Below, piece by piece: positions 1 to 64,000 of a DNA stretch of 64,000 nt (positions are counted from its first letter, which is position 1; each line of letters starts with the position of its first letter). Source of the stretch: Snodgrassella alvi wkB2. Lineage in GTDB: Bacteria > Pseudomonadota > Gammaproteobacteria > Burkholderiales > Neisseriaceae. The stretch covers positions 1,700,894 to 1,764,893 of the forward strand of contig NZ_CP007446.1 in NCBI RefSeq assembly GCF_000600005.1. Reading direction: 5' to 3'. The translations under genes were made by a program, and so were the position numbers. The notes below the pieces were generated by a model. It was not told where the DNA came from. It saw only the letters and a program-made list of their open reading frames with translations, and did no database searches.

Positions 1-378
1 TCTATCAGAGGCTAGCTGATAATAATATATAGCTTTATCATAATCCTGCTGAAGACTATTACCTTTTTCATACATGTTTGCCAGACTGAGCAAAGCATCT
101 TCATTCCCTTGTTCAGCAGATAACCGGCAATAATAAAATGCCTTTGTAAAATCCTGTTTTACTCCTTCTCCATAGTAATACATCACGCCTAAATTATATT
201 GAGCACCACTATCACCTTGTTCAGATGCTAACTTAAAATAGTTAAAAGCATTAATATAATTCTGCTCAACGCCTGCACCCTTGTAATACATTAATCCAAT
301 AGTAAATTGGGCATTAACATCTCCTTTTTTTGCAGCTTCCAGAACACATAAAAAATTATCTGAACTTTTTGTTTCCAT
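1..378 (-). CDS. Sel1-repeat protein, N-terminal part (3' end outside window)
   Basis: The first 126 codons of a Sel1-like repeat protein are visible; the gene runs off the left edge. The start ATG (complement of 376-378) gives METKSSDNF, nearly the same opening as the next three genes, followed by about three 36-residue repeats with the A-Q-x-x-L-G...G-x-G-V-x-Q-(N/D)-(Y/F) pattern. Sel1 repeats form alpha-helical solenoids that bind proteins. There is no signal peptide or membrane segment, so a cytoplasmic scaffold or secreted effector without a Sec signal is possible; the function is unknown. It is the most divergent of the four paralogues at its N-terminus. Confidence 0.85.
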   Translation of the reverse strand, partial: METKSSDNFLCVLEAAKKGDVNAQFTIGLMYYKGAGVEQNYINAFNYFKLASEQGDSGAQYNLGVMYYYGEGVKQDFTKAFYYCRLSAEQGNEDALLSLANMYEKGNSLQQDYDKAIYYYQLASDR

Positions 379-625
379 CTTCTTATTATTCCTTTTACAG
401 TAAGCTTTTAAACTTTTTCAGAATATTTTTATCTGCAAATATAAACAACCTCAACCATAGAGATCAATAATAAAAAAGTTATATAGCATTCAGACATCAT
501 CAAAGATTTTTGTACTACTTTTTTATAAATTTTCTGAAAATACTTTTATTTCTTTATTCCAAAACCATTTTCTTCATAAGCTCCAGATTATGCTGAGCTC
601 CAGAGTGTCCTTGTTCTGCCGCCAG
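372..625. repeat. Direct duplication, copy A (pairs with 1738-1993)
   Basis: This block covers the first codon region of the upstream Sel1 gene, the whole spacer and the last 24 codons or so of the next Sel1 gene. It is almost identical to 1738-1993. By eye the two copies differ by two substitutions, one T in a T-run (6 versus 7) and one missing G in the coding part. The spacer being as conserved as the coding sequence points to recent tandem gene duplication or gene conversion. Confidence 0.9.
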
Positions 626-1744
626 ATTAAAGTACTCATATGCCTCTGCATAATTTTGCTCTGCTCCTTCACCATTTATATACATAAAACCCAGAGCAAA
701 TTGTGCATCACTATTTCCTTGTTCCGCAGCTGGCTTATAATATTCAAGACTTTTAATGAAGCTTTGTTCTACACCTTTACCATAATAATACATACTACCT
801 GCATAATATTGAGCAATAGGATTCCCTTGCTCAGCGGCAGCTAGATAATACTCAAATGCTTTTGCATAATTCTGTTCTACACCATCACCGTTTTCATATA
901 AAATACCTAAATTAATTTGTGCATCACTATTTCCCTGTTCTGCAGCCAGCTTATAATATTTATATGCCTCCGCATAATCCTGAGCAACACCTTCACCAGT
1001 TTTATAAATATATCCTAAAGTAAATTGTGCCTTACTATTACCCTGTTGCGCTGCTAACTGATAGTATTCAATACTTTTAGTATAATTTTGTTCTACGCCT
1101 TTTCCATAGTAATATAAATTAGCTAAGTTATACTGGGCAGTAACATCTCCTTGCGCAGCTGCAGCTGAATAATACTCAACCGCCTTTTCATAATTTTGCT
1201 CTACACCATAGCCGTTGTAATATAAAAATCCTAATTTACTTTGGGCAATATCAACTCCCTGTGCAGCTGCAGCCAAATAATACTCAGCTGCCTTTTCATA
1301 ATTCTGCTCTACACCATAACCATCTTCATACAATATACCTAAATTACTCTGAGCATTTGCATTTCCCTGTGCAGCTGCAGCTGAATAATACTTAGCTGCC
1401 TTTTCATAATTCTGCTCTACACCATAACCATCACTATACAATATACCCAGATTACATTGAGCGGCTGCATCCCCCTGTGCAGCTGCAGCCGCATAATATT
1501 CAGCTGCCTTTTCATAATTCTGCTCTACGCCATAGCCCTCGCTATACAATAAACCTAAATTGAATTGTGCATCGATATTTCCCTGTTCGGCAGCCAATTT
1601 ATAGTATTTATATGCTTCTACATAATTTTGCTCTGTTCCTTCTCCATCCTCATACATAACACCCAGAGCAAATTGTGCATCCGCATTCCCCTTTCGAGCC
1701 GCTTCCAGAGTATTTAAAAATTTATCTGATTTCTTCGTTTCCAT
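554..1744 (-). CDS. Sel1-repeat protein (396 aa)
   Basis: The protein is about eleven 36-residue Sel1 repeats after a short METKKSDKFL leader; nothing else is recognisable, and no signal peptide is seen. Repeats 2-6 are of the (E/D)KAAEYY-(S/A/L)AAAAQG type, the others of the YKYYKLAAEQG type. The ATG is preceded at about 11 nt by AGGA, as in the next paralogue. Compared with the paralogue at 1913-3976, one G is missing in the codon that would read CAA near the C-terminus, so the last residues read KKMVLE instead of QENGFGIKK. The solenoid is intact, so the gene is probably functional. Likely role: protein-protein interaction; partner unknown. Confidence 0.88.
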   Translation of the reverse strand: METKKSDKFLNTLEAARKGNADAQFALGVMYEDGEGTEQNYVEAYKYYKLAAEQGNIDAQFNLGLLYSEGYGVEQNYEKAAEYYAAAAAQGDAAAQCNLGILYSDGYGVEQNYEKAAKYYSAAAAQGNANAQSNLGILYEDGYGVEQNYEKAAEYYLAAAAQGVDIAQSKLGFLYYNGYGVEQNYEKAVEYYSAAAAQGDVTAQYNLANLYYYGKGVEQNYTKSIEYYQLAAQQGNSKAQFTLGYIYKTGEGVAQDYAEAYKYYKLAAEQGNSDAQINLGILYENGDGVEQNYAKAFEYYLAAAEQGNPIAQYYAGSMYYYGKGVEQSFIKSLEYYKPAAEQGNSDAQFALGFMYINGEGAEQNYAEAYEYFNLAAEQGHSGAQHNLELMKKMVLE

Positions 1745-1993
1745 CTTCTTATTATTCCTTTTACAGTAAGCTTTTAAACTTTTTCAGAATATTTTTATCT
1801 GCAAATATAAATAACCTCAATCATAGAGATCAATAATAAAAAAGTTATATAGCATTCAGACATCATCAAAGATTTTTGTACTACTTTTTTTATAAATTTT
1901 CTGAAAATACTTTTATTTCTTTATTCCAAAACCATTTTCTTGCATAAGCTCCAGATTATGCTGAGCTCCAGAGTGTCCTTGTTCTGCCGCCAG
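1738..1993. repeat. Direct duplication, copy B (pairs with 372-625)
   Basis: Second copy of the spacer-plus-gene-ends block described at 372-625. It carries the extra G that keeps the longer QENGFGIKK C-terminus in frame and one more T in the poly-T run of the spacer. Confidence 0.9.
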
Positions 1994-3976
1994 CTTATAG
2001 TATTTATATGCCTTTGTATAATTTTGCTCCGTTCCTTCTCCATCCTCATACATAAGACCCAGAGCAAATTGTGCATCGCTATCTCCCTGTTCCGCAGCTA
2101 GCTTATAATATTCAATACTTTTAATATAGCTTTGTTCTACACCTCTACCATAATAGTACATACTACCTGCATAATATTGAGCGATAGGATTTCCTTGCTC
2201 AGCGGCAGCCAGATAATACCTAAATGCTTTTTTATAATTCTTTTCTACACCATCACCGTTTTCATATAAAATACCTAAATTAATTTGTGCATCAATATTT
2301 CCCTGTTCAGCAGCCAGCTTATAATATTTACATGCCTCTGTATAATTTTGCTCCTTTCCTTCTCCTTTTGCATACATAAGACCCAGAGAAAATTGTGCAT
2401 CGCTATTGCCTTGTTGCGCAGCTAACTGAAAATATTCAAAGCTTTTAGCGTAATTCTGTTCTCTACCTTTACCGAAATAATACAAATCACCTAAGTTGAA
2501 TTGTGCATCAATATTTCCCTGTTCTGCTGCAAACTTATAATATTTGTATGCTTCTGCAAAATCTTGTTCTATTCCCCGTCCACATTCATATATAACACCC
2601 AGTTTATTTTGGGCATCGCTATTACCCTGTTGCGCAGCTAATTTATAATATTTAATACTTTTAATGTAATTTTGTTCTACACCTTTACCGAAATAATACA
2701 AATCACCTAAATTACACTGTCCAGTGGCATTTCCATGCTCAGCAGCTGCTGCAATATACTCAAATGCTTTTGCATAATCCTGTTCTACACCAAAACCATA
2801 CTTATATAAAATACCTAAATTAATTTGTGCATCAATATTTCCCTGTTCAGCAGCCAGTCTATAGTATTTATATGCTTCAGTATAATCTTGTGCTGTCCCC
2901 TCTCCATCTCTGTACATATTACCCAGATGAAATTGCACATCACTATCACCTTGTTGCACAGCTAATCGATAATACTTAATTGCTTTTGCATAATTCTGTT
3001 CTACACCCTTACCCTCATAATACAAAGTGCCTAAATTGATTTGTGCCCTAATATTTCCTTGTTCAGCAGCCAGCTTAAAGTATTTATATGCTTCTGCATA
3101 ATTTTGCTCTGTTCCCTTACCTTTCTCATACATGATACCCAGAGTAAATTGGGCATCACTATTTCCCTGTTCCGCAGCTGACTTATAATATTCAATACTT
3201 TTAATGAAGCTTTGTTCTACACCTTTACCATAATAATACATACTACCTGCATAATATTGAGCGATAGGATTTCCTTGCTCAGCGGCAGCCTGATAACACT
3301 CAAATGCTTTTGCATAATTCTGTTCTACACCATCACCATTTTCATATAAAATACCTAAATTAACTTGTGCATCACTATTTCCCTGCTTGGCAGCCAGCTT
3401 ATAGTATTTATATGCTTCTGCATAATTTTGCTCTGTTCCCTTACCTTTCTCATACATGATACCCAGAGTAAATTGAGCATCACTGTCACCCTGTTGCGCA
3501 GCCAACTGACAATACTCAAAGCTTTTAGTGTAATTCTGTTCTGTGCCTTTACCGAAATAATACAAATCACCTAAGTTATACTGAGCAATAGCATCTCCCT
3601 GCTTAGCCGCAGCTGCATAACATTCAAATGCTTTTGCATAATCCTGTTCTACACCATCACCATTTTCATACAATAGACCTAAATTATACTGAGCAATAGC
3701 ATCTCCCTGTGCAGCTGCAGCTGCATAATATTCAGCTGCCTTTTCATAATTCTGCTCTACGCCATAACCCTCGCTATAAAATAAACCTAAATTGACTTGC
3801 GCTCCAATGTTTCCCTGTTCGGCAGCCAGCCTATAGTATTTATATGCCTCTGCATAATTTTGCTCTGTTTCTTCTCCGTTCTCATACATAGCACCCAGGT
3901 TAAATTGGGAATCCGCATCTCCTTTTTGAGCCGCTTCCAGAGTACTTAAAAATTTATCTGATTTTTTTGTTTCCAT
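1913..3976 (-). CDS. Sel1-repeat protein (687 aa)
   Basis: About nineteen Sel1 repeats of 36 residues follow the METKKSDKFL leader. Whole multi-repeat blocks recur in its neighbours: the segment around residues 90-200 (YENGDGVEQ... through GDLYYFGKGTEQN) is shared with the N-terminal part of the 4290-7316 gene, and its last repeat and 3' flank with the 554-1744 gene. This suggests repeat shuffling by recombination. No signal peptide, membrane segment or other domain is seen. It is transcribed in the same direction as its paralogues, with spacers of 170-310 bp, so separate promoters are likely. Binding partner unknown. Confidence 0.88.
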   Translation of the reverse strand: METKKSDKFLSTLEAAQKGDADSQFNLGAMYENGEETEQNYAEAYKYYRLAAEQGNIGAQVNLGLFYSEGYGVEQNYEKAAEYYAAAAAQGDAIAQYNLGLLYENGDGVEQDYAKAFECYAAAAKQGDAIAQYNLGDLYYFGKGTEQNYTKSFEYCQLAAQQGDSDAQFTLGIMYEKGKGTEQNYAEAYKYYKLAAKQGNSDAQVNLGILYENGDGVEQNYAKAFECYQAAAEQGNPIAQYYAGSMYYYGKGVEQSFIKSIEYYKSAAEQGNSDAQFTLGIMYEKGKGTEQNYAEAYKYFKLAAEQGNIRAQINLGTLYYEGKGVEQNYAKAIKYYRLAVQQGDSDVQFHLGNMYRDGEGTAQDYTEAYKYYRLAAEQGNIDAQINLGILYKYGFGVEQDYAKAFEYIAAAAEHGNATGQCNLGDLYYFGKGVEQNYIKSIKYYKLAAQQGNSDAQNKLGVIYECGRGIEQDFAEAYKYYKFAAEQGNIDAQFNLGDLYYFGKGREQNYAKSFEYFQLAAQQGNSDAQFSLGLMYAKGEGKEQNYTEACKYYKLAAEQGNIDAQINLGILYENGDGVEKNYKKAFRYYLAAAEQGNPIAQYYAGSMYYYGRGVEQSYIKSIEYYKLAAEQGDSDAQFALGLMYEDGEGTEQNYTKAYKYYKLAAEQGHSGAQHNLELMQENGFGIKK

Positions 3977-4289
3977 ATACTTATTATTCCTTTTACAAGG
4001 TTGCTTTTAAAATATTCTCAATTTATTGTATTTATAAAATACAGATAAACCTAAATGCTGATACCAATAACAAAAATAGTCATCATTTTATATATCATTA
4101 GCAATCATTCTTAATATTTGTATTGAGTATAAACAGTGAATATAAAAAATCTGCTTTTAAAATATCGGATTTCAGACTTTTTTTAAATATCATTAATCAT
4201 CGAATTAATTCTATTTAATTTTTCAATCATACTTTAATACAGTAATGTTTATTCAGCCTGAATACTACGCTTTATTTCTTCCATCAGTT
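3977..4289. other. AT-rich spacer between Sel1 genes
   Basis: A 313-bp spacer of very high A+T content. The 25 bp next to the 1913-3976 gene resemble the start region of the other Sel1 copies, but the rest does not match the 372-625 duplication. No open frame, terminator or other structure is evident; it presumably carries the promoter of the 1913-3976 gene. Confidence 0.6.
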
Positions 4290-7200
4290 TTAGATTAATC
4301 GCTGATAAAATCTACGTGTCCCCGTTTTTTTGTATACCGCGCTTCTTTTGATCAGTTGCCGGGCAATGCGTTTATTTTTTTTCACACCCTGACCATCGGC
4401 ATACATTATTCCTAAATTGTGCCATGCCTCTGTTTCACCTCGTTTTGCTGCCAAACAAAAGTAATATACTGCTTTCATATAATTCTGCCGTACACCATTT
4501 CCTGAGAGAAACATAAGTCCTAACTTATTTAGTGCTCCACTATGTCCTTTTCTGGCGGCTGAATAAAAATAATCCCTTGCTATTTTAAAATTTTGTTTTA
4601 TTCCCTTACCTTCAGCATACATGCATCCCAGTTCATTCTCGGCATTAACATGCTTTTGCGTAGATGCTTGTAAATAATATTTATAAGCATTAATCTTACT
4701 CAGTTTTACTCCAAGACCTTTACAATACATCAAACCTAGTTGATATTGTGATTCACCATAGTTTTGTTGCGCAGCTAACTGATGATATTTAAAACTTTTG
4801 TTGTAATTTTTTTCTACACCTCTACCATAGCAATATAAATTACCTAAATTACTCTGGGCAACAGCATGTCCCTGTGTAGCTGCTGCTAAATAATACTCTG
4901 CTGCCTTTTCATAATTCTGCTCTACACCATCGCCATTTTCATACAATACACCTAAATTACACTGAGCATTTGCATTTCCCTGTGCTGCTGCAGCTGAATA
5001 ATACTCTGCTGCCTTTTCATAATTCTGCTCTACACCATAACCATTTTCATACAATATACCTAAATTATACTTAGCAACAGCATATCCCTGTGCTACCGCT
5101 GCTGAGTAATACTCTGCTGCCTTTTCATAATCCTGCTCTACACCATAACCATCTTCATACAATATACCTAAATTACACTGGGCAGCAGCATCTCCCTGTT
5201 CTGCTGAGGCCGAATAATACTCTGCTGCCTTTTCATAATTCTGCTCTACACCATCGCCGTTGTGATATAAAAATCCTAAATTACATTGGGCAGCAGCATG
5301 TCCCTGTGCTGCTGCAGCTGAATAATATTCTGCCGCCCTTTCATAGCTCTGATCTACACCATCGCCCTTTTCATAGTATAAACCCAAATTAAATTGGGCA
5401 TTACTATCCCCCTGTTGCGCAGCAAATTTATAATACTCAGCCGCTTTTTCATAGTTCTGCTCTACACCATAACCATTTTCATATAATCTACCTAAATTAC
5501 ACTGGGCAACAGCATCTCCCTGTTCAGCTGCAGCCGAATAATATTCAACCGCCTTTTCACAGCTCTGATCTACACCATCGCCCGTTTCATACAATACACC
5601 TAAATTACACTGAGCATTTGCATGTCCCTGTTCAGCTGCAGCTGAATAATACTCTGCTGCCTTTTCATAATTCTGCTCTACACCATCACCATTTTCATAC
5701 AATATACCTAAACTACACTGGGCATTAGCATATCCCTGTTCAGCTGCAGCTGCATAATATTCTGCCGCCTTTTCATAATTCTGCTCTACACCATCACCAT
5801 TTTCATACAATCTACCTAAATTACACTGGGCAGCAGCATGTCCCTGTTCAGCTGCTGCTGAATAATATTCAAATGCCTTTTCACAGCTCTGATCTACACC
5901 CTCGCCATTTTCATACAATACACCTAAATTACACTGAGCATTTGCATGTCCCTGTGCTGCTGCAGCTGAATAATACTCTGCTGCCTTTTCATAATTCTGC
6001 TCTACACTATCGCCCGTTTCATAGCATACACCCAAATTAAATTGGGCAGCAGCATCTCCCTGTGCAGCTGCAGCCAAATAATACTCAACCGCCTTTTCAT
6101 AATTCTGCTCAACACCATCACCATTTTCATACAATCTACCTAAATTACATTGGGCAACAGCATCTCCCTGTTCAGCTGCTGCTGAATAATATTCAACTGC
6201 CTTTTCATAGCTCTGATCTACACCCTCGCCATTTTCACACAATACACCTAAATTACACTGAGCATTTGCATGTCCCTGTGCTGCTGCAGCTGAATAATAC
6301 TCTGCTGCCTTTTCATAATTCTGCTCTACACCTTGACCATATTCATATAGAATACCTAAACTCAATAGTGCACTAATATTTCCGAGCCGGGCAGCCTGCT
6401 TAAAATATTTATGTGCCTCTGCATAATCCTGAGCAATTACCTCTCCAACGTCATAAATATATCCTAAAGTGTATAGTGCTTCACTATCACCTTGTTGCGC
6501 GGCTAATTTATAATATTCAAAGCTTTTAGTGTAATTTTGTTCTACTCCTTTTCCAAAGTAATATAAATTACCTAAATAACGCTGAGCAGTAGCATCTTCC
6601 TGTTGCGCGGCTAACTGATAGTATTCAAAGCTTTTAGTGTAATTTTGCTCTACTCCTTTTCCAAAGCAATATAAATTACCTAAATTGACTTGTGCATCGA
6701 TATTTCCCTGTTCGGCAGCCAGCTTATAGTATTTATATGCCTCTGTATAATTTTGCTCCGTTCCTTTTCCATCCTCATACATAAGACCAAGAGAAAATTG
6801 TGCATCACTATTACCTTGTTGCGCAGCTAACTGAAAATATTCAAAGCTTTTAGTGTAATTCTGTTCTGTACCTTTACCGAAATAATACAAATCACCTAAG
6901 TTATACTGAGCAATAGCATCTCCCTGCTTAGCCGCAGCTGCATAACATTCAAATGCTTTTGCATAATTCTTTTCTACACCATCACCATTTTCATACAATA
7001 GACCTAAATTATACTGGGCAATAGCATCTCCCTTCGCAGCTGCAGCTGCATAATATTCAGCTGCCTTTTCATAATTCTGTTCTACGCCATTACCATACGC
7101 ATATAAAAGACCTAAATTGACTTGTGCATCAATATTTCCCTGGTCTGCAGCAAGTTTATAGTATTTATAGGCAGCTACATAATTTTGCTCTGTTCCTTTT

Positions 7201-7316
7201 CCATCCTCATACATAAGACCCAGAGCAAATTGTGCATCCGCATCTCCTTTTTGAGCTGCTTCCAGAGTACTTAAAAACTTATCTGATTTTTTTGTTTCCA
7301 TCTTTTCATTACTCAT
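4290..7316 (-). CDS. Large Sel1-repeat protein (1008 aa)
   Basis: The largest of the tandem paralogues, with about 27 Sel1 repeats. The middle (roughly residues 330-820) is a nearly homogeneous run of EKAAEYYSAAAAQG-type repeats that are also very similar as DNA (108-bp period), while the last six or so repeats are diverged and end in a basic tail (ARQLIKRSAVYKK). The open frame starts with ATG at 7316, but METKKSDKFL, the common start of the family, begins at codon 6 (7301), and the DNA before it aligns with the start region of the other copies; the shorter start is therefore plausible. No signal peptide. Function unknown; a solenoid scaffold is inferred from the repeats. Confidence 0.88.
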   Translation of the reverse strand: MSNEKMETKKSDKFLSTLEAAQKGDADAQFALGLMYEDGKGTEQNYVAAYKYYKLAADQGNIDAQVNLGLLYAYGNGVEQNYEKAAEYYAAAAAKGDAIAQYNLGLLYENGDGVEKNYAKAFECYAAAAKQGDAIAQYNLGDLYYFGKGTEQNYTKSFEYFQLAAQQGNSDAQFSLGLMYEDGKGTEQNYTEAYKYYKLAAEQGNIDAQVNLGNLYCFGKGVEQNYTKSFEYYQLAAQQEDATAQRYLGNLYYFGKGVEQNYTKSFEYYKLAAQQGDSEALYTLGYIYDVGEVIAQDYAEAHKYFKQAARLGNISALLSLGILYEYGQGVEQNYEKAAEYYSAAAAQGHANAQCNLGVLCENGEGVDQSYEKAVEYYSAAAEQGDAVAQCNLGRLYENGDGVEQNYEKAVEYYLAAAAQGDAAAQFNLGVCYETGDSVEQNYEKAAEYYSAAAAQGHANAQCNLGVLYENGEGVDQSCEKAFEYYSAAAEQGHAAAQCNLGRLYENGDGVEQNYEKAAEYYAAAAEQGYANAQCSLGILYENGDGVEQNYEKAAEYYSAAAEQGHANAQCNLGVLYETGDGVDQSCEKAVEYYSAAAEQGDAVAQCNLGRLYENGYGVEQNYEKAAEYYKFAAQQGDSNAQFNLGLYYEKGDGVDQSYERAAEYYSAAAAQGHAAAQCNLGFLYHNGDGVEQNYEKAAEYYSASAEQGDAAAQCNLGILYEDGYGVEQDYEKAAEYYSAAVAQGYAVAKYNLGILYENGYGVEQNYEKAAEYYSAAAAQGNANAQCNLGVLYENGDGVEQNYEKAAEYYLAAATQGHAVAQSNLGNLYCYGRGVEKNYNKSFKYHQLAAQQNYGESQYQLGLMYCKGLGVKLSKINAYKYYLQASTQKHVNAENELGCMYAEGKGIKQNFKIARDYFYSAARKGHSGALNKLGLMFLSGNGVRQNYMKAVYYFCLAAKRGETEAWHNLGIMYADGQGVKKNKRIARQLIKRSAVYKKTGTRRFYQRLI

Positions 7317-7651
7317 TTTGCAAAACCGATTTATATTATTTTCACAATATTTTTATTTTAAATTACAAAGAGATTAAATCATACAATCTAATAATTCAAA
7401 TTATAAAAATAGTTATCCATTTTTCGGTTGTTATTGTCAGCATTAATTTTTAATATCTTTTTATTTACTGCTACATCAGCAGAAACTACATCGGAGCAAA
7501 TTTAGCTATGCTCATTCCAGAACCTAATTACATAATCTTTTAACTTTAAATAAGCCTAATGAAATTATGCATAAAAAGTAATTTAACTACACCATTGCAG
7601 GCAGATGAATTGGTTTACAGTGTTCACAAAATACAGGAAAGTATATTTTAA
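7317..7651. other. Divergent spacer, Sel1 gene / ada
   Basis: A 335-bp AT-rich region that must hold the promoters of the leftward Sel1 gene and the rightward ada gene. I see no convincing -35/-10 pair, Ada box or repeat by eye, and no third gene. Confidence 0.6.
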
Positions 7652-8710
7652 ATGCCAGTTACAGAGATAAATGAAATCAAAAAATACTATCAGGCCTTAC
7701 TCACAAAAGATCAAAGTTATGTTGGTATTTTTTATGCAGGTGTGAAAACCACCTCAATATTTTGTATCGCAACATGCAGAGCAAAAAAGCCTAAATTAGA
7801 AAACACAGAATTTTTTTATACAGTCAAAGAAGCTCTGAATGCAGGTTACCGCCCATGTAAAATTTGCCGACCGACTGAAAATGCCAATGAGGCACCCGAA
7901 CAGATTATTAATGCCATAAAAATGATTACTCAGAATCCGAAGATAAAAATTTCTGATTCCGTATTAAGAGCACATGAAATCAGTCCGGAAATTGTTCGCC
8001 GCTGGTTTAAAAAAAATTATGGAATTACTTTTCAGGCATATCAGAGAATGTACCGAATTAATCAGGCATATCAGGAATTGAAAACCGGTAAAAAAATAAT
8101 AGATGTCGCTTTCGATAATGGTTATGGATCATTAAGCGGCTTTGGCTATATCTATAAAAAAATTGCTAAAAACTCACCATCCAGCCATTTAAACAACAAT
8201 ATCATACTTATTAACCGGCTGACCACGCCTATAGGTCCGATGTTTGTCTGCGCCACGCAACAGGGAGTCTGTTTGCTGGAATTTGTCGACCGGCGGATGT
8301 TAGAAACAGAGTTTAAACAATTACAGCAATTACTGAATGCCACAATTATTTTTGGTGAAAATGAACATATCATTCAGACCAGAATTCAAATTAAGGAATA
8401 TTTTGAAGGAAAACGAAAATATTTTTCTATTCCACTACATACTCCCGGCACTGATTTTCAACAGGCAGTCTGGAATTGTCTCAAACAGATCCCCTACGGA
8501 GAACTCACCACCTATAAACAACAGGCAGAAAAACTGCATAATCCTCAGGCTGTCCGGGCGGTAGCCAATGCCAATGGTTTCAATCGTATTGCTATTATTA
8601 TCCCCTGTCACAGAGTAATCGGCTCCAATGGTAAATTAACCGGCTACGGCGGAGGGCTGGAACGTAAAAAATGGCTGATTGACCATGAAAAAAGTAATCT
8701 TAAATCATAA
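7652..8710 (+). CDS. ada: Bifunctional Ada: DNA methylphosphotriester / O6-methylguanine methyltransferase and activator
   Basis: Full-length Ada (352 aa, the usual size). Order: N-terminal zinc methyltransferase domain with Cys38, Cys42, Cys69 and Cys72 at the same positions as in E. coli Ada; an AraC-type helix-turn-helix at about residues 85-175; a C-terminal O6-alkylguanine-DNA alkyltransferase domain with the IPCHRVIG active site (Cys319). In the known family, methyl transfer from phosphotriesters to Cys38 turns the protein into a transcriptional activator, and Cys319 removes O6-methyl groups from guanine in a suicide reaction. It stands alone; alkB or alkA does not follow. Cytoplasmic. 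Confidence 0.95.
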   Translation: MPVTEINEIKKYYQALLTKDQSYVGIFYAGVKTTSIFCIATCRAKKPKLENTEFFYTVKEALNAGYRPCKICRPTENANEAPEQIINAIKMITQNPKIKISDSVLRAHEISPEIVRRWFKKNYGITFQAYQRMYRINQAYQELKTGKKIIDVAFDNGYGSLSGFGYIYKKIAKNSPSSHLNNNIILINRLTTPIGPMFVCATQQGVCLLEFVDRRMLETEFKQLQQLLNATIIFGENEHIIQTRIQIKEYFEGKRKYFSIPLHTPGTDFQQAVWNCLKQIPYGELTTYKQQAEKLHNPQAVRAVANANGFNRIAIIIPCHRVIGSNGKLTGYGGGLERKKWLIDHEKSNLKS

Positions 8711-8832
8711 AATTGTTTACACATCAGGCTAATAAAACCAGTAATGCGATTTGAGCGTCAGCATAATGATGATTTACCGTTTATCTGCCTGTAACACAAA
8801 AAAACAAGTAAACATCATTCTGAAAATATTTT

Positions 8833-9117
8833 TTAAATAAACGCTTCAAAACCTGATGCATATTTTGTCGGTATAAATTCAATCAGTTCATATTCGGCAA
8901 TCTGATGAATGTAAAACGGATCTTTAACCATAATAGACTGCGCCGATTCTTTACTGGCCGCCCGGCACAGAATAACTCCGCCGATGCGCGGTACCTGCCG
9001 GCCGGAAGCAATAAAATCACCACTATCATAGTATTCCTGCAAATAATTCAGATGAGCAGGCAAATATTTTTCTACTTCTTCTATCGACTTCAAATAATGC
9101 AGTTTAAAAATAAACAT
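8833..9117 (-). CDS. YciI-family protein
   Basis: A 94-residue protein of the YciI-like dimeric alpha-beta barrel family: MFIFKLHY start, a conserved His in LPAHLNYL near residue 22, Asp33 in SGDFIASG, and the KDPFY segment typical of the family. The biochemical role of YciI proteins is mostly undefined; some related domains act as dehalogenases or isomerases. It lies alone on the minus strand between two plus-strand genes, so it has its own promoter in the 9118-9320 spacer. Confidence 0.88.
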   Translation of the reverse strand: MFIFKLHYLKSIEEVEKYLPAHLNYLQEYYDSGDFIASGRQVPRIGGVILCRAASKESAQSIMVKDPFYIHQIAEYELIEFIPTKYASGFEAFI

Positions 9118-9320
9118 GGTATTTATCCCCGATTAATTAGACATATACAGACTTCTTGTCCCTTTTCATCTTTAAGGTTATCTTCACGCTTAATCACTCA
9201 AATTTGCAAGCCCGAAAACATAAACAATAGTCAGCACATAAACTTCAATATTACAATCATACTATTTATACATGCGCAAACCAATTTAGCATGTCCTATC
9301 TTCTTTAAATAAAGTACTGC

Positions 9321-10478
9321 ATGAATTCATATTCTCTTTTCGTAAGCTGTCCGCGCGGGCTGGAAACCATATTAAATCAGGAACTGGTTACCCTGGGCTG
9401 TGAGCAGATTCATAATCGTGACGGCGGTATCGCACTTACAGGTGATTTAGCCAGCGTATACAAAATTAATCTGCACAGCCGTGTAGCCAGCCGGGTACTT
9501 ATCCGTCTGACTACCGGCCACTTTCGCAACGAAAACGAAATTTATCAACTGGCCAGGAAAATCTGCTGGCCTGAATGGTTTGACATAGATAAAAATTTCA
9601 AAATTCATATTGAAGGCAAACAGGCACAAATCAACAGCCTTAATTTTGCTGCCCTCAAAGTAAAAGATGCTATCTGCGATGTATTTCGCGATAAAACCGG
9701 CCGCCGCCCCAGTATAGAAAAATTTCGTCCGGATATCCGCATTCATGTCTTTATTGAAAAAAACGAAATATCTGTTTATCTGGACAGCAGTGGTGAAGCC
9801 TTATTTAAACGCGGCTACCGCAGTGACACCGGTGAAGCACCATTACGTGAAAATCTGGCAGCCGGTTTACTGTTACTGGCCGGCTATAACGGCAGCCAGC
9901 CCTTCATGGATCCTTTTTGCGGCAGTGGTACCCTTGCCATTGAAGCCGCACTGATTGCCACCGGCACAGCACCCGGGCTAGAACGTGCTTTCGGTTTTGA
10001 AAAGCTGAATAATTATAATGATAATTTATGGCAGCAGCTGCGTCGCGCTGCTCAGGCAGCCATACACCAACCATCTGCACCGGTTTTCGGAGCAGATATT
10101 GATAGCAGGCTAATCAGACTGGCTCAGGACAACGCCCGCTATGCCGGTATGGAGCAATATATTCAATGGCAGGTAACAGATGCCCTGGATACCCATCCGA
10201 ACGGGAATAACGGCATCATGATAAGCAATCCGCCTTATGGTGTCCGCCTTTCTGAAATTCAGCTCTTACATGCTTTATATCCCCAATTAGGCAGCTGGCT
10301 GAAACAACATTTTGCCGGCTGGCTGATCGGTATGTTCAGCGCCGACCGTGATATGCCCAAACTGATGCGTCTGTCGCCAAAACGTAAAATCCCATTGTTT
10401 AACGGTAATCTGGATTGCCGCCTGTTCCTGCTGGATATGGTAGCCGGTTCTAATCGACAAAAAGAGCATAAAGCATGA
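9321..10478 (+). CDS. rlmL: THUMP-domain SAM-dependent rRNA methyltransferase, RlmL-like
   Basis: 385 residues matching the N-terminal (RlmL) half of E. coli RlmKL. A THUMP RNA-binding domain covers roughly residues 45-155, then a Rossmann methyltransferase domain with the SAM-binding segment [14 protein letters not shown] near residue 200 and the catalytic NPPYG motif near 305. The family makes N2-methylguanosine at position 2445 of 23S rRNA; as in other Neisseriaceae the RlmK half is absent from this gene. The stop overlaps the start of the next gene by ATGA, so the two rRNA-modifying enzymes are translationally coupled. Confidence 0.88.
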
Positions 10479-11221
10479 CAACTACAGAACAAAACGAAGC
10501 TCAGCGTCTGTCAAAGCGCATGGCGCAACTGGGTTTATGCTCACGCCGTGAAGCAGACAACTATATTGAAAAGGGCTGGGTAAAAGTTAATGGTAAAACT
10601 GCCGTACTTGGGCAAAAAGTTTTTAATAGTGATCGCATCGACCTCGACCGGCAGGCGCACCGTCAGCAAGCCGAACGCGTTACCATTCTACTGAATAAGC
10701 CAGTAGGCTTTGTCAGCGCGCAGCCGGAAAAAGGTTATCGTGCGGCCGTTGAGCTGATTACCGAAGCCAACCACTGGCAGGAAGACAAAAGCCGGATTCA
10801 GTTTCAGCCGGAGCATACACGCCATCTGGCGCCGGCCGGCCGTCTGGATATCGATTCAGTAGGCTTGCTGGTACTCACTCAGGACGGGCGTATTGCCAAG
10901 CAGCTGATCGGTGAAAATAGTGGTATCGAAAAAGAATATCTCGTACGCGTAACCGGTAAACTGAGTGAAAGCGGTCTGGCTCTGCTGAACCACGGATTAA
11001 GTCTTGACGGTGAAAAACTGCGGCCGGCTAAAGTCAGCTGGCAAAATCAGGATCAGCTGCGTTTTATACTTAAACAAGGTAAAAAACGCCAAATCAGGCG
11101 CATGTGTGAACTGGTAGGCTTACGTGTAACCGGTCTGAAACGGGTACGCATGGGTAAAATCAAACTGGGTGCCCTGCCACCGGGACAATGGCGTTATTTA
11201 AGCCCGCAGGAAAAATTCTGA
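10475..11221 (+). CDS. RsuA/RluB/RluF-family rRNA pseudouridine synthase
   Basis: 248 residues: N-terminal S4 RNA-binding domain ([15 protein letters not shown], about 20-35) and the pseudouridine synthase core with the catalytic Asp in [18 protein letters not shown] near residue 125, then [17 protein letters not shown]. The S4 wording and RLDIDS motif are closest to RluF, but the length is nearer RsuA/RluE, so the exact uridine target is uncertain. It starts inside the stop of the methyltransferase gene (4-bp overlap), forming a two-gene rRNA modification operon. Confidence 0.9.
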
Positions 11222-11322
11222 TACTCTGCAACCTGAACGGATATAAATTATATTTAATTGAAAATACTAATAATATCTTTTAACATCAATATTTTCCCAG
11301 ATACAAGCTGAAGAAATAATAT

Positions 11323-11997
11323 ATGCAGCTCAATATGAAAAAAATTTATCTTACCCTGCTGAGTGCCAGCCTGCTATCCGCTTGTGCAACAGAAACATCA
11401 CAAGTAATCAACACTCCCAAAGTAGCCACTTATCAGCAAGCATACAACGGCATAAAAACTCAGCTGGCTGTAGGGAAGTTTGACAGCCGTGGTAATCTGG
11501 GCGGCGGTATTTTCAGCAACAGCAATAATCAGCTTACCAGTCAGGCGAAAACCATTCTGATGACTGATTTACAGCAAACAGGTCGTTTTATTGTTCTGGA
11601 TCGTACTAATCTGGATGAAATCCGTAATGAAGCCAATATCAACGGTATGCAACAAAAGCTCAAGGGCGCGCGCTACATTGTAACTGGTGATATTTCAGAA
11701 TTCGGACGTAAAACTATAGGTGATGAACAGTTATTCGGCATTCTTGGTCAGGGAAAAACTCAGGTAGCCTATGCCAAAGTTACCCTTAACATCATTGATG
11801 TGCAAACAGCAGAAATCGTTTATTCAAGTCAGGGTGCCGGAGAATTCAAACTTTCCACACGCGAAATACTCGGTACCGGCGGCTATGCCAGCTATGACGG
11901 AACCCTTAACGGAAAAGTGCTTGATTTAGCCATTCGAGAAGCAGTAAACAATCTGGTTAATGGCATTGAATCAGGACAATGGAATCCTCAGCCTTAA
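11323..11997 (+). CDS. CsgG/HfaB-family outer-membrane lipoprotein
   Basis: 224 residues with a lipoprotein signal (LLSACATET) and a CsgG domain: the LAVGKFDSRG start, TDLQQTGRFIVLDR, a GARYIVTGDISEFG strand and LNIIDVQTAEIVYSS. Translation may start at ATG 11335 (MKKIYLTLL), which gives a more standard signal peptide. CsgG proteins form oligomeric outer-membrane channels for curli subunits, but here there are no csgA/csgB genes. The same order of three genes (CsgG, DUF4810, DUF799/GNA1162) is known from Neisseria meningitidis, where they are thought to form one surface lipoprotein complex. Confidence 0.9.
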   Translation: MQLNMKKIYLTLLSASLLSACATETSQVINTPKVATYQQAYNGIKTQLAVGKFDSRGNLGGGIFSNSNNQLTSQAKTILMTDLQQTGRFIVLDRTNLDEIRNEANINGMQQKLKGARYIVTGDISEFGRKTIGDEQLFGILGQGKTQVAYAKVTLNIIDVQTAEIVYSSQGAGEFKLSTREILGTGGYASYDGTLNGKVLDLAIREAVNNLVNGIESGQWNPQP

Positions 11998-12029
11998 CAT
12001 AAAACCTTTCTGCACACATCAAATCCGAA

Positions 12030-12386
12030 ATGAAAAAAATAATAACAACCGCCATCGCGACCCTGATACTGGCTGTATGCGCTCATCAGAGTCAGTCTGC
12101 CACACTTTACTACTGGGGTGATTATCACAAACTGCAATATCAGGCACTGGACGGTAAAACCTCACTGGAAGAACAGATTGCCGGTATGGAAAAATATTTT
12201 ATTGATGCCGCCAGTCATCACAGTAAGCCGGCACCGGGAGCCCATGCACATCTGGGGATGCTGTATGCACAGGCCGGCAACCGCGCCGGTGCTAAAGCTC
12301 AGTTTGAAAAAGAAAAAGCCGCTTTTCCCGAATCAGCAACTTATATGAACTTCCTGTTAAAAAATATTGACAAAGATAAATCATAA
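12030..12386 (+). CDS. DUF4810 small secreted protein of the GNA1162 operon
   Basis: 118 residues: signal peptide, a LYYWGDY motif right after it, and a TPR-like helical segment (HAHLGMLYAQAGN near 80). This matches the DUF4810 family encoded between CsgG and GNA1162 in Neisseria. Homologues are normally lipoproteins; here the candidate lipobox is LAVCAH, with Val instead of Gly/Ala/Ser just before Cys, so lipidation is uncertain and ordinary signal peptidase cleavage after QSA is possible. The stop codon shares one base with the next start (TAATG), so translation is coupled. Confidence 0.82.
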   Translation: MKKIITTAIATLILAVCAHQSQSATLYYWGDYHKLQYQALDGKTSLEEQIAGMEKYFIDAASHHSKPAPGAHAHLGMLYAQAGNRAGAKAQFEKEKAAFPESATYMNFLLKNIDKDKS

Positions 12387-13072
12387 TGCGCTTTTTCAAA
12401 TTACTGCTTTCTCTGGCGGTTACTACTTTACTTTTCGCCTGTTCCACCTCTCATTACCAGCCACAGCCGCATGATTACAGCAAATTCCGGCAAAGTGATC
12501 CGCATTCTATTCTGGTATTACTGCCCACCAGCTCCTCAGTTGATACAAAAGCACCATATGCTGTATTAGCTCAGACAACACAACCATTAGCTGAATCAGG
12601 TTATTATGTCTTTCCTGTAGCTCTGGTTAATGAAACATTTAAAGACAATGGTCTGAATGATGGAGCTGAAATTCAGGCAATAGACATAAACAAAATCAGA
12701 CAGATTTACAATCCTGATGCCATCCTCTACTTAAACGTAAAAGACTATGGCACAAAATACAAAGTAATTAGTAGCGTTACCACAGTTACCGTAGAAGCCA
12801 AACTGATAGATGCTAAAAACGGTTCGATTATCTGGAGCGGAGAAAAAAATATCACCATAGATTCCAGTAATAATAGCAACAATGACATTTTTTCACTGAT
12901 GGTCAATGCCGTGATTACACAGATTTCAAATAAAGTCTCCGATAAAGCTTATATCGTTGCCGGTGCAGTAGATACCGGTTTACTGTCAGCTGAGGAAACT
13001 AATGGCATACTCTTCGGACCTTACAACCCCGGATATAAAAAACCGGTTATCCCCGTTGAATCCGTAAATTAA
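12386..13072 (+). CDS. DUF799 lipoprotein, GNA1162-like
   Basis: 228 residues with a clear lipobox (LLFACSTS). The body matches the DUF799 / GNA1162 family: DPHSILVLLPTSSSVDTKAP after the N-terminus, GYYVFPVALVNETFKDNG, and PDAILYLNVKDYG. GNA1162 of N. meningitidis is an outer-membrane lipoprotein studied as a vaccine antigen, with a fold like TolB's N-terminal domain. It is the third gene of the operon and overlaps the previous stop by one base. The precise cellular job is not known; a role with the CsgG-like channel is inferred from the conserved neighbourhood. Confidence 0.9.
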   Translation: MRFFKLLLSLAVTTLLFACSTSHYQPQPHDYSKFRQSDPHSILVLLPTSSSVDTKAPYAVLAQTTQPLAESGYYVFPVALVNETFKDNGLNDGAEIQAIDINKIRQIYNPDAILYLNVKDYGTKYKVISSVTTVTVEAKLIDAKNGSIIWSGEKNITIDSSNNSNNDIFSLMVNAVITQISNKVSDKAYIVAGAVDTGLLSAEETNGILFGPYNPGYKKPVIPVESVN

Positions 13073-13152
13073 CTTACCTCTCTCAATAAAAGCATCTTTA
13101 CAGACTTACATGCCAATCAATTATTCTGCACTTAAACTGTAAGTACCCAAAA

Positions 13153-13169
13153 GCCGGAAAGCATCCGGC
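13153..13169. terminator. GC hairpin after lipoprotein operon (weak terminator candidate)
   Basis: GCCGGA and TCCGGC form a perfect 6-bp stem around the loop AAGCA, 80 bp after the DUF799 stop. No U-tract follows on either strand, so it may be only a stalling or stabilising hairpin. The rest of the 295-bp spacer to 13367 shows nothing clear. Confidence 0.3.
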
Positions 13170-13367
13170 CAAATAATAAAATGCACCTTTAAAAACGGGT
13201 ACATGAAACAAAATACCATCAAACCAGCAGATTTTTCCATTGCCATTACCACTGTTTTCACCTAAATTGTTATCAGACAAAACTGCGAAAAGTAAAGTAA
13301 ACAGTTAAAATAACCAATTTACAGCCTTACCAATTTAACGCCAGCAGAGCGGAACGGAACACGTTTA

Positions 13368-16300
13368 ATGAGCACACAAGCCAGTCAGCGTATACGCGAA
13401 ATCCCCTATAACTACACCTCCTATTCCGACAGGGAAATAGTCATCCGCCTGCTCGGCAGCCATTCATGGGATTTATTGCAACAGCTGCGCGAGCAAAGAC
13501 GAACCGGCCGCTCAGCACGAATGCTGTTTGAAATACTCGGAGATATCTGGGCAGTTATCCGCAATCCTTACCTAATTGACGACCTGCTCGAACACCAGCA
13601 CCGCCAGCTGGCGCTGGTTAAAGAAATGCGCCATCGCCTCAGCGAAATTCAGAAACGGCGCGACAACAACCAGATGGTCGAGCAGCTGATAAAAAGCACC
13701 GAGCAGGCTATCAGCGATTTTGACAGCAGCTTTGGTAAAACCCGCAGCAAACGCGAACAGGTATTCAACCGCCTGCGTAAAATCACCCACAAAGACAACA
13801 TTATGTTCGACGGGCTGGCGCGCGTTAGCCACGTTACCGATGCTACCGACTGGCGTGTTGAATACCCTTTTGTAGTTATCAACCCGGATCACGAAAAAGA
13901 AGTCGCACCGCTTGTACGCGCTTTAATTGAGCTGGAGCTCACCATCATTCCGCGTGGCGGCGGTACCGGCTATACCGGTGGCGCCATTCCGATGGACGCC
14001 ATGAGCGCCGTGATTAATACCGAAAAACTTGACCAGTACAGCCCGGTTGCCTTACAGCAACTGCCCGGGCTGGAAGGCACTTATCCGGTAATTACCTGCG
14101 GTGCCGGAGTAGTTACCCGCCGTGTAGAAGAAGCCGCCAGTGCTGCCGGCTGGGTTTTTGCCGTAGACCCGACATCAGCCGATGCCTGCTGTATCGGCGG
14201 CAACGTAGCCATGAATGCCGGCGGTAAAAAAGCCGTATTATGGGGCACCACTCTGGATAATCTGGCGTGGTGGAAAATGGTCAACCCGCAGGGGCAATGG
14301 CTGAAAATAGAACGTGTACGCCATAATTTCGGCAAAATCCACGACGAAACCACCGCCATATTTGACATACATACCCTTGATAACGACGGCTACAGCATCC
14401 TTAAAACCGAGCGTCTCGAAGTACCCGGGCAGCGTTTCCGCAAAGTAGGTCTGGGTAAAGACGTTACCGATAAATTCCTTGCCGGTGTACCGGGTGTGCA
14501 GAAAGAAGGCACGGATGGCATCATCACCTCTGCTGCTTTTGTTTTACACCGCATGCCTAAATACACCCGTACCATCTGTATGGAGTTTTTCGGCACCGTA
14601 GCCAATGCCACCCCGTCCATCGTCGAAGTGCGCAATTACATGCTTAACCATAAAACCGTCAAACTGGCGGGGCTGGAGCATCTCGACTGGCGCTACGTGC
14701 GCGCCGTAGGCTACGCCACCAAGGCAGCAGGCAAAGGCCGCCCGAAAATGGTATTACTGGCCGACATCGTTTCAGATGATGAAAATGAAGTACAGGCAGC
14801 AGCAGCTCATATCGTGCGGCTGGCCAACGCCCGCTGCGGCGAAGGCTTTATCGCCGTTACCCCTGAAGCACGCAAAACTTTCTGGCTCGACCGCTCACGT
14901 ACGGCCGCCATCGCCCGCCATACCAACGCGTTTAAAATCAATGAAGACGTTGTTATCCCTCTTGAACAGCTTGGCAGCTATTCCGACGGTATCGAACGCA
15001 TCAACATTGAGCTGTCGATTCAGAACAAACTTGCCCTGTGCGCGGCCATCATCGAATATCTGCAAACCAAACTGCCAGTAGATAAACTCGATACCGACCT
15101 TTCCAGCGCCGAGCTGCTCGGCTCCCGCAAACAGCATGCCCTTGATTACATCACCGGTATCCAGACCCGCTGGACATGGCTGCTCAACCATCTCGACACA
15201 CCACTGGCCGACTATCTGCAGCAGTTTCCGCAAAAACTCGAAGACAACGAACCGGCTGGCGACCAGAGCTGCTTTATCGCCATGCGTGATTTTCATCTGC
15301 GCGTATCCATTAAACGCGACATCATGCAGCCACTGGCCGAAATATTCAGCGGTAAAACCGATACCTTGATACTGGAAAAACTCGACGAAATTCACCGCCA
15401 TATCATCCGCGGCCGTGTCTTCGTTGCCCTGCATATGCATGCCGGTGACGGCAATGTCCATACCAACATTCCGGTTAATTCCGACGACTACGACATGCTG
15501 CAAACCGCCCATCATGCCGTAGACCGCATCATGGCACTGGCACGCAGCCTTAACGGCGTTATTTCCGGTGAGCACGGCATCGGCATTACCAAAATCGACT
15601 ACCTGACACAGGCAGAAATGCAGCCCTATTGGGATTACAAACAGCAGGTAGACCCGCACGGCCATTTTAACCGCGGCAAACTGATGCCCGGTGCCAACCT
15701 CGACAAAGCCTATACACCCTCATTTGAGCTGCTGGGCGTAGAATCCCTGATTATGGAACAGTCCGAGCTGGGTAAAATTGCCCATTCCATCAAAGACTGT
15801 CTGCGCTGCGGTAAATGTAAACCCGTGTGCAGTACCCATGTACCGCGCGCTAACCTGCTGTACTCACCGCGCAATAAAATTCTGGGTGTCGGTCTGCTTA
15901 CCGAAGCCTTCCTGTACGAAGAGCAAACACGCCGCGGCGTTTCCCTGAAACATTTTGATGAACTAAACAGCGTGGCCGATCACTGTACTGTATGTCACCG
16001 CTGCATAAAACCCTGTCCGGTAAAAATCGACTTTGGCGACGTCACCGTAGCCATGCGCAACTACCTGCGCAAAGCCGGTAAAAAGAAATTCAATCCCACC
16101 GTCTACATGGGCATGGCCTTTCTTAACGCCACCGACCCCAGAACCATCAAAGCCCTGCGTACAGGCGTCGTTAAAGCCGGCTTCAGACTGCAAAACTGGG
16201 GCTATGAAATGGGTAAGCACTTTAGCCTTGGCTGGCTGAAGCGCCAGAAAACCGCACCGCGTGCTACCACTGCCAAGCCGGAAATCCGCGAACAGGTAAT

Positions 16301-17198
16301 ACACTTTATCAACCGCCCTTTACCGCGCCACGTACCGATTAAAACAGCCCGTGCCCTGCTGAATATCGAAGACAGCACCACCGTACCGATTATCCGCAAT
16401 CCGCAGATCAGCGATGAAGCCGAAGCCGTTTTCTACTTTCCCGGCTGCGGCTCCGAGCGACTGTTCAGCCAGATAGGTCTCGCTACTCAGGCCATGCTCT
16501 GGCATGTAGGCGTGCAAACCGTCTTACCGCCGGGCTATCTGTGCTGCGGCTATCCGCAAACCGCCGGCGGTAATAAAGACAAAGGCGATAAAATCACCAT
16601 GGACAACCGCGTACTGTTCCATCGTGTAGCCAATACCCTGAACTATCTTGATATCAAAACCGTAGTCGTAAGTTGCGGAACCTGTTACGACCAGCTCAAA
16701 GATTATCACTTCGATAAAATTTTCCCCGGCTGCCGCATACTCGATATTCATGAATACCTGCTGGAAAAAGGGCTGAAACTGAACGGCGTAAAAGGCCGGC
16801 AATACCTGTATCACGACCCCTGCCATACCCCGATTAAAATCACACAGCCGATAAAAGTTGTGAATGAGCTGATGGGGCAGAACGTACCTCTGTCAGACCG
16901 CTGCTGCGGTGAATCCGGCATGTTTGCCGTCAGCCGGCCGGATATCGCCACACAGGTACGCTTCCGCAAACAGGAGGAAATTGAAAAAGGCAAAGCCAAG
17001 CTGCCTCAGGGTGAACCGGTAAAAATCCTCACCAGCTGCCCCGCCTGCCTGCAAGGCCTGAGTCGCTATACTGATGATGCAAATATCAAGGCCGATTATG
17101 TAGTGATTGAAATGGCCAAACATATACTGGGCGAAAACTGGCAGGATGAATTTGTGCAGAAAGCCAGTAACGGAGGGATTGAGCGGGTGTTACTGTAA
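13368..17198 (+). CDS. Fused DUF3683 / FAD-linked oxidase / Fe-S oxidoreductase (D-lactate dehydrogenase-like)
   Basis: 1276 residues. Order: DUF3683 region (1-150), FAD-binding PCMH-type domain (about 165-400; [14 protein letters not shown] binds the cofactor), FAD-oxidase C-terminal domain (to about 780; [12 protein letters not shown] and GEHGIG), a dicluster 4Fe-4S module ([11 protein letters not shown] and [12 protein letters not shown], about 808-880), then two CCG cysteine-rich domains ([40 protein letters not shown]). This architecture is that of membrane-associated D-2-hydroxyacid dehydrogenases such as Dld-II and GlcDEF fused into one chain; electrons probably reach the quinone pool. 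The substrate is inferred, D-lactate being most likely. Monocistronic, ending at a strong terminator. Confidence 0.88.
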
Positions 17199-17206
17199 AT
17201 AGGATT

Positions 17207-17246
17207 AAAAAAAGGTTGCTACTTTACTAAGTAGCAACCTTTTTTA
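17207..17246. terminator. Bidirectional intrinsic terminator
   Basis: GGTTGCTACTT (17214-17224) and AAGTAGCAACC (17229-17239) make a perfect 11-bp stem with a 4-nt loop, preceded by seven A and followed by seven T. It can end the oxidoreductase transcript from the left and the SIR2 transcript from the right. Confidence 0.93.
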
Positions 17247-17310
17247 TTAAGTCTGATTTCTATAGCTGAAAATTAAGCACTAAAATATAAATATTTTATT
17301 CATTGGCACT

Positions 17311-20300
17311 TTAATGAATATGGCCTAGCAAATTAATATGCTTTAGCGGATTAGCTTGTTCATAAAATTCATCAGTTTCAGCAAAACGCACCTCTGGCAA
17401 TGCATCATTTTTAGCTTCTTCCAATATATCTTGTAAGTCTAAATTTAATTGATTACTTCGTTTCAGAATATCCCGCGCTAGTTTCACACATCTTGCCCGA
17501 ATTGTGGGAAATAAGCTAATTTCTATAGTATTATTATCAGTAATATATCTATAGTCGCATTCATTATAAATTTCTGGTAAGTTTTCAATTAAAATATTAA
17601 TATCATCATTAGTTAGCCAGCCTTGATTCAGCATCTCATTGATAACTGGTAAAATATTTACTATGCCTACTAATTTTACTGACTCTACATGGTTAATCAA
17701 TTTATTAATTAACGGACGTATCACGATTCTATCTGATAATTTATTTCCCCATTCGAGAATTGCTTTAGCTGCATCACAAACTACTAGTTCATTTTTGCTT
17801 CTCAATCCCATTTTAATTATATCTATTACTTCTTTATCTAATTGGGAATTATTTAATACAAAAGGAACAAATGTCCTAATTGTGTAATATTTTTCTAAAA
17901 AACCATTATTTTCTATATAGAAAGAATAAAATTTTTCAAAATTATCTTTATTTAAATATTCTTTAGGAAAATATTGTACTAGATAATATAAAATACAACC
18001 TATACATTCTAATTTTATTTTTTTCTTTAGGTTTACAAATTCAGAAACAGAAATAAGCATCTTTTCTTTATTTTGTTGTTCATCATATTCCCAACCTGTA
18101 AAATAATCGAAATATTCGATTATTATCTTGATATCAGGTTTTAATTCTTTTTTTTGCCATAAAAGTATAATTAATAATTTCTCTAAAAAGTCTAAATCAT
18201 CAGAAGGTGGTACTGTAAATACCATATCAATAATTAAACTGTATACTTGTTCTATGTTTTTTCTAGGTGGAATTTTTAGAAAAAAATCGGGACAAAAAAT
18301 GTTATTGTGATGAAGTAAATCTTGATAATCAGGATTTTTTCCATATAGATTTAGAATCAATTGTTTTTCTTCATTCTCATAAAGAAATTTATTATTTATC
18401 AAAGGAAGAATGCGATCCACTATTTTTAAATTGATTCTAGATGAATAATTTATATATTTAATTAATTCATTAATTGCATAATCAAGTTGATTATCAGCTT
18501 TACGTTTACCAGGATGCTGAATTATAGGATTCAACAATTTATTGTTTATAGGAAACTGTAATGCCTCTGTAAGAAGTTCATGATGTTGCTTAGTAGGAAT
18601 ACTTTGCAATGAATAATTTAATAGATCACTTATTGAGTTTTCAAAAATCATATAGAAAGGCCAATTATTTTTATACAAATCTAAAGCCAATCTATAATAT
18701 TTTTTTGCTTCTTCTGATGAAAGCCGGAGTTGGAATCTGGCTAAAATTTTAATAAAATTTGATAAATAATTGATCAAATATTCTATTTTATTGTTATTAC
18801 CATATTCCTTTATTATTTTATTTTTCCAATACTCTACTGCTTCGGAGCAGCATTTTACAATTTTATCTACCTCATCATAGGTTAATTGAGCAATTGTTAT
18901 TCTATTATATATTTTCTCTAATTGTTCAAATTCACTGTTATCACTAATTTTTATTAATAAAAAAAATTTCATCCAATAATTTGTTTCAACAAGATTAACC
19001 ATATCAATTAAAATTTTTTTAATATATATCAAATTAGGCCATTGAATAGATAAACCGACAATATTACAGATATTATCAAACAAAATTGCTGGAGGAATTT
19101 CAATAACAGAGTTAAATTTTAATGTTGGAGAATTTTCTATAATTTTTCCCGAATCGAAAGATTCTACATATGTTGGCTGTTTTTTATATTTAATAGATTC
19201 TGATAACTTTGCTTCTAAATAATCAATTATGTCATATGGATTACAATTTTGCTGACTATACTTTGAGCCCGAAAATATTAAAGTCTTATGTTTATGCTGT
19301 ACACGATCTGTTATACTTTTCAGCATATGAGCCCATGCTAATCTTGATAAAATAAAAATTGAATTTCTATTATTACGATATCCGAGTACAAGTTCTGTAT
19401 AAGCTTCATCTATTAAACCAATGCTTTCTTCATAGCAAGCTATTTCCGATAAAATAAATGCTTTCCTTAGTTTCCATATTGGATCAACCCCCTGAATTGT
19501 ATTTACTAATTCTTCCATCAGTGGATAATTCAATTTATCCCGTGCTACAAGAATTTGATGATAATAAAGTTCAACAAGCCCTTCACTCCAATATCTGCTG
19601 TTTTCTCTTAAGATTCTTGCAGTTTTATCTATAATCTCTTGCTGGTCAGAATCTTCTTTTATGAACCGAGTACATTTAAGTAAATATAAAGCTATTTCTA
19701 AATGCTGTTTTACAGATAAGCCACTATTAACATCAGGTTCACATATTTCCAGTAATATGGTTCGAATATTTTTATTAATATTAAAATTAAAAATTATTCC
19801 ATATCTCCATACCAATTCATAAAGAAGCTGGTTTCTAATATTTACTTGTTGTTTAAAAATATCAGGAATGAAAAACCAGAATTTATTTATTTGCATCTCT
19901 ACATAAACTCTTAAAGGATTAGGACAAATAATCCATTCTGGATATGATTCTCTATCCTTTCTTAAAGCGGAAAGAGCTTCATCTATTTTTATTTCTCCTT
20001 GGTTACGTGAATAAAGCTTAATAATTTCATCGAATTGTTTAGGAAGCCAATCCCAGACTTTCTTTACCTCTAAGTTTGACAGTTGTGTTAAAAACAATTC
20101 AATTGCTGTTTTATGTTTTAAATCTCTATTATCGATATCGGCAACAAGCTCAAATAAATCAATAGGTGCTACATTCAAACTTTCCAGATACTTACGTTTA
20201 GCAGAAGATAAATTCAATGCACCTACCAGATAAATACGTCGCGCATTGCTTTGAAGATTATCCCTTACCCAGCCTATCCATTGGAGAAAATTCGGATCAT

Positions 20301-20931
20301 CACCGGAAAAACCTATCAGGCATAATTCGTTTTCTACAAACACCTGCCGGACAAAATTAACAAAAATGCCGTATTTCTTCGGATAATGACGGTAATCTTC
20401 CTGGGTAAAAATCAAATCGCTACTGAGATTAATTGTGCCATGTAATTTTACAATCCGGGGGGAATGACAGCAGGCTAAATCCTCCTGTTTATTGACAATA
20501 TCATAGATAGGTTCATGTATATCTCTGGCCGCACGCTCCAGCAATGTATCCCAGTTTGTGGTTAATACTTCAGTCCAGGGTAAAGTTAATAACTGCTGAT
20601 AAAGCTCTGCCGGCTGCCATATTTCATCATCAATTTCATTTTTCAATAAATCATACAGTGTCTGCTTACCAAAGTAATCCTGATACATTTGTGCCAGACG
20701 TAAAGCATCTGTATGCTCCTCCTCTCCAAGTTCTTCAGCAATTTTTTTAGCCAAATTTGCCCAGATTGGCATTTTCTTATTGATATCCTGTGTTGTAGCA
20801 GCACTGCGGCTAAAACCCGCCCCAACCATAATGGCTACCCCATGACCATAATCTTCACTCTGCCACAATGCCTGTGCCAGCTTTTGAATTAAGGGATAAT
20901 CAGTTATTTTGGTAATATCTCTTTCGGTCAT
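17311..20931 (-). CDS. Large SIR2-domain protein, candidate defence-associated sirtuin (DSR-like NADase)
   Basis: 1206 residues. The N-terminal SIR2 domain (about 1-280) carries the NAD-binding GAGFSRSA (37-44), TTNWD (124-128), KLHG with the catalytic-type His164, and GFSGDDPN (207-214). The remaining 900 or so residues are helical and without a recognised domain, as in DSR1/DSR2 antiphage proteins, where the C-terminal part senses a phage protein and the SIR2 domain then depletes NAD. It is a single gene with no partner, facing left into a shared terminator, next to decayed genes. The 5' third has ordinary GC but the rest is extremely AT-rich. Defence function is inferred from architecture; a different NADase toxin role is possible. 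Confidence 0.85.
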   Translation of the reverse strand: MTERDITKITDYPLIQKLAQALWQSEDYGHGVAIMVGAGFSRSAATTQDINKKMPIWANLAKKIAEELGEEEHTDALRLAQMYQDYFGKQTLYDLLKNEIDDEIWQPAELYQQLLTLPWTEVLTTNWDTLLERAARDIHEPIYDIVNKQEDLACCHSPRIVKLHGTINLSSDLIFTQEDYRHYPKKYGIFVNFVRQVFVENELCLIGFSGDDPNFLQWIGWVRDNLQSNARRIYLVGALNLSSAKRKYLESLNVAPIDLFELVADIDNRDLKHKTAIELFLTQLSNLEVKKVWDWLPKQFDEIIKLYSRNQGEIKIDEALSALRKDRESYPEWIICPNPLRVYVEMQINKFWFFIPDIFKQQVNIRNQLLYELVWRYGIIFNFNINKNIRTILLEICEPDVNSGLSVKQHLEIALYLLKCTRFIKEDSDQQEIIDKTARILRENSRYWSEGLVELYYHQILVARDKLNYPLMEELVNTIQGVDPIWKLRKAFILSEIACYEESIGLIDEAYTELVLGYRNNRNSIFILSRLAWAHMLKSITDRVQHKHKTLIFSGSKYSQQNCNPYDIIDYLEAKLSESIKYKKQPTYVESFDSGKIIENSPTLKFNSVIEIPPAILFDNICNIVGLSIQWPNLIYIKKILIDMVNLVETNYWMKFFLLIKISDNSEFEQLEKIYNRITIAQLTYDEVDKIVKCCSEAVEYWKNKIIKEYGNNNKIEYLINYLSNFIKILARFQLRLSSEEAKKYYRLALDLYKNNWPFYMIFENSISDLLNYSLQSIPTKQHHELLTEALQFPINNKLLNPIIQHPGKRKADNQLDYAINELIKYINYSSRINLKIVDRILPLINNKFLYENEEKQLILNLYGKNPDYQDLLHHNNIFCPDFFLKIPPRKNIEQVYSLIIDMVFTVPPSDDLDFLEKLLIILLWQKKELKPDIKIIIEYFDYFTGWEYDEQQNKEKMLISVSEFVNLKKKIKLECIGCILYYLVQYFPKEYLNKDNFEKFYSFYIENNGFLEKYYTIRTFVPFVLNNSQLDKEVIDIIKMGLRSKNELVVCDAAKAILEWGNKLSDRIVIRPLINKLINHVESVKLVGIVNILPVINEMLNQGWLTNDDINILIENLPEIYNECDYRYITDNNTIEISLFPTIRARCVKLARDILKRSNQLNLDLQDILEEAKNDALPEVRFAETDEFYEQANPLKHINLLGHIH

Positions 20932-21299
20932 AGTCTGTCTCCCCTCTGAGAAATCAATTAATACATTGAGAAACCATGTTAAACATTTTCTGTTAAGCGA
21001 ATTTACTGCTAGTTCAGCAAAATAGCTGCTGTAAATTTCAAAACTGACTTAATCAAACAAACACGGCTTATCTATAGTGTAATCAGCATCAATAAAGTGT
21101 AATTTTACTCTAAAAAACACTGTTATAGCTGTCAATATCCCTATTCCGGCTGCTTGAATTTAACATGGGTTAGCAGAAGCTAAGAAATAATTTCCAGCTT
21201 GCATAAACAAGCTTAGTTTTAAAAAAATTAAGCGTAGTAATCAAACTGGCTATTAGTAAAAATCCTCGGTGTTATACTAAAATCCTGATTAACATCCGC
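20932..21299. other. Spacer upstream of the SIR2 gene
   Basis: 368 bp with stop codons in all frames I examined. It should contain the SIR2 gene promoter near 20940-21000. A short hairpin (AGCTTG at 21196-21201, CAAGCT at 21208-21213) is the only structure noticed. It may include further eroded sequence of the decarboxylase remnant that starts at 21300. Confidence 0.45.
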
Positions 21300-21723
21300 T
21301 TAAAAATCATCATTATAGTTAAATACTGCCTTATGCAATAATTTAAGCGACTGATGCTCTGGCAGTGTTAATCTTCTGCTGGTTTCCAGCTTAACTATAA
21401 TTTGATTTAATGTCTGGATTAATCGACCCATTTCTTGAATTAACGATGGCATGGGGCTGGTCATATGCCCTGGATACGTTCGGTTTGCTCAATGAGACCA
21501 AATAGGAATGATAGTATTTTTTACATTATCAATATAGGATTCGATACTTGCGGGCGTTTCAGGAATGATTAAAGTCGAAAAGATATTATCTGACTCTTCT
21601 CTGTTATAAGAGTTAGCCACATCTTTTTGCTCAGTAAATTTCCTAATACGCTAAATAATTTATTGCTGCAAATAAGTAACGGACGGTTCAAATAATTTTT
21701 TTGATAGAAAAATTTTGTTGATT
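21300..21723 (-). pseudogene. Remnant of a PLP-dependent (group II) decarboxylase, N-terminal part
   Basis: One reading frame on the minus strand, interrupted by three in-frame stops (TAA and TAG near 21651-21662, TGA near 21485), gives fragments including KKLFEPSVTYLQQ, SIESYIDNVKNTIIPIWSH and YPGHMTSPMPSLIQEMG, then LNQIIVKLETSRRLTLPEH. The GHMTS...LNQ.IVK.ETS pattern is the conserved N-terminal segment of aspartate/glutamate/diaminobutyrate-type PLP decarboxylases such as PanP. The PLP-lysine domain is missing. It follows the MFS transporter in the same direction, so both probably came from one operon; such pairs occur in siderophore and polyamine loci. Recognised from remembered motif wording only. 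Confidence 0.65.
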
Positions 21724-21769
21724 GAATGTAATCGTGTTACTTAATGTTTTAATAGCTATAGTGTTAATG

Positions 21770-23002
21770 CTAATCGGACTGATTTTGGACGACTCTGGTT
21801 GCCAAAAATGCGGCAAAAAAAGCGATCACAACAGAACCAGTGATTATGACAAAATATCCCCACTTTTGAGCAAAATAAAAACTTAAGGATGCAACGATTA
21901 AATCAAAGCCCCCCAAAATTGCCATCTGAGCATTGGCGGCTGTAGTCGGTGCTACACTACTGGCAGCATTATCCAAAATAATGGTATATAGGCAGGTACG
22001 AACAAACTGCAAACTAACAAAGTACGGGAAAAATGAAAAATAAACTAACAAGGCATTATTATGACCAAGCGAGATAGGGATAAATGACAATAAACAGCAA
22101 GCATAGAATATAATAGAAAACGACAAGCTTTGTTTCCGGGTCAATTTTCTAAGCTGACGAATACCAACGTAAATAGTTATCACCAAAATCATCGTACCGA
22201 ATAATTTTAGCAAAAGGGCAGTATTAGCTAACGACCAGCCGCTATCAAGCAGCGCTAGAGGCATCAGATTATAAGAGGGAGAAATGCCAAAAGGGATAAT
22301 AACCAGCAAAGCACACCAGCTTTTCTTTCCCTTCCAGACTGAAACAATATTCTTCCAATAATTTTTGTCAGTAGTCTCAGAAATACGACTGTTTTTACTG
22401 AACTTATACTCATTAAAAAACCATATTTGCCTCCATGGAAATGAAAATGCCAAAAACCCAGAGAGAAAAATTATGCAGACACTCCAGCTTGTGTAAGAAT
22501 ATAGCACCAACACAATGGCCCCACCAATAATATTGCCGTACATAAAACCGCTAACATCTAGACTAGCAATAAGACCTCTCTCATGCTCTTCAGAAATGTT
22601 GCTGGTTAAGTTTGCCAACGCCAAATCTTGCGTGAGGATAATAAATGAAAAAAATAAAATGGCCAACAAAACTAATAAATAATTATTAACCGGATCAATA
22701 AAAGCAATCGCAAATAAACCCAATATCATCAAAAATTGCGCAATCAACAGCCAGTTCCGATAATGGCCTGAAGATGTTTTTAAATATTTATCAATAAACG
22801 GCGCCCATAACACTTTAAAGCTAAGTGGCAAAGACATGAGTGGAATAAGGCTTAATTTATCCAGCGCAATACCTTTATTGCGTAAAATTAAAAACAAACC
22901 ACTAGCCAAAAATCCAGAGCCAATAATATACCTCGTGTAATATAAAGTAAAAAATAATTTCTGAATCTGTTTGGGGATGTTTTTGATCTCTTTATGGGAC
23001 AT
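21770..23002 (-). CDS. MFS transporter, AmpG / siderophore-transporter-like
   Basis: 410 residues with about 12 hydrophobic segments. The N-terminal pattern (IIGSGFLASGLFLILRNKG...FKVLWAPFIDKYLK) is typical of the AmpG/RhtX/FptX branch of MFS proteins, whose members carry muropeptides or ferric siderophores across the inner membrane. The reading frame is intact with a GAGG ribosome site 13 nt before the ATG. It is flanked by two decayed genes, a second MFS fragment upstream and a PLP decarboxylase fragment downstream, all in one direction, so it may be a surviving member of a broken operon. Substrate unknown. Confidence 0.8.
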   Translation of the reverse strand: MSHKEIKNIPKQIQKLFFTLYYTRYIIGSGFLASGLFLILRNKGIALDKLSLIPLMSLPLSFKVLWAPFIDKYLKTSSGHYRNWLLIAQFLMILGLFAIAFIDPVNNYLLVLLAILFFSFIILTQDLALANLTSNISEEHERGLIASLDVSGFMYGNIIGGAIVLVLYSYTSWSVCIIFLSGFLAFSFPWRQIWFFNEYKFSKNSRISETTDKNYWKNIVSVWKGKKSWCALLVIIPFGISPSYNLMPLALLDSGWSLANTALLLKLFGTMILVITIYVGIRQLRKLTRKQSLSFSIIFYACCLLSFIPISLGHNNALLVYFSFFPYFVSLQFVRTCLYTIILDNAASSVAPTTAANAQMAILGGFDLIVASLSFYFAQKWGYFVIITGSVVIAFFAAFLATRVVQNQSD

Positions 23003-23030
23003 TTTATTACAAACCTCAACGTGACAAAGA

Positions 23031-23253
23031 TTAATTATGTCCAGCGATTGCTATTTTTAATCCTGTAGAGAGCGGGATTAAGCATATCAATACCAGGATT
23101 GCTGAAAAAGTAAATGGGTAACCATCGCTATTTGGTAAGGGTTGATTAACCGTGAAGCAATACATACGGTTTGTACAAACTGGTCCTAATACAGCCCCAA
23201 AATTGGTAATAGACGATAGATGAACCCAACAGAAATAATATAGTACCTAATAA
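23031..23253 (-). pseudogene. C-terminal remnant of a second MFS transporter
   Basis: An open frame of 73 codons without a start lies between the epimerase stop and the intact MFS gene. It reads GTILFLLGSSSITNFGAVLGP, then a short loop, then GYPFTFSAILVLICLIPLSTGLK and a normal TAA stop. This is the usual pattern of the last two helices of an MFS exporter (N-F-G...G-P and Y-P-F-...-S-A). Helices 1-10 are absent, so it is a deletion relic. Its order, MFS then MFS then decarboxylase, resembles siderophore operons with two transporters. Confidence 0.6.
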
Positions 23254-23256
23254 TTA

Positions 23257-24267
23257 TTAAGAAATGTAATTATTTTCTTTGTACCAAGTGACAACATCTG
23301 TAAACGTTTCATCTAAAGGTCTAAATTGACAGCCTAATTCCTTAGCGCTCTTTTCATGACTAAAATGTGTGCGCTTGTATTCATTTCCGATCAAATTCAC
23401 GGACGAATAACTTAATAAAATAGGTTTACGTGTAAATACGTGATAAATTTCCTGCCCCATTGAAATAGCCTTTAATAACCATAAAGGGATAAGCTTAGTT
23501 GGCATTTTTACACCCGTGCTTTTTTCAAGTAATTTAAAAATATCCTTCATTTCCATATAACGCCCTGCTGCAAGATACTTTTCACCACTTCTACCTTTTT
23601 CTAAAGAAGCAATATGATGTTCTGCAACATCCCTAGCATCAACGACTGAAAAACTTGCAGGTAATACACCTGGCATTTTTCTAGCAACATAATCTAATAC
23701 TAATTGCCCAGATGAAGTTGGTCCCATATCAAAAGGACCGTACATCCAACCAGGTAATACAATGGTTATAAACATATCAGGATGATTACTTAAAAACTCT
23801 TTAACTTTTTCTTCTGCTAAAATTTTACTTTTATAATAATTATCACTACCCTCTACAGGGCGTTGCATGGTTTCATCAATTAACTCCTCTTCTTTACCAC
23901 ACAAAGTTGCAATAGATGAGGTATAAACTGCCTTACGGATTCCTGCTGCATAGGCTGCTTCTAATATTTGTTCTGTACCCTTTACGTTCGTATTAAAAAG
24001 TTCATCCCAATGCTTGCCACCTTTATAATTATCTCTAAAAAAAGCCGCACAATGAAATAAAGCATCACATCCTTTTAAATGCGCAGTAAAGCCTTTTATG
24101 TTTAACATATCTCCCTCAATTATCTCAACTAAAGGACTATGAAATTGCTTTTTAGCTTTTTCTACCGACCTTGCCAATACTTTTACTTTAATATTGCGAT
24201 CAATCAAAATTCTTACAATACTACTGCCTAATAATCCTGTTGCACCTGTTACAAACACTACATTCAT
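23257..24267 (-). CDS. NAD(P)-dependent epimerase/reductase (extended SDR)
   Basis: 336 residues, extended short-chain dehydrogenase fold: TGATGLLGSSIV nucleotide-binding glycine motif at 7-18, Ser/Thr in YTSSIATL near 115, and the catalytic NYYKSK (Tyr-x-x-x-Lys) near 145. The DALFHCAAFFRD segment and general layout are like dihydroflavonol-4-reductase-type oxidoreductases. The substrate cannot be read from sequence. It is divergent from a TetR regulator with a palindromic operator between them, so it is probably the regulated target, perhaps reducing an aldehyde or ketone. The AT-rich codon use matches the neighbouring accessory genes. Confidence 0.85.
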   Translation of the reverse strand: MNVVFVTGATGLLGSSIVRILIDRNIKVKVLARSVEKAKKQFHSPLVEIIEGDMLNIKGFTAHLKGCDALFHCAAFFRDNYKGGKHWDELFNTNVKGTEQILEAAYAAGIRKAVYTSSIATLCGKEEELIDETMQRPVEGSDNYYKSKILAEEKVKEFLSNHPDMFITIVLPGWMYGPFDMGPTSSGQLVLDYVARKMPGVLPASFSVVDARDVAEHHIASLEKGRSGEKYLAAGRYMEMKDIFKLLEKSTGVKMPTKLIPLWLLKAISMGQEIYHVFTRKPILLSYSSVNLIGNEYKRTHFSHEKSAKELGCQFRPLDETFTDVVTWYKENNYIS

Positions 24268-24326
24268 TTCTAAAATCCTTATTAAATAGCCCTAGTTCGG
24301 CACAAGTAAAATACCAGACAGAATTC

Positions 24327-24344
24327 AGATACCAATTGGTATCT
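24327..24344. promoter_or_regulatory. Palindromic TetR-type operator
   Basis: AGATACCAATTGGTATCT is an 18-bp perfect palindrome in the 205-bp spacer between the divergent reductase and TetR genes, 60 bp before the reductase start. Its length, symmetry and place are what a TetR-family dimer operator needs. Binding by the adjacent regulator is inferred. Confidence 0.75.
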
Positions 24345-24472
24345 CAAAAAATATATGTTATTCTAATCTTTTAGAAATGGCAATATTTATTAATCAAATA
24401 ATTTATCGTTTTTAAAACAGTTTTAAAGTGTATAAATATTTGGAATACATGAAGTAGCGAAGTACATAAAGT

Positions 24473-25078
24473 ATGCAAAGAAAAACGAGAGCACAGCAAC
24501 AGCAAGAAACTAAAGAAATGTTATTTGCAGCTGCAATAGAACAAATTATTAAATTTGGTTTTGATAAAACAAGCATCAACTCGATAAGTGAAGGCGCAGG
24601 TTTTTCAAAAGGTGCTTTCTTCTCAAATTTTAAAAACAAATACGATTTATTACTACAACTCACAGAAAAACTTAAATCAGAAGAAAGGTTAAGCTTAAAA
24701 TCAGCGCTTGCTATTGATAATGAAAATAATACCATCTCGATAAATGGATTAAACAGCTATGTTGATCAAATAAAAAATAACACCATTTGTGTTATTTTAG
24801 ACATAGAAATGCAGCTTATTGCCAGCAGAGATCAAAACTTCAAACAGTACTACAACCAACTGCAACGGGAAAACAATAAATCGCTAGGTGAAATCATATG
24901 CGCTGTTTTCAAATCAGAAGGAGTACAACCCTCTTTACCTAATGAATCTTTAGCTCAAATATTTATAGCCCTCACCGAAGGACTGATCTTACAAAATGCC
25001 AGCAATCCTGGTGAGCAAATTAAGCATGTACTTTACTCACTAATCGAAAAAGAAAAATATGCTATTAAAACTCTCTAA
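24473..25078 (+). CDS. TetR-family transcriptional regulator
   Basis: 201 residues. The N-terminal TetR DNA-binding domain is clear: QQQETKEMLFAAAIEQIIKFGFDKTSINSI then the recognition helix region GAGFSKGAFFSNFKNKYDLLLQL (residues 12-66). The C-terminal ligand domain is diverged as usual. It is transcribed away from the reductase gene and most likely represses it, and itself, through the 24327-24344 palindrome, released by an unknown small molecule. Confidence 0.92.
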   Translation: MQRKTRAQQQQETKEMLFAAAIEQIIKFGFDKTSINSISEGAGFSKGAFFSNFKNKYDLLLQLTEKLKSEERLSLKSALAIDNENNTISINGLNSYVDQIKNNTICVILDIEMQLIASRDQNFKQYYNQLQRENNKSLGEIICAVFKSEGVQPSLPNESLAQIFIALTEGLILQNASNPGEQIKHVLYSLIEKEKYAIKTL

Positions 25079-25135
25079 TATAGACACTAAAAGAGCATCG
25101 ATATTCCGTTGATATTTCCTTAAAGCATGTCATAT

Positions 25136-25255
25136 TTAAATCTTCACTACCATAGTGCCTTCAGTTACTCTGCGAATGGATAAGGTAAACTCATCATCAA
25201 TTCAATATGCGCCTGGAATTTTAACCGTAGATAGTTTTTTGATCGTTGTGAGCTC
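25136..25255 (-). pseudogene. Possible short coding remnant downstream of the ABC operon
   Basis: A minus-strand frame reads TIKKLSTVKIPGAY, an in-frame TGA, then IDDEFTLSIRRVTEGTMVVKI and a TAA. The phrases look protein-like and would be the C-terminus of a gene following the ABC transporter pair, but I cannot name the family. The remaining 423-bp region between the convergent TetR and ABC genes shows only stops. Low certainty. Confidence 0.25.
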
Positions 25256-25501
25256 TTACCTAGACGTTAATAAAAGAAGGAATACTCGGATAGATAAGAA
25301 ATAAACCAATCTGGTCTGAAAAACCATTATCAACAAACAAATAAACGATAAAGACAATGTCCTCTTTTGCATATCAAACTTACAATAAGGAATTTTCTAA
25401 AAATTTACTACCCAATTTCAAAGTCAATAAGCAAACGACTAAGAATATTGCAAAACATTAAGTTGTATAACTTCATAATTTGCAGAAGGTAGCAGATGAG
25501 G

Positions 25502-27259
25502 TTAATTTTGCTGGAGATGCCAAAACTCCTTATAAATCCCATTTTGTTGCAATAACTGCTGATGAGTACCACTTTCCACTATTTCGCCTTTATCAATTAC
25601 TACAATTTGCTTAGCTCCGATGATAGTTGAAAGCCGATGGGCAATAACTAATACTGTTTTCCCTTGTACGAGCTTATTAATCACCTTTTGCACTGCCAGT
25701 TCATTCTCAGTATCGAGAGCGGCAGTTGGCTCATCGAGGATAAGAATAGGTGCATTTTTCAAAATGGCTCTGGCAATAGAGATACGTTGCCTCTCCCCAC
25801 CAGAGAGACTTTTGCCAATATCATTCAGTTGTGTTTGATAACCGTCGCGAAAATTCTGGATAAATTCGTGGCAATTTGCCTGTTTACAAACTTCGATGAC
25901 TTCCTCGTCACTAGCGGATAATTTTGCCATTCTGATGTTATTAATAATGGTGTCCTGAAACAAATAAACATCCTGAAATACGACAGAGACTAGACTCATT
26001 AACTGCCTCTGAGACATATGTCGTATATCGATACCACCGATTTTAATACTGCCTGATATTACATCAGCAAACCGGAGAATAAGCTTGGTTATTGTAGTCT
26101 TACCGCAGCCACTGGCACCGACCAGAGCGGTTAATGCTTTTTCCGGAATATGAAGGGATATATTCTTAAGTACGTACTTGTCCTGACCCCGGTACGAAAA
26201 GTTAACTCTTTCAAATTCAATATTATAGTGATCAGGCATAATCTCTGCCTTTTTTTCAGGTAATGACGGTGCATTCAACAGTTCCTGCAATTTTTCATAC
26301 CCTATAACCAATGATTCAAGCATCGATGACATTTGTACAAAAAAGTTTAATACATCTGTGGAACGGGCAACGATTAATAACACGCAGGCTAGCAAGAGGT
26401 AAGAAATGGTTGCAGCATTCACCAAATACGCACCTAACGAGATGATAAGGATTAAACCAGCTTGAATCACGATGGTTATAATTAAATTAGGTTTTTCCCC
26501 TTTTTTCGTACCAATGCGCAGTATATTTGCCACATCTGTTGTCACCTTAACAAATTCTGTCATCTTTTCTTCGGTTTGGCCTGTCGATTTTAATACATCA
26601 AGTCCTTGTACAAACTCGACAGCTTCACCTTTTAATTTTGCATTGGCCTCTGCCAGAATGCTAAAACCTCTGCGATAGGCCTTCCTGCGCCACAGATAGA
26701 GTGGAATTGCCATTGGAAAAACCAAGAGCATCATCAAAGAAAGTTGCCAGCTGTAAAATAACAAGGCAATTGCAGCTGACAGTGGTATAACCACGCCGGT
26801 AATGATGATATTGAGTAGCATAAATGTAAATACTGCCGCTTCATTTACGCTTTGCATCATAAGGTGATTTATTTCGCCAGATCTAAACTGACTTAAATAA
26901 TCTAAGGAAATATTACGTAACTTATTGCCTAATTTTTCCCTTAGCTCGGTAACGGCTAAGGTCGAATAACCATCCGCATCATAGCGTTCACAAAGCACCT
27001 TAAAAATAAAACTACCTACCAGTAGAACAACGACAATAATTAAATGAGTGAGTGTTGCAGTAATATTTTTGGCTTCTAGCGCAGCAAATAAGGGGTATAG
27101 TAAAACCAGCGAAACGCCAAACAGACAAGAGGAAATCACAGTATAAATCAGACTGCGGATCAATATTTTCTTTTGCTTACCTGCCGCATTGATTAAGCCA
27201 GTATACGTTGTCAGCAATGATTTTGTTGTGCGTGTGTATGTATTAATATACTCTTTCAT
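25502..27259 (-). CDS. ABC transporter, fused membrane and ATPase domains (YbtP/YbtQ-like, second gene)
   Basis: 585 residues: six-helix exporter-type membrane domain (about 25-310), then an ATPase domain with GASGCGKTT (Walker A), LSGGERQRISIARA signature, LILDEPTAALD (Walker B) and AHRLS switch His. Its start overlaps the stop of the previous gene by one base, so both halves are made together and probably form a heterodimer. The QANCHEFI segment before the signature and the pairing are like the siderophore importers YbtPQ and IrtAB, which use an exporter fold for import. Iron-siderophore transport is inferred; lipid or drug export is the alternative. Confidence 0.87.
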   Translation of the reverse strand: MKEYINTYTRTTKSLLTTYTGLINAAGKQKKILIRSLIYTVISSCLFGVSLVLLYPLFAALEAKNITATLTHLIIVVVLLVGSFIFKVLCERYDADGYSTLAVTELREKLGNKLRNISLDYLSQFRSGEINHLMMQSVNEAAVFTFMLLNIIITGVVIPLSAAIALLFYSWQLSLMMLLVFPMAIPLYLWRRKAYRRGFSILAEANAKLKGEAVEFVQGLDVLKSTGQTEEKMTEFVKVTTDVANILRIGTKKGEKPNLIITIVIQAGLILIISLGAYLVNAATISYLLLACVLLIVARSTDVLNFFVQMSSMLESLVIGYEKLQELLNAPSLPEKKAEIMPDHYNIEFERVNFSYRGQDKYVLKNISLHIPEKALTALVGASGCGKTTITKLILRFADVISGSIKIGGIDIRHMSQRQLMSLVSVVFQDVYLFQDTIINNIRMAKLSASDEEVIEVCKQANCHEFIQNFRDGYQTQLNDIGKSLSGGERQRISIARAILKNAPILILDEPTAALDTENELAVQKVINKLVQGKTVLVIAHRLSTIIGAKQIVVIDKGEIVESGTHQQLLQQNGIYKEFWHLQQN

Positions 27260-29010
27260 TACTTTTCTCCATCAGCCAAATTATTGACTGGAATCGACCA
27301 ACTTTTTGCTTTGTTATACTCTTGCCACAACAATTTATAGTCACTAGAATTTTCGATTAAATCATTATGTGTCCCATGAGTTTTAATCATCCCTTTATCC
27401 AATAATATTATTTGGTCGGCATTGACAATCGTCGATAAGCGGTGAGTTACCATAATGACAGTTTTATTTCTATCAATTAGACGGTTAAAGGCTTTTAACA
27501 ACAAAGCTTCATTTCGGGCATCAGAAAAAGCCGTCGGTTCATCTAAAATAACGATTGGTCGATTTTGCAGAAAAACCCGGGCAATGGTGATTCTCTGTTT
27601 CTGACCACCTGATAATAGCTGCCCTCTTTCTCCTGCCAGAGTGTTATACTGTTCAGGAAGGGTCAGAATGAAGTCGTGAATTTCAGCTTTTTTGGCGGCT
27701 TCAATAACGTCATCGTCAGAGATACCGTTTAACCCATAGCGTATGTTATCGGCGATCGAACACGAGAATAAAAAGTTATCCTGAAAGACAAATGAGATTC
27801 TCGACATAAGTTCAGCGTATTCAATATCTTTTATATTCACGCCACCTAAAGTTATCGTTCCAGAGGTTGTATCAAGAAAGCGAGGAATGAGATTAGCCAG
27901 CGTTGTCTTGCCAGAACCAGATGAACCAATAAGAACAGTAAATGAATTTTCAGGAATTTTGATATTGATATTGGATAAAACAGTGCCAGAATTCTGGTAA
28001 GAAAACCCAACGTTTTTAAAAATAATCTCATTATTGTCAGGTAATAGAGGGTTGGAGGGAGCCTTTAAAATTGGCAGATTTTCAACTTCAAATATCCTTT
28101 CTATTGCTGCCTTTGACTTTTGTAATATCTGAAACAGGCTCATCACAGGATAAACACTTTCTGCAATACCGATCGCCAGCAATAAAAAACAGAACGTCGC
28201 GATAAAAGAGATTTGGTCATTTAGCTGGGCTATGCTCAATCCAACAACTAATATGATACTCATCGGCATAGCAGAGAAAAGGCTGCGGGCAATTTTTGTA
28301 GACAATCGCATAGATTGCAACCAATGAAAGACCACCTGACTATAATTTTCCAGCGCTTTTTGATATTGACCGAATGCCCCCTCCCCGGCATCAAATGTTC
28401 TTACCGCACTCATTCCCTGAATATATTCAATGATTTTACCGTTGATTTGAATAGTTGCATTGTTATAGCTTTCCTTTAAAAGCTTAGCTTTTTTCATGAT
28501 AAAACTCAGCAGCAGAAAAGTAACTAAAGTGATTGCAAATACAATGCTTGCAAAGACCCAATTAAAGATAAATAAAACGAGTAAGGTAAAAATTGGGGTA
28601 ACGAATGCCTCAGCTTTTAAAGGCGGAGCATCAGCCACAAAAGCATGTAATTCTTTAATATCATCAATTAATGTTTTAACAAGATTCCCACTGCCCATGT
28701 TTCTAACCGTTTCAATTGGCAATTGATTGATTTTTTTGATAAGCCTGGTTCGTAATATTTCTTCTAGTTCAAATGCCGCATAGTGAGATTTATCGTGGGC
28801 ATAAGTTCTCAGCGTATAAAAAAGAATGCTCAGCACAAGCAGAGAGAGAATGGGCAGTCCCGGGAAGACACTGGCATCCAACATTAATTGGTACAGGACC
28901 CAGATCAACATTAGCCAGATACTCAGTTTAAGCACCTGAGCAATTGATGCCAAAAATATAGAATAAGATACTTTATTCTTTACTGGCAGAAATATATCCG
29001 TATGATTCAT
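27259..29010 (-). CDS. ABC transporter, fused membrane and ATPase domains (YbtP/YbtQ-like, first gene)
   Basis: 583 residues from the ATG at 29010, chosen because AAGGAG lies 10 nt before it; an upstream in-frame ATG at 29046 has no such site. Six-helix membrane domain, then ATPase domain with GSSGSGKTT, LSGGQKQRITIARV, VILDEPTAFSD and THRLS. Partner of the next gene in a translationally coupled pair. A weak Fur-like sequence (TGATTATCAT near 29130-29139) sits about 120 bp upstream. With the MFS gene and decayed decarboxylase nearby it may belong to a former siderophore locus. Confidence 0.87.
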   Translation of the reverse strand: MNHTDIFLPVKNKVSYSIFLASIAQVLKLSIWLMLIWVLYQLMLDASVFPGLPILSLLVLSILFYTLRTYAHDKSHYAAFELEEILRTRLIKKINQLPIETVRNMGSGNLVKTLIDDIKELHAFVADAPPLKAEAFVTPIFTLLVLFIFNWVFASIVFAITLVTFLLLSFIMKKAKLLKESYNNATIQINGKIIEYIQGMSAVRTFDAGEGAFGQYQKALENYSQVVFHWLQSMRLSTKIARSLFSAMPMSIILVVGLSIAQLNDQISFIATFCFLLLAIGIAESVYPVMSLFQILQKSKAAIERIFEVENLPILKAPSNPLLPDNNEIIFKNVGFSYQNSGTVLSNINIKIPENSFTVLIGSSGSGKTTLANLIPRFLDTTSGTITLGGVNIKDIEYAELMSRISFVFQDNFLFSCSIADNIRYGLNGISDDDVIEAAKKAEIHDFILTLPEQYNTLAGERGQLLSGGQKQRITIARVFLQNRPIVILDEPTAFSDARNEALLLKAFNRLIDRNKTVIMVTHRLSTIVNADQIILLDKGMIKTHGTHNDLIENSSDYKLLWQEYNKAKSWSIPVNNLADGEK

Positions 29011-29296
29011 AATAAAGTTTCTCCTTAGCCCATATCTATCATGCAATAAAAAAATCCGAATAGAAAAAAAGCTGTTTTTTTCTGATTATTCGTTAAGTTA
29101 TGATTCTTTTAAATCATATATCCGGCAATTGATTATCATCTGATAAATTATTTACAATCAGACAGATAAAAAAATACATTGCCAAAGTAGCTACTACTTT
29201 AGTTGCAGATTTTTTTGGTAGGGTTAAGAAACTGATATTTTTATTTTTATTGTTATGCAAGCAGCGATTTATCTGCCTGCACAGAAAATTTATTAT

Positions 29297-31507
29297 TCAG
29301 TCCAGCCTGCTTTTTCGCAGTCGCAAAGCATTAAGCAATACTGAAATCGAGCTCATCGCCATTGCCGCGCCGGCGATTACCGGGCTGAGCCAGCCAATTG
29401 CGGCCAGCGGGATACCGAGAATATTATAGAAAAAAGCAAAAAACAGGTTTTGTTTAACAACGCGTACAGTAGCGTGAGCCAGAGCCAGCGCATCGGCTAC
29501 CTGAGTCACCGAATGGCGCATCAGCGTAGCTGAAGCAGTATTGGTGGCCACATCTGCCCCGCCATACATGGCAAAGCTGACATCCGCCGCGGCCAGTGCC
29601 GGCGCATCGTTGATACCGTCGCCGACCATCGCTACCACCTTGCCCTGCTGCATCAGCGCTCTCACCGCTTCGGCTTTAGCACGCGGATTCATTTCTGCCT
29701 GATAATAGCTGATACCCAGTTGTCTGGCAATATATTCAACTACACTGCGCTGGTCGCCGCTCATAATATGAATATCAATATTTTGCTGCTGTAAGCGTTT
29801 AATTGCACTGGCAGTGTCTTCTTTTAAAGCATCAGCAATAGCAAATGCACCTGCTATTTCATTATTAATAGCGACAACCACAATACTGGCAATCTGCCAG
29901 ATTTCCTGCTGCTGTAATTGCCCGGGTATGCTGAAACCGCACCAGGCAGGATTGCCGACTTTTACCGCGCCATAACCGTCTACTTGCGCCTGTGTACCCT
30001 GCCCGATTTCGCTGTGGCTATTGCTGGCGGTCAGTACCGGCAGGTTTTGCTGTTCAGCAGCCTGAATCACTGCTTGCGCCAGCGGATGAGTGGTGAGCTG
30101 TTCAGCGGCGGCAGCCAGTTGCAGAATAGTTTGCGCATCATACTGACAAGCAGGATTTCGCCACTGGGCAACAATCTGAGGTTTACCCTGAGTAAGAGTG
30201 CCGGTTTTATCCAGTACAACCGTATTGACCTGACTGGTACGCTCAAGTGAGGCTGCATCTTTAAACCATACTCCGTACCGCGCCGAGCGCCCCATACCCA
30301 CCATCATCGCGGCCGGTGTGGCCAGACCCAGCGCACACGGACAGGCAATTACCAGTACGGCTACACCGCGGGTCACTGCTTCGTTAAAATCACCACCAAG
30401 CCACCAGTTCAGAATAAAAGTTAATACGGCTATGGCAACTACGGCAGGCACAAATACCATGGATACTTTATCAGCCAGCCGTGCAATCGGTGCTTTACTG
30501 CCCTGTGCCTGCGCCAGTGCCTGCATCATGTCACCCAGCAGAGTCTGACTGCCAAGGGTCTGTGCCTGATAGGTGATACTGCCGTTGCTCAGTAATGCAC
30601 CGGCAAGTACTTTATCACCAGCCTGTTTCAGTAATGGTTTAGATTCACCGGTGAGATAGCTTTCATCACACCATGCTTCACCATTGTGCACAATGCCATC
30701 GGCAGCGATGCGGTTGCCGGCATTGGTTTGCAGGATGTCACCTTTCTGTATCTGGCTGAGCGGTACTTCCTGCCAGCCGTTGTCTGTTTGTCTGCGCACC
30801 ATTTTCGGGGTCAGTTGCAGCAGCATGCTCATGCTGTTGAGGCTTTGTTTTTTAGTCCGCTGTTCCAGATATTTGCCCAGCGAAACAAAGGCAATTACCA
30901 TCACGCTGGCTTCGAAATAAATATACTGATGCGCACCATGCTGATGATTAAACAGCATAATACTGGAATAGAGCCAGATAGCGACCGTGCCCAGAGACAC
31001 GAGTACATCCATATTGGCTACGCCGCCTTGCAGGGATTTAATCGCACTATTGTAAAACGGCCACGCCAGACCAAGCTGGATAATCGAAGCGAGAACAAAC
31101 TGCCACCATGGCGGCAGCATCCAGTGCTGTCCCAGCAGCATGCCCAGCATACCGATAACAAAAGGCAGAGCAATGATCCAGATAACTGCCAGACGCCACG
31201 GTATCGCTGTCGTTTTATGCTCCTCATTCTGCATTTCAGCCAGTGCTTCGATACTGGCGCTGGTTACGGCTGTGGCTTTAAATCCGGTTTTTGCCACTAT
31301 CTGAACTATATCGGCTGTACTCAGCAGCTTACTGTCAAAACAGGTTTGTAATTCATCACTGGCAAAGTTTACATCGGCAGCAATAATACCCTGCTGCCGG
31401 CGCAATACTTTTTCTATGCGGTTGGCACAGGCCTGACAGTCCATGCCCTCAATGGCAAAGCGCGCTGTTTCGGCTGTATTGCCGTTAGTGTGCTGAGTTT
31501 GTTCCAT
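29297..31507 (-). CDS. copA: Copper-exporting P1B-type ATPase
   Basis: 736 residues. One N-terminal heavy-metal domain with GMDCQAC (Cys24, Cys27), then the P-type core: TGES actuator motif, the intramembrane CPC metal site (ACPCALGLATPAA), DKTGT phosphorylation site, HPLAQA nucleotide-binding motif and GDGINDAPAL hinge. This is the Cu(I) P1B-1 pattern; the protein pumps Cu(I) from cytoplasm to periplasm. It follows copZ in the same direction, 38 bp apart, under the CueR-type promoter at 31800-31830. Confidence 0.95.
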   Translation of the reverse strand: MEQTQHTNGNTAETARFAIEGMDCQACANRIEKVLRRQQGIIAADVNFASDELQTCFDSKLLSTADIVQIVAKTGFKATAVTSASIEALAEMQNEEHKTTAIPWRLAVIWIIALPFVIGMLGMLLGQHWMLPPWWQFVLASIIQLGLAWPFYNSAIKSLQGGVANMDVLVSLGTVAIWLYSSIMLFNHQHGAHQYIYFEASVMVIAFVSLGKYLEQRTKKQSLNSMSMLLQLTPKMVRRQTDNGWQEVPLSQIQKGDILQTNAGNRIAADGIVHNGEAWCDESYLTGESKPLLKQAGDKVLAGALLSNGSITYQAQTLGSQTLLGDMMQALAQAQGSKAPIARLADKVSMVFVPAVVAIAVLTFILNWWLGGDFNEAVTRGVAVLVIACPCALGLATPAAMMVGMGRSARYGVWFKDAASLERTSQVNTVVLDKTGTLTQGKPQIVAQWRNPACQYDAQTILQLAAAAEQLTTHPLAQAVIQAAEQQNLPVLTASNSHSEIGQGTQAQVDGYGAVKVGNPAWCGFSIPGQLQQQEIWQIASIVVVAINNEIAGAFAIADALKEDTASAIKRLQQQNIDIHIMSGDQRSVVEYIARQLGISYYQAEMNPRAKAEAVRALMQQGKVVAMVGDGINDAPALAAADVSFAMYGGADVATNTASATLMRHSVTQVADALALAHATVRVVKQNLFFAFFYNILGIPLAAIGWLSPVIAGAAMAMSSISVLLNALRLRKSRLD

Positions 31508-31545
31508 GGTTCTGTCCTTCTGTTTTCCAGCCGCATATCTGAGGA

Positions 31546-31752
31546 TTAAACTACATCAAAACCGGCAGCTTCAACCGCGGCTTTGAGGGTATCTACGTTA
31601 GTAAGGCTGTCGTCAAAGCCAATATCGGCAATACCGGTTGCAAAATTAACTGCCACAGTTTCCACACCCGGGCTGCCCTGTAGTGCTGATGTCACACTTT
31701 TGGCACAACCTTCGCAGGTCATACCGTCAATTTTAAACTGAACCATTTGCAT
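31546..31752 (-). CDS. copZ: Copper chaperone (HMA domain)
   Basis: 68 residues, a single ferredoxin-like heavy-metal domain with the GMTCEGCAKSV metal-binding motif (Cys13, Cys16), similar to the N-terminal domain of the following ATPase. CopZ-type proteins carry Cu(I) to CopA and buffer it in the cytoplasm. First gene of the copZ-copA operon, divergent from cueR. Confidence 0.95.
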   Translation of the reverse strand: MQMVQFKIDGMTCEGCAKSVTSALQGSPGVETVAVNFATGIADIGFDDSLTNVDTLKAAVEAAGFDVV

Positions 31753-31799
31753 TTCTGTCTCCTTATGGATTCGGGTTTAATAAAAAGTAGATAAAGTAC

Positions 31800-31830
31800 A
31801 GCTTAAACCTTAACACTGTGATAGAGTCAA
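31800..31830 (-). promoter_or_regulatory. MerR-type promoter of copZ-copA with 19-bp spacer
   Basis: On the minus strand TTGACT (-35) and TAAGCT (-10) are separated by exactly 19 bp, longer than the normal 17, and the spacer overlaps an imperfect dyad (arms ACTCTATCAC and GTGTTAAGGT, 7 of 10 positions symmetric). Overlong spacers with a central dyad are the hallmark of promoters that CueR-type regulators untwist when loaded with metal. Confidence 0.85.
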
Positions 31831-31862
31831 GCTTTACATATGCAAATTCAGATTTTTATCTT

Positions 31863-32270
31863 ATGAATATCAGTGCCGCAGAAAAATTAACCGGTTTATC
31901 CAGTAAAACCATTCGTGATTATGAGGCTGCCGGACTGATTCAGCCTGTGCGTCAGAGTAACGGCTATCGCGATTACAGTGAAGCCGATATTGCCACACTG
32001 TGCTTTATCAGACATGCCCGCGAAGTAGATTTTTCGCTGGCACAGATTGCCCAGCTGCTTGCATTACGCAACAATCCGCAACGCACCAGTGCTGATGTCA
32101 AAGCACTGGCAGGCGAGCACATACAGCGTCTTAACCAGAAAATTAATGATTTATCCAGCATGAAAGAGACTCTGGAAAACTGGTACAACCGCTGTGGCGG
32201 TGATGCTTCACCACACTGTGCGATTATCGACGGGCTGGATAAGCATGGTTATGCCGGTAATCACAGTTAA
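31863..32270 (+). CDS. cueR: CueR-like MerR-family copper regulator
   Basis: 135 residues from the ATG at 31863 (MNISAAEKLTG, the standard MerR opening); an upstream in-frame ATG at 31818 would add 15 residues that do not belong to the family and would overlap the operon's operator. Winged helix at 1-70 (SKTIRDYEAAGLI, NGYRDYSEADI), dimerisation coiled coil, and a C-terminal metal loop CGGDASPHC whose two Cys are spaced as in Cu(I)-sensing CueR. It should activate copZ-copA in response to Cu(I). Confidence 0.93.
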   Translation: MNISAAEKLTGLSSKTIRDYEAAGLIQPVRQSNGYRDYSEADIATLCFIRHAREVDFSLAQIAQLLALRNNPQRTSADVKALAGEHIQRLNQKINDLSSMKETLENWYNRCGGDASPHCAIIDGLDKHGYAGNHS

Positions 32271-32395
32271 GCCGGCTCCGGTTTGTGTTATCCGTTCAGG
32301 ACTGGCTGTTATTCATAGTAACTAAAACTGTCTTTTTACTTAAAACAAGCTAAAATAGTCGCTTTTCGGCACTTTTCCCGGGCTTTATTGTTGCT

Positions 32396-35300
32396 ATGCG
32401 TCTTACCCATATCAAGCTTTCCGGCTTTAAATCCTTTGTTGATCCCACCACGATTGCGGTACCGGGCAGACTGGTAGCGGTAATCGGACCAAACGGCTGT
32501 GGCAAAAGCAATGTGATTGATGCTGTGCGCTGGGTTCTGGGAGAAGCTTCCGCCCGGCAGTTGCGCGGCGAAAGCATGCAGGACGTGATTTTTAATGGTG
32601 CCAATACCCGCCGTCCGGCACCGCGTGCCAGTGTCGAACTGGTATTTGACAATAGTGACGGCCAGCTTCAGGGAGCATGGGGACAATATGCCGAAGTGGC
32701 GATAAAACGCCAGCTGACCCGCCAGGGCGATTCTACTTATTTCATTAATAATCAGGTTGTGCGCCGCCGTGATATTACCGATTTATTTCTCGGTACTGGT
32801 GTCGGTGCCCGCGGTTACGCCGTCATTGAGCAGGGAATGATTTCCCGCATCATTGAAGCACGGCCGGAAGAGCTGCGTGCCCATATCGAAGAAGCCGCCG
32901 GCGTGTCTAAATACAAAGAACGCCGCCGTGAAACCGAAAATCGTCTTGCCGATACCCGTGAACATTTACAACGACTGGCCGATTTACAAAGCGAGCTGGA
33001 TCGTCAGGTAGAAAAACTCCGGCGACAGGCAAATACCGCACAACGCTATCAGGAGCTGAAAGCTCAGATAGCCGATAAACAGAATTTATTTGATTACAGC
33101 CAGTGGCAGCAGGCTCTGCATCAGGCAGACAGTGCCACAACACTTTACCAGCAGCATGGCAATGCACAGGAATCGCTAAAGCAGCAACTGGAAATACTGG
33201 AACAGCAATTACAGCAGCTGCGTGAACAGGAACAGGAACAGCAACAGCGAGTACGCGAAGCTGAAATGCAGCGTGCCGGCCTGCGCGAACAATGGGCACG
33301 GCTAGAAGAACAGATTCGCCACCGGCGTGACTGGCAGCAGCGTATTGCTCGTGAACAGACTCAGGCACAAACTGAGCTGCAACGCCTGCACAATGAAAAT
33401 ATTCAGCAACAGCAGCAACTGGAATCGGCCAGTTCAGAGCTGGAAGAACAGCAATTACAGCGTGAAGAATGGGCTTTACAGGCCGCGGAACATGAAGCGC
33501 GCATGCCGGAACTGGAAGAACTGGCTCATCAGGGCGAGCGCACTCGTCAGAACCAGCAAAATGAGCTGGCACGTCTGGAACGTGAACTGGCCATCAAACA
33601 ACAGCAGCACCAGCATGCGACAGCGGCCATTGCTCAATTGCAGCAGCGCCGGCAGCGTCTGGAAGAAGAATTGACGCAACTGGCCTTACCGCAAAACGGA
33701 GAGCTGGAAACCGCCCGTGAGACAGCAGCAGAGCTGGAACAGATTGTAACTACGCTGGAAGAGAACCTGCTGCAATATGAACAGCAGCGTGAAAGCGCAC
33801 GGGAAGCACTGCTTCTGGCTCAGCAGCAATACCGGCAACTGGACAAACAGCAGCTTACTCTTAGCGCGCAGGTAGAAGCGTTAACAGCCATGCTTCCGCA
33901 AGCTGAACGCAGCAGTACTGAAAAAGAAACCGATAGTAATATTCCCTTATTATGGCAACATTTGCAGGTTGCCAAAAAATGGCAGCATGCGACAACCGTT
34001 GTCCTCGGACACAGACTACAGGCATTGTATACCGAACAGCTGCAACCTGGAGATACTCTGCCAGAACACACAACCGTCTGGGTCAATCAGGCAGCTGAAA
34101 CCAACCGGCAAAAATGGGCAACAAATGCCCTTTTACAGCATATAGAAGTTCAGGCTCCATTTTCCGAAGCCATACAATACTGGCTCGGACAGGTATTTTG
34201 TGCAGAAACACTGGAAGAGGCTTTGCTCGGACAGACTGATTTACAGGCACAACAGCTTATTATTACTCCTGAAGGCCACTGCATAGATGCCATCAGTGTG
34301 ACATTGTATGCTGAAGATAATGGCACCGGTCTGCTGCAACAGCAGCAGCAATTGCGCGAACAGCAACAGGCATTGCTAGCACTGGAACAACCTTTGCAGC
34401 AGGCTGCAGAAACCATGCAGCTGGCGCAGCGCAACCTTGAGAACACGGAAGAACGGTTGAATCAGTGTCAGCAACAGCTTAAACAGCAGCAACAGCGCTG
34501 GCAAACAGCCTCTGCTCAGGCTACTGAGTTACTGGCACGCACCAGCCAGGGGCAACTGCGGCAGGAACATATTCAGCAGGAAAGCGCACAAATCATCAGT
34601 GAGCTGGCGCAACAGCAGCATGTGCAGCAACAAACGCAGGCTGATACTGAAAATCTTACACTCTCGGTAGAACAATTGCGTCCGCAATTACAAAATCATA
34701 CTGCCAGCCAGCAAAACCAGCAGCAAACTTTGAAACAGAGCCAGCTGGCATTGCTGGAAGCGCGACGGCAGCAGGGTTTGGTAGAAATGGCTATAGTACG
34801 CTTACAACAGCGGATTCAGACTGCCACACAGGAACAGCAGCGTATTGCACGCGAAACGGAACGCTGGCAGGAACGTCAGAGCGAGCTTGCACTCGGGATT
34901 GCCGAGCAGGAAATGGAAGACGAACAAACTCTGCAAACTGAAGAACTGAATACCCAAATCGATGCAGCTACTGAACAGTGTACAACTGCACAGCAAGTGC
35001 TTGAGCAGCTCCAGCAGCAATTACAGCACATACAGCAACAGCAGCACAATCTCAACAGCCAGCTTCCGCAGTTACAGGCCGATACTCAGACTGCTTTGCT
35101 GCAGCAACAGGAAGCCTTGCTGAATGCCAGACGTTTTCACGAAACTCTGCAACAGAATCAGGCTGATCTGGAGGCATTAGCCGAACTGTTTAATCATTCA
35201 CAGCAGGCTGTACCGGAATTAAATCAGGAAATTGCGGCACTGGCACAGAAAATCAATGCACTGGGTGCGGTTAATCTGGCGGCATTACAGGAGCTGGAAG

Positions 35301-35875
35301 AAGCACATGAGCGCGCTGAGTATTATCAGACACAAACAGCGGATGTACAGGCGGCTATTGCCTTACTGGAAGAAGCCATCAGTACAATTGATGAAGAAAC
35401 CAAAACCCGTTTTAAAACTACTTTTGATGCGGTAAACGAAAAAGTACAAAGCTACTTTCCTACCTTATTTGGTGGTGGTGAGGCAAGACTGGATATGGTC
35501 GGCGATGATTTACTCAGCGCCGGCGTATCCATTATGGCACGCCCGCCGGGCAAGAAAAACAGTACTATTCATCTGCTTTCCGGCGGAGAAAAAGCCTTAA
35601 CTGCCATGAGTCTGGTCTTTGCCCTGTTCAGCCTTAACCCTGCTCCGTTCTGTCTGCTGGATGAAGTAGATGCTCCGCTGGATGATGCCAATACCAGCCG
35701 TTTTTGCAATCTGGTTCAGCAAATGTCGGCACAGACTCAGTTCGTGTATATCTCCCATAACCGTCTGACGATGGAAATGGCCGAGCAGCTGGTAGGGGTA
35801 ACCATGCAGGAAAAAGGTGTTTCGCGTATTGTTGAAGTCAATATCCGTCAGGCACTGGATATGGCTGAAGCTTAA
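32396..35875 (+). CDS. smc: Chromosome segregation protein SMC
   Basis: 1159 residues, the normal SMC length. N-terminal Walker A GPNGCGKS (31-38) and Q-loop region; long coiled coil broken by a hinge near 490-640; C-terminal signature LLSGGEKALTAMS and Walker B CLLDEVDAPLDDAN. The coiled coil is unusually rich in glutamine (many QQQ runs from CAG/CAA repeats), a visible local bias. SMC forms a ring ATPase that compacts and separates chromosomes with ScpA and ScpB, which are not in the window. Confidence 0.97.
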   Translation: MRLTHIKLSGFKSFVDPTTIAVPGRLVAVIGPNGCGKSNVIDAVRWVLGEASARQLRGESMQDVIFNGANTRRPAPRASVELVFDNSDGQLQGAWGQYAEVAIKRQLTRQGDSTYFINNQVVRRRDITDLFLGTGVGARGYAVIEQGMISRIIEARPEELRAHIEEAAGVSKYKERRRETENRLADTREHLQRLADLQSELDRQVEKLRRQANTAQRYQELKAQIADKQNLFDYSQWQQALHQADSATTLYQQHGNAQESLKQQLEILEQQLQQLREQEQEQQQRVREAEMQRAGLREQWARLEEQIRHRRDWQQRIAREQTQAQTELQRLHNENIQQQQQLESASSELEEQQLQREEWALQAAEHEARMPELEELAHQGERTRQNQQNELARLERELAIKQQQHQHATAAIAQLQQRRQRLEEELTQLALPQNGELETARETAAELEQIVTTLEENLLQYEQQRESAREALLLAQQQYRQLDKQQLTLSAQVEALTAMLPQAERSSTEKETDSNIPLLWQHLQVAKKWQHATTVVLGHRLQALYTEQLQPGDTLPEHTTVWVNQAAETNRQKWATNALLQHIEVQAPFSEAIQYWLGQVFCAETLEEALLGQTDLQAQQLIITPEGHCIDAISVTLYAEDNGTGLLQQQQQLREQQQALLALEQPLQQAAETMQLAQRNLENTEERLNQCQQQLKQQQQRWQTASAQATELLARTSQGQLRQEHIQQESAQIISELAQQQHVQQQTQADTENLTLSVEQLRPQLQNHTASQQNQQQTLKQSQLALLEARRQQGLVEMAIVRLQQRIQTATQEQQRIARETERWQERQSELALGIAEQEMEDEQTLQTEELNTQIDAATEQCTTAQQVLEQLQQQLQHIQQQQHNLNSQLPQLQADTQTALLQQQEALLNARRFHETLQQNQADLEALAELFNHSQQAVPELNQEIAALAQKINALGAVNLAALQELEEAHERAEYYQTQTADVQAAIALLEEAISTIDEETKTRFKTTFDAVNEKVQSYFPTLFGGGEARLDMVGDDLLSAGVSIMARPPGKKNSTIHLLSGGEKALTAMSLVFALFSLNPAPFCLLDEVDAPLDDANTSRFCNLVQQMSAQTQFVYISHNRLTMEMAEQLVGVTMQEKGVSRIVEVNIRQALDMAEA

Positions 35876-36011
35876 GTTCGCAGATAACAGAATGGCACTA
35901 ACCACACAATACAGCTTCTGCTTTTTCAACTCATGCTTACTGAATCATTCCTGATAATCAGTCTTTTTTTAATTTATAATTCTCTGCAACAGATCATTAC
36001 AAGCAATACCT

Positions 36012-37301
36012 ATGCTACTGAATTTTTTATACCAAATCTTATGGCAGATAGCACCCCCTTTTTTACGCAGATATTTACGCCGGCGTGCTGCGCTGGCACC
36101 GGCATATGCGCTTAACTGGTCTGAACGTTTCGGCAAACCTTATCCCGATCCGGTAAAACACGGCATCTGGGTTCATGTGGTTTCTGTTGGTGAAACACGT
36201 GCTTCATTACAATTTATCCGTGCGCTGCAAAAACATTTTCCGGATAAACCATTATTGATGACGCAAACCACGCCTACCGGTCGTGCCACGGTACAGCATT
36301 TTTTTCCTGAAGCACAATGCCGTTATCTGCCCTATGATAAAAAATCCTGGGTTAAACAATTTATCCGGGATCACCAGCCTGTATTCGGCGTATTAATGGA
36401 AACAGAAATCTGGCCGAATCTGATTAATGTCTGCGCCGACAATCAGATTCCGCTGTTTATGGCTAATGCGCGCTTATCCGAAAAGTCTCTGCACGGTTAT
36501 CTGAGAGTACGCTCACTGGTTGCGCCGGCTCTGAGCAAGTTAACCGGCTGTTACGCCCAGACTGAGGCGGATGCTCAGCGGCTTAAACAAATCGGTGCTG
36601 CCAATATTCAGGTCTGTGGTAATACCAAATATGATATTACTCCGCCGGCAGAAATGGCTGAACTGGCACAAACATTCAGACAGCGTATTGGCAACAGGTC
36701 GGTAGTTGTGTGCAGCAGTACCCGTTTTTACCACGGCACAGACGAAGCACAGTTACTGCTTGATGCATGGGCAAAACAAAAAACCGGCAATATCCTGCTG
36801 ATTATCGTTCCGCGTCATACTGAGCGCTTTCAGCCAACTTACGAATATGCCGAAAAACTGAATTTTATTACCCAAAAACGCAGTGATAACCAGAATATCG
36901 CCGAACAGACTCAGGTCTGGATAGGAGATAGTATCGGCGAACTGTTTGCCTACTATGAATGTGCCGATATTGCCTTTGTAGGCGGAAGTCTGGTCGACAG
37001 CGGCTGCCATAATATTATCGAACCGATTGTGTGCAAACTCCCTACTCTGTTTGGTCCTTCTACCTATAATTTTGCCGACGCCGCGCCCAAAGCAATTGCC
37101 GCCGGCGCAGCTAAGCAAATTCATTCTGCAGAAGACTGGGCAGCAACAACCCTGGCTTTGCTGGATGATTCACAGCAAAGAAAGCAGATGTCTGCCAGTG
37201 CACAAGCCTTTATCCGGCAGCATCAGGGAGCAAGTGAACGCATGGCACAAATCATTTATGATTGTCTGGCCAGCCATACCAATAAACCATCAGCTAGTTG
37301 A
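36012..37301 (+). CDS. waaA: 3-deoxy-D-manno-octulosonic acid (KDO) transferase
   Basis: 429 residues: one N-terminal membrane anchor, GT30 N-terminal domain with the VSVGETRAS motif that contains the catalytic-type Glu, ETEIWPN, and C-terminal FVGGSLVDSGCHNIIEP for CMP-KDO binding. The enzyme adds KDO to lipid IVA at the inner membrane in lipooligosaccharide synthesis. It lies after smc with a 136-bp gap and ends at a shared terminator. Confidence 0.96.
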   Translation: MLLNFLYQILWQIAPPFLRRYLRRRAALAPAYALNWSERFGKPYPDPVKHGIWVHVVSVGETRASLQFIRALQKHFPDKPLLMTQTTPTGRATVQHFFPEAQCRYLPYDKKSWVKQFIRDHQPVFGVLMETEIWPNLINVCADNQIPLFMANARLSEKSLHGYLRVRSLVAPALSKLTGCYAQTEADAQRLKQIGAANIQVCGNTKYDITPPAEMAELAQTFRQRIGNRSVVVCSSTRFYHGTDEAQLLLDAWAKQKTGNILLIIVPRHTERFQPTYEYAEKLNFITQKRSDNQNIAEQTQVWIGDSIGELFAYYECADIAFVGGSLVDSGCHNIIEPIVCKLPTLFGPSTYNFADAAPKAIAAGAAKQIHSAEDWAATTLALLDDSQQRKQMSASAQAFIRQHQGASERMAQIIYDCLASHTNKPSAS

Positions 37302-37436
37302 ATTTTAAAAAAATCAGAGATTTAAAATTGAACTGAGAGCATAGAAAATCTTAGATAAATACTGATTTCTATTAATATTAATTAACAACTTTTATATTTG
37401 GCCGATAAACTGCATACTGAATTTTCTAAGCAAATA

Positions 37437-37473
37437 AAAAAGGCCGGACAATAGAAATTTGTCCGGCTTTTTT
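37437..37473. terminator. Bidirectional terminator between waaA and the sulfatase-fold gene
   Basis: GCCGGACAA (37443-37451) and TTGTCCGGC (37459-37467) form a perfect 9-bp stem with a 7-nt loop, flanked by A-run on the left and T-run on the right, so it serves both convergent genes. Confidence 0.93.
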
Positions 37474-37487
37474 AATGCTAAGCTACA

Positions 37488-38918
37488 TTAATGTACACGT
37501 ACATGAATAAATGGCACAGAATCTTCCTTAAAACTGTCCTTATATTTATCCAGGATAATTGGCGGGCTATGATCACCAACAATCACTATGTCTGTGTCTT
37601 TAAAACCTCCGGCCTTAATTTCATTGGCAAGCACAGTAAAAAACTGATGCTGTAAATTCAGATTCCGGCATGCCTCCTGCCGGCCGTCAAATATCGGCTG
37701 TTTACAATCATAAGTATAATTACCAAGTATATCCTTTTCAGAATACGGATGATGAGTGTCGAGTGTCAGCCAATAGATAAATGATTTGCCCTGCGCAGCT
37801 TTATTTGCAGCAGACACATCATGCACAATATTATAATCACAAGCCCCGGGAAATGAATGGCATTGTTTGATATTACTGAATTGCGGGAAAAAACGGGCGT
37901 TTTGCAGACCCATATGCGGATACCAGTCTTTACGGTCATACATTTTAGAATATGAACCATGAAAAGCCTGAACCAGATAACCTTCTTTTTGCAGGTGTAT
38001 AGGAACACATTGTTTGAATTTATCAAACGGACCCAGAATAAAATTAGAACTTTTAGCTTTTAAATCGCATAACTCACGCAGTTCTCCCATAATAGTACTG
38101 TGCAGTGCGGGATTTTCTCCCTGTGCAATTAACTGCACATTTGGGATATTTATTAACGGAGCATCAACAGACGGATTAACTGCTCCGTGTTCAGGTATAA
38201 ACGTTCCCCACGATTCATTCAGAATGAACAGTATTTTTTTGGGCGGATTCTGCATATCAATCTGCTTTTGCAACACACCGCCGTGTGGCCAGTCATAAAA
38301 TTCCGGTTTAACCGTACCTCGCCAGAAAAATTCATGATTAAATTTCAGATTTTGAATCGTTTCATAATAACTTCCCCACCAGCCAGTTGTCTGATAACGA
38401 TTGGATAGATTGACCCCGCGATAATCAAAGAAGAAAACTGCAAAAATCAGATACAGTATGCCCAATGACCATATCATTCTGCCAGAACATAGCCGGACAA
38501 TATATTTAAGTATGAGAAACAGACTTATTGCTAAATACAGAACAAATATTGCTATAAATAACCAGTATAATTTCGGGGCATGAGGAATAAAACGTAAAAT
38601 CTCAATAAACTCGACAATATTATCATAATGATAAAATTGTTTAATCCAGTACAGAATATCAAATATATATACTACCGTGTATACCAGAGCAAACAATATC
38701 AGTGACCAGCGCCTGCGCAGAAATATTAAGGGCAAAATCCATATATACTCTAAAACAATAATATATCTTTCAGAGTAAACAAAAATATGAGCCAGCCAGA
38801 ACAAACCATTGGTTATTATTAAATAAAGTAATAAAAAAATCCAAAATCGTAATGGAAAATAACACTTTAACAGATTTGCTATTTTAATAATTGTTGGAAA
38901 ATTCTTATCAAAACTCAT
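37488..38918 (-). CDS. Membrane sulfatase-fold hydrolase/transferase
   Basis: 476 residues: about five hydrophobic segments in the first 170, then a periplasmic alkaline-phosphatase-superfamily domain with ILFILNESWG (metal-binding Glu), a candidate Ser/Thr nucleophile region LHSTIMGELREL, and VIVGDHSPP (metal-binding Asp-His) near the end. Such enzymes usually move phosphoethanolamine, phosphoglycerol or similar groups to lipids or surface proteins. The adjacent three pilin genes, in the same direction, make a pilin modification role (as for Neisseria PptA) conceivable, but this is inference only; LOS or glycan modification is as likely. Confidence 0.8.
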   Translation of the reverse strand: MSFDKNFPTIIKIANLLKCYFPLRFWIFLLLYLIITNGLFWLAHIFVYSERYIIVLEYIWILPLIFLRRRWSLILFALVYTVVYIFDILYWIKQFYHYDNIVEFIEILRFIPHAPKLYWLFIAIFVLYLAISLFLILKYIVRLCSGRMIWSLGILYLIFAVFFFDYRGVNLSNRYQTTGWWGSYYETIQNLKFNHEFFWRGTVKPEFYDWPHGGVLQKQIDMQNPPKKILFILNESWGTFIPEHGAVNPSVDAPLINIPNVQLIAQGENPALHSTIMGELRELCDLKAKSSNFILGPFDKFKQCVPIHLQKEGYLVQAFHGSYSKMYDRKDWYPHMGLQNARFFPQFSNIKQCHSFPGACDYNIVHDVSAANKAAQGKSFIYWLTLDTHHPYSEKDILGNYTYDCKQPIFDGRQEACRNLNLQHQFFTVLANEIKAGGFKDTDIVIVGDHSPPIILDKYKDSFKEDSVPFIHVRVH

Positions 38919-38952
38919 ACTTAATTCGTTTCATATGTATATATGCTTAATG

Positions 38953-38977
38953 AAAAAAAAGCCGCTACCGCGGCTTT
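38953..38977 (-). terminator. Intrinsic terminator of pilin gene
   Basis: AAAGCCGC (38958-38965) and GCGGCTTT (38970-38977) pair around TACC; on the minus strand the stem is followed by a run of eight T. It lies just after the 39001-39462 pilin, cutting most read-through into the sulfatase-fold gene. Confidence 0.9.
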
Positions 38978-39000
38978 GTATGTATACATTTCCTGAATAT

Positions 39001-39462
39001 TTAGATTGTGAATGCTTTAGGTATATATTTATCAGGCATAGTTGAAGAAGTATTTTTCTTCAGTGAACCATTTTTTAATACATCCAATACTAAGGTCTTA
39101 GTAGCAATAGAAGCAGATACTTTGGTTGCGTTTACTGTATATGTAATTGTACAGCCTGTTGCAGCGTTAGCAGAAAGACTGCCGGTTTTAGCAGAACCAC
39201 CGATTTTTGCTACACCGTATTTACCAGTCTGCTCATCAATGGTGGTATCAAGTGCATTATTGTCACCTGACATACAATTATTATTCTGCAAATTATCGAT
39301 AATCTGAGTTTTCAGACCAGCAGCAAGGCTGGAAGCCTCTGAAGCCTGAGAACGGGCAATATAATCAGAGTAAGCAGGTACGGCAATTGCAGCAAGAATA
39401 CCGATAATTGCAATTACAATCATCAATTCAATTAAAGTAAAACCTTTTTGGAATGCTTTCAT
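39001..39462 (-). CDS. Type IV pilin (copy 1)
   Basis: 153 residues from the ATG at 39462, chosen because GGAG lies 6 nt before it; an upstream in-frame ATG adds 12 unlikely residues. Short leader ending in KG, cleaved by PilD before [32 protein letters not shown], with Glu5. Two Cys (NNNCMSG and TGCTIT) probably form the pilin disulfide. The body has the [11 protein letters not shown] and YTVNA segments shared with the next copy. Structural or minor pilin of type IV pili; has its own strong terminator, in keeping with high expression. Confidence 0.92.
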
Positions 39463-39609
39463 ATTATTCTCCATCTTACAAAACGGTTGAAAATTCATTA
39501 ATACATCAATTTATATAATACTGGAGCAAATTTCATGCCAAGTTTTAAAATTTAATTATTTTTTAAATACAAAAATGTATCTGTAAGATAATATTTTGAT
39601 TTTTAAATT

Positions 39610-40071
39610 TTAAATATTTAGAAATGCTCTTGGAATATATTTATTATTTATGGTTGAAGCACTATTTTTACGTAAGGATCCGTTTTTCAAAACATCCACT
39701 ACCAATATTTTATTTGCAATAGCAGCAGAGACTTCTGTACTTTTTACTTTATAAGTAATTGTACATCCCGTAACCGAATTAGCCGAAGCCCCTGATGATA
39801 TTGATGCATTACCACCAATAGTAGCCGTACCGTATTTACCGGTCTGACTCACAACAGAATTGGTTCCCGAATCAAAACATGTATTATTTTGCAGGTTTTC
39901 AAAAATTTGTAATTTCAATACCCCTGCCATACTCGAAGCCTCACTAGCTTGCGTCCGAGCTATATAATCATTATAAGCAGGAAGCGCTAGAGCCGCCAGC
40001 ACCCCGATTACAGCAATAACGATCATTAACTCAATTAAAGTAAAGCCTTTTTCTAATAGATATATTTTCAT
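39610..40071 (-). CDS. Type IV pilin (copy 2)
   Basis: 153 residues. Leader MKIYLLEKG, then [32 protein letters not shown]; same two-Cys layout and [11 protein letters not shown] segment as copy 1, which it resembles along the whole length (C-terminus NNKYIPRAF versus PDKYIPKAF). No clear Shine-Dalgarno or terminator of its own. A tandem duplicate whose surface-exposed middle has diverged. Confidence 0.9.
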
Positions 40072-40221
40072 TGTCAGACGAAATCAGATATTTAAAGAAA
40101 TGAAAGCAAAACACATACCATTTTCTTAAAATAACATGTATTTTCGAAAGAATATTAAATCTGTATTATCCAAAATTTTGTATACAGATTCATTTAAATT
40201 CAACAATGATGCTGCGGCTGA

Positions 40222-40671
40222 TTAAATAACCAAAGCTTTAGGCAGGTATTTCTGTTCTATAGTACCGTTATTGAGTTTTAATGTTCCGTTCCTCAGTACA
40301 TCCAATTCGAGATATTTATTTACCAGAACAAATGAAGCATTCTGCGAATATACCGTATATCGAATAGAACAGCCTGTTCTGGCAGTAGCCGAATGCTGAG
40401 CATTCACGACAGGAAATTCTGTCGTAATCTCTGCAATTCCGTATTTTCCTTTATAACTATACTCTGATGGATTTTGTGCCCGGCATTTTTGGTTCTGTAA
40501 ACTATCTAAAACCTGCGCTTTCAGGTTTCCTGCCAAATCTGCTGCTTCAGCAAGCTGAGCTTTTGCACTGTAATCCATATAAGTAGGCACGGCAATGGCA
40601 GTCAGTATCCCTATTATTGCTATAGCAATTATTATTTCAATTAATGTAAAACCCTGGTGATTTAAGCTCAT
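40222..40671 (-). CDS. Type IV pilin-like protein (copy 3, diverged)
   Basis: 149 residues. Leader MSLNHQG then FTLIEIIIAIAIIGILTAIAVPTYMDYSAKAQLAEAAD, Glu5 present. Two Cys (NQKCRAQ and TGCSIR) and C-terminal EQKYLPKALVI place it in the same subfamily as copies 1 and 2 but clearly more diverged. No good ribosome site is visible before the ATG. It may be a minor pilin. Confidence 0.88.
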   Translation of the reverse strand: MSLNHQGFTLIEIIIAIAIIGILTAIAVPTYMDYSAKAQLAEAADLAGNLKAQVLDSLQNQKCRAQNPSEYSYKGKYGIAEITTEFPVVNAQHSATARTGCSIRYTVYSQNASFVLVNKYLELDVLRNGTLKLNNGTIEQKYLPKALVI

Positions 40672-40886
40672 GATGATTTTGTGCGTTTAAATTTGATTGA
40701 TTGTCCGACTGATTTGCAAATGTAATATTCATTATTATATTTGATTATTCAATACAAGAATTTATTTATTTTAATTAAAAAATCAAATATGTATTTTTTA
40801 TCTTACAATAAATTGATTTAAATATATATTTTTAATTAATATTTTGACAAAATTTATAAATTAAGTTTTTTATTATTAATAGTTAG

Positions 40887-40913
40887 ACAATTATATTTGT
40901 CGGATATAATTGT
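40887..40913. other. AT-rich perfect hairpin after the secreted-protein gene
   Basis: ACAATTATAT and ATATAATTGT pair perfectly (10 bp) around a 7-nt loop, 40 bp beyond the stop of the 40954-41757 gene. There is no U-tract on the minus strand, so it is not a standard terminator; an operator upstream of pilin copy 3 is another reading. Confidence 0.4.
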
Positions 40914-40953
40914 AAATTAGATAACTTTGTCCGGACTTACTTAATCTAGAAAA

Positions 40954-41757
40954 TTACAGATAATATTCCTGCATATACGCCCATACTGCTGCAAGCATAA
41001 CCATTTGACTGGCCAGATTTCCTGTACCGGCTTCAGAATTAATATAATCAATCTCTTGCCGGGCTGCCCATACTGATAATGAACCATCATCACGAACAGT
41101 TTGATTATTCTGTAAAACGACATTGAAACTCCGACCGGACAAAAACTCAAAGGCTCGCTGACTAGTAACATAGAAAAAATCATGAGGATCTTTATCAGGA
41201 CTGACCGCTACCTGGCTCATTCCATGCGCCATTGAGCCACCAGGCACATAGTTTCGTATGGATAATCCACTTGGATGATTGTTATGCAAAGCAACAATCA
41301 ATTTGGCGTGAATCATATACTGATTCAGAAAACCGTCGACCTCTTGAGTTAACTCTTCTCTTGCCTGAGCACAATTACCGCGCAAACATTTTAATGCGTT
41401 CTTCCGACCGGTTTCAGTAAAAATTCTATTTGGATCAAAATAATAATTTACATCATTTGTTTGTATCCTAATTTCCCGGCTGCCACCATGGCGAAAATCC
41501 AGCAGACAGCCCTGCTGAATCTGGTTTAATGCCATTAATGCGGTCTGACGCGCTGTTTCTTCATTATCATGTACATGCACCCATACAATATGTTGCCATG
41601 GTTTACCTGTACAAGTCTGAGTCACCGGCAATATTTTTACTTGTCCGGTTGTATTAAAGGAATTTGAAACAGAATCTTCTGCTTGCGCAGGTAACACACC
41701 TGTAATCAATAACAATAAAAAAATATACTGAAAAATATAAAAAGTTGATTTTCTCAT
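40954..41757 (-). CDS. Secreted protein of unknown function, possibly a zinc hydrolase
   Basis: 267 residues from the ATG at 41757, which gives a clean signal peptide (MRKSTFYIF, hydrophobic IFLLLLITGVL, cleavage after PAQA). A TTG at 41787 would add ten residues. The mature protein starts a folded region with WVHVHDNEETARQTALMAL, a pattern like metal-binding His-x-x-Glu sites of M14-type carboxypeptidases, followed by LDFRHGGSREI and LIVALHNNHPSG, which could supply another His. I do not recognise the family with certainty. Four Cys suggest disulfides in the periplasm. Lies upstream of the pilin genes but with a 282-bp gap. Confidence 0.7.
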   Translation of the reverse strand: MRKSTFYIFQYIFLLLLITGVLPAQAEDSVSNSFNTTGQVKILPVTQTCTGKPWQHIVWVHVHDNEETARQTALMALNQIQQGCLLDFRHGGSREIRIQTNDVNYYFDPNRIFTETGRKNALKCLRGNCAQAREELTQEVDGFLNQYMIHAKLIVALHNNHPSGLSIRNYVPGGSMAHGMSQVAVSPDKDPHDFFYVTSQRAFEFLSGRSFNVVLQNNQTVRDDGSLSVWAARQEIDYINSEAGTGNLASQMVMLAAVWAYMQEYYL

Positions 41758-42007
41758 TTGGCTGATTATTTTCTGTTTTAATTTCAATTCTTTGTATGTA
41801 TTTTTATTTTGATAAAGATATGCCTGTCAAATTACATTTTCTGCTGAATATCCAGCCTAAAACAAAATTTTCTGTCAATTTCTTTTAAATAAATTAATTT
41901 CTTAATTTATCAATATACATTTCTCATCATCTCACTGAATAGATTATTTGCCAAATGTGTCAAATTTTGTCACATTAAACTGAATTATGTAAGTACCGAT
42001 AGTTATT

Positions 42008-42049
42008 ATACTGATTAAGTATGAATTTGTATTTTTGTTTAATCAGTAT
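42008..42049. promoter_or_regulatory. Perfect 11-bp inverted repeat upstream of Fur box
   Basis: ATACTGATTAA (42008-42018) and TTAATCAGTAT (42039-42049) are exact reverse complements 31 bp apart start to start, which is three helical turns, so both arms face the same side of the DNA. The 20-bp interval is AT-rich. It lies 17 bp before the Fur box of the receptor gene. Likely a binding site for an additional regulator, for example one sensing siderophore; no regulator gene is adjacent. Confidence 0.6.
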
Positions 42050-42065
42050 GGTTTTAGTTGAAAAT

Positions 42066-42084
42066 AATAATGGTATTCATTATT
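42066..42084. promoter_or_regulatory. Fur box of the TonB receptor gene
   Basis: AATAATGGTATTCATTATT matches the 19-bp consensus GATAATGATAATCATTATC at 15 positions and is placed 44 bp before the receptor start. Iron-dependent repression by Fur is expected. Confidence 0.85.
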
Positions 42085-42127
42085 ATTCGCAGATTTATCA
42101 ATTTTTCTCTTTTCGTAGCTCAATAGT

Positions 42128-44356
42128 ATGTCTGATCACCCTTTTCCTTCTTTTAAACTGGCATTGATTCCGTTCATTCTTTTTACCGGCAGCACTGTTT
42201 ATGCTCAGGATAATACAGCAAAGCTGGACGATATTTACGTCACCGCCGAACAGCAGGTTAAACAGTCTCTCGGCGTTTCTAAACTTGATAGTCAGGATAT
42301 TGAACGCAAAACACCGGTCAATGATATTTCTGAGCTGGTGCGTACAATGCCCGGCGTTAATCTGACTGGTAATACTGCTTCCGGTCAGCATGGCAATAAA
42401 CGCCAGATTGATATTCGCGGAATGGGTCCGGAAAATACCTTAATACTGATTGACGGCCGGCCGGTTACTTCGCGCAACAGTGCACGCATGAGCTGGCGCG
42501 GTGAGCGTGACACCATTGGCGACAGCAATTGGGTACCGGCAGCAGAAATTCAATCAATTGAAGTTATTCGCGGACCAGCTGCCGCACGCTATGGTTCTGG
42601 TGCAGCTGGCGGTGTAGTGAACATTGTGACAAAAAAAGTCAGTAATGAGTTTCACGGTTCTATTAATGCGTTTATGAATTTGCCGGCAGATAAAGAAGAA
42701 GGCGATACACATCGTATCGGCTTTGATTTGTCCGGTCCGGTTATTAAAGATGTACTCGGCTTTCGGATATATGGCAATCTGAACAGTACTGATGCGGATT
42801 CACCATTCATTAATCAGCGTTCGAATGATAAAGGCAGCAAATCGCTGGCTGCCGGACAGGAAGGTCTGATTAATAAAGATATTGGCGGACGGCTGGCATG
42901 GCGCCTGTCTCCGGCACAAACTCTGAAACTGGATACTACCTACAGCCGGCAGGGCAATCGTTATAACGGTGATGGTCCCAATAATGTACAGACTGATTAC
43001 ACCCAAAGTTTATATGGTAAGGAAACCCGCAGAGTATACCGCCAGAGTTTTGCACTGACTCATGAAGGTGTATGGGACTGGGGCGACAGCAAGCTGGTAG
43101 CACAATACGATAAAACTACCAACAGCCACTGCTCTGAAGCTCTGTCAGGTGGTCCTGAAGGCTTGTGTCAGGATTTGGGCAGCAAAGATATTACTTATAA
43201 AGACAGTACATTGACCACAAAACGCCTGACGGGTGAAATACACGTTCCGTTTACATTAGGTGTATCGCACGTGCTGACTATGGGTGCAGAATATCAGTAC
43301 GATAAACTGGATGATCCGGATGGTCTGCGCCGTATACCTCTTCCCGGAGCAGTTTATCCGGCTCCGGCCAACCACACGCCATCACTAAGTAGCTGGGCCG
43401 GCTATGTGGAAGACAATATCAGTCTGACCGATTATTTAAAACTGGTACCAATGCTGCGCTATGATCACAATAATAAAACGGGCGGCAATGTCAGCCCCGG
43501 TGTTAATCTGTCATGGCAGCTTCATCCGAACTGGCTGATTAAAGGCGGAATAGCACGTGCCTACAAAGTTCCGAATCTGTACCAGAGTACAGACAGTTAT
43601 ATGCTGTACAGTAAAGGCAATGGTTGTGCCACCTCTTCCGGAAGCGGCCGTGGCTGCTATCTGATAGGTAACAGTAATCTCAAACCTGAAACCAGTATTA
43701 ATAAAGAATTGGGTTTTGAATTTAATAAAAATGGTTATCTGGCTTCTCTGGCTTATTTCCGCAATGATTACAAAAATAAGATTGAAGCCGGCCGGCAGAT
43801 TATATTCACAGATAGTACTGATACAAATTCACACTCAGGCGGATATGATTATTTTCAATGGACCAATACCCGTAAAGCGCTGGTAGAAGGACTGGAAGGC
43901 AATTTAACCCTGCCGTTTTCAAGCAAATGGAAATGGGTAAACAATTTTACTTATATGTTTAATTCCAAAAATAAGGAAACCGGCAATCCTTTATCTGTCA
44001 TCCCTAAGTATACGATTAATTCGTCTCTGGCCTGGAATCCTGCAGAAAAATGGGACACATTACTTACCTATACTTACTATGGTCGCCAGAAACCGCGCAC
44101 AGTACCGGTAAATCCTGTTGAGGCAGGTATCGGTAACGGAGGAAAAGGAACTACCGGTTTAAGCGGAGAAGAAATCGGCAGTTATGGTATCTGGGGTATT
44201 TCCGCCGGCTACGCTGTAAATAAAAATATTAGTATCAGAGCCGGAATGTCAAATATATTCAATAAACGTATCTACGCCTCTACACTGCGCGGCACTGCGT
44301 ATACATACAATGAACGCGGCAGAGCAGTATGGGGCAGTATGAAAGTTTCTTTCTGA
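42128..44356 (+). CDS. TonB-dependent catecholate siderophore receptor, FepA/IroN-like
   Basis: 742 residues. Signal peptide ending VYAQD, TonB box-like DIYVTAE, plug domain with PGVNLTGNTASGQHGNKRQIDIRGMG-type wording (close to E. coli FepA), ENTLILIDGRP, then the WRGERDTIGDSNWVP and RYGSGAAGGVVNI segments; 22-strand barrel ending in SMKVSF with terminal Phe. These plug motifs are specific to enterobactin/salmochelin-type receptors. It opens a Fur-controlled uptake island and has its own terminator, so it can be made in excess of the downstream genes. Confidence 0.92.
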   Translation: MSDHPFPSFKLALIPFILFTGSTVYAQDNTAKLDDIYVTAEQQVKQSLGVSKLDSQDIERKTPVNDISELVRTMPGVNLTGNTASGQHGNKRQIDIRGMGPENTLILIDGRPVTSRNSARMSWRGERDTIGDSNWVPAAEIQSIEVIRGPAAARYGSGAAGGVVNIVTKKVSNEFHGSINAFMNLPADKEEGDTHRIGFDLSGPVIKDVLGFRIYGNLNSTDADSPFINQRSNDKGSKSLAAGQEGLINKDIGGRLAWRLSPAQTLKLDTTYSRQGNRYNGDGPNNVQTDYTQSLYGKETRRVYRQSFALTHEGVWDWGDSKLVAQYDKTTNSHCSEALSGGPEGLCQDLGSKDITYKDSTLTTKRLTGEIHVPFTLGVSHVLTMGAEYQYDKLDDPDGLRRIPLPGAVYPAPANHTPSLSSWAGYVEDNISLTDYLKLVPMLRYDHNNKTGGNVSPGVNLSWQLHPNWLIKGGIARAYKVPNLYQSTDSYMLYSKGNGCATSSGSGRGCYLIGNSNLKPETSINKELGFEFNKNGYLASLAYFRNDYKNKIEAGRQIIFTDSTDTNSHSGGYDYFQWTNTRKALVEGLEGNLTLPFSSKWKWVNNFTYMFNSKNKETGNPLSVIPKYTINSSLAWNPAEKWDTLLTYTYYGRQKPRTVPVNPVEAGIGNGGKGTTGLSGEEIGSYGIWGISAGYAVNKNISIRAGMSNIFNKRIYASTLRGTAYTYNERGRAVWGSMKVSF

Positions 44357-44367
44357 TCCTTTTTGCG

Positions 44368-44400
44368 AACAGGCTGCCATTCGGGCAGCCTGTTTTTTAT
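44368..44400 (+). terminator. Intrinsic terminator of the receptor gene
   Basis: AACAGGCTGCC (44368-44378) and GGCAGCCTGTT (44384-44394) form a perfect 11-bp stem with a 5-nt loop, followed by six T. The reverse strand of the stem reads AGGCTGCCCGAA, one base from a reported Neisseriaceae DNA-uptake dialect; see findings. Confidence 0.93.
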
Positions 44401-44455
44401 AAGCAAATTATTTTTCACCGTGACTTATCAATCAATTTCAGTTACTATCATAAAT

Positions 44456-44474
44456 AGTAATGATTATTGTTTAC
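44456..44474. promoter_or_regulatory. Candidate Fur box before the esterase operon
   Basis: AGTAATGATTATTGTTTAC matches the Fur consensus at 12 of 19 positions, including the core TAATGAT, 198 bp before the esterase start. It lies just after the receptor terminator, where a second promoter is needed. Confidence 0.5.
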
Positions 44475-44671
44475 ACATAATGAGCAACTTTATTAAGTAA
44501 ACAAACAAAGGTTATTCAATCTGACTGCACTTTAACCAAACCACCTGATCCGGCAATATTTTTAACTGGTATTCGATTAATTTTACCATGCAGAAACAAA
44601 ATCTTACCACACACCCGTCCTGTTGTCTCCATATGTTCTGTAACACCAATCAACTGACGGAAAGATTAAAT

Positions 44672-45613
44672 ATGCGCCAGATTATTATTTTTCTTTTATT
44701 GTTTTTTACGGCCTTAATCTTGCACAACACAGCCAAAGCTCAGCCTAATCTGAATGAACCAGCTAATTTTGCTGCATTAAAGCAATCAGACAGCGGCTAT
44801 CTGTTTAATACGCTTGCGTTTACTTCTGCAGACAGACAGCGTCATTACCGGGTTTATATAGCAGCCCCCGACCGCAGAGCTCCTGCAGAGGGTTTTCCTG
44901 CTTTCTATATTCTGGACGGAAATGCTGCACTGGATTTTCTGACGCCGGAAAATATGCGGGCACTGTCTGCACAGCCTCAACCTCCGGTGCTGGTACTGAT
45001 TGGCTATGCCACAGATAAACGCTTTGATGCGCAGGCACGGGCCTACGATTACACCATTGCGCCGGACAATGACAATACCGATCCTCTTGATTCAACTAGA
45101 ATAAACGGCGGGGCTGATATATTTCTGGATTTAATTCAGAATGAAATTATGCCGGCAGTAAATCAACAGGTTCGGATTAATCCCAATGCACAAACTCTGT
45201 GGGGGCACTCTTACGGCGGGCTGATGGTTATGCATACTTTGTTTACTCAGCCTAATCTTTTTCAGCACTATATTGCTGCCGATCCGTCCGTTTGGTTACA
45301 CGGCGATTTGTTACAGCAGGAAGCTGAAACCATGCTTAAACGTCAGGTGGCTTTTTCCGGCAGCAGTCTGTGGGTTTTAAGCAGCAAACTCAAAGCCGGT
45401 AAATTACCGAAAAATCCTCAGGCGGCCGCACGTATCCGCATACGCAATGAGCATACAGCCAGATATGCCGGTCTGATTAACAAACTCATTAACGAATTAG
45501 AGCAAAAAACTGATTTAACTATCAGATATGAACACTATCCGCAGGAAAATCATGGCAGCCTGTTTGGCAAAAGCCTGCAGCAGGCATTATTTTATCCAGT
45601 AATCAGGCAATAA
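44672..45613 (+). CDS. Periplasmic siderophore esterase, IroE-like
   Basis: 313 residues from the ATG at 44672, which has GGAAAG at the right distance and begins a normal signal peptide (MRQIIIFLLLFFTALILH, cleaved after KAQ); an in-frame ATG at 44588 lacks both. Alpha/beta hydrolase of the Fes/IroE esterase group: YILDGNAALDFL, nucleophile elbow GHSYGGLM, and a C-terminal His in QENHGSLFG. IroE cuts the trilactone of enterobactin or salmochelin into linear forms in the periplasm. It is followed 1 bp later by the ferric reductase gene, and the CeuE-type binding protein downstream suits linear dimers. Confidence 0.88.
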   Translation: MRQIIIFLLLFFTALILHNTAKAQPNLNEPANFAALKQSDSGYLFNTLAFTSADRQRHYRVYIAAPDRRAPAEGFPAFYILDGNAALDFLTPENMRALSAQPQPPVLVLIGYATDKRFDAQARAYDYTIAPDNDNTDPLDSTRINGGADIFLDLIQNEIMPAVNQQVRINPNAQTLWGHSYGGLMVMHTLFTQPNLFQHYIAADPSVWLHGDLLQQEAETMLKRQVAFSGSSLWVLSSKLKAGKLPKNPQAAARIRIRNEHTARYAGLINKLINELEQKTDLTIRYEHYPQENHGSLFGKSLQQALFYPVIRQ

Positions 45614-45614
45614 A

Positions 45615-46421
45615 ATGAATAAACGTTCACCACATCAGGCTTATCTGACACGCGTTCAGGATATTATCGATCTGAGCCCGAATTTACGCCGGCTGGTTTT
45701 GCATAGTCCGGAGCTGACCGATTATCCGCATCAGTACAATGGTGCCCATATCAAAATATTTCTGGCACCGGATGGTCAGATAACACCACAATTACCCCAG
45801 TTTTCCGGTCATGGTTTTAACTGGGCTGAGCCGGATAATAAACCGATTGTGCGTACCTATACTATTCGCAATTATGATGCACAGTCGTGTACGGTAAGTA
45901 TTGATTTTGTTAAACACGGAGACACCGGACCCGCTTCATCTTTTGCCGAGCATGCTCAGGCAGGAGATATTCTTGGAATCTCTTCCCCCGGCGGACCGAA
46001 TCCAATGCTGAAAACAGCGTCACGCTATTTATTTGCCGGTGATATTACAGCTCTTCCGGCAATTGAATCTCTGCTAACAGATATTGCCGCTGATGCGAGC
46101 GGTGACGTTGTGCTGTTATTACCGCAGGCAGAAGATCTGCCTGCATCATTCCCGTTACCTGAAAAAATGCATCTGCATACCTTTTTTGGTGATTTGAGCC
46201 AGATTCCTGCTGTAGTAGAGCATATAAGCAGTTTTGCCCCGTTGAATGATGATGACTTTGCCTGGGTTGCCGGTGAAGCAGCACTGATTAAGCCACTGCG
46301 TGAATTGCTGCGTACACAGTGGCAATTACCGCCTCAGCGCCATTATGCCGTCCCCTACTGGCATCAGGGAGAAAATGAAGAAAGTTATCATGAAGCACGG
46401 CACAGATTTATTGATAAATAG
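45615..46421 (+). CDS. Siderophore-interacting protein (ViuB/YqjH-type ferric reductase)
   Basis: 268 residues. FAD-binding domain with RTYTIRNYD (flavin-binding RxYT(I/V)R motif) and HGDTGPASSFAEHAQAGD, then NAD(P)H-binding SIP domain ending in RHYAVPYWHQGENEESYH, the standard ending of the family. Such enzymes reduce Fe(III) from catecholate siderophores in the cytoplasm and so free the iron. Coupled to the esterase gene with a one-base gap. Confidence 0.92.
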   Translation: MNKRSPHQAYLTRVQDIIDLSPNLRRLVLHSPELTDYPHQYNGAHIKIFLAPDGQITPQLPQFSGHGFNWAEPDNKPIVRTYTIRNYDAQSCTVSIDFVKHGDTGPASSFAEHAQAGDILGISSPGGPNPMLKTASRYLFAGDITALPAIESLLTDIAADASGDVVLLLPQAEDLPASFPLPEKMHLHTFFGDLSQIPAVVEHISSFAPLNDDDFAWVAGEAALIKPLRELLRTQWQLPPQRHYAVPYWHQGENEESYHEARHRFIDK

Positions 46422-46478
46422 ATACCTGTTCAAGAAAATTAACTTTAGCCTTGTTCAGGCGGTATAATTAATGCAAAC

Positions 46479-46497
46479 GATAATGATAGGAAATACT
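46479..46497. promoter_or_regulatory. Candidate Fur box and -10 before the binding-protein gene
   Basis: GATAATGATAGGAAATACT has a perfect left half (first ten bases of the Fur consensus; 13 of 19 overall) and lies 11 bp after a consensus TATAAT at 46463-46468. A Fur-repressible promoter inside the operon is plausible; no good -35 is visible. Confidence 0.5.
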
Positions 46498-46502
46498 GAA
46501 AA

Positions 46503-47471
46503 ATGATTAAATCTTGCTGGAAACCTCTTGCTTTGTCTGTTTTAACTTTGTCTCTGCTTTCTGCCTGTGGCGAAAAAACCAATGAGAATCACACTGCCAG
46601 TAATGCTTCGTCTGCTGCTGCAACTGCTGTTAACGGACCAACAGTGACAATAAATACTGCCCGCGGAGAAATAACCGTACCGGAGAATCCGTCTAAAGTT
46701 GTGGTATTTGATATGGCTACACTGGATGATTTACAGGCGTTGAAAGTGCCGGTTATTGGTGCCCCGAAAAAAGTGCTGGTACCGTATCTGCAGCAAACTC
46801 TGGAAACGGTAAACAATACCGGTACTTTATTTGAACCGGATATGGAAGCACTTAATGCACTGAAACCACAGCTTATTATTATCGCTGGTCGTACTGCTCC
46901 GAAATATGATGAACTCGCTGCCCTTGCTCCTACTATCGATATGTCTGACAGCGGACAGGATTTAATTGGCGATGGCATGAAAATGCTTGATAGCTACGGT
47001 AAGCTGTTTAAGAAAGAAGCTGAAGCGAAAAAATTGCATGATGATATTCAGAATCTGCTTAATGAAACCCAGCAGGCAGCCAAAGGCAAAGGCACTGGTC
47101 TGATTCTGATGGTTAATGCCGGCAAACTTTCAGCATTTGGTTCTTCCTCTCGCTTTGGCTGGATTCATACTCAGGTTGGCGTACCGGCTGCAGATACCAG
47201 CATTCCGGCTTCTCCGCATGGTCAGTCTGTCTCTTTCGAATACGTACAGAAAATCAATCCGGACTGGTTATTCGTTATTGACCGTACTGCTGCCATCGGT
47301 GAAGAAGGTAAAACCGCTCAGGCTGTACTGAATAATGATCTGGTACGTCAGTCTAAAGCATGGAAAGAAGGTCACGTTATTTATCTGAGCAGCGCATCTT
47401 ATCTGGCCGCAGGCGGCGTACAGCAAATGAAAACTGATCTGACCAATATTAAAGCGGCAATGTCACACTAA
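46503..47471 (+). CDS. Ferric-siderophore binding lipoprotein, CeuE/FetB/FatB-like
   Basis: 322 residues. Lipobox LLSACGE (Cys22), low-complexity Asn/Ala/Ser linker, then a class III periplasmic binding protein: VPENPSKVVVFDMATLDDLQAL, LNALKPQLIIIAGR, FGSSSRFGWIHTQVGV, and KINPDWLFVIDR. These match CeuE of Campylobacter and FetB of Neisseria, which bind Fe(III) complexes of enterobactin breakdown products. It hands the ligand to the two permeases downstream. A large hairpin follows its stop codon. Confidence 0.92.
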   Translation: MIKSCWKPLALSVLTLSLLSACGEKTNENHTASNASSAAATAVNGPTVTINTARGEITVPENPSKVVVFDMATLDDLQALKVPVIGAPKKVLVPYLQQTLETVNNTGTLFEPDMEALNALKPQLIIIAGRTAPKYDELAALAPTIDMSDSGQDLIGDGMKMLDSYGKLFKKEAEAKKLHDDIQNLLNETQQAAKGKGTGLILMVNAGKLSAFGSSSRFGWIHTQVGVPAADTSIPASPHGQSVSFEYVQKINPDWLFVIDRTAAIGEEGKTAQAVLNNDLVRQSKAWKEGHVIYLSSASYLAAGGVQQMKTDLTNIKAAMSH

Positions 47472-47494
47472 GCCGGAGTTTTATTCACGATAAT

Positions 47495-47540
47495 CAGGTT
47501 TCGCTATGCTGCATAAATATGCAGCATTAGCGCAAACCTG
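47495..47540 (+). other. Long intercistronic stem-loop
   Basis: Arms 47495-47514 and 47519-47540 pair over about 20 bp with two single-base bulges and an AAAT tetraloop (outer part CAGGTTT/AAACCTG, inner part TGCTGCAT/ATGCAGCA). There is no good U-run after it, so it probably protects the 3' end of the binding-protein mRNA and lowers permease expression, as seen in other binding-protein transport operons. Confidence 0.8.
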
Positions 47541-47562
47541 TTGTCTGTAATTTTTCTGTCAT

Positions 47563-48531
47563 ATGCTTCGTTCTTCTCAGATTAATGCAATCAATTTTTT
47601 GCTGTTACCTATTTTACTGATTATCAGCATTAGTATTGGTGCAGCTTCTTTTCATTGGGGTGATCTGTTTATCAGTAATGATACCCGTTCTTTGCTCTTG
47701 TATAGCCGTTTACCCCGTTCTCTGGCGATTATTCTCACCGGTGCCACACTGGCCGTAGCGGGTATGGTGTTACAGATAGTATTGCGCAATCGTTTTCTGG
47801 AACCGGGTATGGTTGGTGCTACCCAAAGTGCAGCACTTGGGGTATTACTGGTCTCCATCTGGTTGCCGCAGGCCAGTCAGCTGACCAAAATGAGCTGCGC
47901 CAGTCTGACTGCTTTGCTGGGGATGACGCTGTTTTTATTTTTATTTCGGCGTCTGCCTGCACACCGGCAACTGATGATTCCGCTAATCGGCATAATCTAT
48001 GGCAGTATTATTGAAGCACTGGTGAATTTTATCGGTGTGGAAACCAATACCCTGCAATTGCTGGCGGTGTGGTTTGCCGGTGATTTTTCTGCAGTACTCG
48101 CCGGACGTTACGAATTGCTGTGGATTACCGGTCTGATGACATTAGTTATTTATTTTCTGGCTGACCGGCTTACCATTGCCGGACTGGGACAGAATATCAG
48201 CACCAGCCTCGGTATCAATTATGCACAAATGATGTGGATTTCCCTGATTACCGTAGCCATGATTACTGCCATTGTCGTGGTAACAGTCGGACAGATTCCT
48301 TTTATCGGGCTGGTAGTGCCTAATATTATTTCCCGACTGGCAGGTGACCGTTTACGTCAGAATCTGCCCGCAGTTGCACTCCTGGGTGCCAACGCTCTGC
48401 TGATCTGTGACATTATCGGCCGCACTATCGACCCGCCTTATGAAATACCGGTGTCTCTGATTTTCGGTATTGTCGGAACCGTGATTTTCCTGTATTTGCT
48501 GTTTAGAAAGCCTTCTGTACATGCAGTTTAA
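47563..48531 (+). CDS. FecCD-family siderophore permease (CeuB/FatD-like)
   Basis: 322 residues with about nine transmembrane helices; SRLPRSLAIILTGATLAVAGMVLQIVLRNRFLEPGMVGAT is the conserved opening of FecCD permeases and GQIPFIGLVVPNIISRLAGD holds the loop that contacts the ATPase. Inner-membrane half of the siderophore channel; overlaps the next permease gene by 11 bp. Confidence 0.92.
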   Translation: MLRSSQINAINFLLLPILLIISISIGAASFHWGDLFISNDTRSLLLYSRLPRSLAIILTGATLAVAGMVLQIVLRNRFLEPGMVGATQSAALGVLLVSIWLPQASQLTKMSCASLTALLGMTLFLFLFRRLPAHRQLMIPLIGIIYGSIIEALVNFIGVETNTLQLLAVWFAGDFSAVLAGRYELLWITGLMTLVIYFLADRLTIAGLGQNISTSLGINYAQMMWISLITVAMITAIVVVTVGQIPFIGLVVPNIISRLAGDRLRQNLPAVALLGANALLICDIIGRTIDPPYEIPVSLIFGIVGTVIFLYLLFRKPSVHAV

Positions 48532-49495
48532 TTCCATCATGCCGTCACACCGCTCCGGTGCACGTTTTTTCGGTGTGCTCGGTATTCTGTTAATTATTGC
48601 CAGTATTCTGTTTATGACATATGGCGTTAAAGGAAGCTGGGATTTTGTACTGCAACTGCGCGGTAAAAAGCTGCTGATGCTGCTTACTGTTGCCTACGCA
48701 GTTGGTGTATCCACTTTACTTTTCCAGACTCTGACCCATAACCCTATTCTTACACCGGGATTACTTGGCTACGATTCGCTTTATCTGTTGCTGCAAACCA
48801 TTACTTTGTTTGTATTCGGTGCAGTAGGATTCACCAGTATGAGTGTGCTGAGCAAATTTGTTATCGAAGCACCAATAATGATGGTTGCCTCGCTCCTGCT
48901 GTTTCGTACTTTAACCCGGAACAGTAACGGTGATTTGGCCCGACTGATACTCACTGGTATGATTTTCGGAGTCATGTTTCGTAGTTTCAATAGTCTGCTG
49001 CAACGCCTGATTGACCCTACTCTGTTTACGGTTGCTCAAACCAGCTATTTTGCTCAGTTTACCTCCGTGAATGTCACCATGCTGATTATCGGCATGAGTA
49101 TCATGCTGTTCAGTACAGTCTGGATCTGGCGGATGCGCTATCAGCTCGATGTTCTTATGCTCGGACGTAATGCCTCTATTGCACTGGGTATTAACTATGT
49201 ACGGCTGAGCCACAGCATTTTGTTATGGATTGCTCTGCTGGTTTCGGTCTCCACTGCACTGGTCGGTCCGGTCAGTTTTTTCGGTTTACTGATATGCGCA
49301 CTGGTTAATACCTGCACCCCCGATATGAAACATCAGCTGCGGCTGCCGGCAGCATTTCTGGTTGCGGCACTGGTATTGGTCAGCGGACAGCTGATATTTG
49401 AGCAGCTGCTTGGGATGCAGGGCGTACTGAGTGCCGTTATTGAATTTTGCGGCGGCATTGTGTTTCTGTGGCTGGTATTAAAACGCAAACGCTAG
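48521..49495 (+). CDS. FecCD-family siderophore permease (CeuC/FatC-like)
   Basis: 324 residues, second channel subunit, with VSTLLFQTLTHNPILTPGLLGYDSLY and VGPVSFFGLLICAL. The ATG at 48521 overlaps the previous gene; an internal ATG at 48539 (MPSHRSG) would leave an 8-bp gap and is also possible. Together with the upstream permease it forms the heterodimer expected of CeuBC/FatCD-type systems. Confidence 0.91.
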   Translation: MQFNSIMPSHRSGARFFGVLGILLIIASILFMTYGVKGSWDFVLQLRGKKLLMLLTVAYAVGVSTLLFQTLTHNPILTPGLLGYDSLYLLLQTITLFVFGAVGFTSMSVLSKFVIEAPIMMVASLLLFRTLTRNSNGDLARLILTGMIFGVMFRSFNSLLQRLIDPTLFTVAQTSYFAQFTSVNVTMLIIGMSIMLFSTVWIWRMRYQLDVLMLGRNASIALGINYVRLSHSILLWIALLVSVSTALVGPVSFFGLLICALVNTCTPDMKHQLRLPAAFLVAALVLVSGQLIFEQLLGMQGVLSAVIEFCGGIVFLWLVLKRKR

Positions 49496-49555
49496 GCTGC
49501 AACAGTAGCTTTTTTATCATCACCATTTTTTGCACCGATTTAACCTGACTGCATT

Positions 49556-50314
49556 ATGATTACCATAAAAAATGTTAACCACCACATCAACGGTACACCC
49601 ATTCTCCGCGATATTAATCTTGATATTCCGGATAAAAGCATTACTGCGCTGATTGGTCCCAATGGTGCAGGTAAATCTACACTATTCTCGCTGATTGCCC
49701 GCCTGCAACCTTTACAGGAAGGCAATATCCATATTGATGACCTTGAAGTCAGCCACAGCAAATCAACTGCCATAGCCAAAAAACTGGCTATATTGTCGCA
49801 AGAGAACAACATACAGAGCCGTATTACCGTACGTGATTTATTACTGTTTGGCCGCTATCCGCATAATCAGGGACGCATCACAGCAGAAGACCAGCAAATT
49901 GTTGATCAGGCTTTACAGCGCTTTGAGCTGGAACCATTGCAACAGCGTTATCTTAGTGCACTTTCCGGCGGACAGCGCCAGCGCGCACTGGTAGCCATGA
50001 CTTTCTGCCAGCAAACCAAACATGTTATTCTTGATGAACCGCTTAACAATCTGGATATGTATCATGCACGTGAGCTGATGCGTTTGTTACACCAGCTGAC
50101 CAGCGAACAAGGTCTGGCTACCATTATGGTGGTTCACGACATCAACATGGCAGCAGCCTATGCTGATCATATTGTTGCTCTTAAAGACGGGCAGATTGTT
50201 ATGCAAGGTACACCAGAAGATATTATTACTGTAGACCATATTCAAACCATATTTAATCTGGATACAGAAGTTGTCAGCCATAAAGGGAAACCTCTTGTTA
50301 TCCATCACTTCTAG
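49556..50314 (+). CDS. Siderophore ABC transporter ATPase (CeuD/FepC-like)
   Basis: 252 residues: Walker A GPNGAGKST near 34-42, LSGGQRQRALVAM signature, Walker B HVILDEPLNNLD and switch VVHDINMAAAYAD. This is the standard FepC/CeuD pattern, with Asn-Asn-Leu-Asp after the Walker B Glu as in the iron-chelate importers. It completes the uptake system. Confidence 0.94.
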   Translation: MITIKNVNHHINGTPILRDINLDIPDKSITALIGPNGAGKSTLFSLIARLQPLQEGNIHIDDLEVSHSKSTAIAKKLAILSQENNIQSRITVRDLLLFGRYPHNQGRITAEDQQIVDQALQRFELEPLQQRYLSALSGGQRQRALVAMTFCQQTKHVILDEPLNNLDMYHARELMRLLHQLTSEQGLATIMVVHDINMAAAYADHIVALKDGQIVMQGTPEDIITVDHIQTIFNLDTEVVSHKGKPLVIHHF

Positions 50315-50325
50315 CAGGCTTTATT

Positions 50326-50565
50326 ATGCAAAACAATAATACCCCCGGTTCACGCAAAATGACGGGGCTGATTACTGCCATGATTGCTTTGTTTGTCGTA
50401 CTGGCTGCATGGTTTATCTGGCTGTTTTTGGGAGATGATGCAGCCGTACGGATGTCAATGGCACGGATTATGCTCATTTTTATGGGGCTGGTGTGTACTT
50501 TTCTGTTTGGCGTATTTATTATAATTGGCGCGAAAATCTGGCGCCGGCAACACCCGCATCACTAA
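50326..50565 (+). CDS. Small two-helix membrane protein
   Basis: 79 residues starting 11 bp after the ATPase stop. Two hydrophobic segments (about 13-36 and 45-67) separated by GDDAAVRMSMAR; N-terminus polar, C-terminus basic (IWRRQHPHH). I do not recognise a family. Being the last gene of the uptake operon, it may be an accessory of the transporter or simply co-transcribed. Confidence 0.7.
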   Translation: MQNNNTPGSRKMTGLITAMIALFVVLAAWFIWLFLGDDAAVRMSMARIMLIFMGLVCTFLFGVFIIIGAKIWRRQHPHH

Positions 50566-50803
50566 AAACGCATAAATTCAAGGCCAAAAGCCAAACTGAA
50601 AGTTATGCTAATCCGCATAACTTAGTACCAGCGTGTTTATTAAAATAATTTTTCTGCTGCTTTCCTGCCCAGACTTAATAATTATTCCGCATAGCAATTA
50701 AAAATCTGTATTCTTATTATCTTGTTGTTCATCTATATCTTTATTTGATTCTGAGATATAAATCTGCCATGGAATGCCTGTAAAAAAGCAGTTTTGGCAG
50801 ATT

Positions 50804-50812
50804 TGGTATAAT
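50804..50812 (+). promoter_or_regulatory. Extended -10 promoter of hrpA
   Basis: TGGTATAAT is a consensus extended -10 element, about 35 bp before the hrpA start; no good -35 is seen, which is usual for this class. A stem AGTTATGC/GCATAACT at 50601-50622 lies upstream in the same spacer. Confidence 0.6.
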
Positions 50813-50847
50813 ACACATACTACTAATTTTCCGGCAATCTCTGTGCC

Positions 50848-53800
50848 ATGTCTGTATACGAACTTAACCAAATCCTGAGTAAAGACCGCTATTACCTGTA
50901 TCGAGCCTGCAAAAATCCTGCCCGTTTCGGTGGCGAGGAAAAAGTAAACAGCCGTTACCAGCGCTCTCATCAGGCTTATCTGCAACGTCTGGCCGGACTG
51001 CCTGTACCCGAATACGATAACACTTTACCTGTGCATGAAAGACGCGAAGAAATCAAGCAGGCAATCAGTCAGCATCAGGTCGTTATCGTTTGTGGTGAAA
51101 CCGGTTCCGGTAAAACCACCCAGTTACCGAAAATCTGTCTTGAGCTTGGCCGTGGCGTAGCCGGACTGATTGGTCACACTCAGCCAAGGCGGCTGGCGGC
51201 ACGCTCAGTAGCCGAACGAATTGCTGAAGAACTGTATAGCCGGATCGGACAGCATGTCGGCTATAAAGTGCGCTTCAATGATAAAACCGCGCCGGAAAGC
51301 TACATCAAACTGATGACTGACGGCATTTTGCTGGCAGAAAGCCAGACCGACCGCTTTCTCAGTGCTTACGATACCATCATCATTGATGAAGCGCATGAAC
51401 GCAGCCTGAACATTGATTTCCTGCTTGGCTATCTCAAACAACTGCTGCCACGGCGCCCGGACCTGAAAGTCATTATTACCTCAGCTACGATTGATGCTGA
51501 ACGTTTTAGTAAACATTTCACACAGAACGGTGTAGCAGCACCGGTGATTGAAGTATCCGGACGTACCTATCCGGTAGAAGTACGTTACCGTCCGCTGCAC
51601 ACCACAGATGCAGACGAAGCTGAAATAGAAATCAATGATGCCATCGTCGATGCCACAGATGAGCTGGCACGAGAAGGTGAAGGTGATATTCTGATTTTTC
51701 TGCCGGGTGAAAGAGAAATTCGCGAAGCAGCACATGCATTACAGCAATCACCTTTGCGTCGCAATGATGAGATTCTGCCTCTATTTGCACGCCTGTCAGC
51801 AGCCGAACAGCATAAAATCTTTCATCCCAATGGTCGTCAGCGGCGTATCGTACTGGCTACCAATGTTGCCGAGACCTCACTCACCGTACCCGGTATCCGT
51901 TATGTTATCGATACCGGACTGGCACGGGTTAAACGCTATTCAGCCCGAGCTAAAGTCGAACAACTACATATCGAACCTATCAGTCAGGCTGCGGCACGTC
52001 AGCGCGCCGGCCGTTGCGGTCGCGTTGCCGCCGGTATCTGTATACGCCTCTACAGCGAGCAGGATTTTAATCAGCGCCCTGCCTTTACAGATCCGGAAAT
52101 TATCCGCAGTAATCTGGCGGCTGTAATCCTGCGCATGATCAGCCTGAAACTCGGCGATGTTAGTGCATTCCCCTTTCTCGAAGCACCTGACCAGCGCTAT
52201 ATCAATGACGGCTATCAGGTATTGCTCGAACTGGGCGCAGTAAATGAACATAATCAGCTAAGCAAACTTGGCGAACAAATGGCACGTCTGCCAGTAGACC
52301 CGCGTATCAGCCGCATGCTGCTGGCAGGGAAACGCTTGCAGTGCGTTGCCGAAATGCTGGTTATCGTGGCTGCGCTGTCGATTCAGGATCCGCGCGAACG
52401 ACCACTGGAAGCTCGCGAAGCTGCTGCCAAAGCGCATGAACGTTTTAACGATAAGCAGTCGGATTTTCTCGCCTATCTGAATATCTGGGACTCCTATCAG
52501 CGCGAACGTGACAAAGGATTATCCAATCGTCAGATGGTGCAGTGGTGTCATCAATATTTTCTTTCTCATCTGCGTATGCGCGAATGGCGCGAGCTGCATC
52601 ACCAGCTGGCACAGATTGCCATAGATATGGAACTTACCGATAAGGCCGGTGCTTACCGGCAATTACCAGACAATCATCCCCGTCCAGCCATAACTGACAG
52701 CAGTGATCAGGACTTATCCGCAAAACTCAAACAGCAGCAAATCGTCCGCCGACAGCAGCGTCAGCAACGGCAACAGGTAAAAGAAGCCAGCTACGAACAA
52801 ATTCACCGTGCCCTGCTAACCGGACTAATAGCCAATGTCGGACTGAAAAGCCCCGAAGGCCACGACTATACCGGTGCACGAGGAATTCATTTTCACCTTT
52901 TTCCGGCATCCGCTCTGTTTAAAAGTAAGCCTAAATGGATTATTGCTGCTGAGCTAACCGAAACCTCACGACTTTATGCCCGTGATGTCGGCAAGATTGA
53001 ACCGGAATGGATTGAAAGCGAAGTACCTCATCTTCTGCGCTATCATTATTTTGAGCCACACTGGGAACAGAAACGCGGTGAAGTGGTGGCCAGTGAACGC
53101 ATTACTCTTTATGGTCTCACTGTTTTGCCTCGCCGCCCGGTCGCCTATGGGCGCATCAATGCCAAAGAAGCACGCGAAATTTTTATTCGCAGTGCACTGG
53201 TAGCACAGGAATGCGATCTTAAAGCAGCTTTTTTCCGGCATAACCATCAACTGATCGAAGAAATCACCGAACTGGAACATAAATCACGCCGGCAGGATGT
53301 ACTGGTAGATGAAGAAGCACTGTTCAGTTTCTACGACCAGCGTTTGCCGGCAAATGTAGAAAACAAAGGCCGTATTCTACCGCTGGCCGATATCCGTACC
53401 TTTGAAATGTGGCGTAAACAAGCTGAGGCAGAAAATCCGAAACTATTGTATCTGAGCCGTGACGACCTGATGCAACATGCAGCCAGTAATGTTACTGAAA
53501 GCCAGTTTCCGGAATATCTTGATACTACAGATGGTCGCTGTGCGCTCAGCTACCGTTTCGAACCCCATCATCCATTTGACGGTGTCACTATAGCTGTGCC
53601 TCTGCCACTGCTTAACCGCATCAATGCATCCAGACTGGAATGGCTGGTTCCCGGCATGATTCGAGAAAAGCTGCAGTTACTGATAAAAGCCTTACCCAAA
53701 CAAATTCGCCGTATCTGCGTGCCTGTACCTGATTTCATCACTACATTTCTCAGCAGTCATCCTGATATCAATGCGCCTTTACTGCCTCAGCTGGCACAGG

Positions 53801-54870
53801 CCATTGCCCGTCAGGCCGGAGACATGCGTCTGCTTAACCAGATAGACGTCGAACATTGGCAAACCCAGCAACTGCCGGCACATTGTTATTTCAATATTCA
53901 GGTGATTGATGACAGCGGCACAGAACTGGCCAGCGGTCGTGATCTTATCAGCCTGCAACAACAGCTCGGACAGGCGGCTGCGGTTACTTTCCGTGACAAC
54001 AGTAATGAGTTTGAGCGAGATAACATTACCAGCTGGGATATAGGTAAACTACCGGAGAGCATCAAATTTGCCCGTGCTCAGCAACAGCTTACCGGCTATC
54101 TCGGCCTGCAACTGCAAAAAAACGGCAGTATTTCCCTGAGGCTGTTTGATACAGCGGCAGCTGCTGAACAGGCACACCGCAGCGGTGTACTTGCTCTGAT
54201 GAGTCTGCAACTGAAAGAACAGGTTAAAGACCTAAATAAAGGTTTGCCCGACTTCACTCAAATCGCCATGCTGCTTAAACACCTGGGTACTGATACTTTG
54301 CGTGAAGACCTGACTCATGCCGTTTTGGATCGGGCTTTGATAGGTGAAGATGAACTACCGCGTGATGAAAAAGCTTTTAAAGAACAGATAAAACGTGCCC
54401 GCAGCCGTTTACCGGCAGTTAAAGAAGCTGTTAATCAATATGCTTTGCAAACAGCGCAGGCTTATACTGAAGTCAGCAGCCATCTGGGTAAACACCCGTT
54501 AACCCCGCTTCTGCGTGAGCATCTGAACAGTCTGGTTTATCCGGGTTTTGCCAGTGCTACACCATGGCAGCAGTGGCCGCGTCTGCCGGTTTATCTGCAA
54601 GCCATGCTCAGGCGTATGGATAAATATGGCAGTAATCCGGCACGTGATAATGCACGGGAAAACGACATTCAGGAACTTACTGATACCTGGCAAAAAAAAG
54701 TACAGCAATACCGGCAACAAAATCAGCCGGTACCTGCTGCCATTGCCGAATTCCGGTGGATGCTGGAAGAACTGCGCGTTTCTCTTTTTGCACAGGAGCT
54801 GAAAACACCCTATCCGGTTTCAGCAAAACGTCTGAGCAAAGAATGGGATAAACGCACGGCTATTTTATAA
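50848..54870 (+). CDS. hrpA: DEAH-box ATP-dependent RNA helicase HrpA
   Basis: 1340 residues, the length of E. coli HrpA. GETGSGKT (83-90), DEAH (180-183), TSATID, and QRAGRCGRVAAGICIRLYSE (motif VI) in the helicase core, then the HA2 and OB-fold regions and the DUF3418 C-terminal half typical of HrpA. It processes mRNA and rescues stalled ribosomes in E. coli. Monocistronic. Confidence 0.96.
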   Translation: MSVYELNQILSKDRYYLYRACKNPARFGGEEKVNSRYQRSHQAYLQRLAGLPVPEYDNTLPVHERREEIKQAISQHQVVIVCGETGSGKTTQLPKICLELGRGVAGLIGHTQPRRLAARSVAERIAEELYSRIGQHVGYKVRFNDKTAPESYIKLMTDGILLAESQTDRFLSAYDTIIIDEAHERSLNIDFLLGYLKQLLPRRPDLKVIITSATIDAERFSKHFTQNGVAAPVIEVSGRTYPVEVRYRPLHTTDADEAEIEINDAIVDATDELAREGEGDILIFLPGEREIREAAHALQQSPLRRNDEILPLFARLSAAEQHKIFHPNGRQRRIVLATNVAETSLTVPGIRYVIDTGLARVKRYSARAKVEQLHIEPISQAAARQRAGRCGRVAAGICIRLYSEQDFNQRPAFTDPEIIRSNLAAVILRMISLKLGDVSAFPFLEAPDQRYINDGYQVLLELGAVNEHNQLSKLGEQMARLPVDPRISRMLLAGKRLQCVAEMLVIVAALSIQDPRERPLEAREAAAKAHERFNDKQSDFLAYLNIWDSYQRERDKGLSNRQMVQWCHQYFLSHLRMREWRELHHQLAQIAIDMELTDKAGAYRQLPDNHPRPAITDSSDQDLSAKLKQQQIVRRQQRQQRQQVKEASYEQIHRALLTGLIANVGLKSPEGHDYTGARGIHFHLFPASALFKSKPKWIIAAELTETSRLYARDVGKIEPEWIESEVPHLLRYHYFEPHWEQKRGEVVASERITLYGLTVLPRRPVAYGRINAKEAREIFIRSALVAQECDLKAAFFRHNHQLIEEITELEHKSRRQDVLVDEEALFSFYDQRLPANVENKGRILPLADIRTFEMWRKQAEAENPKLLYLSRDDLMQHAASNVTESQFPEYLDTTDGRCALSYRFEPHHPFDGVTIAVPLPLLNRINASRLEWLVPGMIREKLQLLIKALPKQIRRICVPVPDFITTFLSSHPDINAPLLPQLAQAIARQAGDMRLLNQIDVEHWQTQQLPAHCYFNIQVIDDSGTELASGRDLISLQQQLGQAAAVTFRDNSNEFERDNITSWDIGKLPESIKFARAQQQLTGYLGLQLQKNGSISLRLFDTAAAAEQAHRSGVLALMSLQLKEQVKDLNKGLPDFTQIAMLLKHLGTDTLREDLTHAVLDRALIGEDELPRDEKAFKEQIKRARSRLPAVKEAVNQYALQTAQAYTEVSSHLGKHPLTPLLREHLNSLVYPGFASATPWQQWPRLPVYLQAMLRRMDKYGSNPARDNARENDIQELTDTWQKKVQQYRQQNQPVPAAIAEFRWMLEELRVSLFAQELKTPYPVSAKRLSKEWDKRTAIL

Positions 54871-54881
54871 ATGTACTCAAT

Positions 54882-54915
54882 AAAACAGCTCTGTTCAGAA
54901 AAACAGAGCTGTTAT
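54882..54915 (-). terminator. Terminator between hrpA and the PAPS-reductase-like pair
   Basis: AACAGCTCTGTT (54884-54895) and AACAGAGCTGTT (54902-54913) form a perfect 12-bp stem. The run after it is T-rich (TTTATTG) only on the minus strand, so it mainly serves the leftward gene pair; it can also slow hrpA transcripts. Confidence 0.75.
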
Positions 54916-54950
54916 CCCGTCCGTTTTACCGGCAGTTATGACACAGATTT

Positions 54951-55355
54951 CTATTTCTTTTCATCTGCCAACTCCTGGAAATCTTTATCTATATAACCGG
55001 GCAATCGAAATCTCACTTCGGCCGGGGGCAGCTCAATACCCATTTTCTGTGCCAGTAACTGCCCGTCAATATACTTATTTTCAAAAACCGGTACTGTTAT
55101 TTCACCAAGAAAAACCATCAACTGTTCATAGGTTTGAAAACAGACAGCACACCAGTATTCACTGTCAGTCACTCTTTGTCTGAGCTGCGCAGGCATTTTT
55201 TTAACCTGTTGAAACTCTTCTTTCAGCCCTCTCATCTGCTCTAATGCATCTGCATCTGTATTCCTGTCAGCATGCTTTGAACATGAAACCGGGCCGGATT
55301 TACCTCTCTGCCTTCCTCTGTTATAAACAGATTGTGCAGATACTTTAATTTTCAT
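54951..55355 (-). CDS. Phage-type partner of the PAPS-reductase-like gene
   Basis: 134 residues from the ATG at 55355 (MKIKVSAQ), chosen because an upstream ATG at 55379 lies inside the previous gene. Basic N-terminus (YNRGRQRGKSGP), then DADALEQMRGLKEEFQQVKKMPAQLRQRVTDSEYWCAVCF and a C-terminal YIDGQLLAQKMGIELPP. The RVTDSEY-(W/Y)-CAVCF wording recalls a hypothetical protein that sits next to PAPS-reductase-like genes in phage genomes. Function unknown. The gene follows its partner with no real gap. Confidence 0.75.
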   Translation of the reverse strand: MKIKVSAQSVYNRGRQRGKSGPVSCSKHADRNTDADALEQMRGLKEEFQQVKKMPAQLRQRVTDSEYWCAVCFQTYEQLMVFLGEITVPVFENKYIDGQLLAQKMGIELPPAEVRFRLPGYIDKDFQELADEKK

Positions 55356-55359
55356 TGTT

Positions 55360-56061
55360 TTATCTTTTTCCATTAGCACATTCCCAGCGATAAATTTCTA
55401 AATCACACAGCGGAAAATACTCCAGAATTTTTCGGTAATCCTTCGGATAGAGTTCTTTAACAGGTAACAAAAAACGTAAATCCAGACTATCAAATGAGCA
55501 GCCAAACACCCTGTAATCACTTCCCAGCCTGATGTTATGCTGCTTAAAACAGCGGAGCAAATCCCCTTTTTTCCAGTCCCATACTGGATAATACTGACTC
55601 TGACTCTTCACAATCGATCCGTGTCTCTGCATACTCAGGCGCTGTTTGGAACTATGTTCCACTCTGGTACCATTCGCTACCGGTGTATTGGACGGTAAAT
55701 TAAATTTTCTGCACATCATCCGGCGGATATCGGCAAAATCAAAATTCACCAAATTTGCCTTATCAATCACAGATATATTAGATGGTGGCTGAAAAACATG
55801 TGCACTGAGCATCTGATACAGTACAGGATGCGGCAAACGGGTAATTTTGAAATTAAACTGGCGTTCATATAAATCAAGCTGTTCTTCTACAAATTCCAGC
55901 TCGGGCACCAGATACAAATAATAGGGATAAATCTTAGTAAAACTATCCCTGATTGCCAGATACGCAGCAACAGCATTCTTACCTGTGCTAAATGCCAGAA
56001 TACTCTGACGATGATCACAGGCCACCTTCCGGACTGTTCTGGCTCCAGATAAAATAGCCAT
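55360..56061 (-). CDS. PAPS-reductase-like PP-loop protein (phage type)
   Basis: 233 residues. The PP-loop motif is near residues 23-31 but reads FSTGKNAVA rather than the usual SGGKDS, so ATP-pyrophosphatase chemistry is not certain. The rest (YLYLVPELEFVEEQLDLYE, RLPHPVLYQMLSAHVFQPP, YPVWDWKKGDLL, YFPLCDLEIYRWE) is the pattern of the phosphoadenosine-phosphosulfate-reductase-like proteins found in phages, not that of assimilatory CysH. No sulfur genes adjoin. With the 54951 gene it forms a two-gene module, probably a phage relic or accessory function; the substrate is unknown. Confidence 0.75.
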   Translation of the reverse strand: MAILSGARTVRKVACDHRQSILAFSTGKNAVAAYLAIRDSFTKIYPYYLYLVPELEFVEEQLDLYERQFNFKITRLPHPVLYQMLSAHVFQPPSNISVIDKANLVNFDFADIRRMMCRKFNLPSNTPVANGTRVEHSSKQRLSMQRHGSIVKSQSQYYPVWDWKKGDLLRCFKQHNIRLGSDYRVFGCSFDSLDLRFLLPVKELYPKDYRKILEYFPLCDLEIYRWECANGKR

Positions 56062-56588
56062 ATTCGCAAAATTCCCTTATAAACCAATATTGCATAATCC
56101 AATCAGTATAGCCAAAATAAATTTAAATACTCAATATCTTACAATTACCCTAAAATATTAAAAAATATAAAAAATAGCTACATACTCATTAAAACAGCAA
56201 TAAAAAAGCATAGCTAACCTTATTTGAATAAATTTATGTCTGGCATTCAGCTTATTATGCAAATAAATACCTAATGATATATCTGGTAAAGTTTTTGTTT
56301 CCTGCTTCAACCAGCTTCTTGACACTAAAAGCTATTTCCCAGCACATATTAATAAGTCAGCTTATATAAAAAAATTATAATAAAAATCAGTAATTTACAA
56401 TATTAGACATTACATTAATTTCTGATTTAACATCATTCATAACACAGTTTTAAAAATATTTATATATATATCAAAACTATATTCAAAATATTTTGTATAT
56501 TTCAGTAATAATAAGAAAATATTTGTAGACATAAATTAATTTGACTGATATTATTAATATCTGAATATCTAAGCTATTTATTTCCCTG
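56062..56588. other. Long AT-rich spacer upstream of an orphan terminator
   Basis: About 530 bp with no credible protein frame. It holds the promoter of the leftward PAPS-reductase-like pair near 56070-56140. At 56541-56546 TTGACT stands 17 bp before AATATC, a possible plus-strand promoter for the RNA ending at 56662. Confidence 0.45.
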
Positions 56589-56662
56589 ACCCGGTCATTT
56601 TGTTTATAAGCTTTTCTCCTACATTCCGGCTTATAAATTTTTAAATGCCGGGTTCTTTTTTT
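56576..56662 (+). ncRNA. Candidate small RNA ending in a strong orphan terminator
   Basis: ACCCGG...CATTT (56589-56600) pairs with AAATG-CCGGGT (56643-56653) with one bulge, and inside this TTTATAAGC (56603-56611) pairs perfectly with GCTTATAAA (56629-56637). The stem is followed by TTCTTTTTTTATAT. No plus-strand gene lies upstream within 1.7 kb except hrpA, which has another hairpin after it. A short transcript from the promoter-like sequence at 56541-56569 would be about 85 nt. The structure is seen; the existence of a transcript is inferred. Confidence 0.5.
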
Positions 56663-56809
56663 ATATATAGTCAGAAATCAATTTACATTACTAAAATTTT
56701 ATTCTTTTTTATCTATTATCTATTCTATTTTTCTCACTTCATTAAAAACAGAATAAAAAAATTTCCTCATAAATAACTGTTAATTTTAAGTAAATTATTT
56801 GTGGTTTTT

Positions 56810-57277
56810 TTACAAATTAATCAAATTTTTATACTTTTGCTTTTTTATATAGGTATTACAATTTTCGAAGCAGGCATCAAATTCATCTTTACTGCTAAAG
56901 TCTTTTCTATCCAAATATATTAAACGTCTATATGATCTGATAGAGTTTTTTCTCTTTAAATACAAATAAATTCTATTGTGAAATTTAATCACTGAATAAA
57001 AATCCTGCCACTCAAAGTATGTCTTATTTCCTTTTTTTTCTTTTGTCAGGCACTCAGAAGTAATTTCAATAATATAATTGCCAAATCCTCCTATTTTTTC
57101 AAATTCATCCTTGATTTTAAATATCGGATAGAAAATAGTTATAATATTCAGAATTATCAGAGAAACTGTTATTCTATTTATATAAATATTATAAGCATCA
57201 ATACCAATTACTATAATCAATATTGGAAGAGTCATAATAAAAGCATAAAAGGCTTTAGTATTTATTTTAATAATCAT
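56810..57277 (-). CDS. YcxB-like membrane protein
   Basis: 155 residues with two N-terminal hydrophobic segments (about 10-28 and 36-52) and a soluble C-terminal part: ITSECLTKEKKGNKTYFEWQDFYSVIKFHNRIYLYL then LIYLDRKDFSSKDEFDACFENC. The W-x-(D/E)-F...I-Y-L-Y and PxxxF-like end are typical of the YcxB family, whose function is unknown. Very AT-rich and isolated between long spacers, so recent acquisition is possible. Confidence 0.75.
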   Translation of the reverse strand: MIIKINTKAFYAFIMTLPILIIVIGIDAYNIYINRITVSLIILNIITIFYPIFKIKDEFEKIGGFGNYIIEITSECLTKEKKGNKTYFEWQDFYSVIKFHNRIYLYLKRKNSIRSYRRLIYLDRKDFSSKDEFDACFENCNTYIKKQKYKNLINL

Positions 57278-57520
57278 AGGATTAATCCGGTAAAAATAAA
57301 TTTATAATTACTGATGTTTTACTTACCACTATATAAATTTTTTTTAACGTCTGATTTTTTCATTTTAGCCATTACATTATACATTTATTTGTTAACTTAA
57401 CATCGACAATAAATCCTCAAGTCAGACAGCATTCTGTTAAATTAAAATTTTAATTTCTTAAAAAAAGGATTTTAGTTAACCTGAAATCCGGTTAATTATC
57501 CGTTTTACTACTTATCATAA

Positions 57521-60500
57521 TCAGAAAGTGATTTTTAAGTTTGCCATTCCTGAATTACTGTGCCAGTGGCTGCCATTTTCATACTGATACTGAATACCTG
57601 CTTTCAGATTATGGCTGATCTGTACGTTTCCACCTACAGCAGCATTCCAGCGTGTTTTTGCTGAAGCCCATTTACCGGAACGTTCATTTCCGTGTATTCC
57701 GGCAAAACCTCCGCTCATTGCATATTCTCTGTCGCGAAAATCATGCTCAATACCCAGCAGTCCGAAAATATCAAACACAGTATCCCGTATACCAAAACGA
57801 TATTGAGTAAGAATACTGGCCGAACCAGCTACAACACCTTTATTAAGCTTTCGGGCATATAAACCATAACCGTTTGCCCCGTCTTCACTAAAATGATTCT
57901 GTTGCAAATAATCATATCTCAAACCTAGCTGCGGTGTTAGGATCAATTGATTCAGATAAAATGCTTTACCTCCTTTAAAAGCCAGTTGCCATACGTTACC
58001 TTTGGCTTTTGCTCCCGTTGCTTCTGACGACTCACCCAGCCATATTCGCCGGTTGACATCATTGGAAAAACGGTTGTATCCAAAACTGCCGGATATGTAG
58101 GCACCGTTCCATCGGTCTGGCGCATAAAATGAACCAGCAATTAAACCATTGGTTTTAATATCAGCATTGCCATATTGTTCATTCCAGCCGGTATCTTGAA
58201 AAGTATAGGCCAGCGCTGCAGATAATCCGTTACCAAATTTTTTACTGATACCGAATATACCGCTATTAGTATTCTGTTTTCCTCTGACAACAGTGGGATT
58301 CCAGCGATTCTGTGAATGATTAAATTCCATAATCACATTAACCTCATCAGAGTTATTCTGAATTGATGACATAAAGTCACTATTCAGTTTTCCTAATGTC
58401 AGAGTGCTGACCATATTAGCGTTACTGTAAACCGCACCGGATAAAGAATATAACGACCGCCTTAAACTCTGAGCGGACTGTACATTCTGAATTCTGGCCG
58501 CACCATCGAATAATTCTTTATCCTGTTCACTATATTGGTCCGCCGCGGGTATACCATCCAGCTGGCTGAAAGCCGTATCCACAGCTCTGGCAGCGGACTC
58601 TATTGCCGGATCGGCAATACTGCGGGTTAACAGACCATTATCCATAACAGCTTTTTGTGCAGAAATACGAGTAATATCAAAATCTACGTTATTGTCATCG
58701 TAAACCGTTTTACCATCTAGCAGAATTCCACCGGAAAATTCAGTTGAGTCAAATTCACCCAAGCGTTTTTGTGCATTAATAACAGCTACTTTTATCCCTG
58801 TCTGAGGCACAAAACCGGCTTTAAGCGCATCGAAATATAATCTGCCGGCCAGACTGGCAGTACCATTGACAGTAGTTCGGCTACCAAGGCTGGTCTGAAA
58901 AGTACCCGCTGCCGTCTGGTTAAAACTACCATTAACAGTGGCATCCCGACTAATAAATGTACCTGAATTATCTACTGAACCAGTGAAGCCTTTAACCAGA
59001 TAAACAGCATCTTTACCAATTTGCGTTGCAGACTGGCTACTGCCATTTACGGCCAGCGTACCGGAATTAATCTGCGTTTTACCCTGATAAGTATGATTAC
59101 CCTGCAATATCAGTGTTCCGGTACCATCTTTGATTAGCCCGCCTTGCCCGCTGATATCATTACTGAATACATAGCTGCCGTCGGTTACATTTGCTGAGAA
59201 ATCACCGAAGGCAAATTGTGCCGGTCCGTTAACCGCCTTACCAATATTCAGCAGTCCCCAGCCATATACCGAATCTACACCTTTAGCGCCCAGGTCAGTG
59301 GCCGTCGTCAGTAATGTGGTTCGTAAATTATTATTGGTCATCCAGGGATATTTTTGTTTAAGCAGTGCCGCAGCGGCAGTAACCTGCGGAGCAGAAAATG
59401 AAGTGCCTGTGATATAGGTTAGTGGCAATGCATTAATATCATCGCCGGGCTTTGCGTATAAATTAGCAATCTCATACTGATAATAAGCTACCATACACCA
59501 ATTTTTAGTATCGCCGCATCTGTTGGAAGACTTTTGAATTGTATTATCGCTATTTACACCAGCAACAACGATCCAGCCTTTCTGCAATTCAGGTTCAATT
59601 AAAGGAAATAATGATTCAATACTGGGCTGACTTTGCCCATCATTGGCAGCTGCCCAAATAAACAGCATATCATCCCGAACCAGAGAAACAAAACGACCGA
59701 TATAGGATGCAGATTTATCAGCAGGATTATTTGCATTTAAATAAGCTTTAGCTACATTAGTATACCATTGCTTATTACTATAGTAATTAGCGCCATAACT
59801 GTTATTGACGATTTTCACGCCAGCCTTATCAAGCGCGTTAAACGCATTTATGGTAGCCAGTAAATTGATTAATCCCGGCCCACGGCTATCTGTTGCACTG
59901 GCTGAATAAATTTGCACTTCCGGAGCAATTCCGATTTTTTTACCCCTGATATCTTTTCCGGCAATATTTAAAGCTACCGCATCACCATGCGGGTAAACAT
60001 TACCATTATAAGGTGTCCCGAACTGTCCCAGATCAACAACATTGTCAGGTAAAGCCGGATGATTAACATCGACTGGCAAATCAACAATACCGACCTTCAC
60101 CCCCTTACCATCCAGCCCCTGATCCCGTGCATCTTTCAGATTTAGCAGGTTAGCCTGTGTATTATCCTCACCGTATACACTGCGGGGATACTGATTTTTA
60201 CTCAACGGAACTTTTATTGCTGATTCAGTACTGTCCATTCTCGACGGATTGGATGAAGGAACAGGAATATTATCAGCCGGATCTATCGGAGTCGGATCAA
60301 CCGGCTCATGTTTGTCTGGATCTGGATTAACTGGAGGAGGAGTAACCGGAGGAGGAGTAACCGGAGGAGGAGTAACCGGAGGAGGAGTAACTGGTGAAGG
60401 CACATTCGGTGTATTTTCTCCGTCTCCCGGTGTCTGGTTTCCGGTACCGGGATCGGTTCCGCCCGGTTTACCGCCAGTTTCTGTAGAATTAGAATGAACA

Positions 60501-60583
60501 CCACTGCCACCGCCACCACATGCCGTTAAAGCAAATGAAACAGCAATCACTATTGATTTAAGCATTAAAGCTGAATGTTTCAT
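57521..60583 (-). CDS. Subtilisin-like autotransporter serine protease, lipoprotein (NalP/AspA-like)
   Basis: 1020 residues. Lipobox ALTACGG (Cys22), glycine/proline-rich linker with four VTPPP units (65-84), S8 protease domain with Asp168 (GIVDLPVDVNHP), His199 (YPHGDAVA) and Ser395 (GTSFSAP), a passenger stem with the GTLILQGNHTYQGKTQINSGTL autotransporter repeat near 490, and a C-terminal 12-strand barrel ending NLKITF. Lipid-anchored S8 autotransporters such as NalP process other surface proteins in Neisseria. Asp is followed by Leu-Pro instead of the usual Ser-Gly, a mild oddity. Monocistronic; preceded by a 620-bp AT-rich region. Confidence 0.93.
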   Translation of the reverse strand: MKHSALMLKSIVIAVSFALTACGGGGSGVHSNSTETGGKPGGTDPGTGNQTPGDGENTPNVPSPVTPPPVTPPPVTPPPVTPPPVNPDPDKHEPVDPTPIDPADNIPVPSSNPSRMDSTESAIKVPLSKNQYPRSVYGEDNTQANLLNLKDARDQGLDGKGVKVGIVDLPVDVNHPALPDNVVDLGQFGTPYNGNVYPHGDAVALNIAGKDIRGKKIGIAPEVQIYSASATDSRGPGLINLLATINAFNALDKAGVKIVNNSYGANYYSNKQWYTNVAKAYLNANNPADKSASYIGRFVSLVRDDMLFIWAAANDGQSQPSIESLFPLIEPELQKGWIVVAGVNSDNTIQKSSNRCGDTKNWCMVAYYQYEIANLYAKPGDDINALPLTYITGTSFSAPQVTAAAALLKQKYPWMTNNNLRTTLLTTATDLGAKGVDSVYGWGLLNIGKAVNGPAQFAFGDFSANVTDGSYVFSNDISGQGGLIKDGTGTLILQGNHTYQGKTQINSGTLAVNGSSQSATQIGKDAVYLVKGFTGSVDNSGTFISRDATVNGSFNQTAAGTFQTSLGSRTTVNGTASLAGRLYFDALKAGFVPQTGIKVAVINAQKRLGEFDSTEFSGGILLDGKTVYDDNNVDFDITRISAQKAVMDNGLLTRSIADPAIESAARAVDTAFSQLDGIPAADQYSEQDKELFDGAARIQNVQSAQSLRRSLYSLSGAVYSNANMVSTLTLGKLNSDFMSSIQNNSDEVNVIMEFNHSQNRWNPTVVRGKQNTNSGIFGISKKFGNGLSAALAYTFQDTGWNEQYGNADIKTNGLIAGSFYAPDRWNGAYISGSFGYNRFSNDVNRRIWLGESSEATGAKAKGNVWQLAFKGGKAFYLNQLILTPQLGLRYDYLQQNHFSEDGANGYGLYARKLNKGVVAGSASILTQYRFGIRDTVFDIFGLLGIEHDFRDREYAMSGGFAGIHGNERSGKWASAKTRWNAAVGGNVQISHNLKAGIQYQYENGSHWHSNSGMANLKITF
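60333..60392. repeat. Four 15-bp tandem repeats in the autotransporter linker
   Basis: GGAGGAGGAGTAACC on the plus strand is repeated four times (the last with one change, ...ACT), coding for VTPPP units. Copy number could vary by slippage without shifting frame, changing linker length only. Confidence 0.92.
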
Positions 60584-61202
60584 ACTGGCTGTTCCTTTAT
60601 CTTAATTTGAAAAATAAATATAAAAATTTAAATTTCATTTTTATTAATATTTCTTGATAACCTTAATGAACATTGATTTGCTTATTCAGTTCGGGTTTAG
60701 CATTCAGGCATGATACATGGTCTAAATTACTGATTTACTTGTCTATATGTTTATTAACCAAATAAGATTTTTTTTATCTATTTTAATATTTCGTACTATT
60801 ATGTATTTAATTTTAGATTGGTAAATTACAAATAAATATACCAAATAAATAATTTATAGCTTTATTTACAATATTGATTTAAACCGGCGAAATACTGGCT
60901 CTGAAAGGCATTAATGCAGTATCTCATTAAAAAAAATAAAATTTTTACGCATAAAGAATAATATTTTTTAAATTTTTTACTCATAAAACATAAATATATG
61001 CTTTATAAATTAATTATATTTGACTTGATATATTAAATATTTAGAAGAAAACATTTAAATAAACAATATGCGATTAAATTCAGCTAATTATTACTTATAT
61101 TAAAAATACTTTCATAGACAACAACTTATACAATCAGTTACCGTTATAAAAGGAACACAAGGCAACAAACCGTAACTTGTTTAGATAAATAAGGAGATAA
61201 GC
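60584..61202. other. AT-rich divergent spacer, autotransporter / ferritin-like gene
   Basis: About 620 bp, among the most AT-rich in the window. It must carry both divergent promoters. A 10-bp palindrome GCATTAATGC near 60907-60918 and an A-rich stretch after it are the only patterns noticed. No open frame of note. Confidence 0.55.
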
Positions 61203-61784
61203 ATGAACAAACGCAAACCGCTAAAAAGAGATATTAAATTCAGCACAACTGAAGAATTAAGGGAAAATGCACGCAAAAATTATGAAGACGGACCGATTAC
61301 TTCTACGTATGAGCTGGATGTAGAACGGGTAATCGAACTGCTTAATATAGCTTTGGCTTCAGAATGGGTGTGTGTACTGCGTTATCTGCGACATTACTAC
61401 ATGGCAACCGGCCTGTTTATGGATGCCGTTAAAGAAGAATTTATGGAACATGCAGAACAAGAACAAAAACATGCAGCTATGCTGGCTGAACGTATTACCC
61501 AGCTTGGCGGTGAACCGGATTTAAATCCGGATGTGTTTATTCAGCGTTCACCGACAGAATATATTGAGGGAGAAACTTTACGGGATATGGTAGAGTCAGA
61601 TTTGATTGCAGAACGTATTGTGATTGATCTTTACCGGCAGGCCATTATGTATGTCAGCGATTATGACACCACTACTAAACGCATACTCGAACATATTCTT
61701 GCTGAAGAAGAAGATCATGCAGACGAATTATCCGACATGATGGAAGGTTTGGATGGCAAACCCGTATCAAAAAAAATAATTTAA
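61203..61784 (+). CDS. Ferritin-like / bacterioferritin-type protein
   Basis: 193 residues with a consensus AAGGAG ribosome site 8 nt before ATG, so strongly translated. Four-helix ferritin-like bundle: LLNIALASEWVCVLRYLRHYYMATG (helix A with metal-ligand Glu), EEFMEHAEQEQKHAAMLAERITQLGG (E-x-x-H), VESDLIAERIVIDLYRQAI and ILAEEEDHADELSDMM (E-x-x-H). These spaced Glu/ExxH pairs form a di-iron site. It resembles the bacterioferritin-like/DNA-protection group rather than classic Bfr. Probable role: iron storage or peroxide defence, fitting the siderophore uptake genes. Confidence 0.87.
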   Translation: MNKRKPLKRDIKFSTTEELRENARKNYEDGPITSTYELDVERVIELLNIALASEWVCVLRYLRHYYMATGLFMDAVKEEFMEHAEQEQKHAAMLAERITQLGGEPDLNPDVFIQRSPTEYIEGETLRDMVESDLIAERIVIDLYRQAIMYVSDYDTTTKRILEHILAEEEDHADELSDMMEGLDGKPVSKKII

Positions 61785-62089
61785 TAATTTAGTGGTTTAA
61801 CATAAAAATCCGTAGTTAGTCTGCGGATTTTTTCAAACTGTTTTTCCGACTAATAGTGTATGTTTGAATTTTATATTTATTATTATTTCAAACTATCTAT
61901 TATGACATAATTCTATTTATCTTTATAGCGATAAATCGCTCAAACTTGAGGCAAATTAATATTCCGACAAACCTTTTAAAGAAAATACTCAGGTAAATTG
62001 TGGTGTGAATCTCTTTGCACTACAATCATATTAAGAGGTTTCCAGAAATATATCTGGATTATTTTTCAATAGTTTATGGAGTAAACAAC
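61785..62089. other. Spacer between ferritin-like gene and alcohol dehydrogenase
   Basis: 305 bp. Begins with the ferritin-like gene's terminator (61804-61833). The stretch from about 62015 is open in the dehydrogenase frame but lacks a ribosome site and homology, so it is probably untranslated leader. Confidence 0.6.
61804..61833 (+). terminator. Intrinsic terminator of the ferritin-like gene
   Basis: AAAAATCCG (61804-61812) and CGGATTTTT (61824-61832) pair, with the inner part partly extended, and a T-run follows. Located 20 bp after the stop codon. Confidence 0.88.
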
Positions 62090-63160
62090 ATGAAAGCAAT
62101 GGTGTACTACGGAGCAGGTGACATTCGTTTTGAAGAACGTACTAAACCAGTTATTATCGAACCAACTGATGCAATCATTCGTTTAACCCGGACAACTATT
62201 TGCGGTACCGATCTGGGTATCTGGAAAGGAAAAAATCCAGAGATTGAACAAACCGCCATTCAAAAAGACGGTCAATTCAACGGTCGCATTCTCGGGCATG
62301 AAGGGATTGGTATTATTGAAGAAACAGGCAGTGCGGTTAAAAATTTTAAAAAAGGCGATAAAGTCATTATTTCCTGTGTCAGCCGCTGTGGTACTTGTGA
62401 AAACTGTCAGAAACAGCTTTATGCACATTGCCAGAGTGGTGGCGGCTGGATTATGGGCTACATGATTGATGGTACTCAGGCTGAATACGTACGTACTCCC
62501 TTTGCAGATAATTCACTTTACCGATTACCGGCAAATTTAAATGAAGATGTGGCCGTTTTGTTGTCAGATGCCTTACCTACTGCACATGAAATCGGTGTGC
62601 AATATGGTGATGTTAAACCCGGCGATACAGTAGCCATTGTCGGTGCCGGCCCGGTAGGAATGAGTTGTTTATTGACCGCACAACTATATTCTCCCTCCCA
62701 GATTATCATGATTGATATGGATGATAACCGCCTGCATATGGCAAAAGAGCTGGGTGCCACGCAAATCATTAATTCTGCCAGTGAAGACGCAGTAGCACGT
62801 GTTCTGGAGTACACCGGCGGCCGCGGAGTAGACTGCGCTATGGAAGCTGTAGGTCTTGAAGCCACATGGAATATCTGTCAGCGTGTGGTAAAAGAAGGCG
62901 GACACTTGGCTAACGTAGGTGTACATGGGCAGTCAGTCAACTTTGAGCTGGAAAAACTCTGGATTAAAAATCTTACCATTACCACAGGTCTGGTTAATGC
63001 CAATACTACCGGCATGTTGCTGAAAACCTGTTGCTCAGGCAAACTGCCGATGGAAAAGCTGGCTACACACCACTTCCACTTTAATGAACTGGAAAAAGCT
63101 TATGATGTCTTTAAGCATGCAGCAGATGAAAAAGCCATGAAAGTTATTATTGATTATTGA
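62090..63160 (+). CDS. Zinc-dependent alcohol dehydrogenase family protein
   Basis: 356 residues from the ATG at 62090, which has GGAG 9 nt before it; an in-frame ATG at 62015 would add 25 residues without homology. MDR fold: catalytic zinc ligands Cys38 (TICGTD) and GHEG His, structural zinc Cys in CGTCENC...AHC, NAD-binding VAIVGAGPVGMSCL, and C-terminal RVVKEGGHLANVGVHG. Close to the group of alcohol/threonine-type dehydrogenases found in gut bacteria; likely an NAD-linked alcohol or acetaldehyde enzyme. The exact substrate is not certain. Confidence 0.9.
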   Translation: MKAMVYYGAGDIRFEERTKPVIIEPTDAIIRLTRTTICGTDLGIWKGKNPEIEQTAIQKDGQFNGRILGHEGIGIIEETGSAVKNFKKGDKVIISCVSRCGTCENCQKQLYAHCQSGGGWIMGYMIDGTQAEYVRTPFADNSLYRLPANLNEDVAVLLSDALPTAHEIGVQYGDVKPGDTVAIVGAGPVGMSCLLTAQLYSPSQIIMIDMDDNRLHMAKELGATQIINSASEDAVARVLEYTGGRGVDCAMEAVGLEATWNICQRVVKEGGHLANVGVHGQSVNFELEKLWIKNLTITTGLVNANTTGMLLKTCCSGKLPMEKLATHHFHFNELEKAYDVFKHAADEKAMKVIIDY

Positions 63161-63200
63161 ATACTGCCGATCAGATAACAGCTTTAAGTAAATCTGCCCT

Positions 63201-63237
63201 AATAAATAAAGCAGCCATTAAGGCTGCTTTATTTATT
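63201..63237. terminator. Bidirectional terminator, alcohol dehydrogenase / purF
   Basis: AATAAATAAAGCAGCC (63201-63216) and GGCTGCTTTATTTATT (63222-63237) are perfect 16-bp complements around a 5-nt loop. It lies between convergent genes and can serve both. Confidence 0.92.
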
Positions 63238-63340
63238 ACTGTCTGTTTACAAAATGATTATCTCTTTAAATCCGCTGAAAAATCGAATATTCAGCAATTC
63301 TGTTATTTATCCGATTCGCCGTAGAATTTAAAATATCAGT

Positions 63341-64000
63341 TTATTCTTCTTCATCCTCATCTTCCTGCACGCTGACACTGTGTTCAATCAAACTGGGAAC
63401 CACAAAAGAAGTGGCTAATGCATTTTTATTCTCAGAAAGATGTTGCAGATAAGCTTCATCAACATCACCCGTAATATAACGGCCGTCAAAGCAAGAACTG
63501 TCAAAACCTTCAATTTGCGGATTCAGCTTTAAAACTACCTCTTTTAAATCATCCAGATCCTGAAATACAACACCATCGGCACCAATTTCCGCAGCCACCT
63601 GCTCTGCATTACGCCGGTATGAAATCAATTCTTCCCGGGTTGGCATATCGATACCATAAACATTCGGAAACAATACAGCCGGCGCAGCAGAAGCAAAGTA
63701 AACTTTTATCGCTCCTGCTTCACGCACCATATCCACAATTTCCCGGCTGGTTGTACCACGTACAATAGAATCATCTACCAGCAGAACTTTTTTACCACTA
63801 AACTCATAATTCATCGGATTAAGCTTTTGCCGCACAGATTTTTTACGCACAGCCTGCCCGGGCATAATAAATGTCCGGCCGATATAACGATTTTTAAATA
63901 GTCCTTCCCGGTAAGGCTTATTCAAATGCAAAGCCAGCTCCATAGCACTGGGACGGCTGGTGTCCGGTACAGGCATAATTACATCAATGTCTGCTAAATC
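63341..64000 (-). CDS. purF: Amidophosphoribosyltransferase, C-terminal part (5' end outside window)
   Basis: The last 220 or so codons of PurF. VMPVPDTSRPSAMELA and the PRPP-binding VLLVDDSIVRGTT identify the phosphoribosyltransferase domain, with MNYEFSGKK before it; the glutaminase domain lies beyond the right edge. The enzyme makes 5-phosphoribosylamine from PRPP and glutamine, the first step of purine synthesis. The tail ends in the acidic stretch EDEDEEE, a slight extension of the usual end. Confidence 0.95.
   Translation of the reverse strand, partial: DLADIDVIMPVPDTSRPSAMELALHLNKPYREGLFKNRYIGRTFIMPGQAVRKKSVRQKLNPMNYEFSGKKVLLVDDSIVRGTTSREIVDMVREAGAIKVYFASAAPAVLFPNVYGIDMPTREELISYRRNAEQVAAEIGADGVVFQDLDDLKEVVLKLNPQIEGFDSSCFDGRYITGDVDEAYLQHLSENKNALATSFVVPSLIEHSVSVQEDEDEEE

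Follow-up and report, generated by a model that had tools for sequence, protein, structure and literature searches.

The analysed window comprises 64,000 nucleotides of Snodgrassella alvi wkB2 DNA and contains a Dsr2-type SIR2 gene on the minus strand (17311..20931), which starts with ATG, is free of internal stop codons according to the open reading frame list and encodes a protein of 1206 amino acids. The first-pass annotation had delimited this reading frame exactly, without giving its strand. A Shine-Dalgarno-like GGGGAG, read directly from the sequence, is located just 5' of the start codon (20939..20944, minus strand). A strong hairpin (about 17208..17246; fold z-score -6.7), flanked by A and T runs, presumably serves as a bidirectional terminator common to the SIR2 gene and its convergent neighbour. 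The terminator that had been proposed to be shared with a housekeeping gene was thus corroborated, although the hairpin was absent from the output of a generic consensus terminator scan. The SIR2 gene has a GC content of 0.296, as compared with 0.529 and 0.515 for the conserved genes on either side, and the full-length gene was present in one of 61 related genomes; the single, intact gene was therefore probably acquired recently.

The SIR2 gene lies at an insertion site that is bordered by two conserved genes in convergent orientation, which encode an FAD/Fe-S oxidoreductase with DUF3683 and FAD-oxidase_C domains on the left (13368..17198, plus strand) and a heavy-metal P-type ATPase on the right (29297..31507, minus strand). 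A comparison of 11 same-genus stretches at the same junction revealed cargo matching PADLOC defence models in five of them, these being the stretches with scanned, matching cargo: a methyltransferase with a PD-Lambda-5-like gene, Ietas, Lamassu, CBASS, and part of the NsnA model together with a methyltransferase. Two further stretches contain open reading frames with N-termini identical or nearly identical to those of the Lamassu pair, with LmuA being split in one of them. The junction is empty in one of the 11 stretches, and other genes also occur at the site. The presence of defence cargo at the same position in sister genomes supports an acquired antiphage role of the SIR2 gene.

Besides the FAD oxidoreductase and the P-type ATPase, the seven scanned neighbours in the window include an MFS gene, an epimerase gene, a TetR gene and two ABC transporter genes, and these five genes of the inserted segment do not resemble defence genes. 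The two ABC transporters matched the PADLOC models mad3 (E-values of 5.5e-35 and 1.1e-30) and mad8, which were regarded as generic ATPase matches. No tRNA gene was found within the 64,000-nt window, and a search of viral contigs with the left flanking gene yielded no match. The SIR2 gene is preceded by a stretch (20932..21769) that is devoid of open reading frames of at least 80 amino acids, and positions 21303-21770 are 98% identical to a stretch located elsewhere in one sister genome. The view that 20932-21769 contains remnants of the small open reading frames present at this site in sister genomes was not supported; tblastn detected only two marginal matches, neither of them in this stretch. 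Likewise, the SIR2 and MFS genes were not retained as one mobile unit: in a sister genome that is only 60% complete, the MFS part recurs at another place in diverged form and with an internal stop, and no match to the SIR2 gene was found, which makes separate movement of the two parts likely. The description of the surroundings as a degraded accessory zone holds for the gene-free stretch, but for the wider surroundings, occupied insertion site is the more fitting term.

The N-terminal part of the deduced protein, residues 1 to about 290 (20062..20931, minus strand), represents a SIR2 NADase domain with Asn126 and His164 as presumed catalytic residues. Four Pfam families were matched up to an E-value of 1, with only SIR2_2 (residues 121-257; E-value 2.3e-22) passing the gathering score. 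The NAD-binding motif set reported previously is intact and present at the expected places, namely GAGFSRSA, T124-T-N126-W-D128, K162-L-H164-G and G207-FSGDDPN214. Moreover, the 65 full-length rows of the family alignment, which includes the gene described here, agree without exception at Asn126, Asp128, His164, Gly207, Ser209, Asp212 and Asn214. When the whole predicted model was compared with SIR2-only chains of Bacillus DSR2, TM scores (by target) of 0.78-0.85 were obtained.

The remainder of the protein, from residue 300 to the end (17311..20034, minus strand), is predicted to form a HEAT-like alpha-solenoid that presumably acts as sensor. The predicted structure of residues 300-1190 reached a pLDDT of 86.6 and a pTM of 0.86, and in both predicted models this region is nearly all helix, with one short strand pair. 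The earlier statement that the helical C-terminus of about 900 residues lacks a recognised domain is true for Pfam, since only SIR2_2 passes the gathering score. A Walker A pattern (G....GK[ST]) and a Pfam NTPase are absent from the 1206 amino acids, and the lack of a P-loop NTPase domain distinguishes the protein from Avs5 (SIR2-STAND). The whole model found no match in BFVD at an E-value of 0.001 or better. In the alignment of 65 rows, conserved positions run through the whole C-terminus, including W333, P337, F592 and R732, and conservation is lowest at residues 951-1050.

The best profile match of the protein was obtained with the PADLOC model Dsr2 (PDLC02184, 1222 positions), which covers residues 13-1185 with model positions 11-1214 (E-value 2.6e-136, 454 bits). 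The NCBIfam model Dsr2 (NF041819, 1215 positions) also aligns end to end (residues 13-1185), with a score of 446 bits against a curated equivalog cut-off of 1400 bits. We take both models to be derived from Gao et al. 2020. As the score is far below the cut-off, the protein was not filed as an NF041819 equivalog; five other long relatives that were tested likewise remained below it (453-682 bits). The cut-off was exceeded in none of 369 genomes of the class, and one of 14 control genomes gave a match below it. The protein thus resembles the modelled family in its end-to-end alignment, equal length, and N-terminal SIR2 domain, and no partner gene was seen among the scanned neighbours, but it differs in reaching only 446 of 1400 bits, and its identity to the closest full-length sequences of the alignment is 39-40%. 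At the sequence level, it is a divergent member of the already named long Dsr2 family of about 1200 residues. The label of an unclassified sirtuin consequently had to be abandoned, and the profile search that had been suggested as a check returned Dsr2 as best match instead of a non-defence SIR2 family.

A genome scan with the single protein as query detected no relative. When a seven-row alignment was used as query, at least 386 stretches were confirmed, the best 80 of which were kept; the 65 full-length rows (this gene included) align over their whole length. Several phyla are represented among the full-length relatives, some of which reside inside other defence loci or in phage contigs. In a search of 93 relative loci with a few neighbour proteins as queries, type III R-M-like mod and res genes adjoined the relative at five loci, and a cas operon contained the gene at two; most of the 93 loci gave no match to the few query proteins. 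In the cas loci, Pfam was applied only to Cas3 and Cas5 of one operon and Cas1 of the other, and the naming of cas8c and cas7, the type I-C-like designation and the customary gene order follow what is generally known of such operons. The PADLOC Dsr2 match, the defence neighbours of some relatives and the defence cargo in sister genomes bear out the first-pass view of a defence-type SIR2 NADase.

We consider it quite probable that the gene product belongs to the long Dsr2 family and brings about abortive infection on its own, whereby phage-triggered NAD+ hydrolysis would halt the infected cell. This function is favoured by features visible in the sequence or the predicted models: an intact gene, conserved catalytic residues, the end-to-end family match, the solenoid, the defence site and the defence neighbours of relatives. 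We infer NADase activity, an oligomeric form, a protein trigger and an antiphage effect in the host, which might be combined as follows. At rest, the N-terminal SIR2 domain would be kept inactive within the protein, probably in an oligomer. Binding of a phage product, most probably a protein, to the long helical solenoid would open the SIR2 active site (Asn126/His164). The ensuing NAD+ hydrolysis would stop the infected cell before phage release.

An unlikely but serious alternative is that the protein functions in just the same way as Bacillus DSR2, with a phage tail tube protein acting through a diverged, homologous C-terminus. DSR2 of Bacillus subtilis 29R (1005 amino acids; PDB 8k98 and others) is a tail-tube-activated NADase that is inhibited by DSAD1. 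In favour of this alternative, activator-binding regions of DSR2 proteins differ among species according to PMC11087589. Both proteins share the overall layout with a SIR2 domain containing the Asn/His pair and a helical C-terminus (PMC10981675, PMC11263360), and whole-length Bacillus DSR2 chains occupied ranks 1-44 of the 50 matches listed in the PDB search with the whole model (TM by target 0.31-0.52). A weak collinear match between about residues 465-520 and about residues 393-440 of a full-length Priestia relative of Bacillus DSR2 (1254 bits) recurred in three comparisons, the E-values of 0.002 and 0.004 each applying to a single comparison. Against this equivalence, only the SIR2 domain aligns with support at the sequence level: a C-terminal profile found no Bacillus DSR2 among PDB sequences up to an E-value of 1, and hhalign of the C-termini covered 45 columns with a probability of 8%. 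The C-terminal model retrieved karyopherins and other solenoids and no DSR2 chain among the 50 best of 983 PDB matches, although entries with only the DSR2 C-terminus (8ygk, 8ygo) exist in the PDB. Furthermore, the Priestia relative matched no Dsr2 model at limits of 1e-5 in PADLOC and 0.001 in NCBIfam. The sensor that had been called unfamiliar is known to the Dsr2 models and to many full-length relatives, yet it does lack a Pfam match and a clear match to the solved Bacillus DSR2 in sequence or, within the 50 matches listed, in fold. Judged by their sequences, the name DSR2 covers two families whose C-termini have no clear relation, and for this reason a tail tube protein should not be assumed as trigger of the long Dsr2 protein; the shared SIR2 domain makes NAD depletion a likely output.

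It appears improbable that the gene encodes a housekeeping sirtuin, or is a relic that has lost its function, and has no role in defence. The gene forms a long branch and is unusual in composition. Among the 114 columns with at least 90% conservation in the other 64 rows, it deviates at seven, in addition to three insertion positions, and this leaves a small probability of a loss of function by drift; its low GC content and the non-defence neighbours in the same segment point in the same direction. The open frame of 1206 codons, the intact start signal, the invariant catalytic residues, the patchy distribution and the defence site argue against this explanation. An effector of the ThsA (Thoeris) or Sir2-HerA (Nezha) type that depends on a partner gene is very improbable. 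In its favour, a single-sequence search gave ThsA as the solved structure with the closest SIR2 domain, and a ThsB-type TIR gene adjoins one relative. Against it, the ThsA models match residues 30-236 only, a SLOG/STALD part is missing, no TIR, HerA or Argonaute gene was found among the seven window genes scanned, and the neighbours of relatives are mixed.

With respect to the preferred assignment as a stand-alone protein of the long Dsr2 family, we tentatively put forward a broader possibility. Long Dsr2 proteins may constitute a class of immune receptors separate from the tail-tube-sensing Bacillus DSR2, in which the SIR2 killer domain and perhaps also a middle module were kept and an unrelated solenoid of 900 residues reads a different phage product, with the most variable residues (about 951-1050) as the reading surface. 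On more than one occasion, such receptors may have been put into operons for CRISPR-Cas or restriction, where they could serve as a backup against phages that pass the first line. In the portion of the literature searched, whose scope lay outside the founding papers, no reported trigger of the long Dsr2 family was found.

Further defence genes of the genus may be sought at the insertion site between the two conserved genes. For the family, the existence of two families under one name matters more than one further divergent Dsr2 gene, and it would be too simple to extend the published tail-tube trigger to long Dsr2 proteins that are detected with PADLOC or NCBIfam.

The observation of a SIR2 gene at this place in the first-pass annotation was correct. 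The Dsr2-type SIR2 gene is located on the reverse strand at positions 17311-20931 and represents a single open frame of 1206 residues with an ATG start and the sequence GGGGAG just ahead of it. A comparison of the deduced protein with Pfam yielded a match to SIR2_2 (E 2.3e-22), along with three further matches at chance level and under their cut-offs. Among the PADLOC models, Dsr2 was detected over residues 13-1185 (E 2.6e-136), followed by ThsA models that cover the SIR2 part only and by three weaker matches to the same part. The NCBIfam Dsr2 equivalog (NF041819) likewise aligned with residues 13-1185 and scored 446 bits, below the curated cut-off of 1400. Since five other long relatives also scored 453-682 bits in the same scan, this cut-off is narrow, and the gene belongs to a wide family rather than to the NCBI equivalog. 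The previous designation as an unclassified sirtuin was wrong, as the protein matches the long Dsr2 family over its full length, although it is divergent.

The full-length protein was found in 61 related genomes only in that of the window itself, whereas the matches in two others were confined to part of the SIR2 domain. A search of 369 genomes of the class with NF041819 resulted in eight matches, which extend end to end only in the window's own genome and are partial in the other seven; one of 14 control genomes also matches below the cut-off. A seven-row alignment was used to search named genomes, resulting in at least 386 confirmed stretches, the best 80 of which were kept, and in 13 loci from viral contigs. 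The fetched loci contain 90 relative open reading frames of at least 1100 residues, and 64 of these were aligned with the SIR2 gene (65 rows). Six reading frames of plasmid and phage records, 20 other long ones, mostly weaker matches left out for a smaller alignment, and six truncated or short ones were omitted. The residues Asn126, Asp128 and His164 and the tested positions of the GFSGDDPN motif are identical in all 65 rows, and the conservation of the helical C-terminus (residue 300 to the end) declines along its length, with a minimum at residues 951-1050. In a quick tree, rooted at the midpoint and with SH-aLRT support only, the SIR2 gene forms a long branch within a group of 26 rows (support 100); its row is one of those flagged for unusual composition. 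The remaining members of this group are all Pseudomonadota or viral contigs (three rows), and the full set extends to Chloroflexota, Gemmatimonadota and Methanosarcina.

The SIR2 gene has a GC content of 0.296, compared with 0.529 and 0.515 in the two flanking conserved genes. It is convergent with a conserved gene encoding a FAD/Fe-S oxidoreductase (13368-17198, forward strand), and a hairpin with A and T runs on its sides is located between both stop codons (17208-17246; fold z-score -6.7). A consensus terminator scan did not report this hairpin, probably as its A and T runs form part of the stem. The downstream end of the oxidoreductase gene, which is in two pieces in one same-genus genome (G012), was obtained from 11 of 13 other genomes of the genus, and the stretch beyond it was fetched. 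DNA similarity to the window ends at 17182-17201, at or within 20 bases of the oxidoreductase stop, in ten of the 11 stretches and at 17241 in the remaining one. In six of them the similarity begins again at 29286-29328, where a P-type ATPase gene ends. The insertion site between these two genes corresponds to positions 17199-29296, and the occupant adjoining the junction in the window is the SIR2 gene. The other genes of the inserted segment encode an MFS protein, an epimerase, a TetR protein and two ABC transporters, the latter matching PADLOC mad3 and mad8, which most probably reflects general ATPase similarity.

According to PADLOC, the same site carries a methyltransferase and a PD-Lambda-5-like protein in L132, IetA and IetS (Ietas) in L134, LmuA and LmuB (Lamassu) in L135, a CBASS cyclase with a 2TM effector in L138, and, in L142, a methyltransferase-like protein together with a protein that aligns with the final two thirds of an NsnA model. 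The reading frames in L136 and L137 were assigned by N-terminus resemblance only, having the same or near-same N-termini as those of L135, with LmuA split in L137. Accordingly, recognisable defence genes occupy the site in seven of the 11 stretches, five by scanning and two by resemblance. A protein of 1069 residues in L133 (L133:1148-4354), without a PADLOC match and with a single Pfam match (PIN-TPR-GreABC) slightly below the cut-off, is a candidate for an unknown defence gene. The site is empty in L139, contains small reading frames only and then the right flank in L140, and has a different right flank in L141. The SIR2 gene was probably acquired recently, at this defence insertion site.

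Neighbouring reading frames were read around 12 of the closest loci, ten neighbour proteins were scanned against Pfam, and 93 loci, including 15 of less than 9 kb, were searched with eleven neighbour proteins. In two of the 93 loci, from the Pasteurellaceae genera Cricetibacter (L012, 3693-13747) and Bibersteinia (L013, 3667-15540), the SIR2 gene lies between cas3 and cas5 within a type I-C-like cas operon and on the same strand. A literature search for SIR2 with cas8c found no paper, and the titles listed for sirtuin, type I-C CRISPR-Cas operon and anti-phage included nothing on such an arrangement. In five of the 93 loci, from genomes or bins (L010, L016, L018, L020, L021), the SIR2 gene adjoins mod and res from a type III restriction-modification-like operon. 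When longest open reading frames are considered, the SIR2 gene of L010, L020 and L021 overlaps both the SNF2 helicase gene before it and the methyltransferase gene after it. In two viral contigs of this set (L090, L092) the long Dsr2 gene is located between the genes for terminase gpA and a lambda-type portal protein, and is probably a prophage-borne defence gene. Furthermore, Pfam identified a ThsB-type TIR gene adjoining the long Dsr2 gene of Neptunomonas (L011, 9794-10384) and a KAP NTPase gene near that of L014. The eleven queries are a small set rather than a full survey of neighbours; a few further loci matched them in part, and the remaining loci gave no match.

The DSR2 structures and the tail-tube trigger described in PMC10973363, PMC10981675, PMC11087589 and PMC11263360 refer to DSR2 of Bacillus subtilis 29R, a protein of 1005 residues. 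A model of residues 1-1190 of the SIR2 protein had a mean pLDDT of 86.1 and a pTM of 0.75, and one of residues 300-1190 alone values of 86.6 and 0.86. The fold search of the PDB with the whole model gave 102 hits at E 0.001 or better; among the best 50, whole-length chains of Bacillus DSR2 occupy ranks 1-44 (E 3e-14 to 3e-10, TM by target 0.31-0.52), followed by SIR2-only DSR2 chains at ranks 45-50 (TM 0.78-0.85). With the C-terminus alone, the best 50 of 983 hits up to E 10 (ten of them at E 0.001 or better) comprised IP3 receptors, karyopherins and other solenoid or helical proteins and no DSR2, of which C-terminus-only entries are present in the PDB; flexible solenoids superpose poorly. We read these models as suggesting a shared architecture in which the solenoid is generic, without specific support for the same sensor.

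At the sequence level, a profile of seven long relatives reached Bacillus DSR2 via the SIR2 domain, with one more stretch at chance level, and the C-terminal profile detected no DSR2 among PDB sequences up to E 1. A Priestia protein (L143) matches Bacillus DSR2 over its whole length with 1254 bits. It aligned with the long family over SIR2 only and was detected neither by the PADLOC Dsr2 model (up to E 1e-5) nor by the NCBIfam model (up to E 0.001). An hhalign comparison of the Priestia C-terminus with that of the long family covered 45 columns (probability 8%, E 0.004). A collinear middle stretch, about residues 465-520, is weakly shared with Bacillus-type DSR2 in three comparisons and is a hint of kinship. 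The model interrupts the helical region at residues 588-610 (19102-19170) by two short paired strands and a loop of low confidence; Phe592 is invariant in the alignment, and Gly595 almost invariant. A strand in a comparable region of Bacillus DSR2 touches the tail tube (PMC11263360); its similarity to the strand pair is a resemblance only.

The antiphage role proposed in the first-pass annotation is likely. The family, the active site and the context support NAD+ destruction as the likely output. The SIR2 NADase would be kept inactive at rest, a phage product would bind the solenoid, and NAD+ would be destroyed with loss of the infected cell. The oligomer and the trigger, presumed by analogy with Bacillus DSR2, are the weakest links of this mechanism. 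The name DSR2 covers two things, Bacillus DSR2 and the long Dsr2 family, and the point to keep is that no trigger can be transferred from Bacillus DSR2 to the long family.
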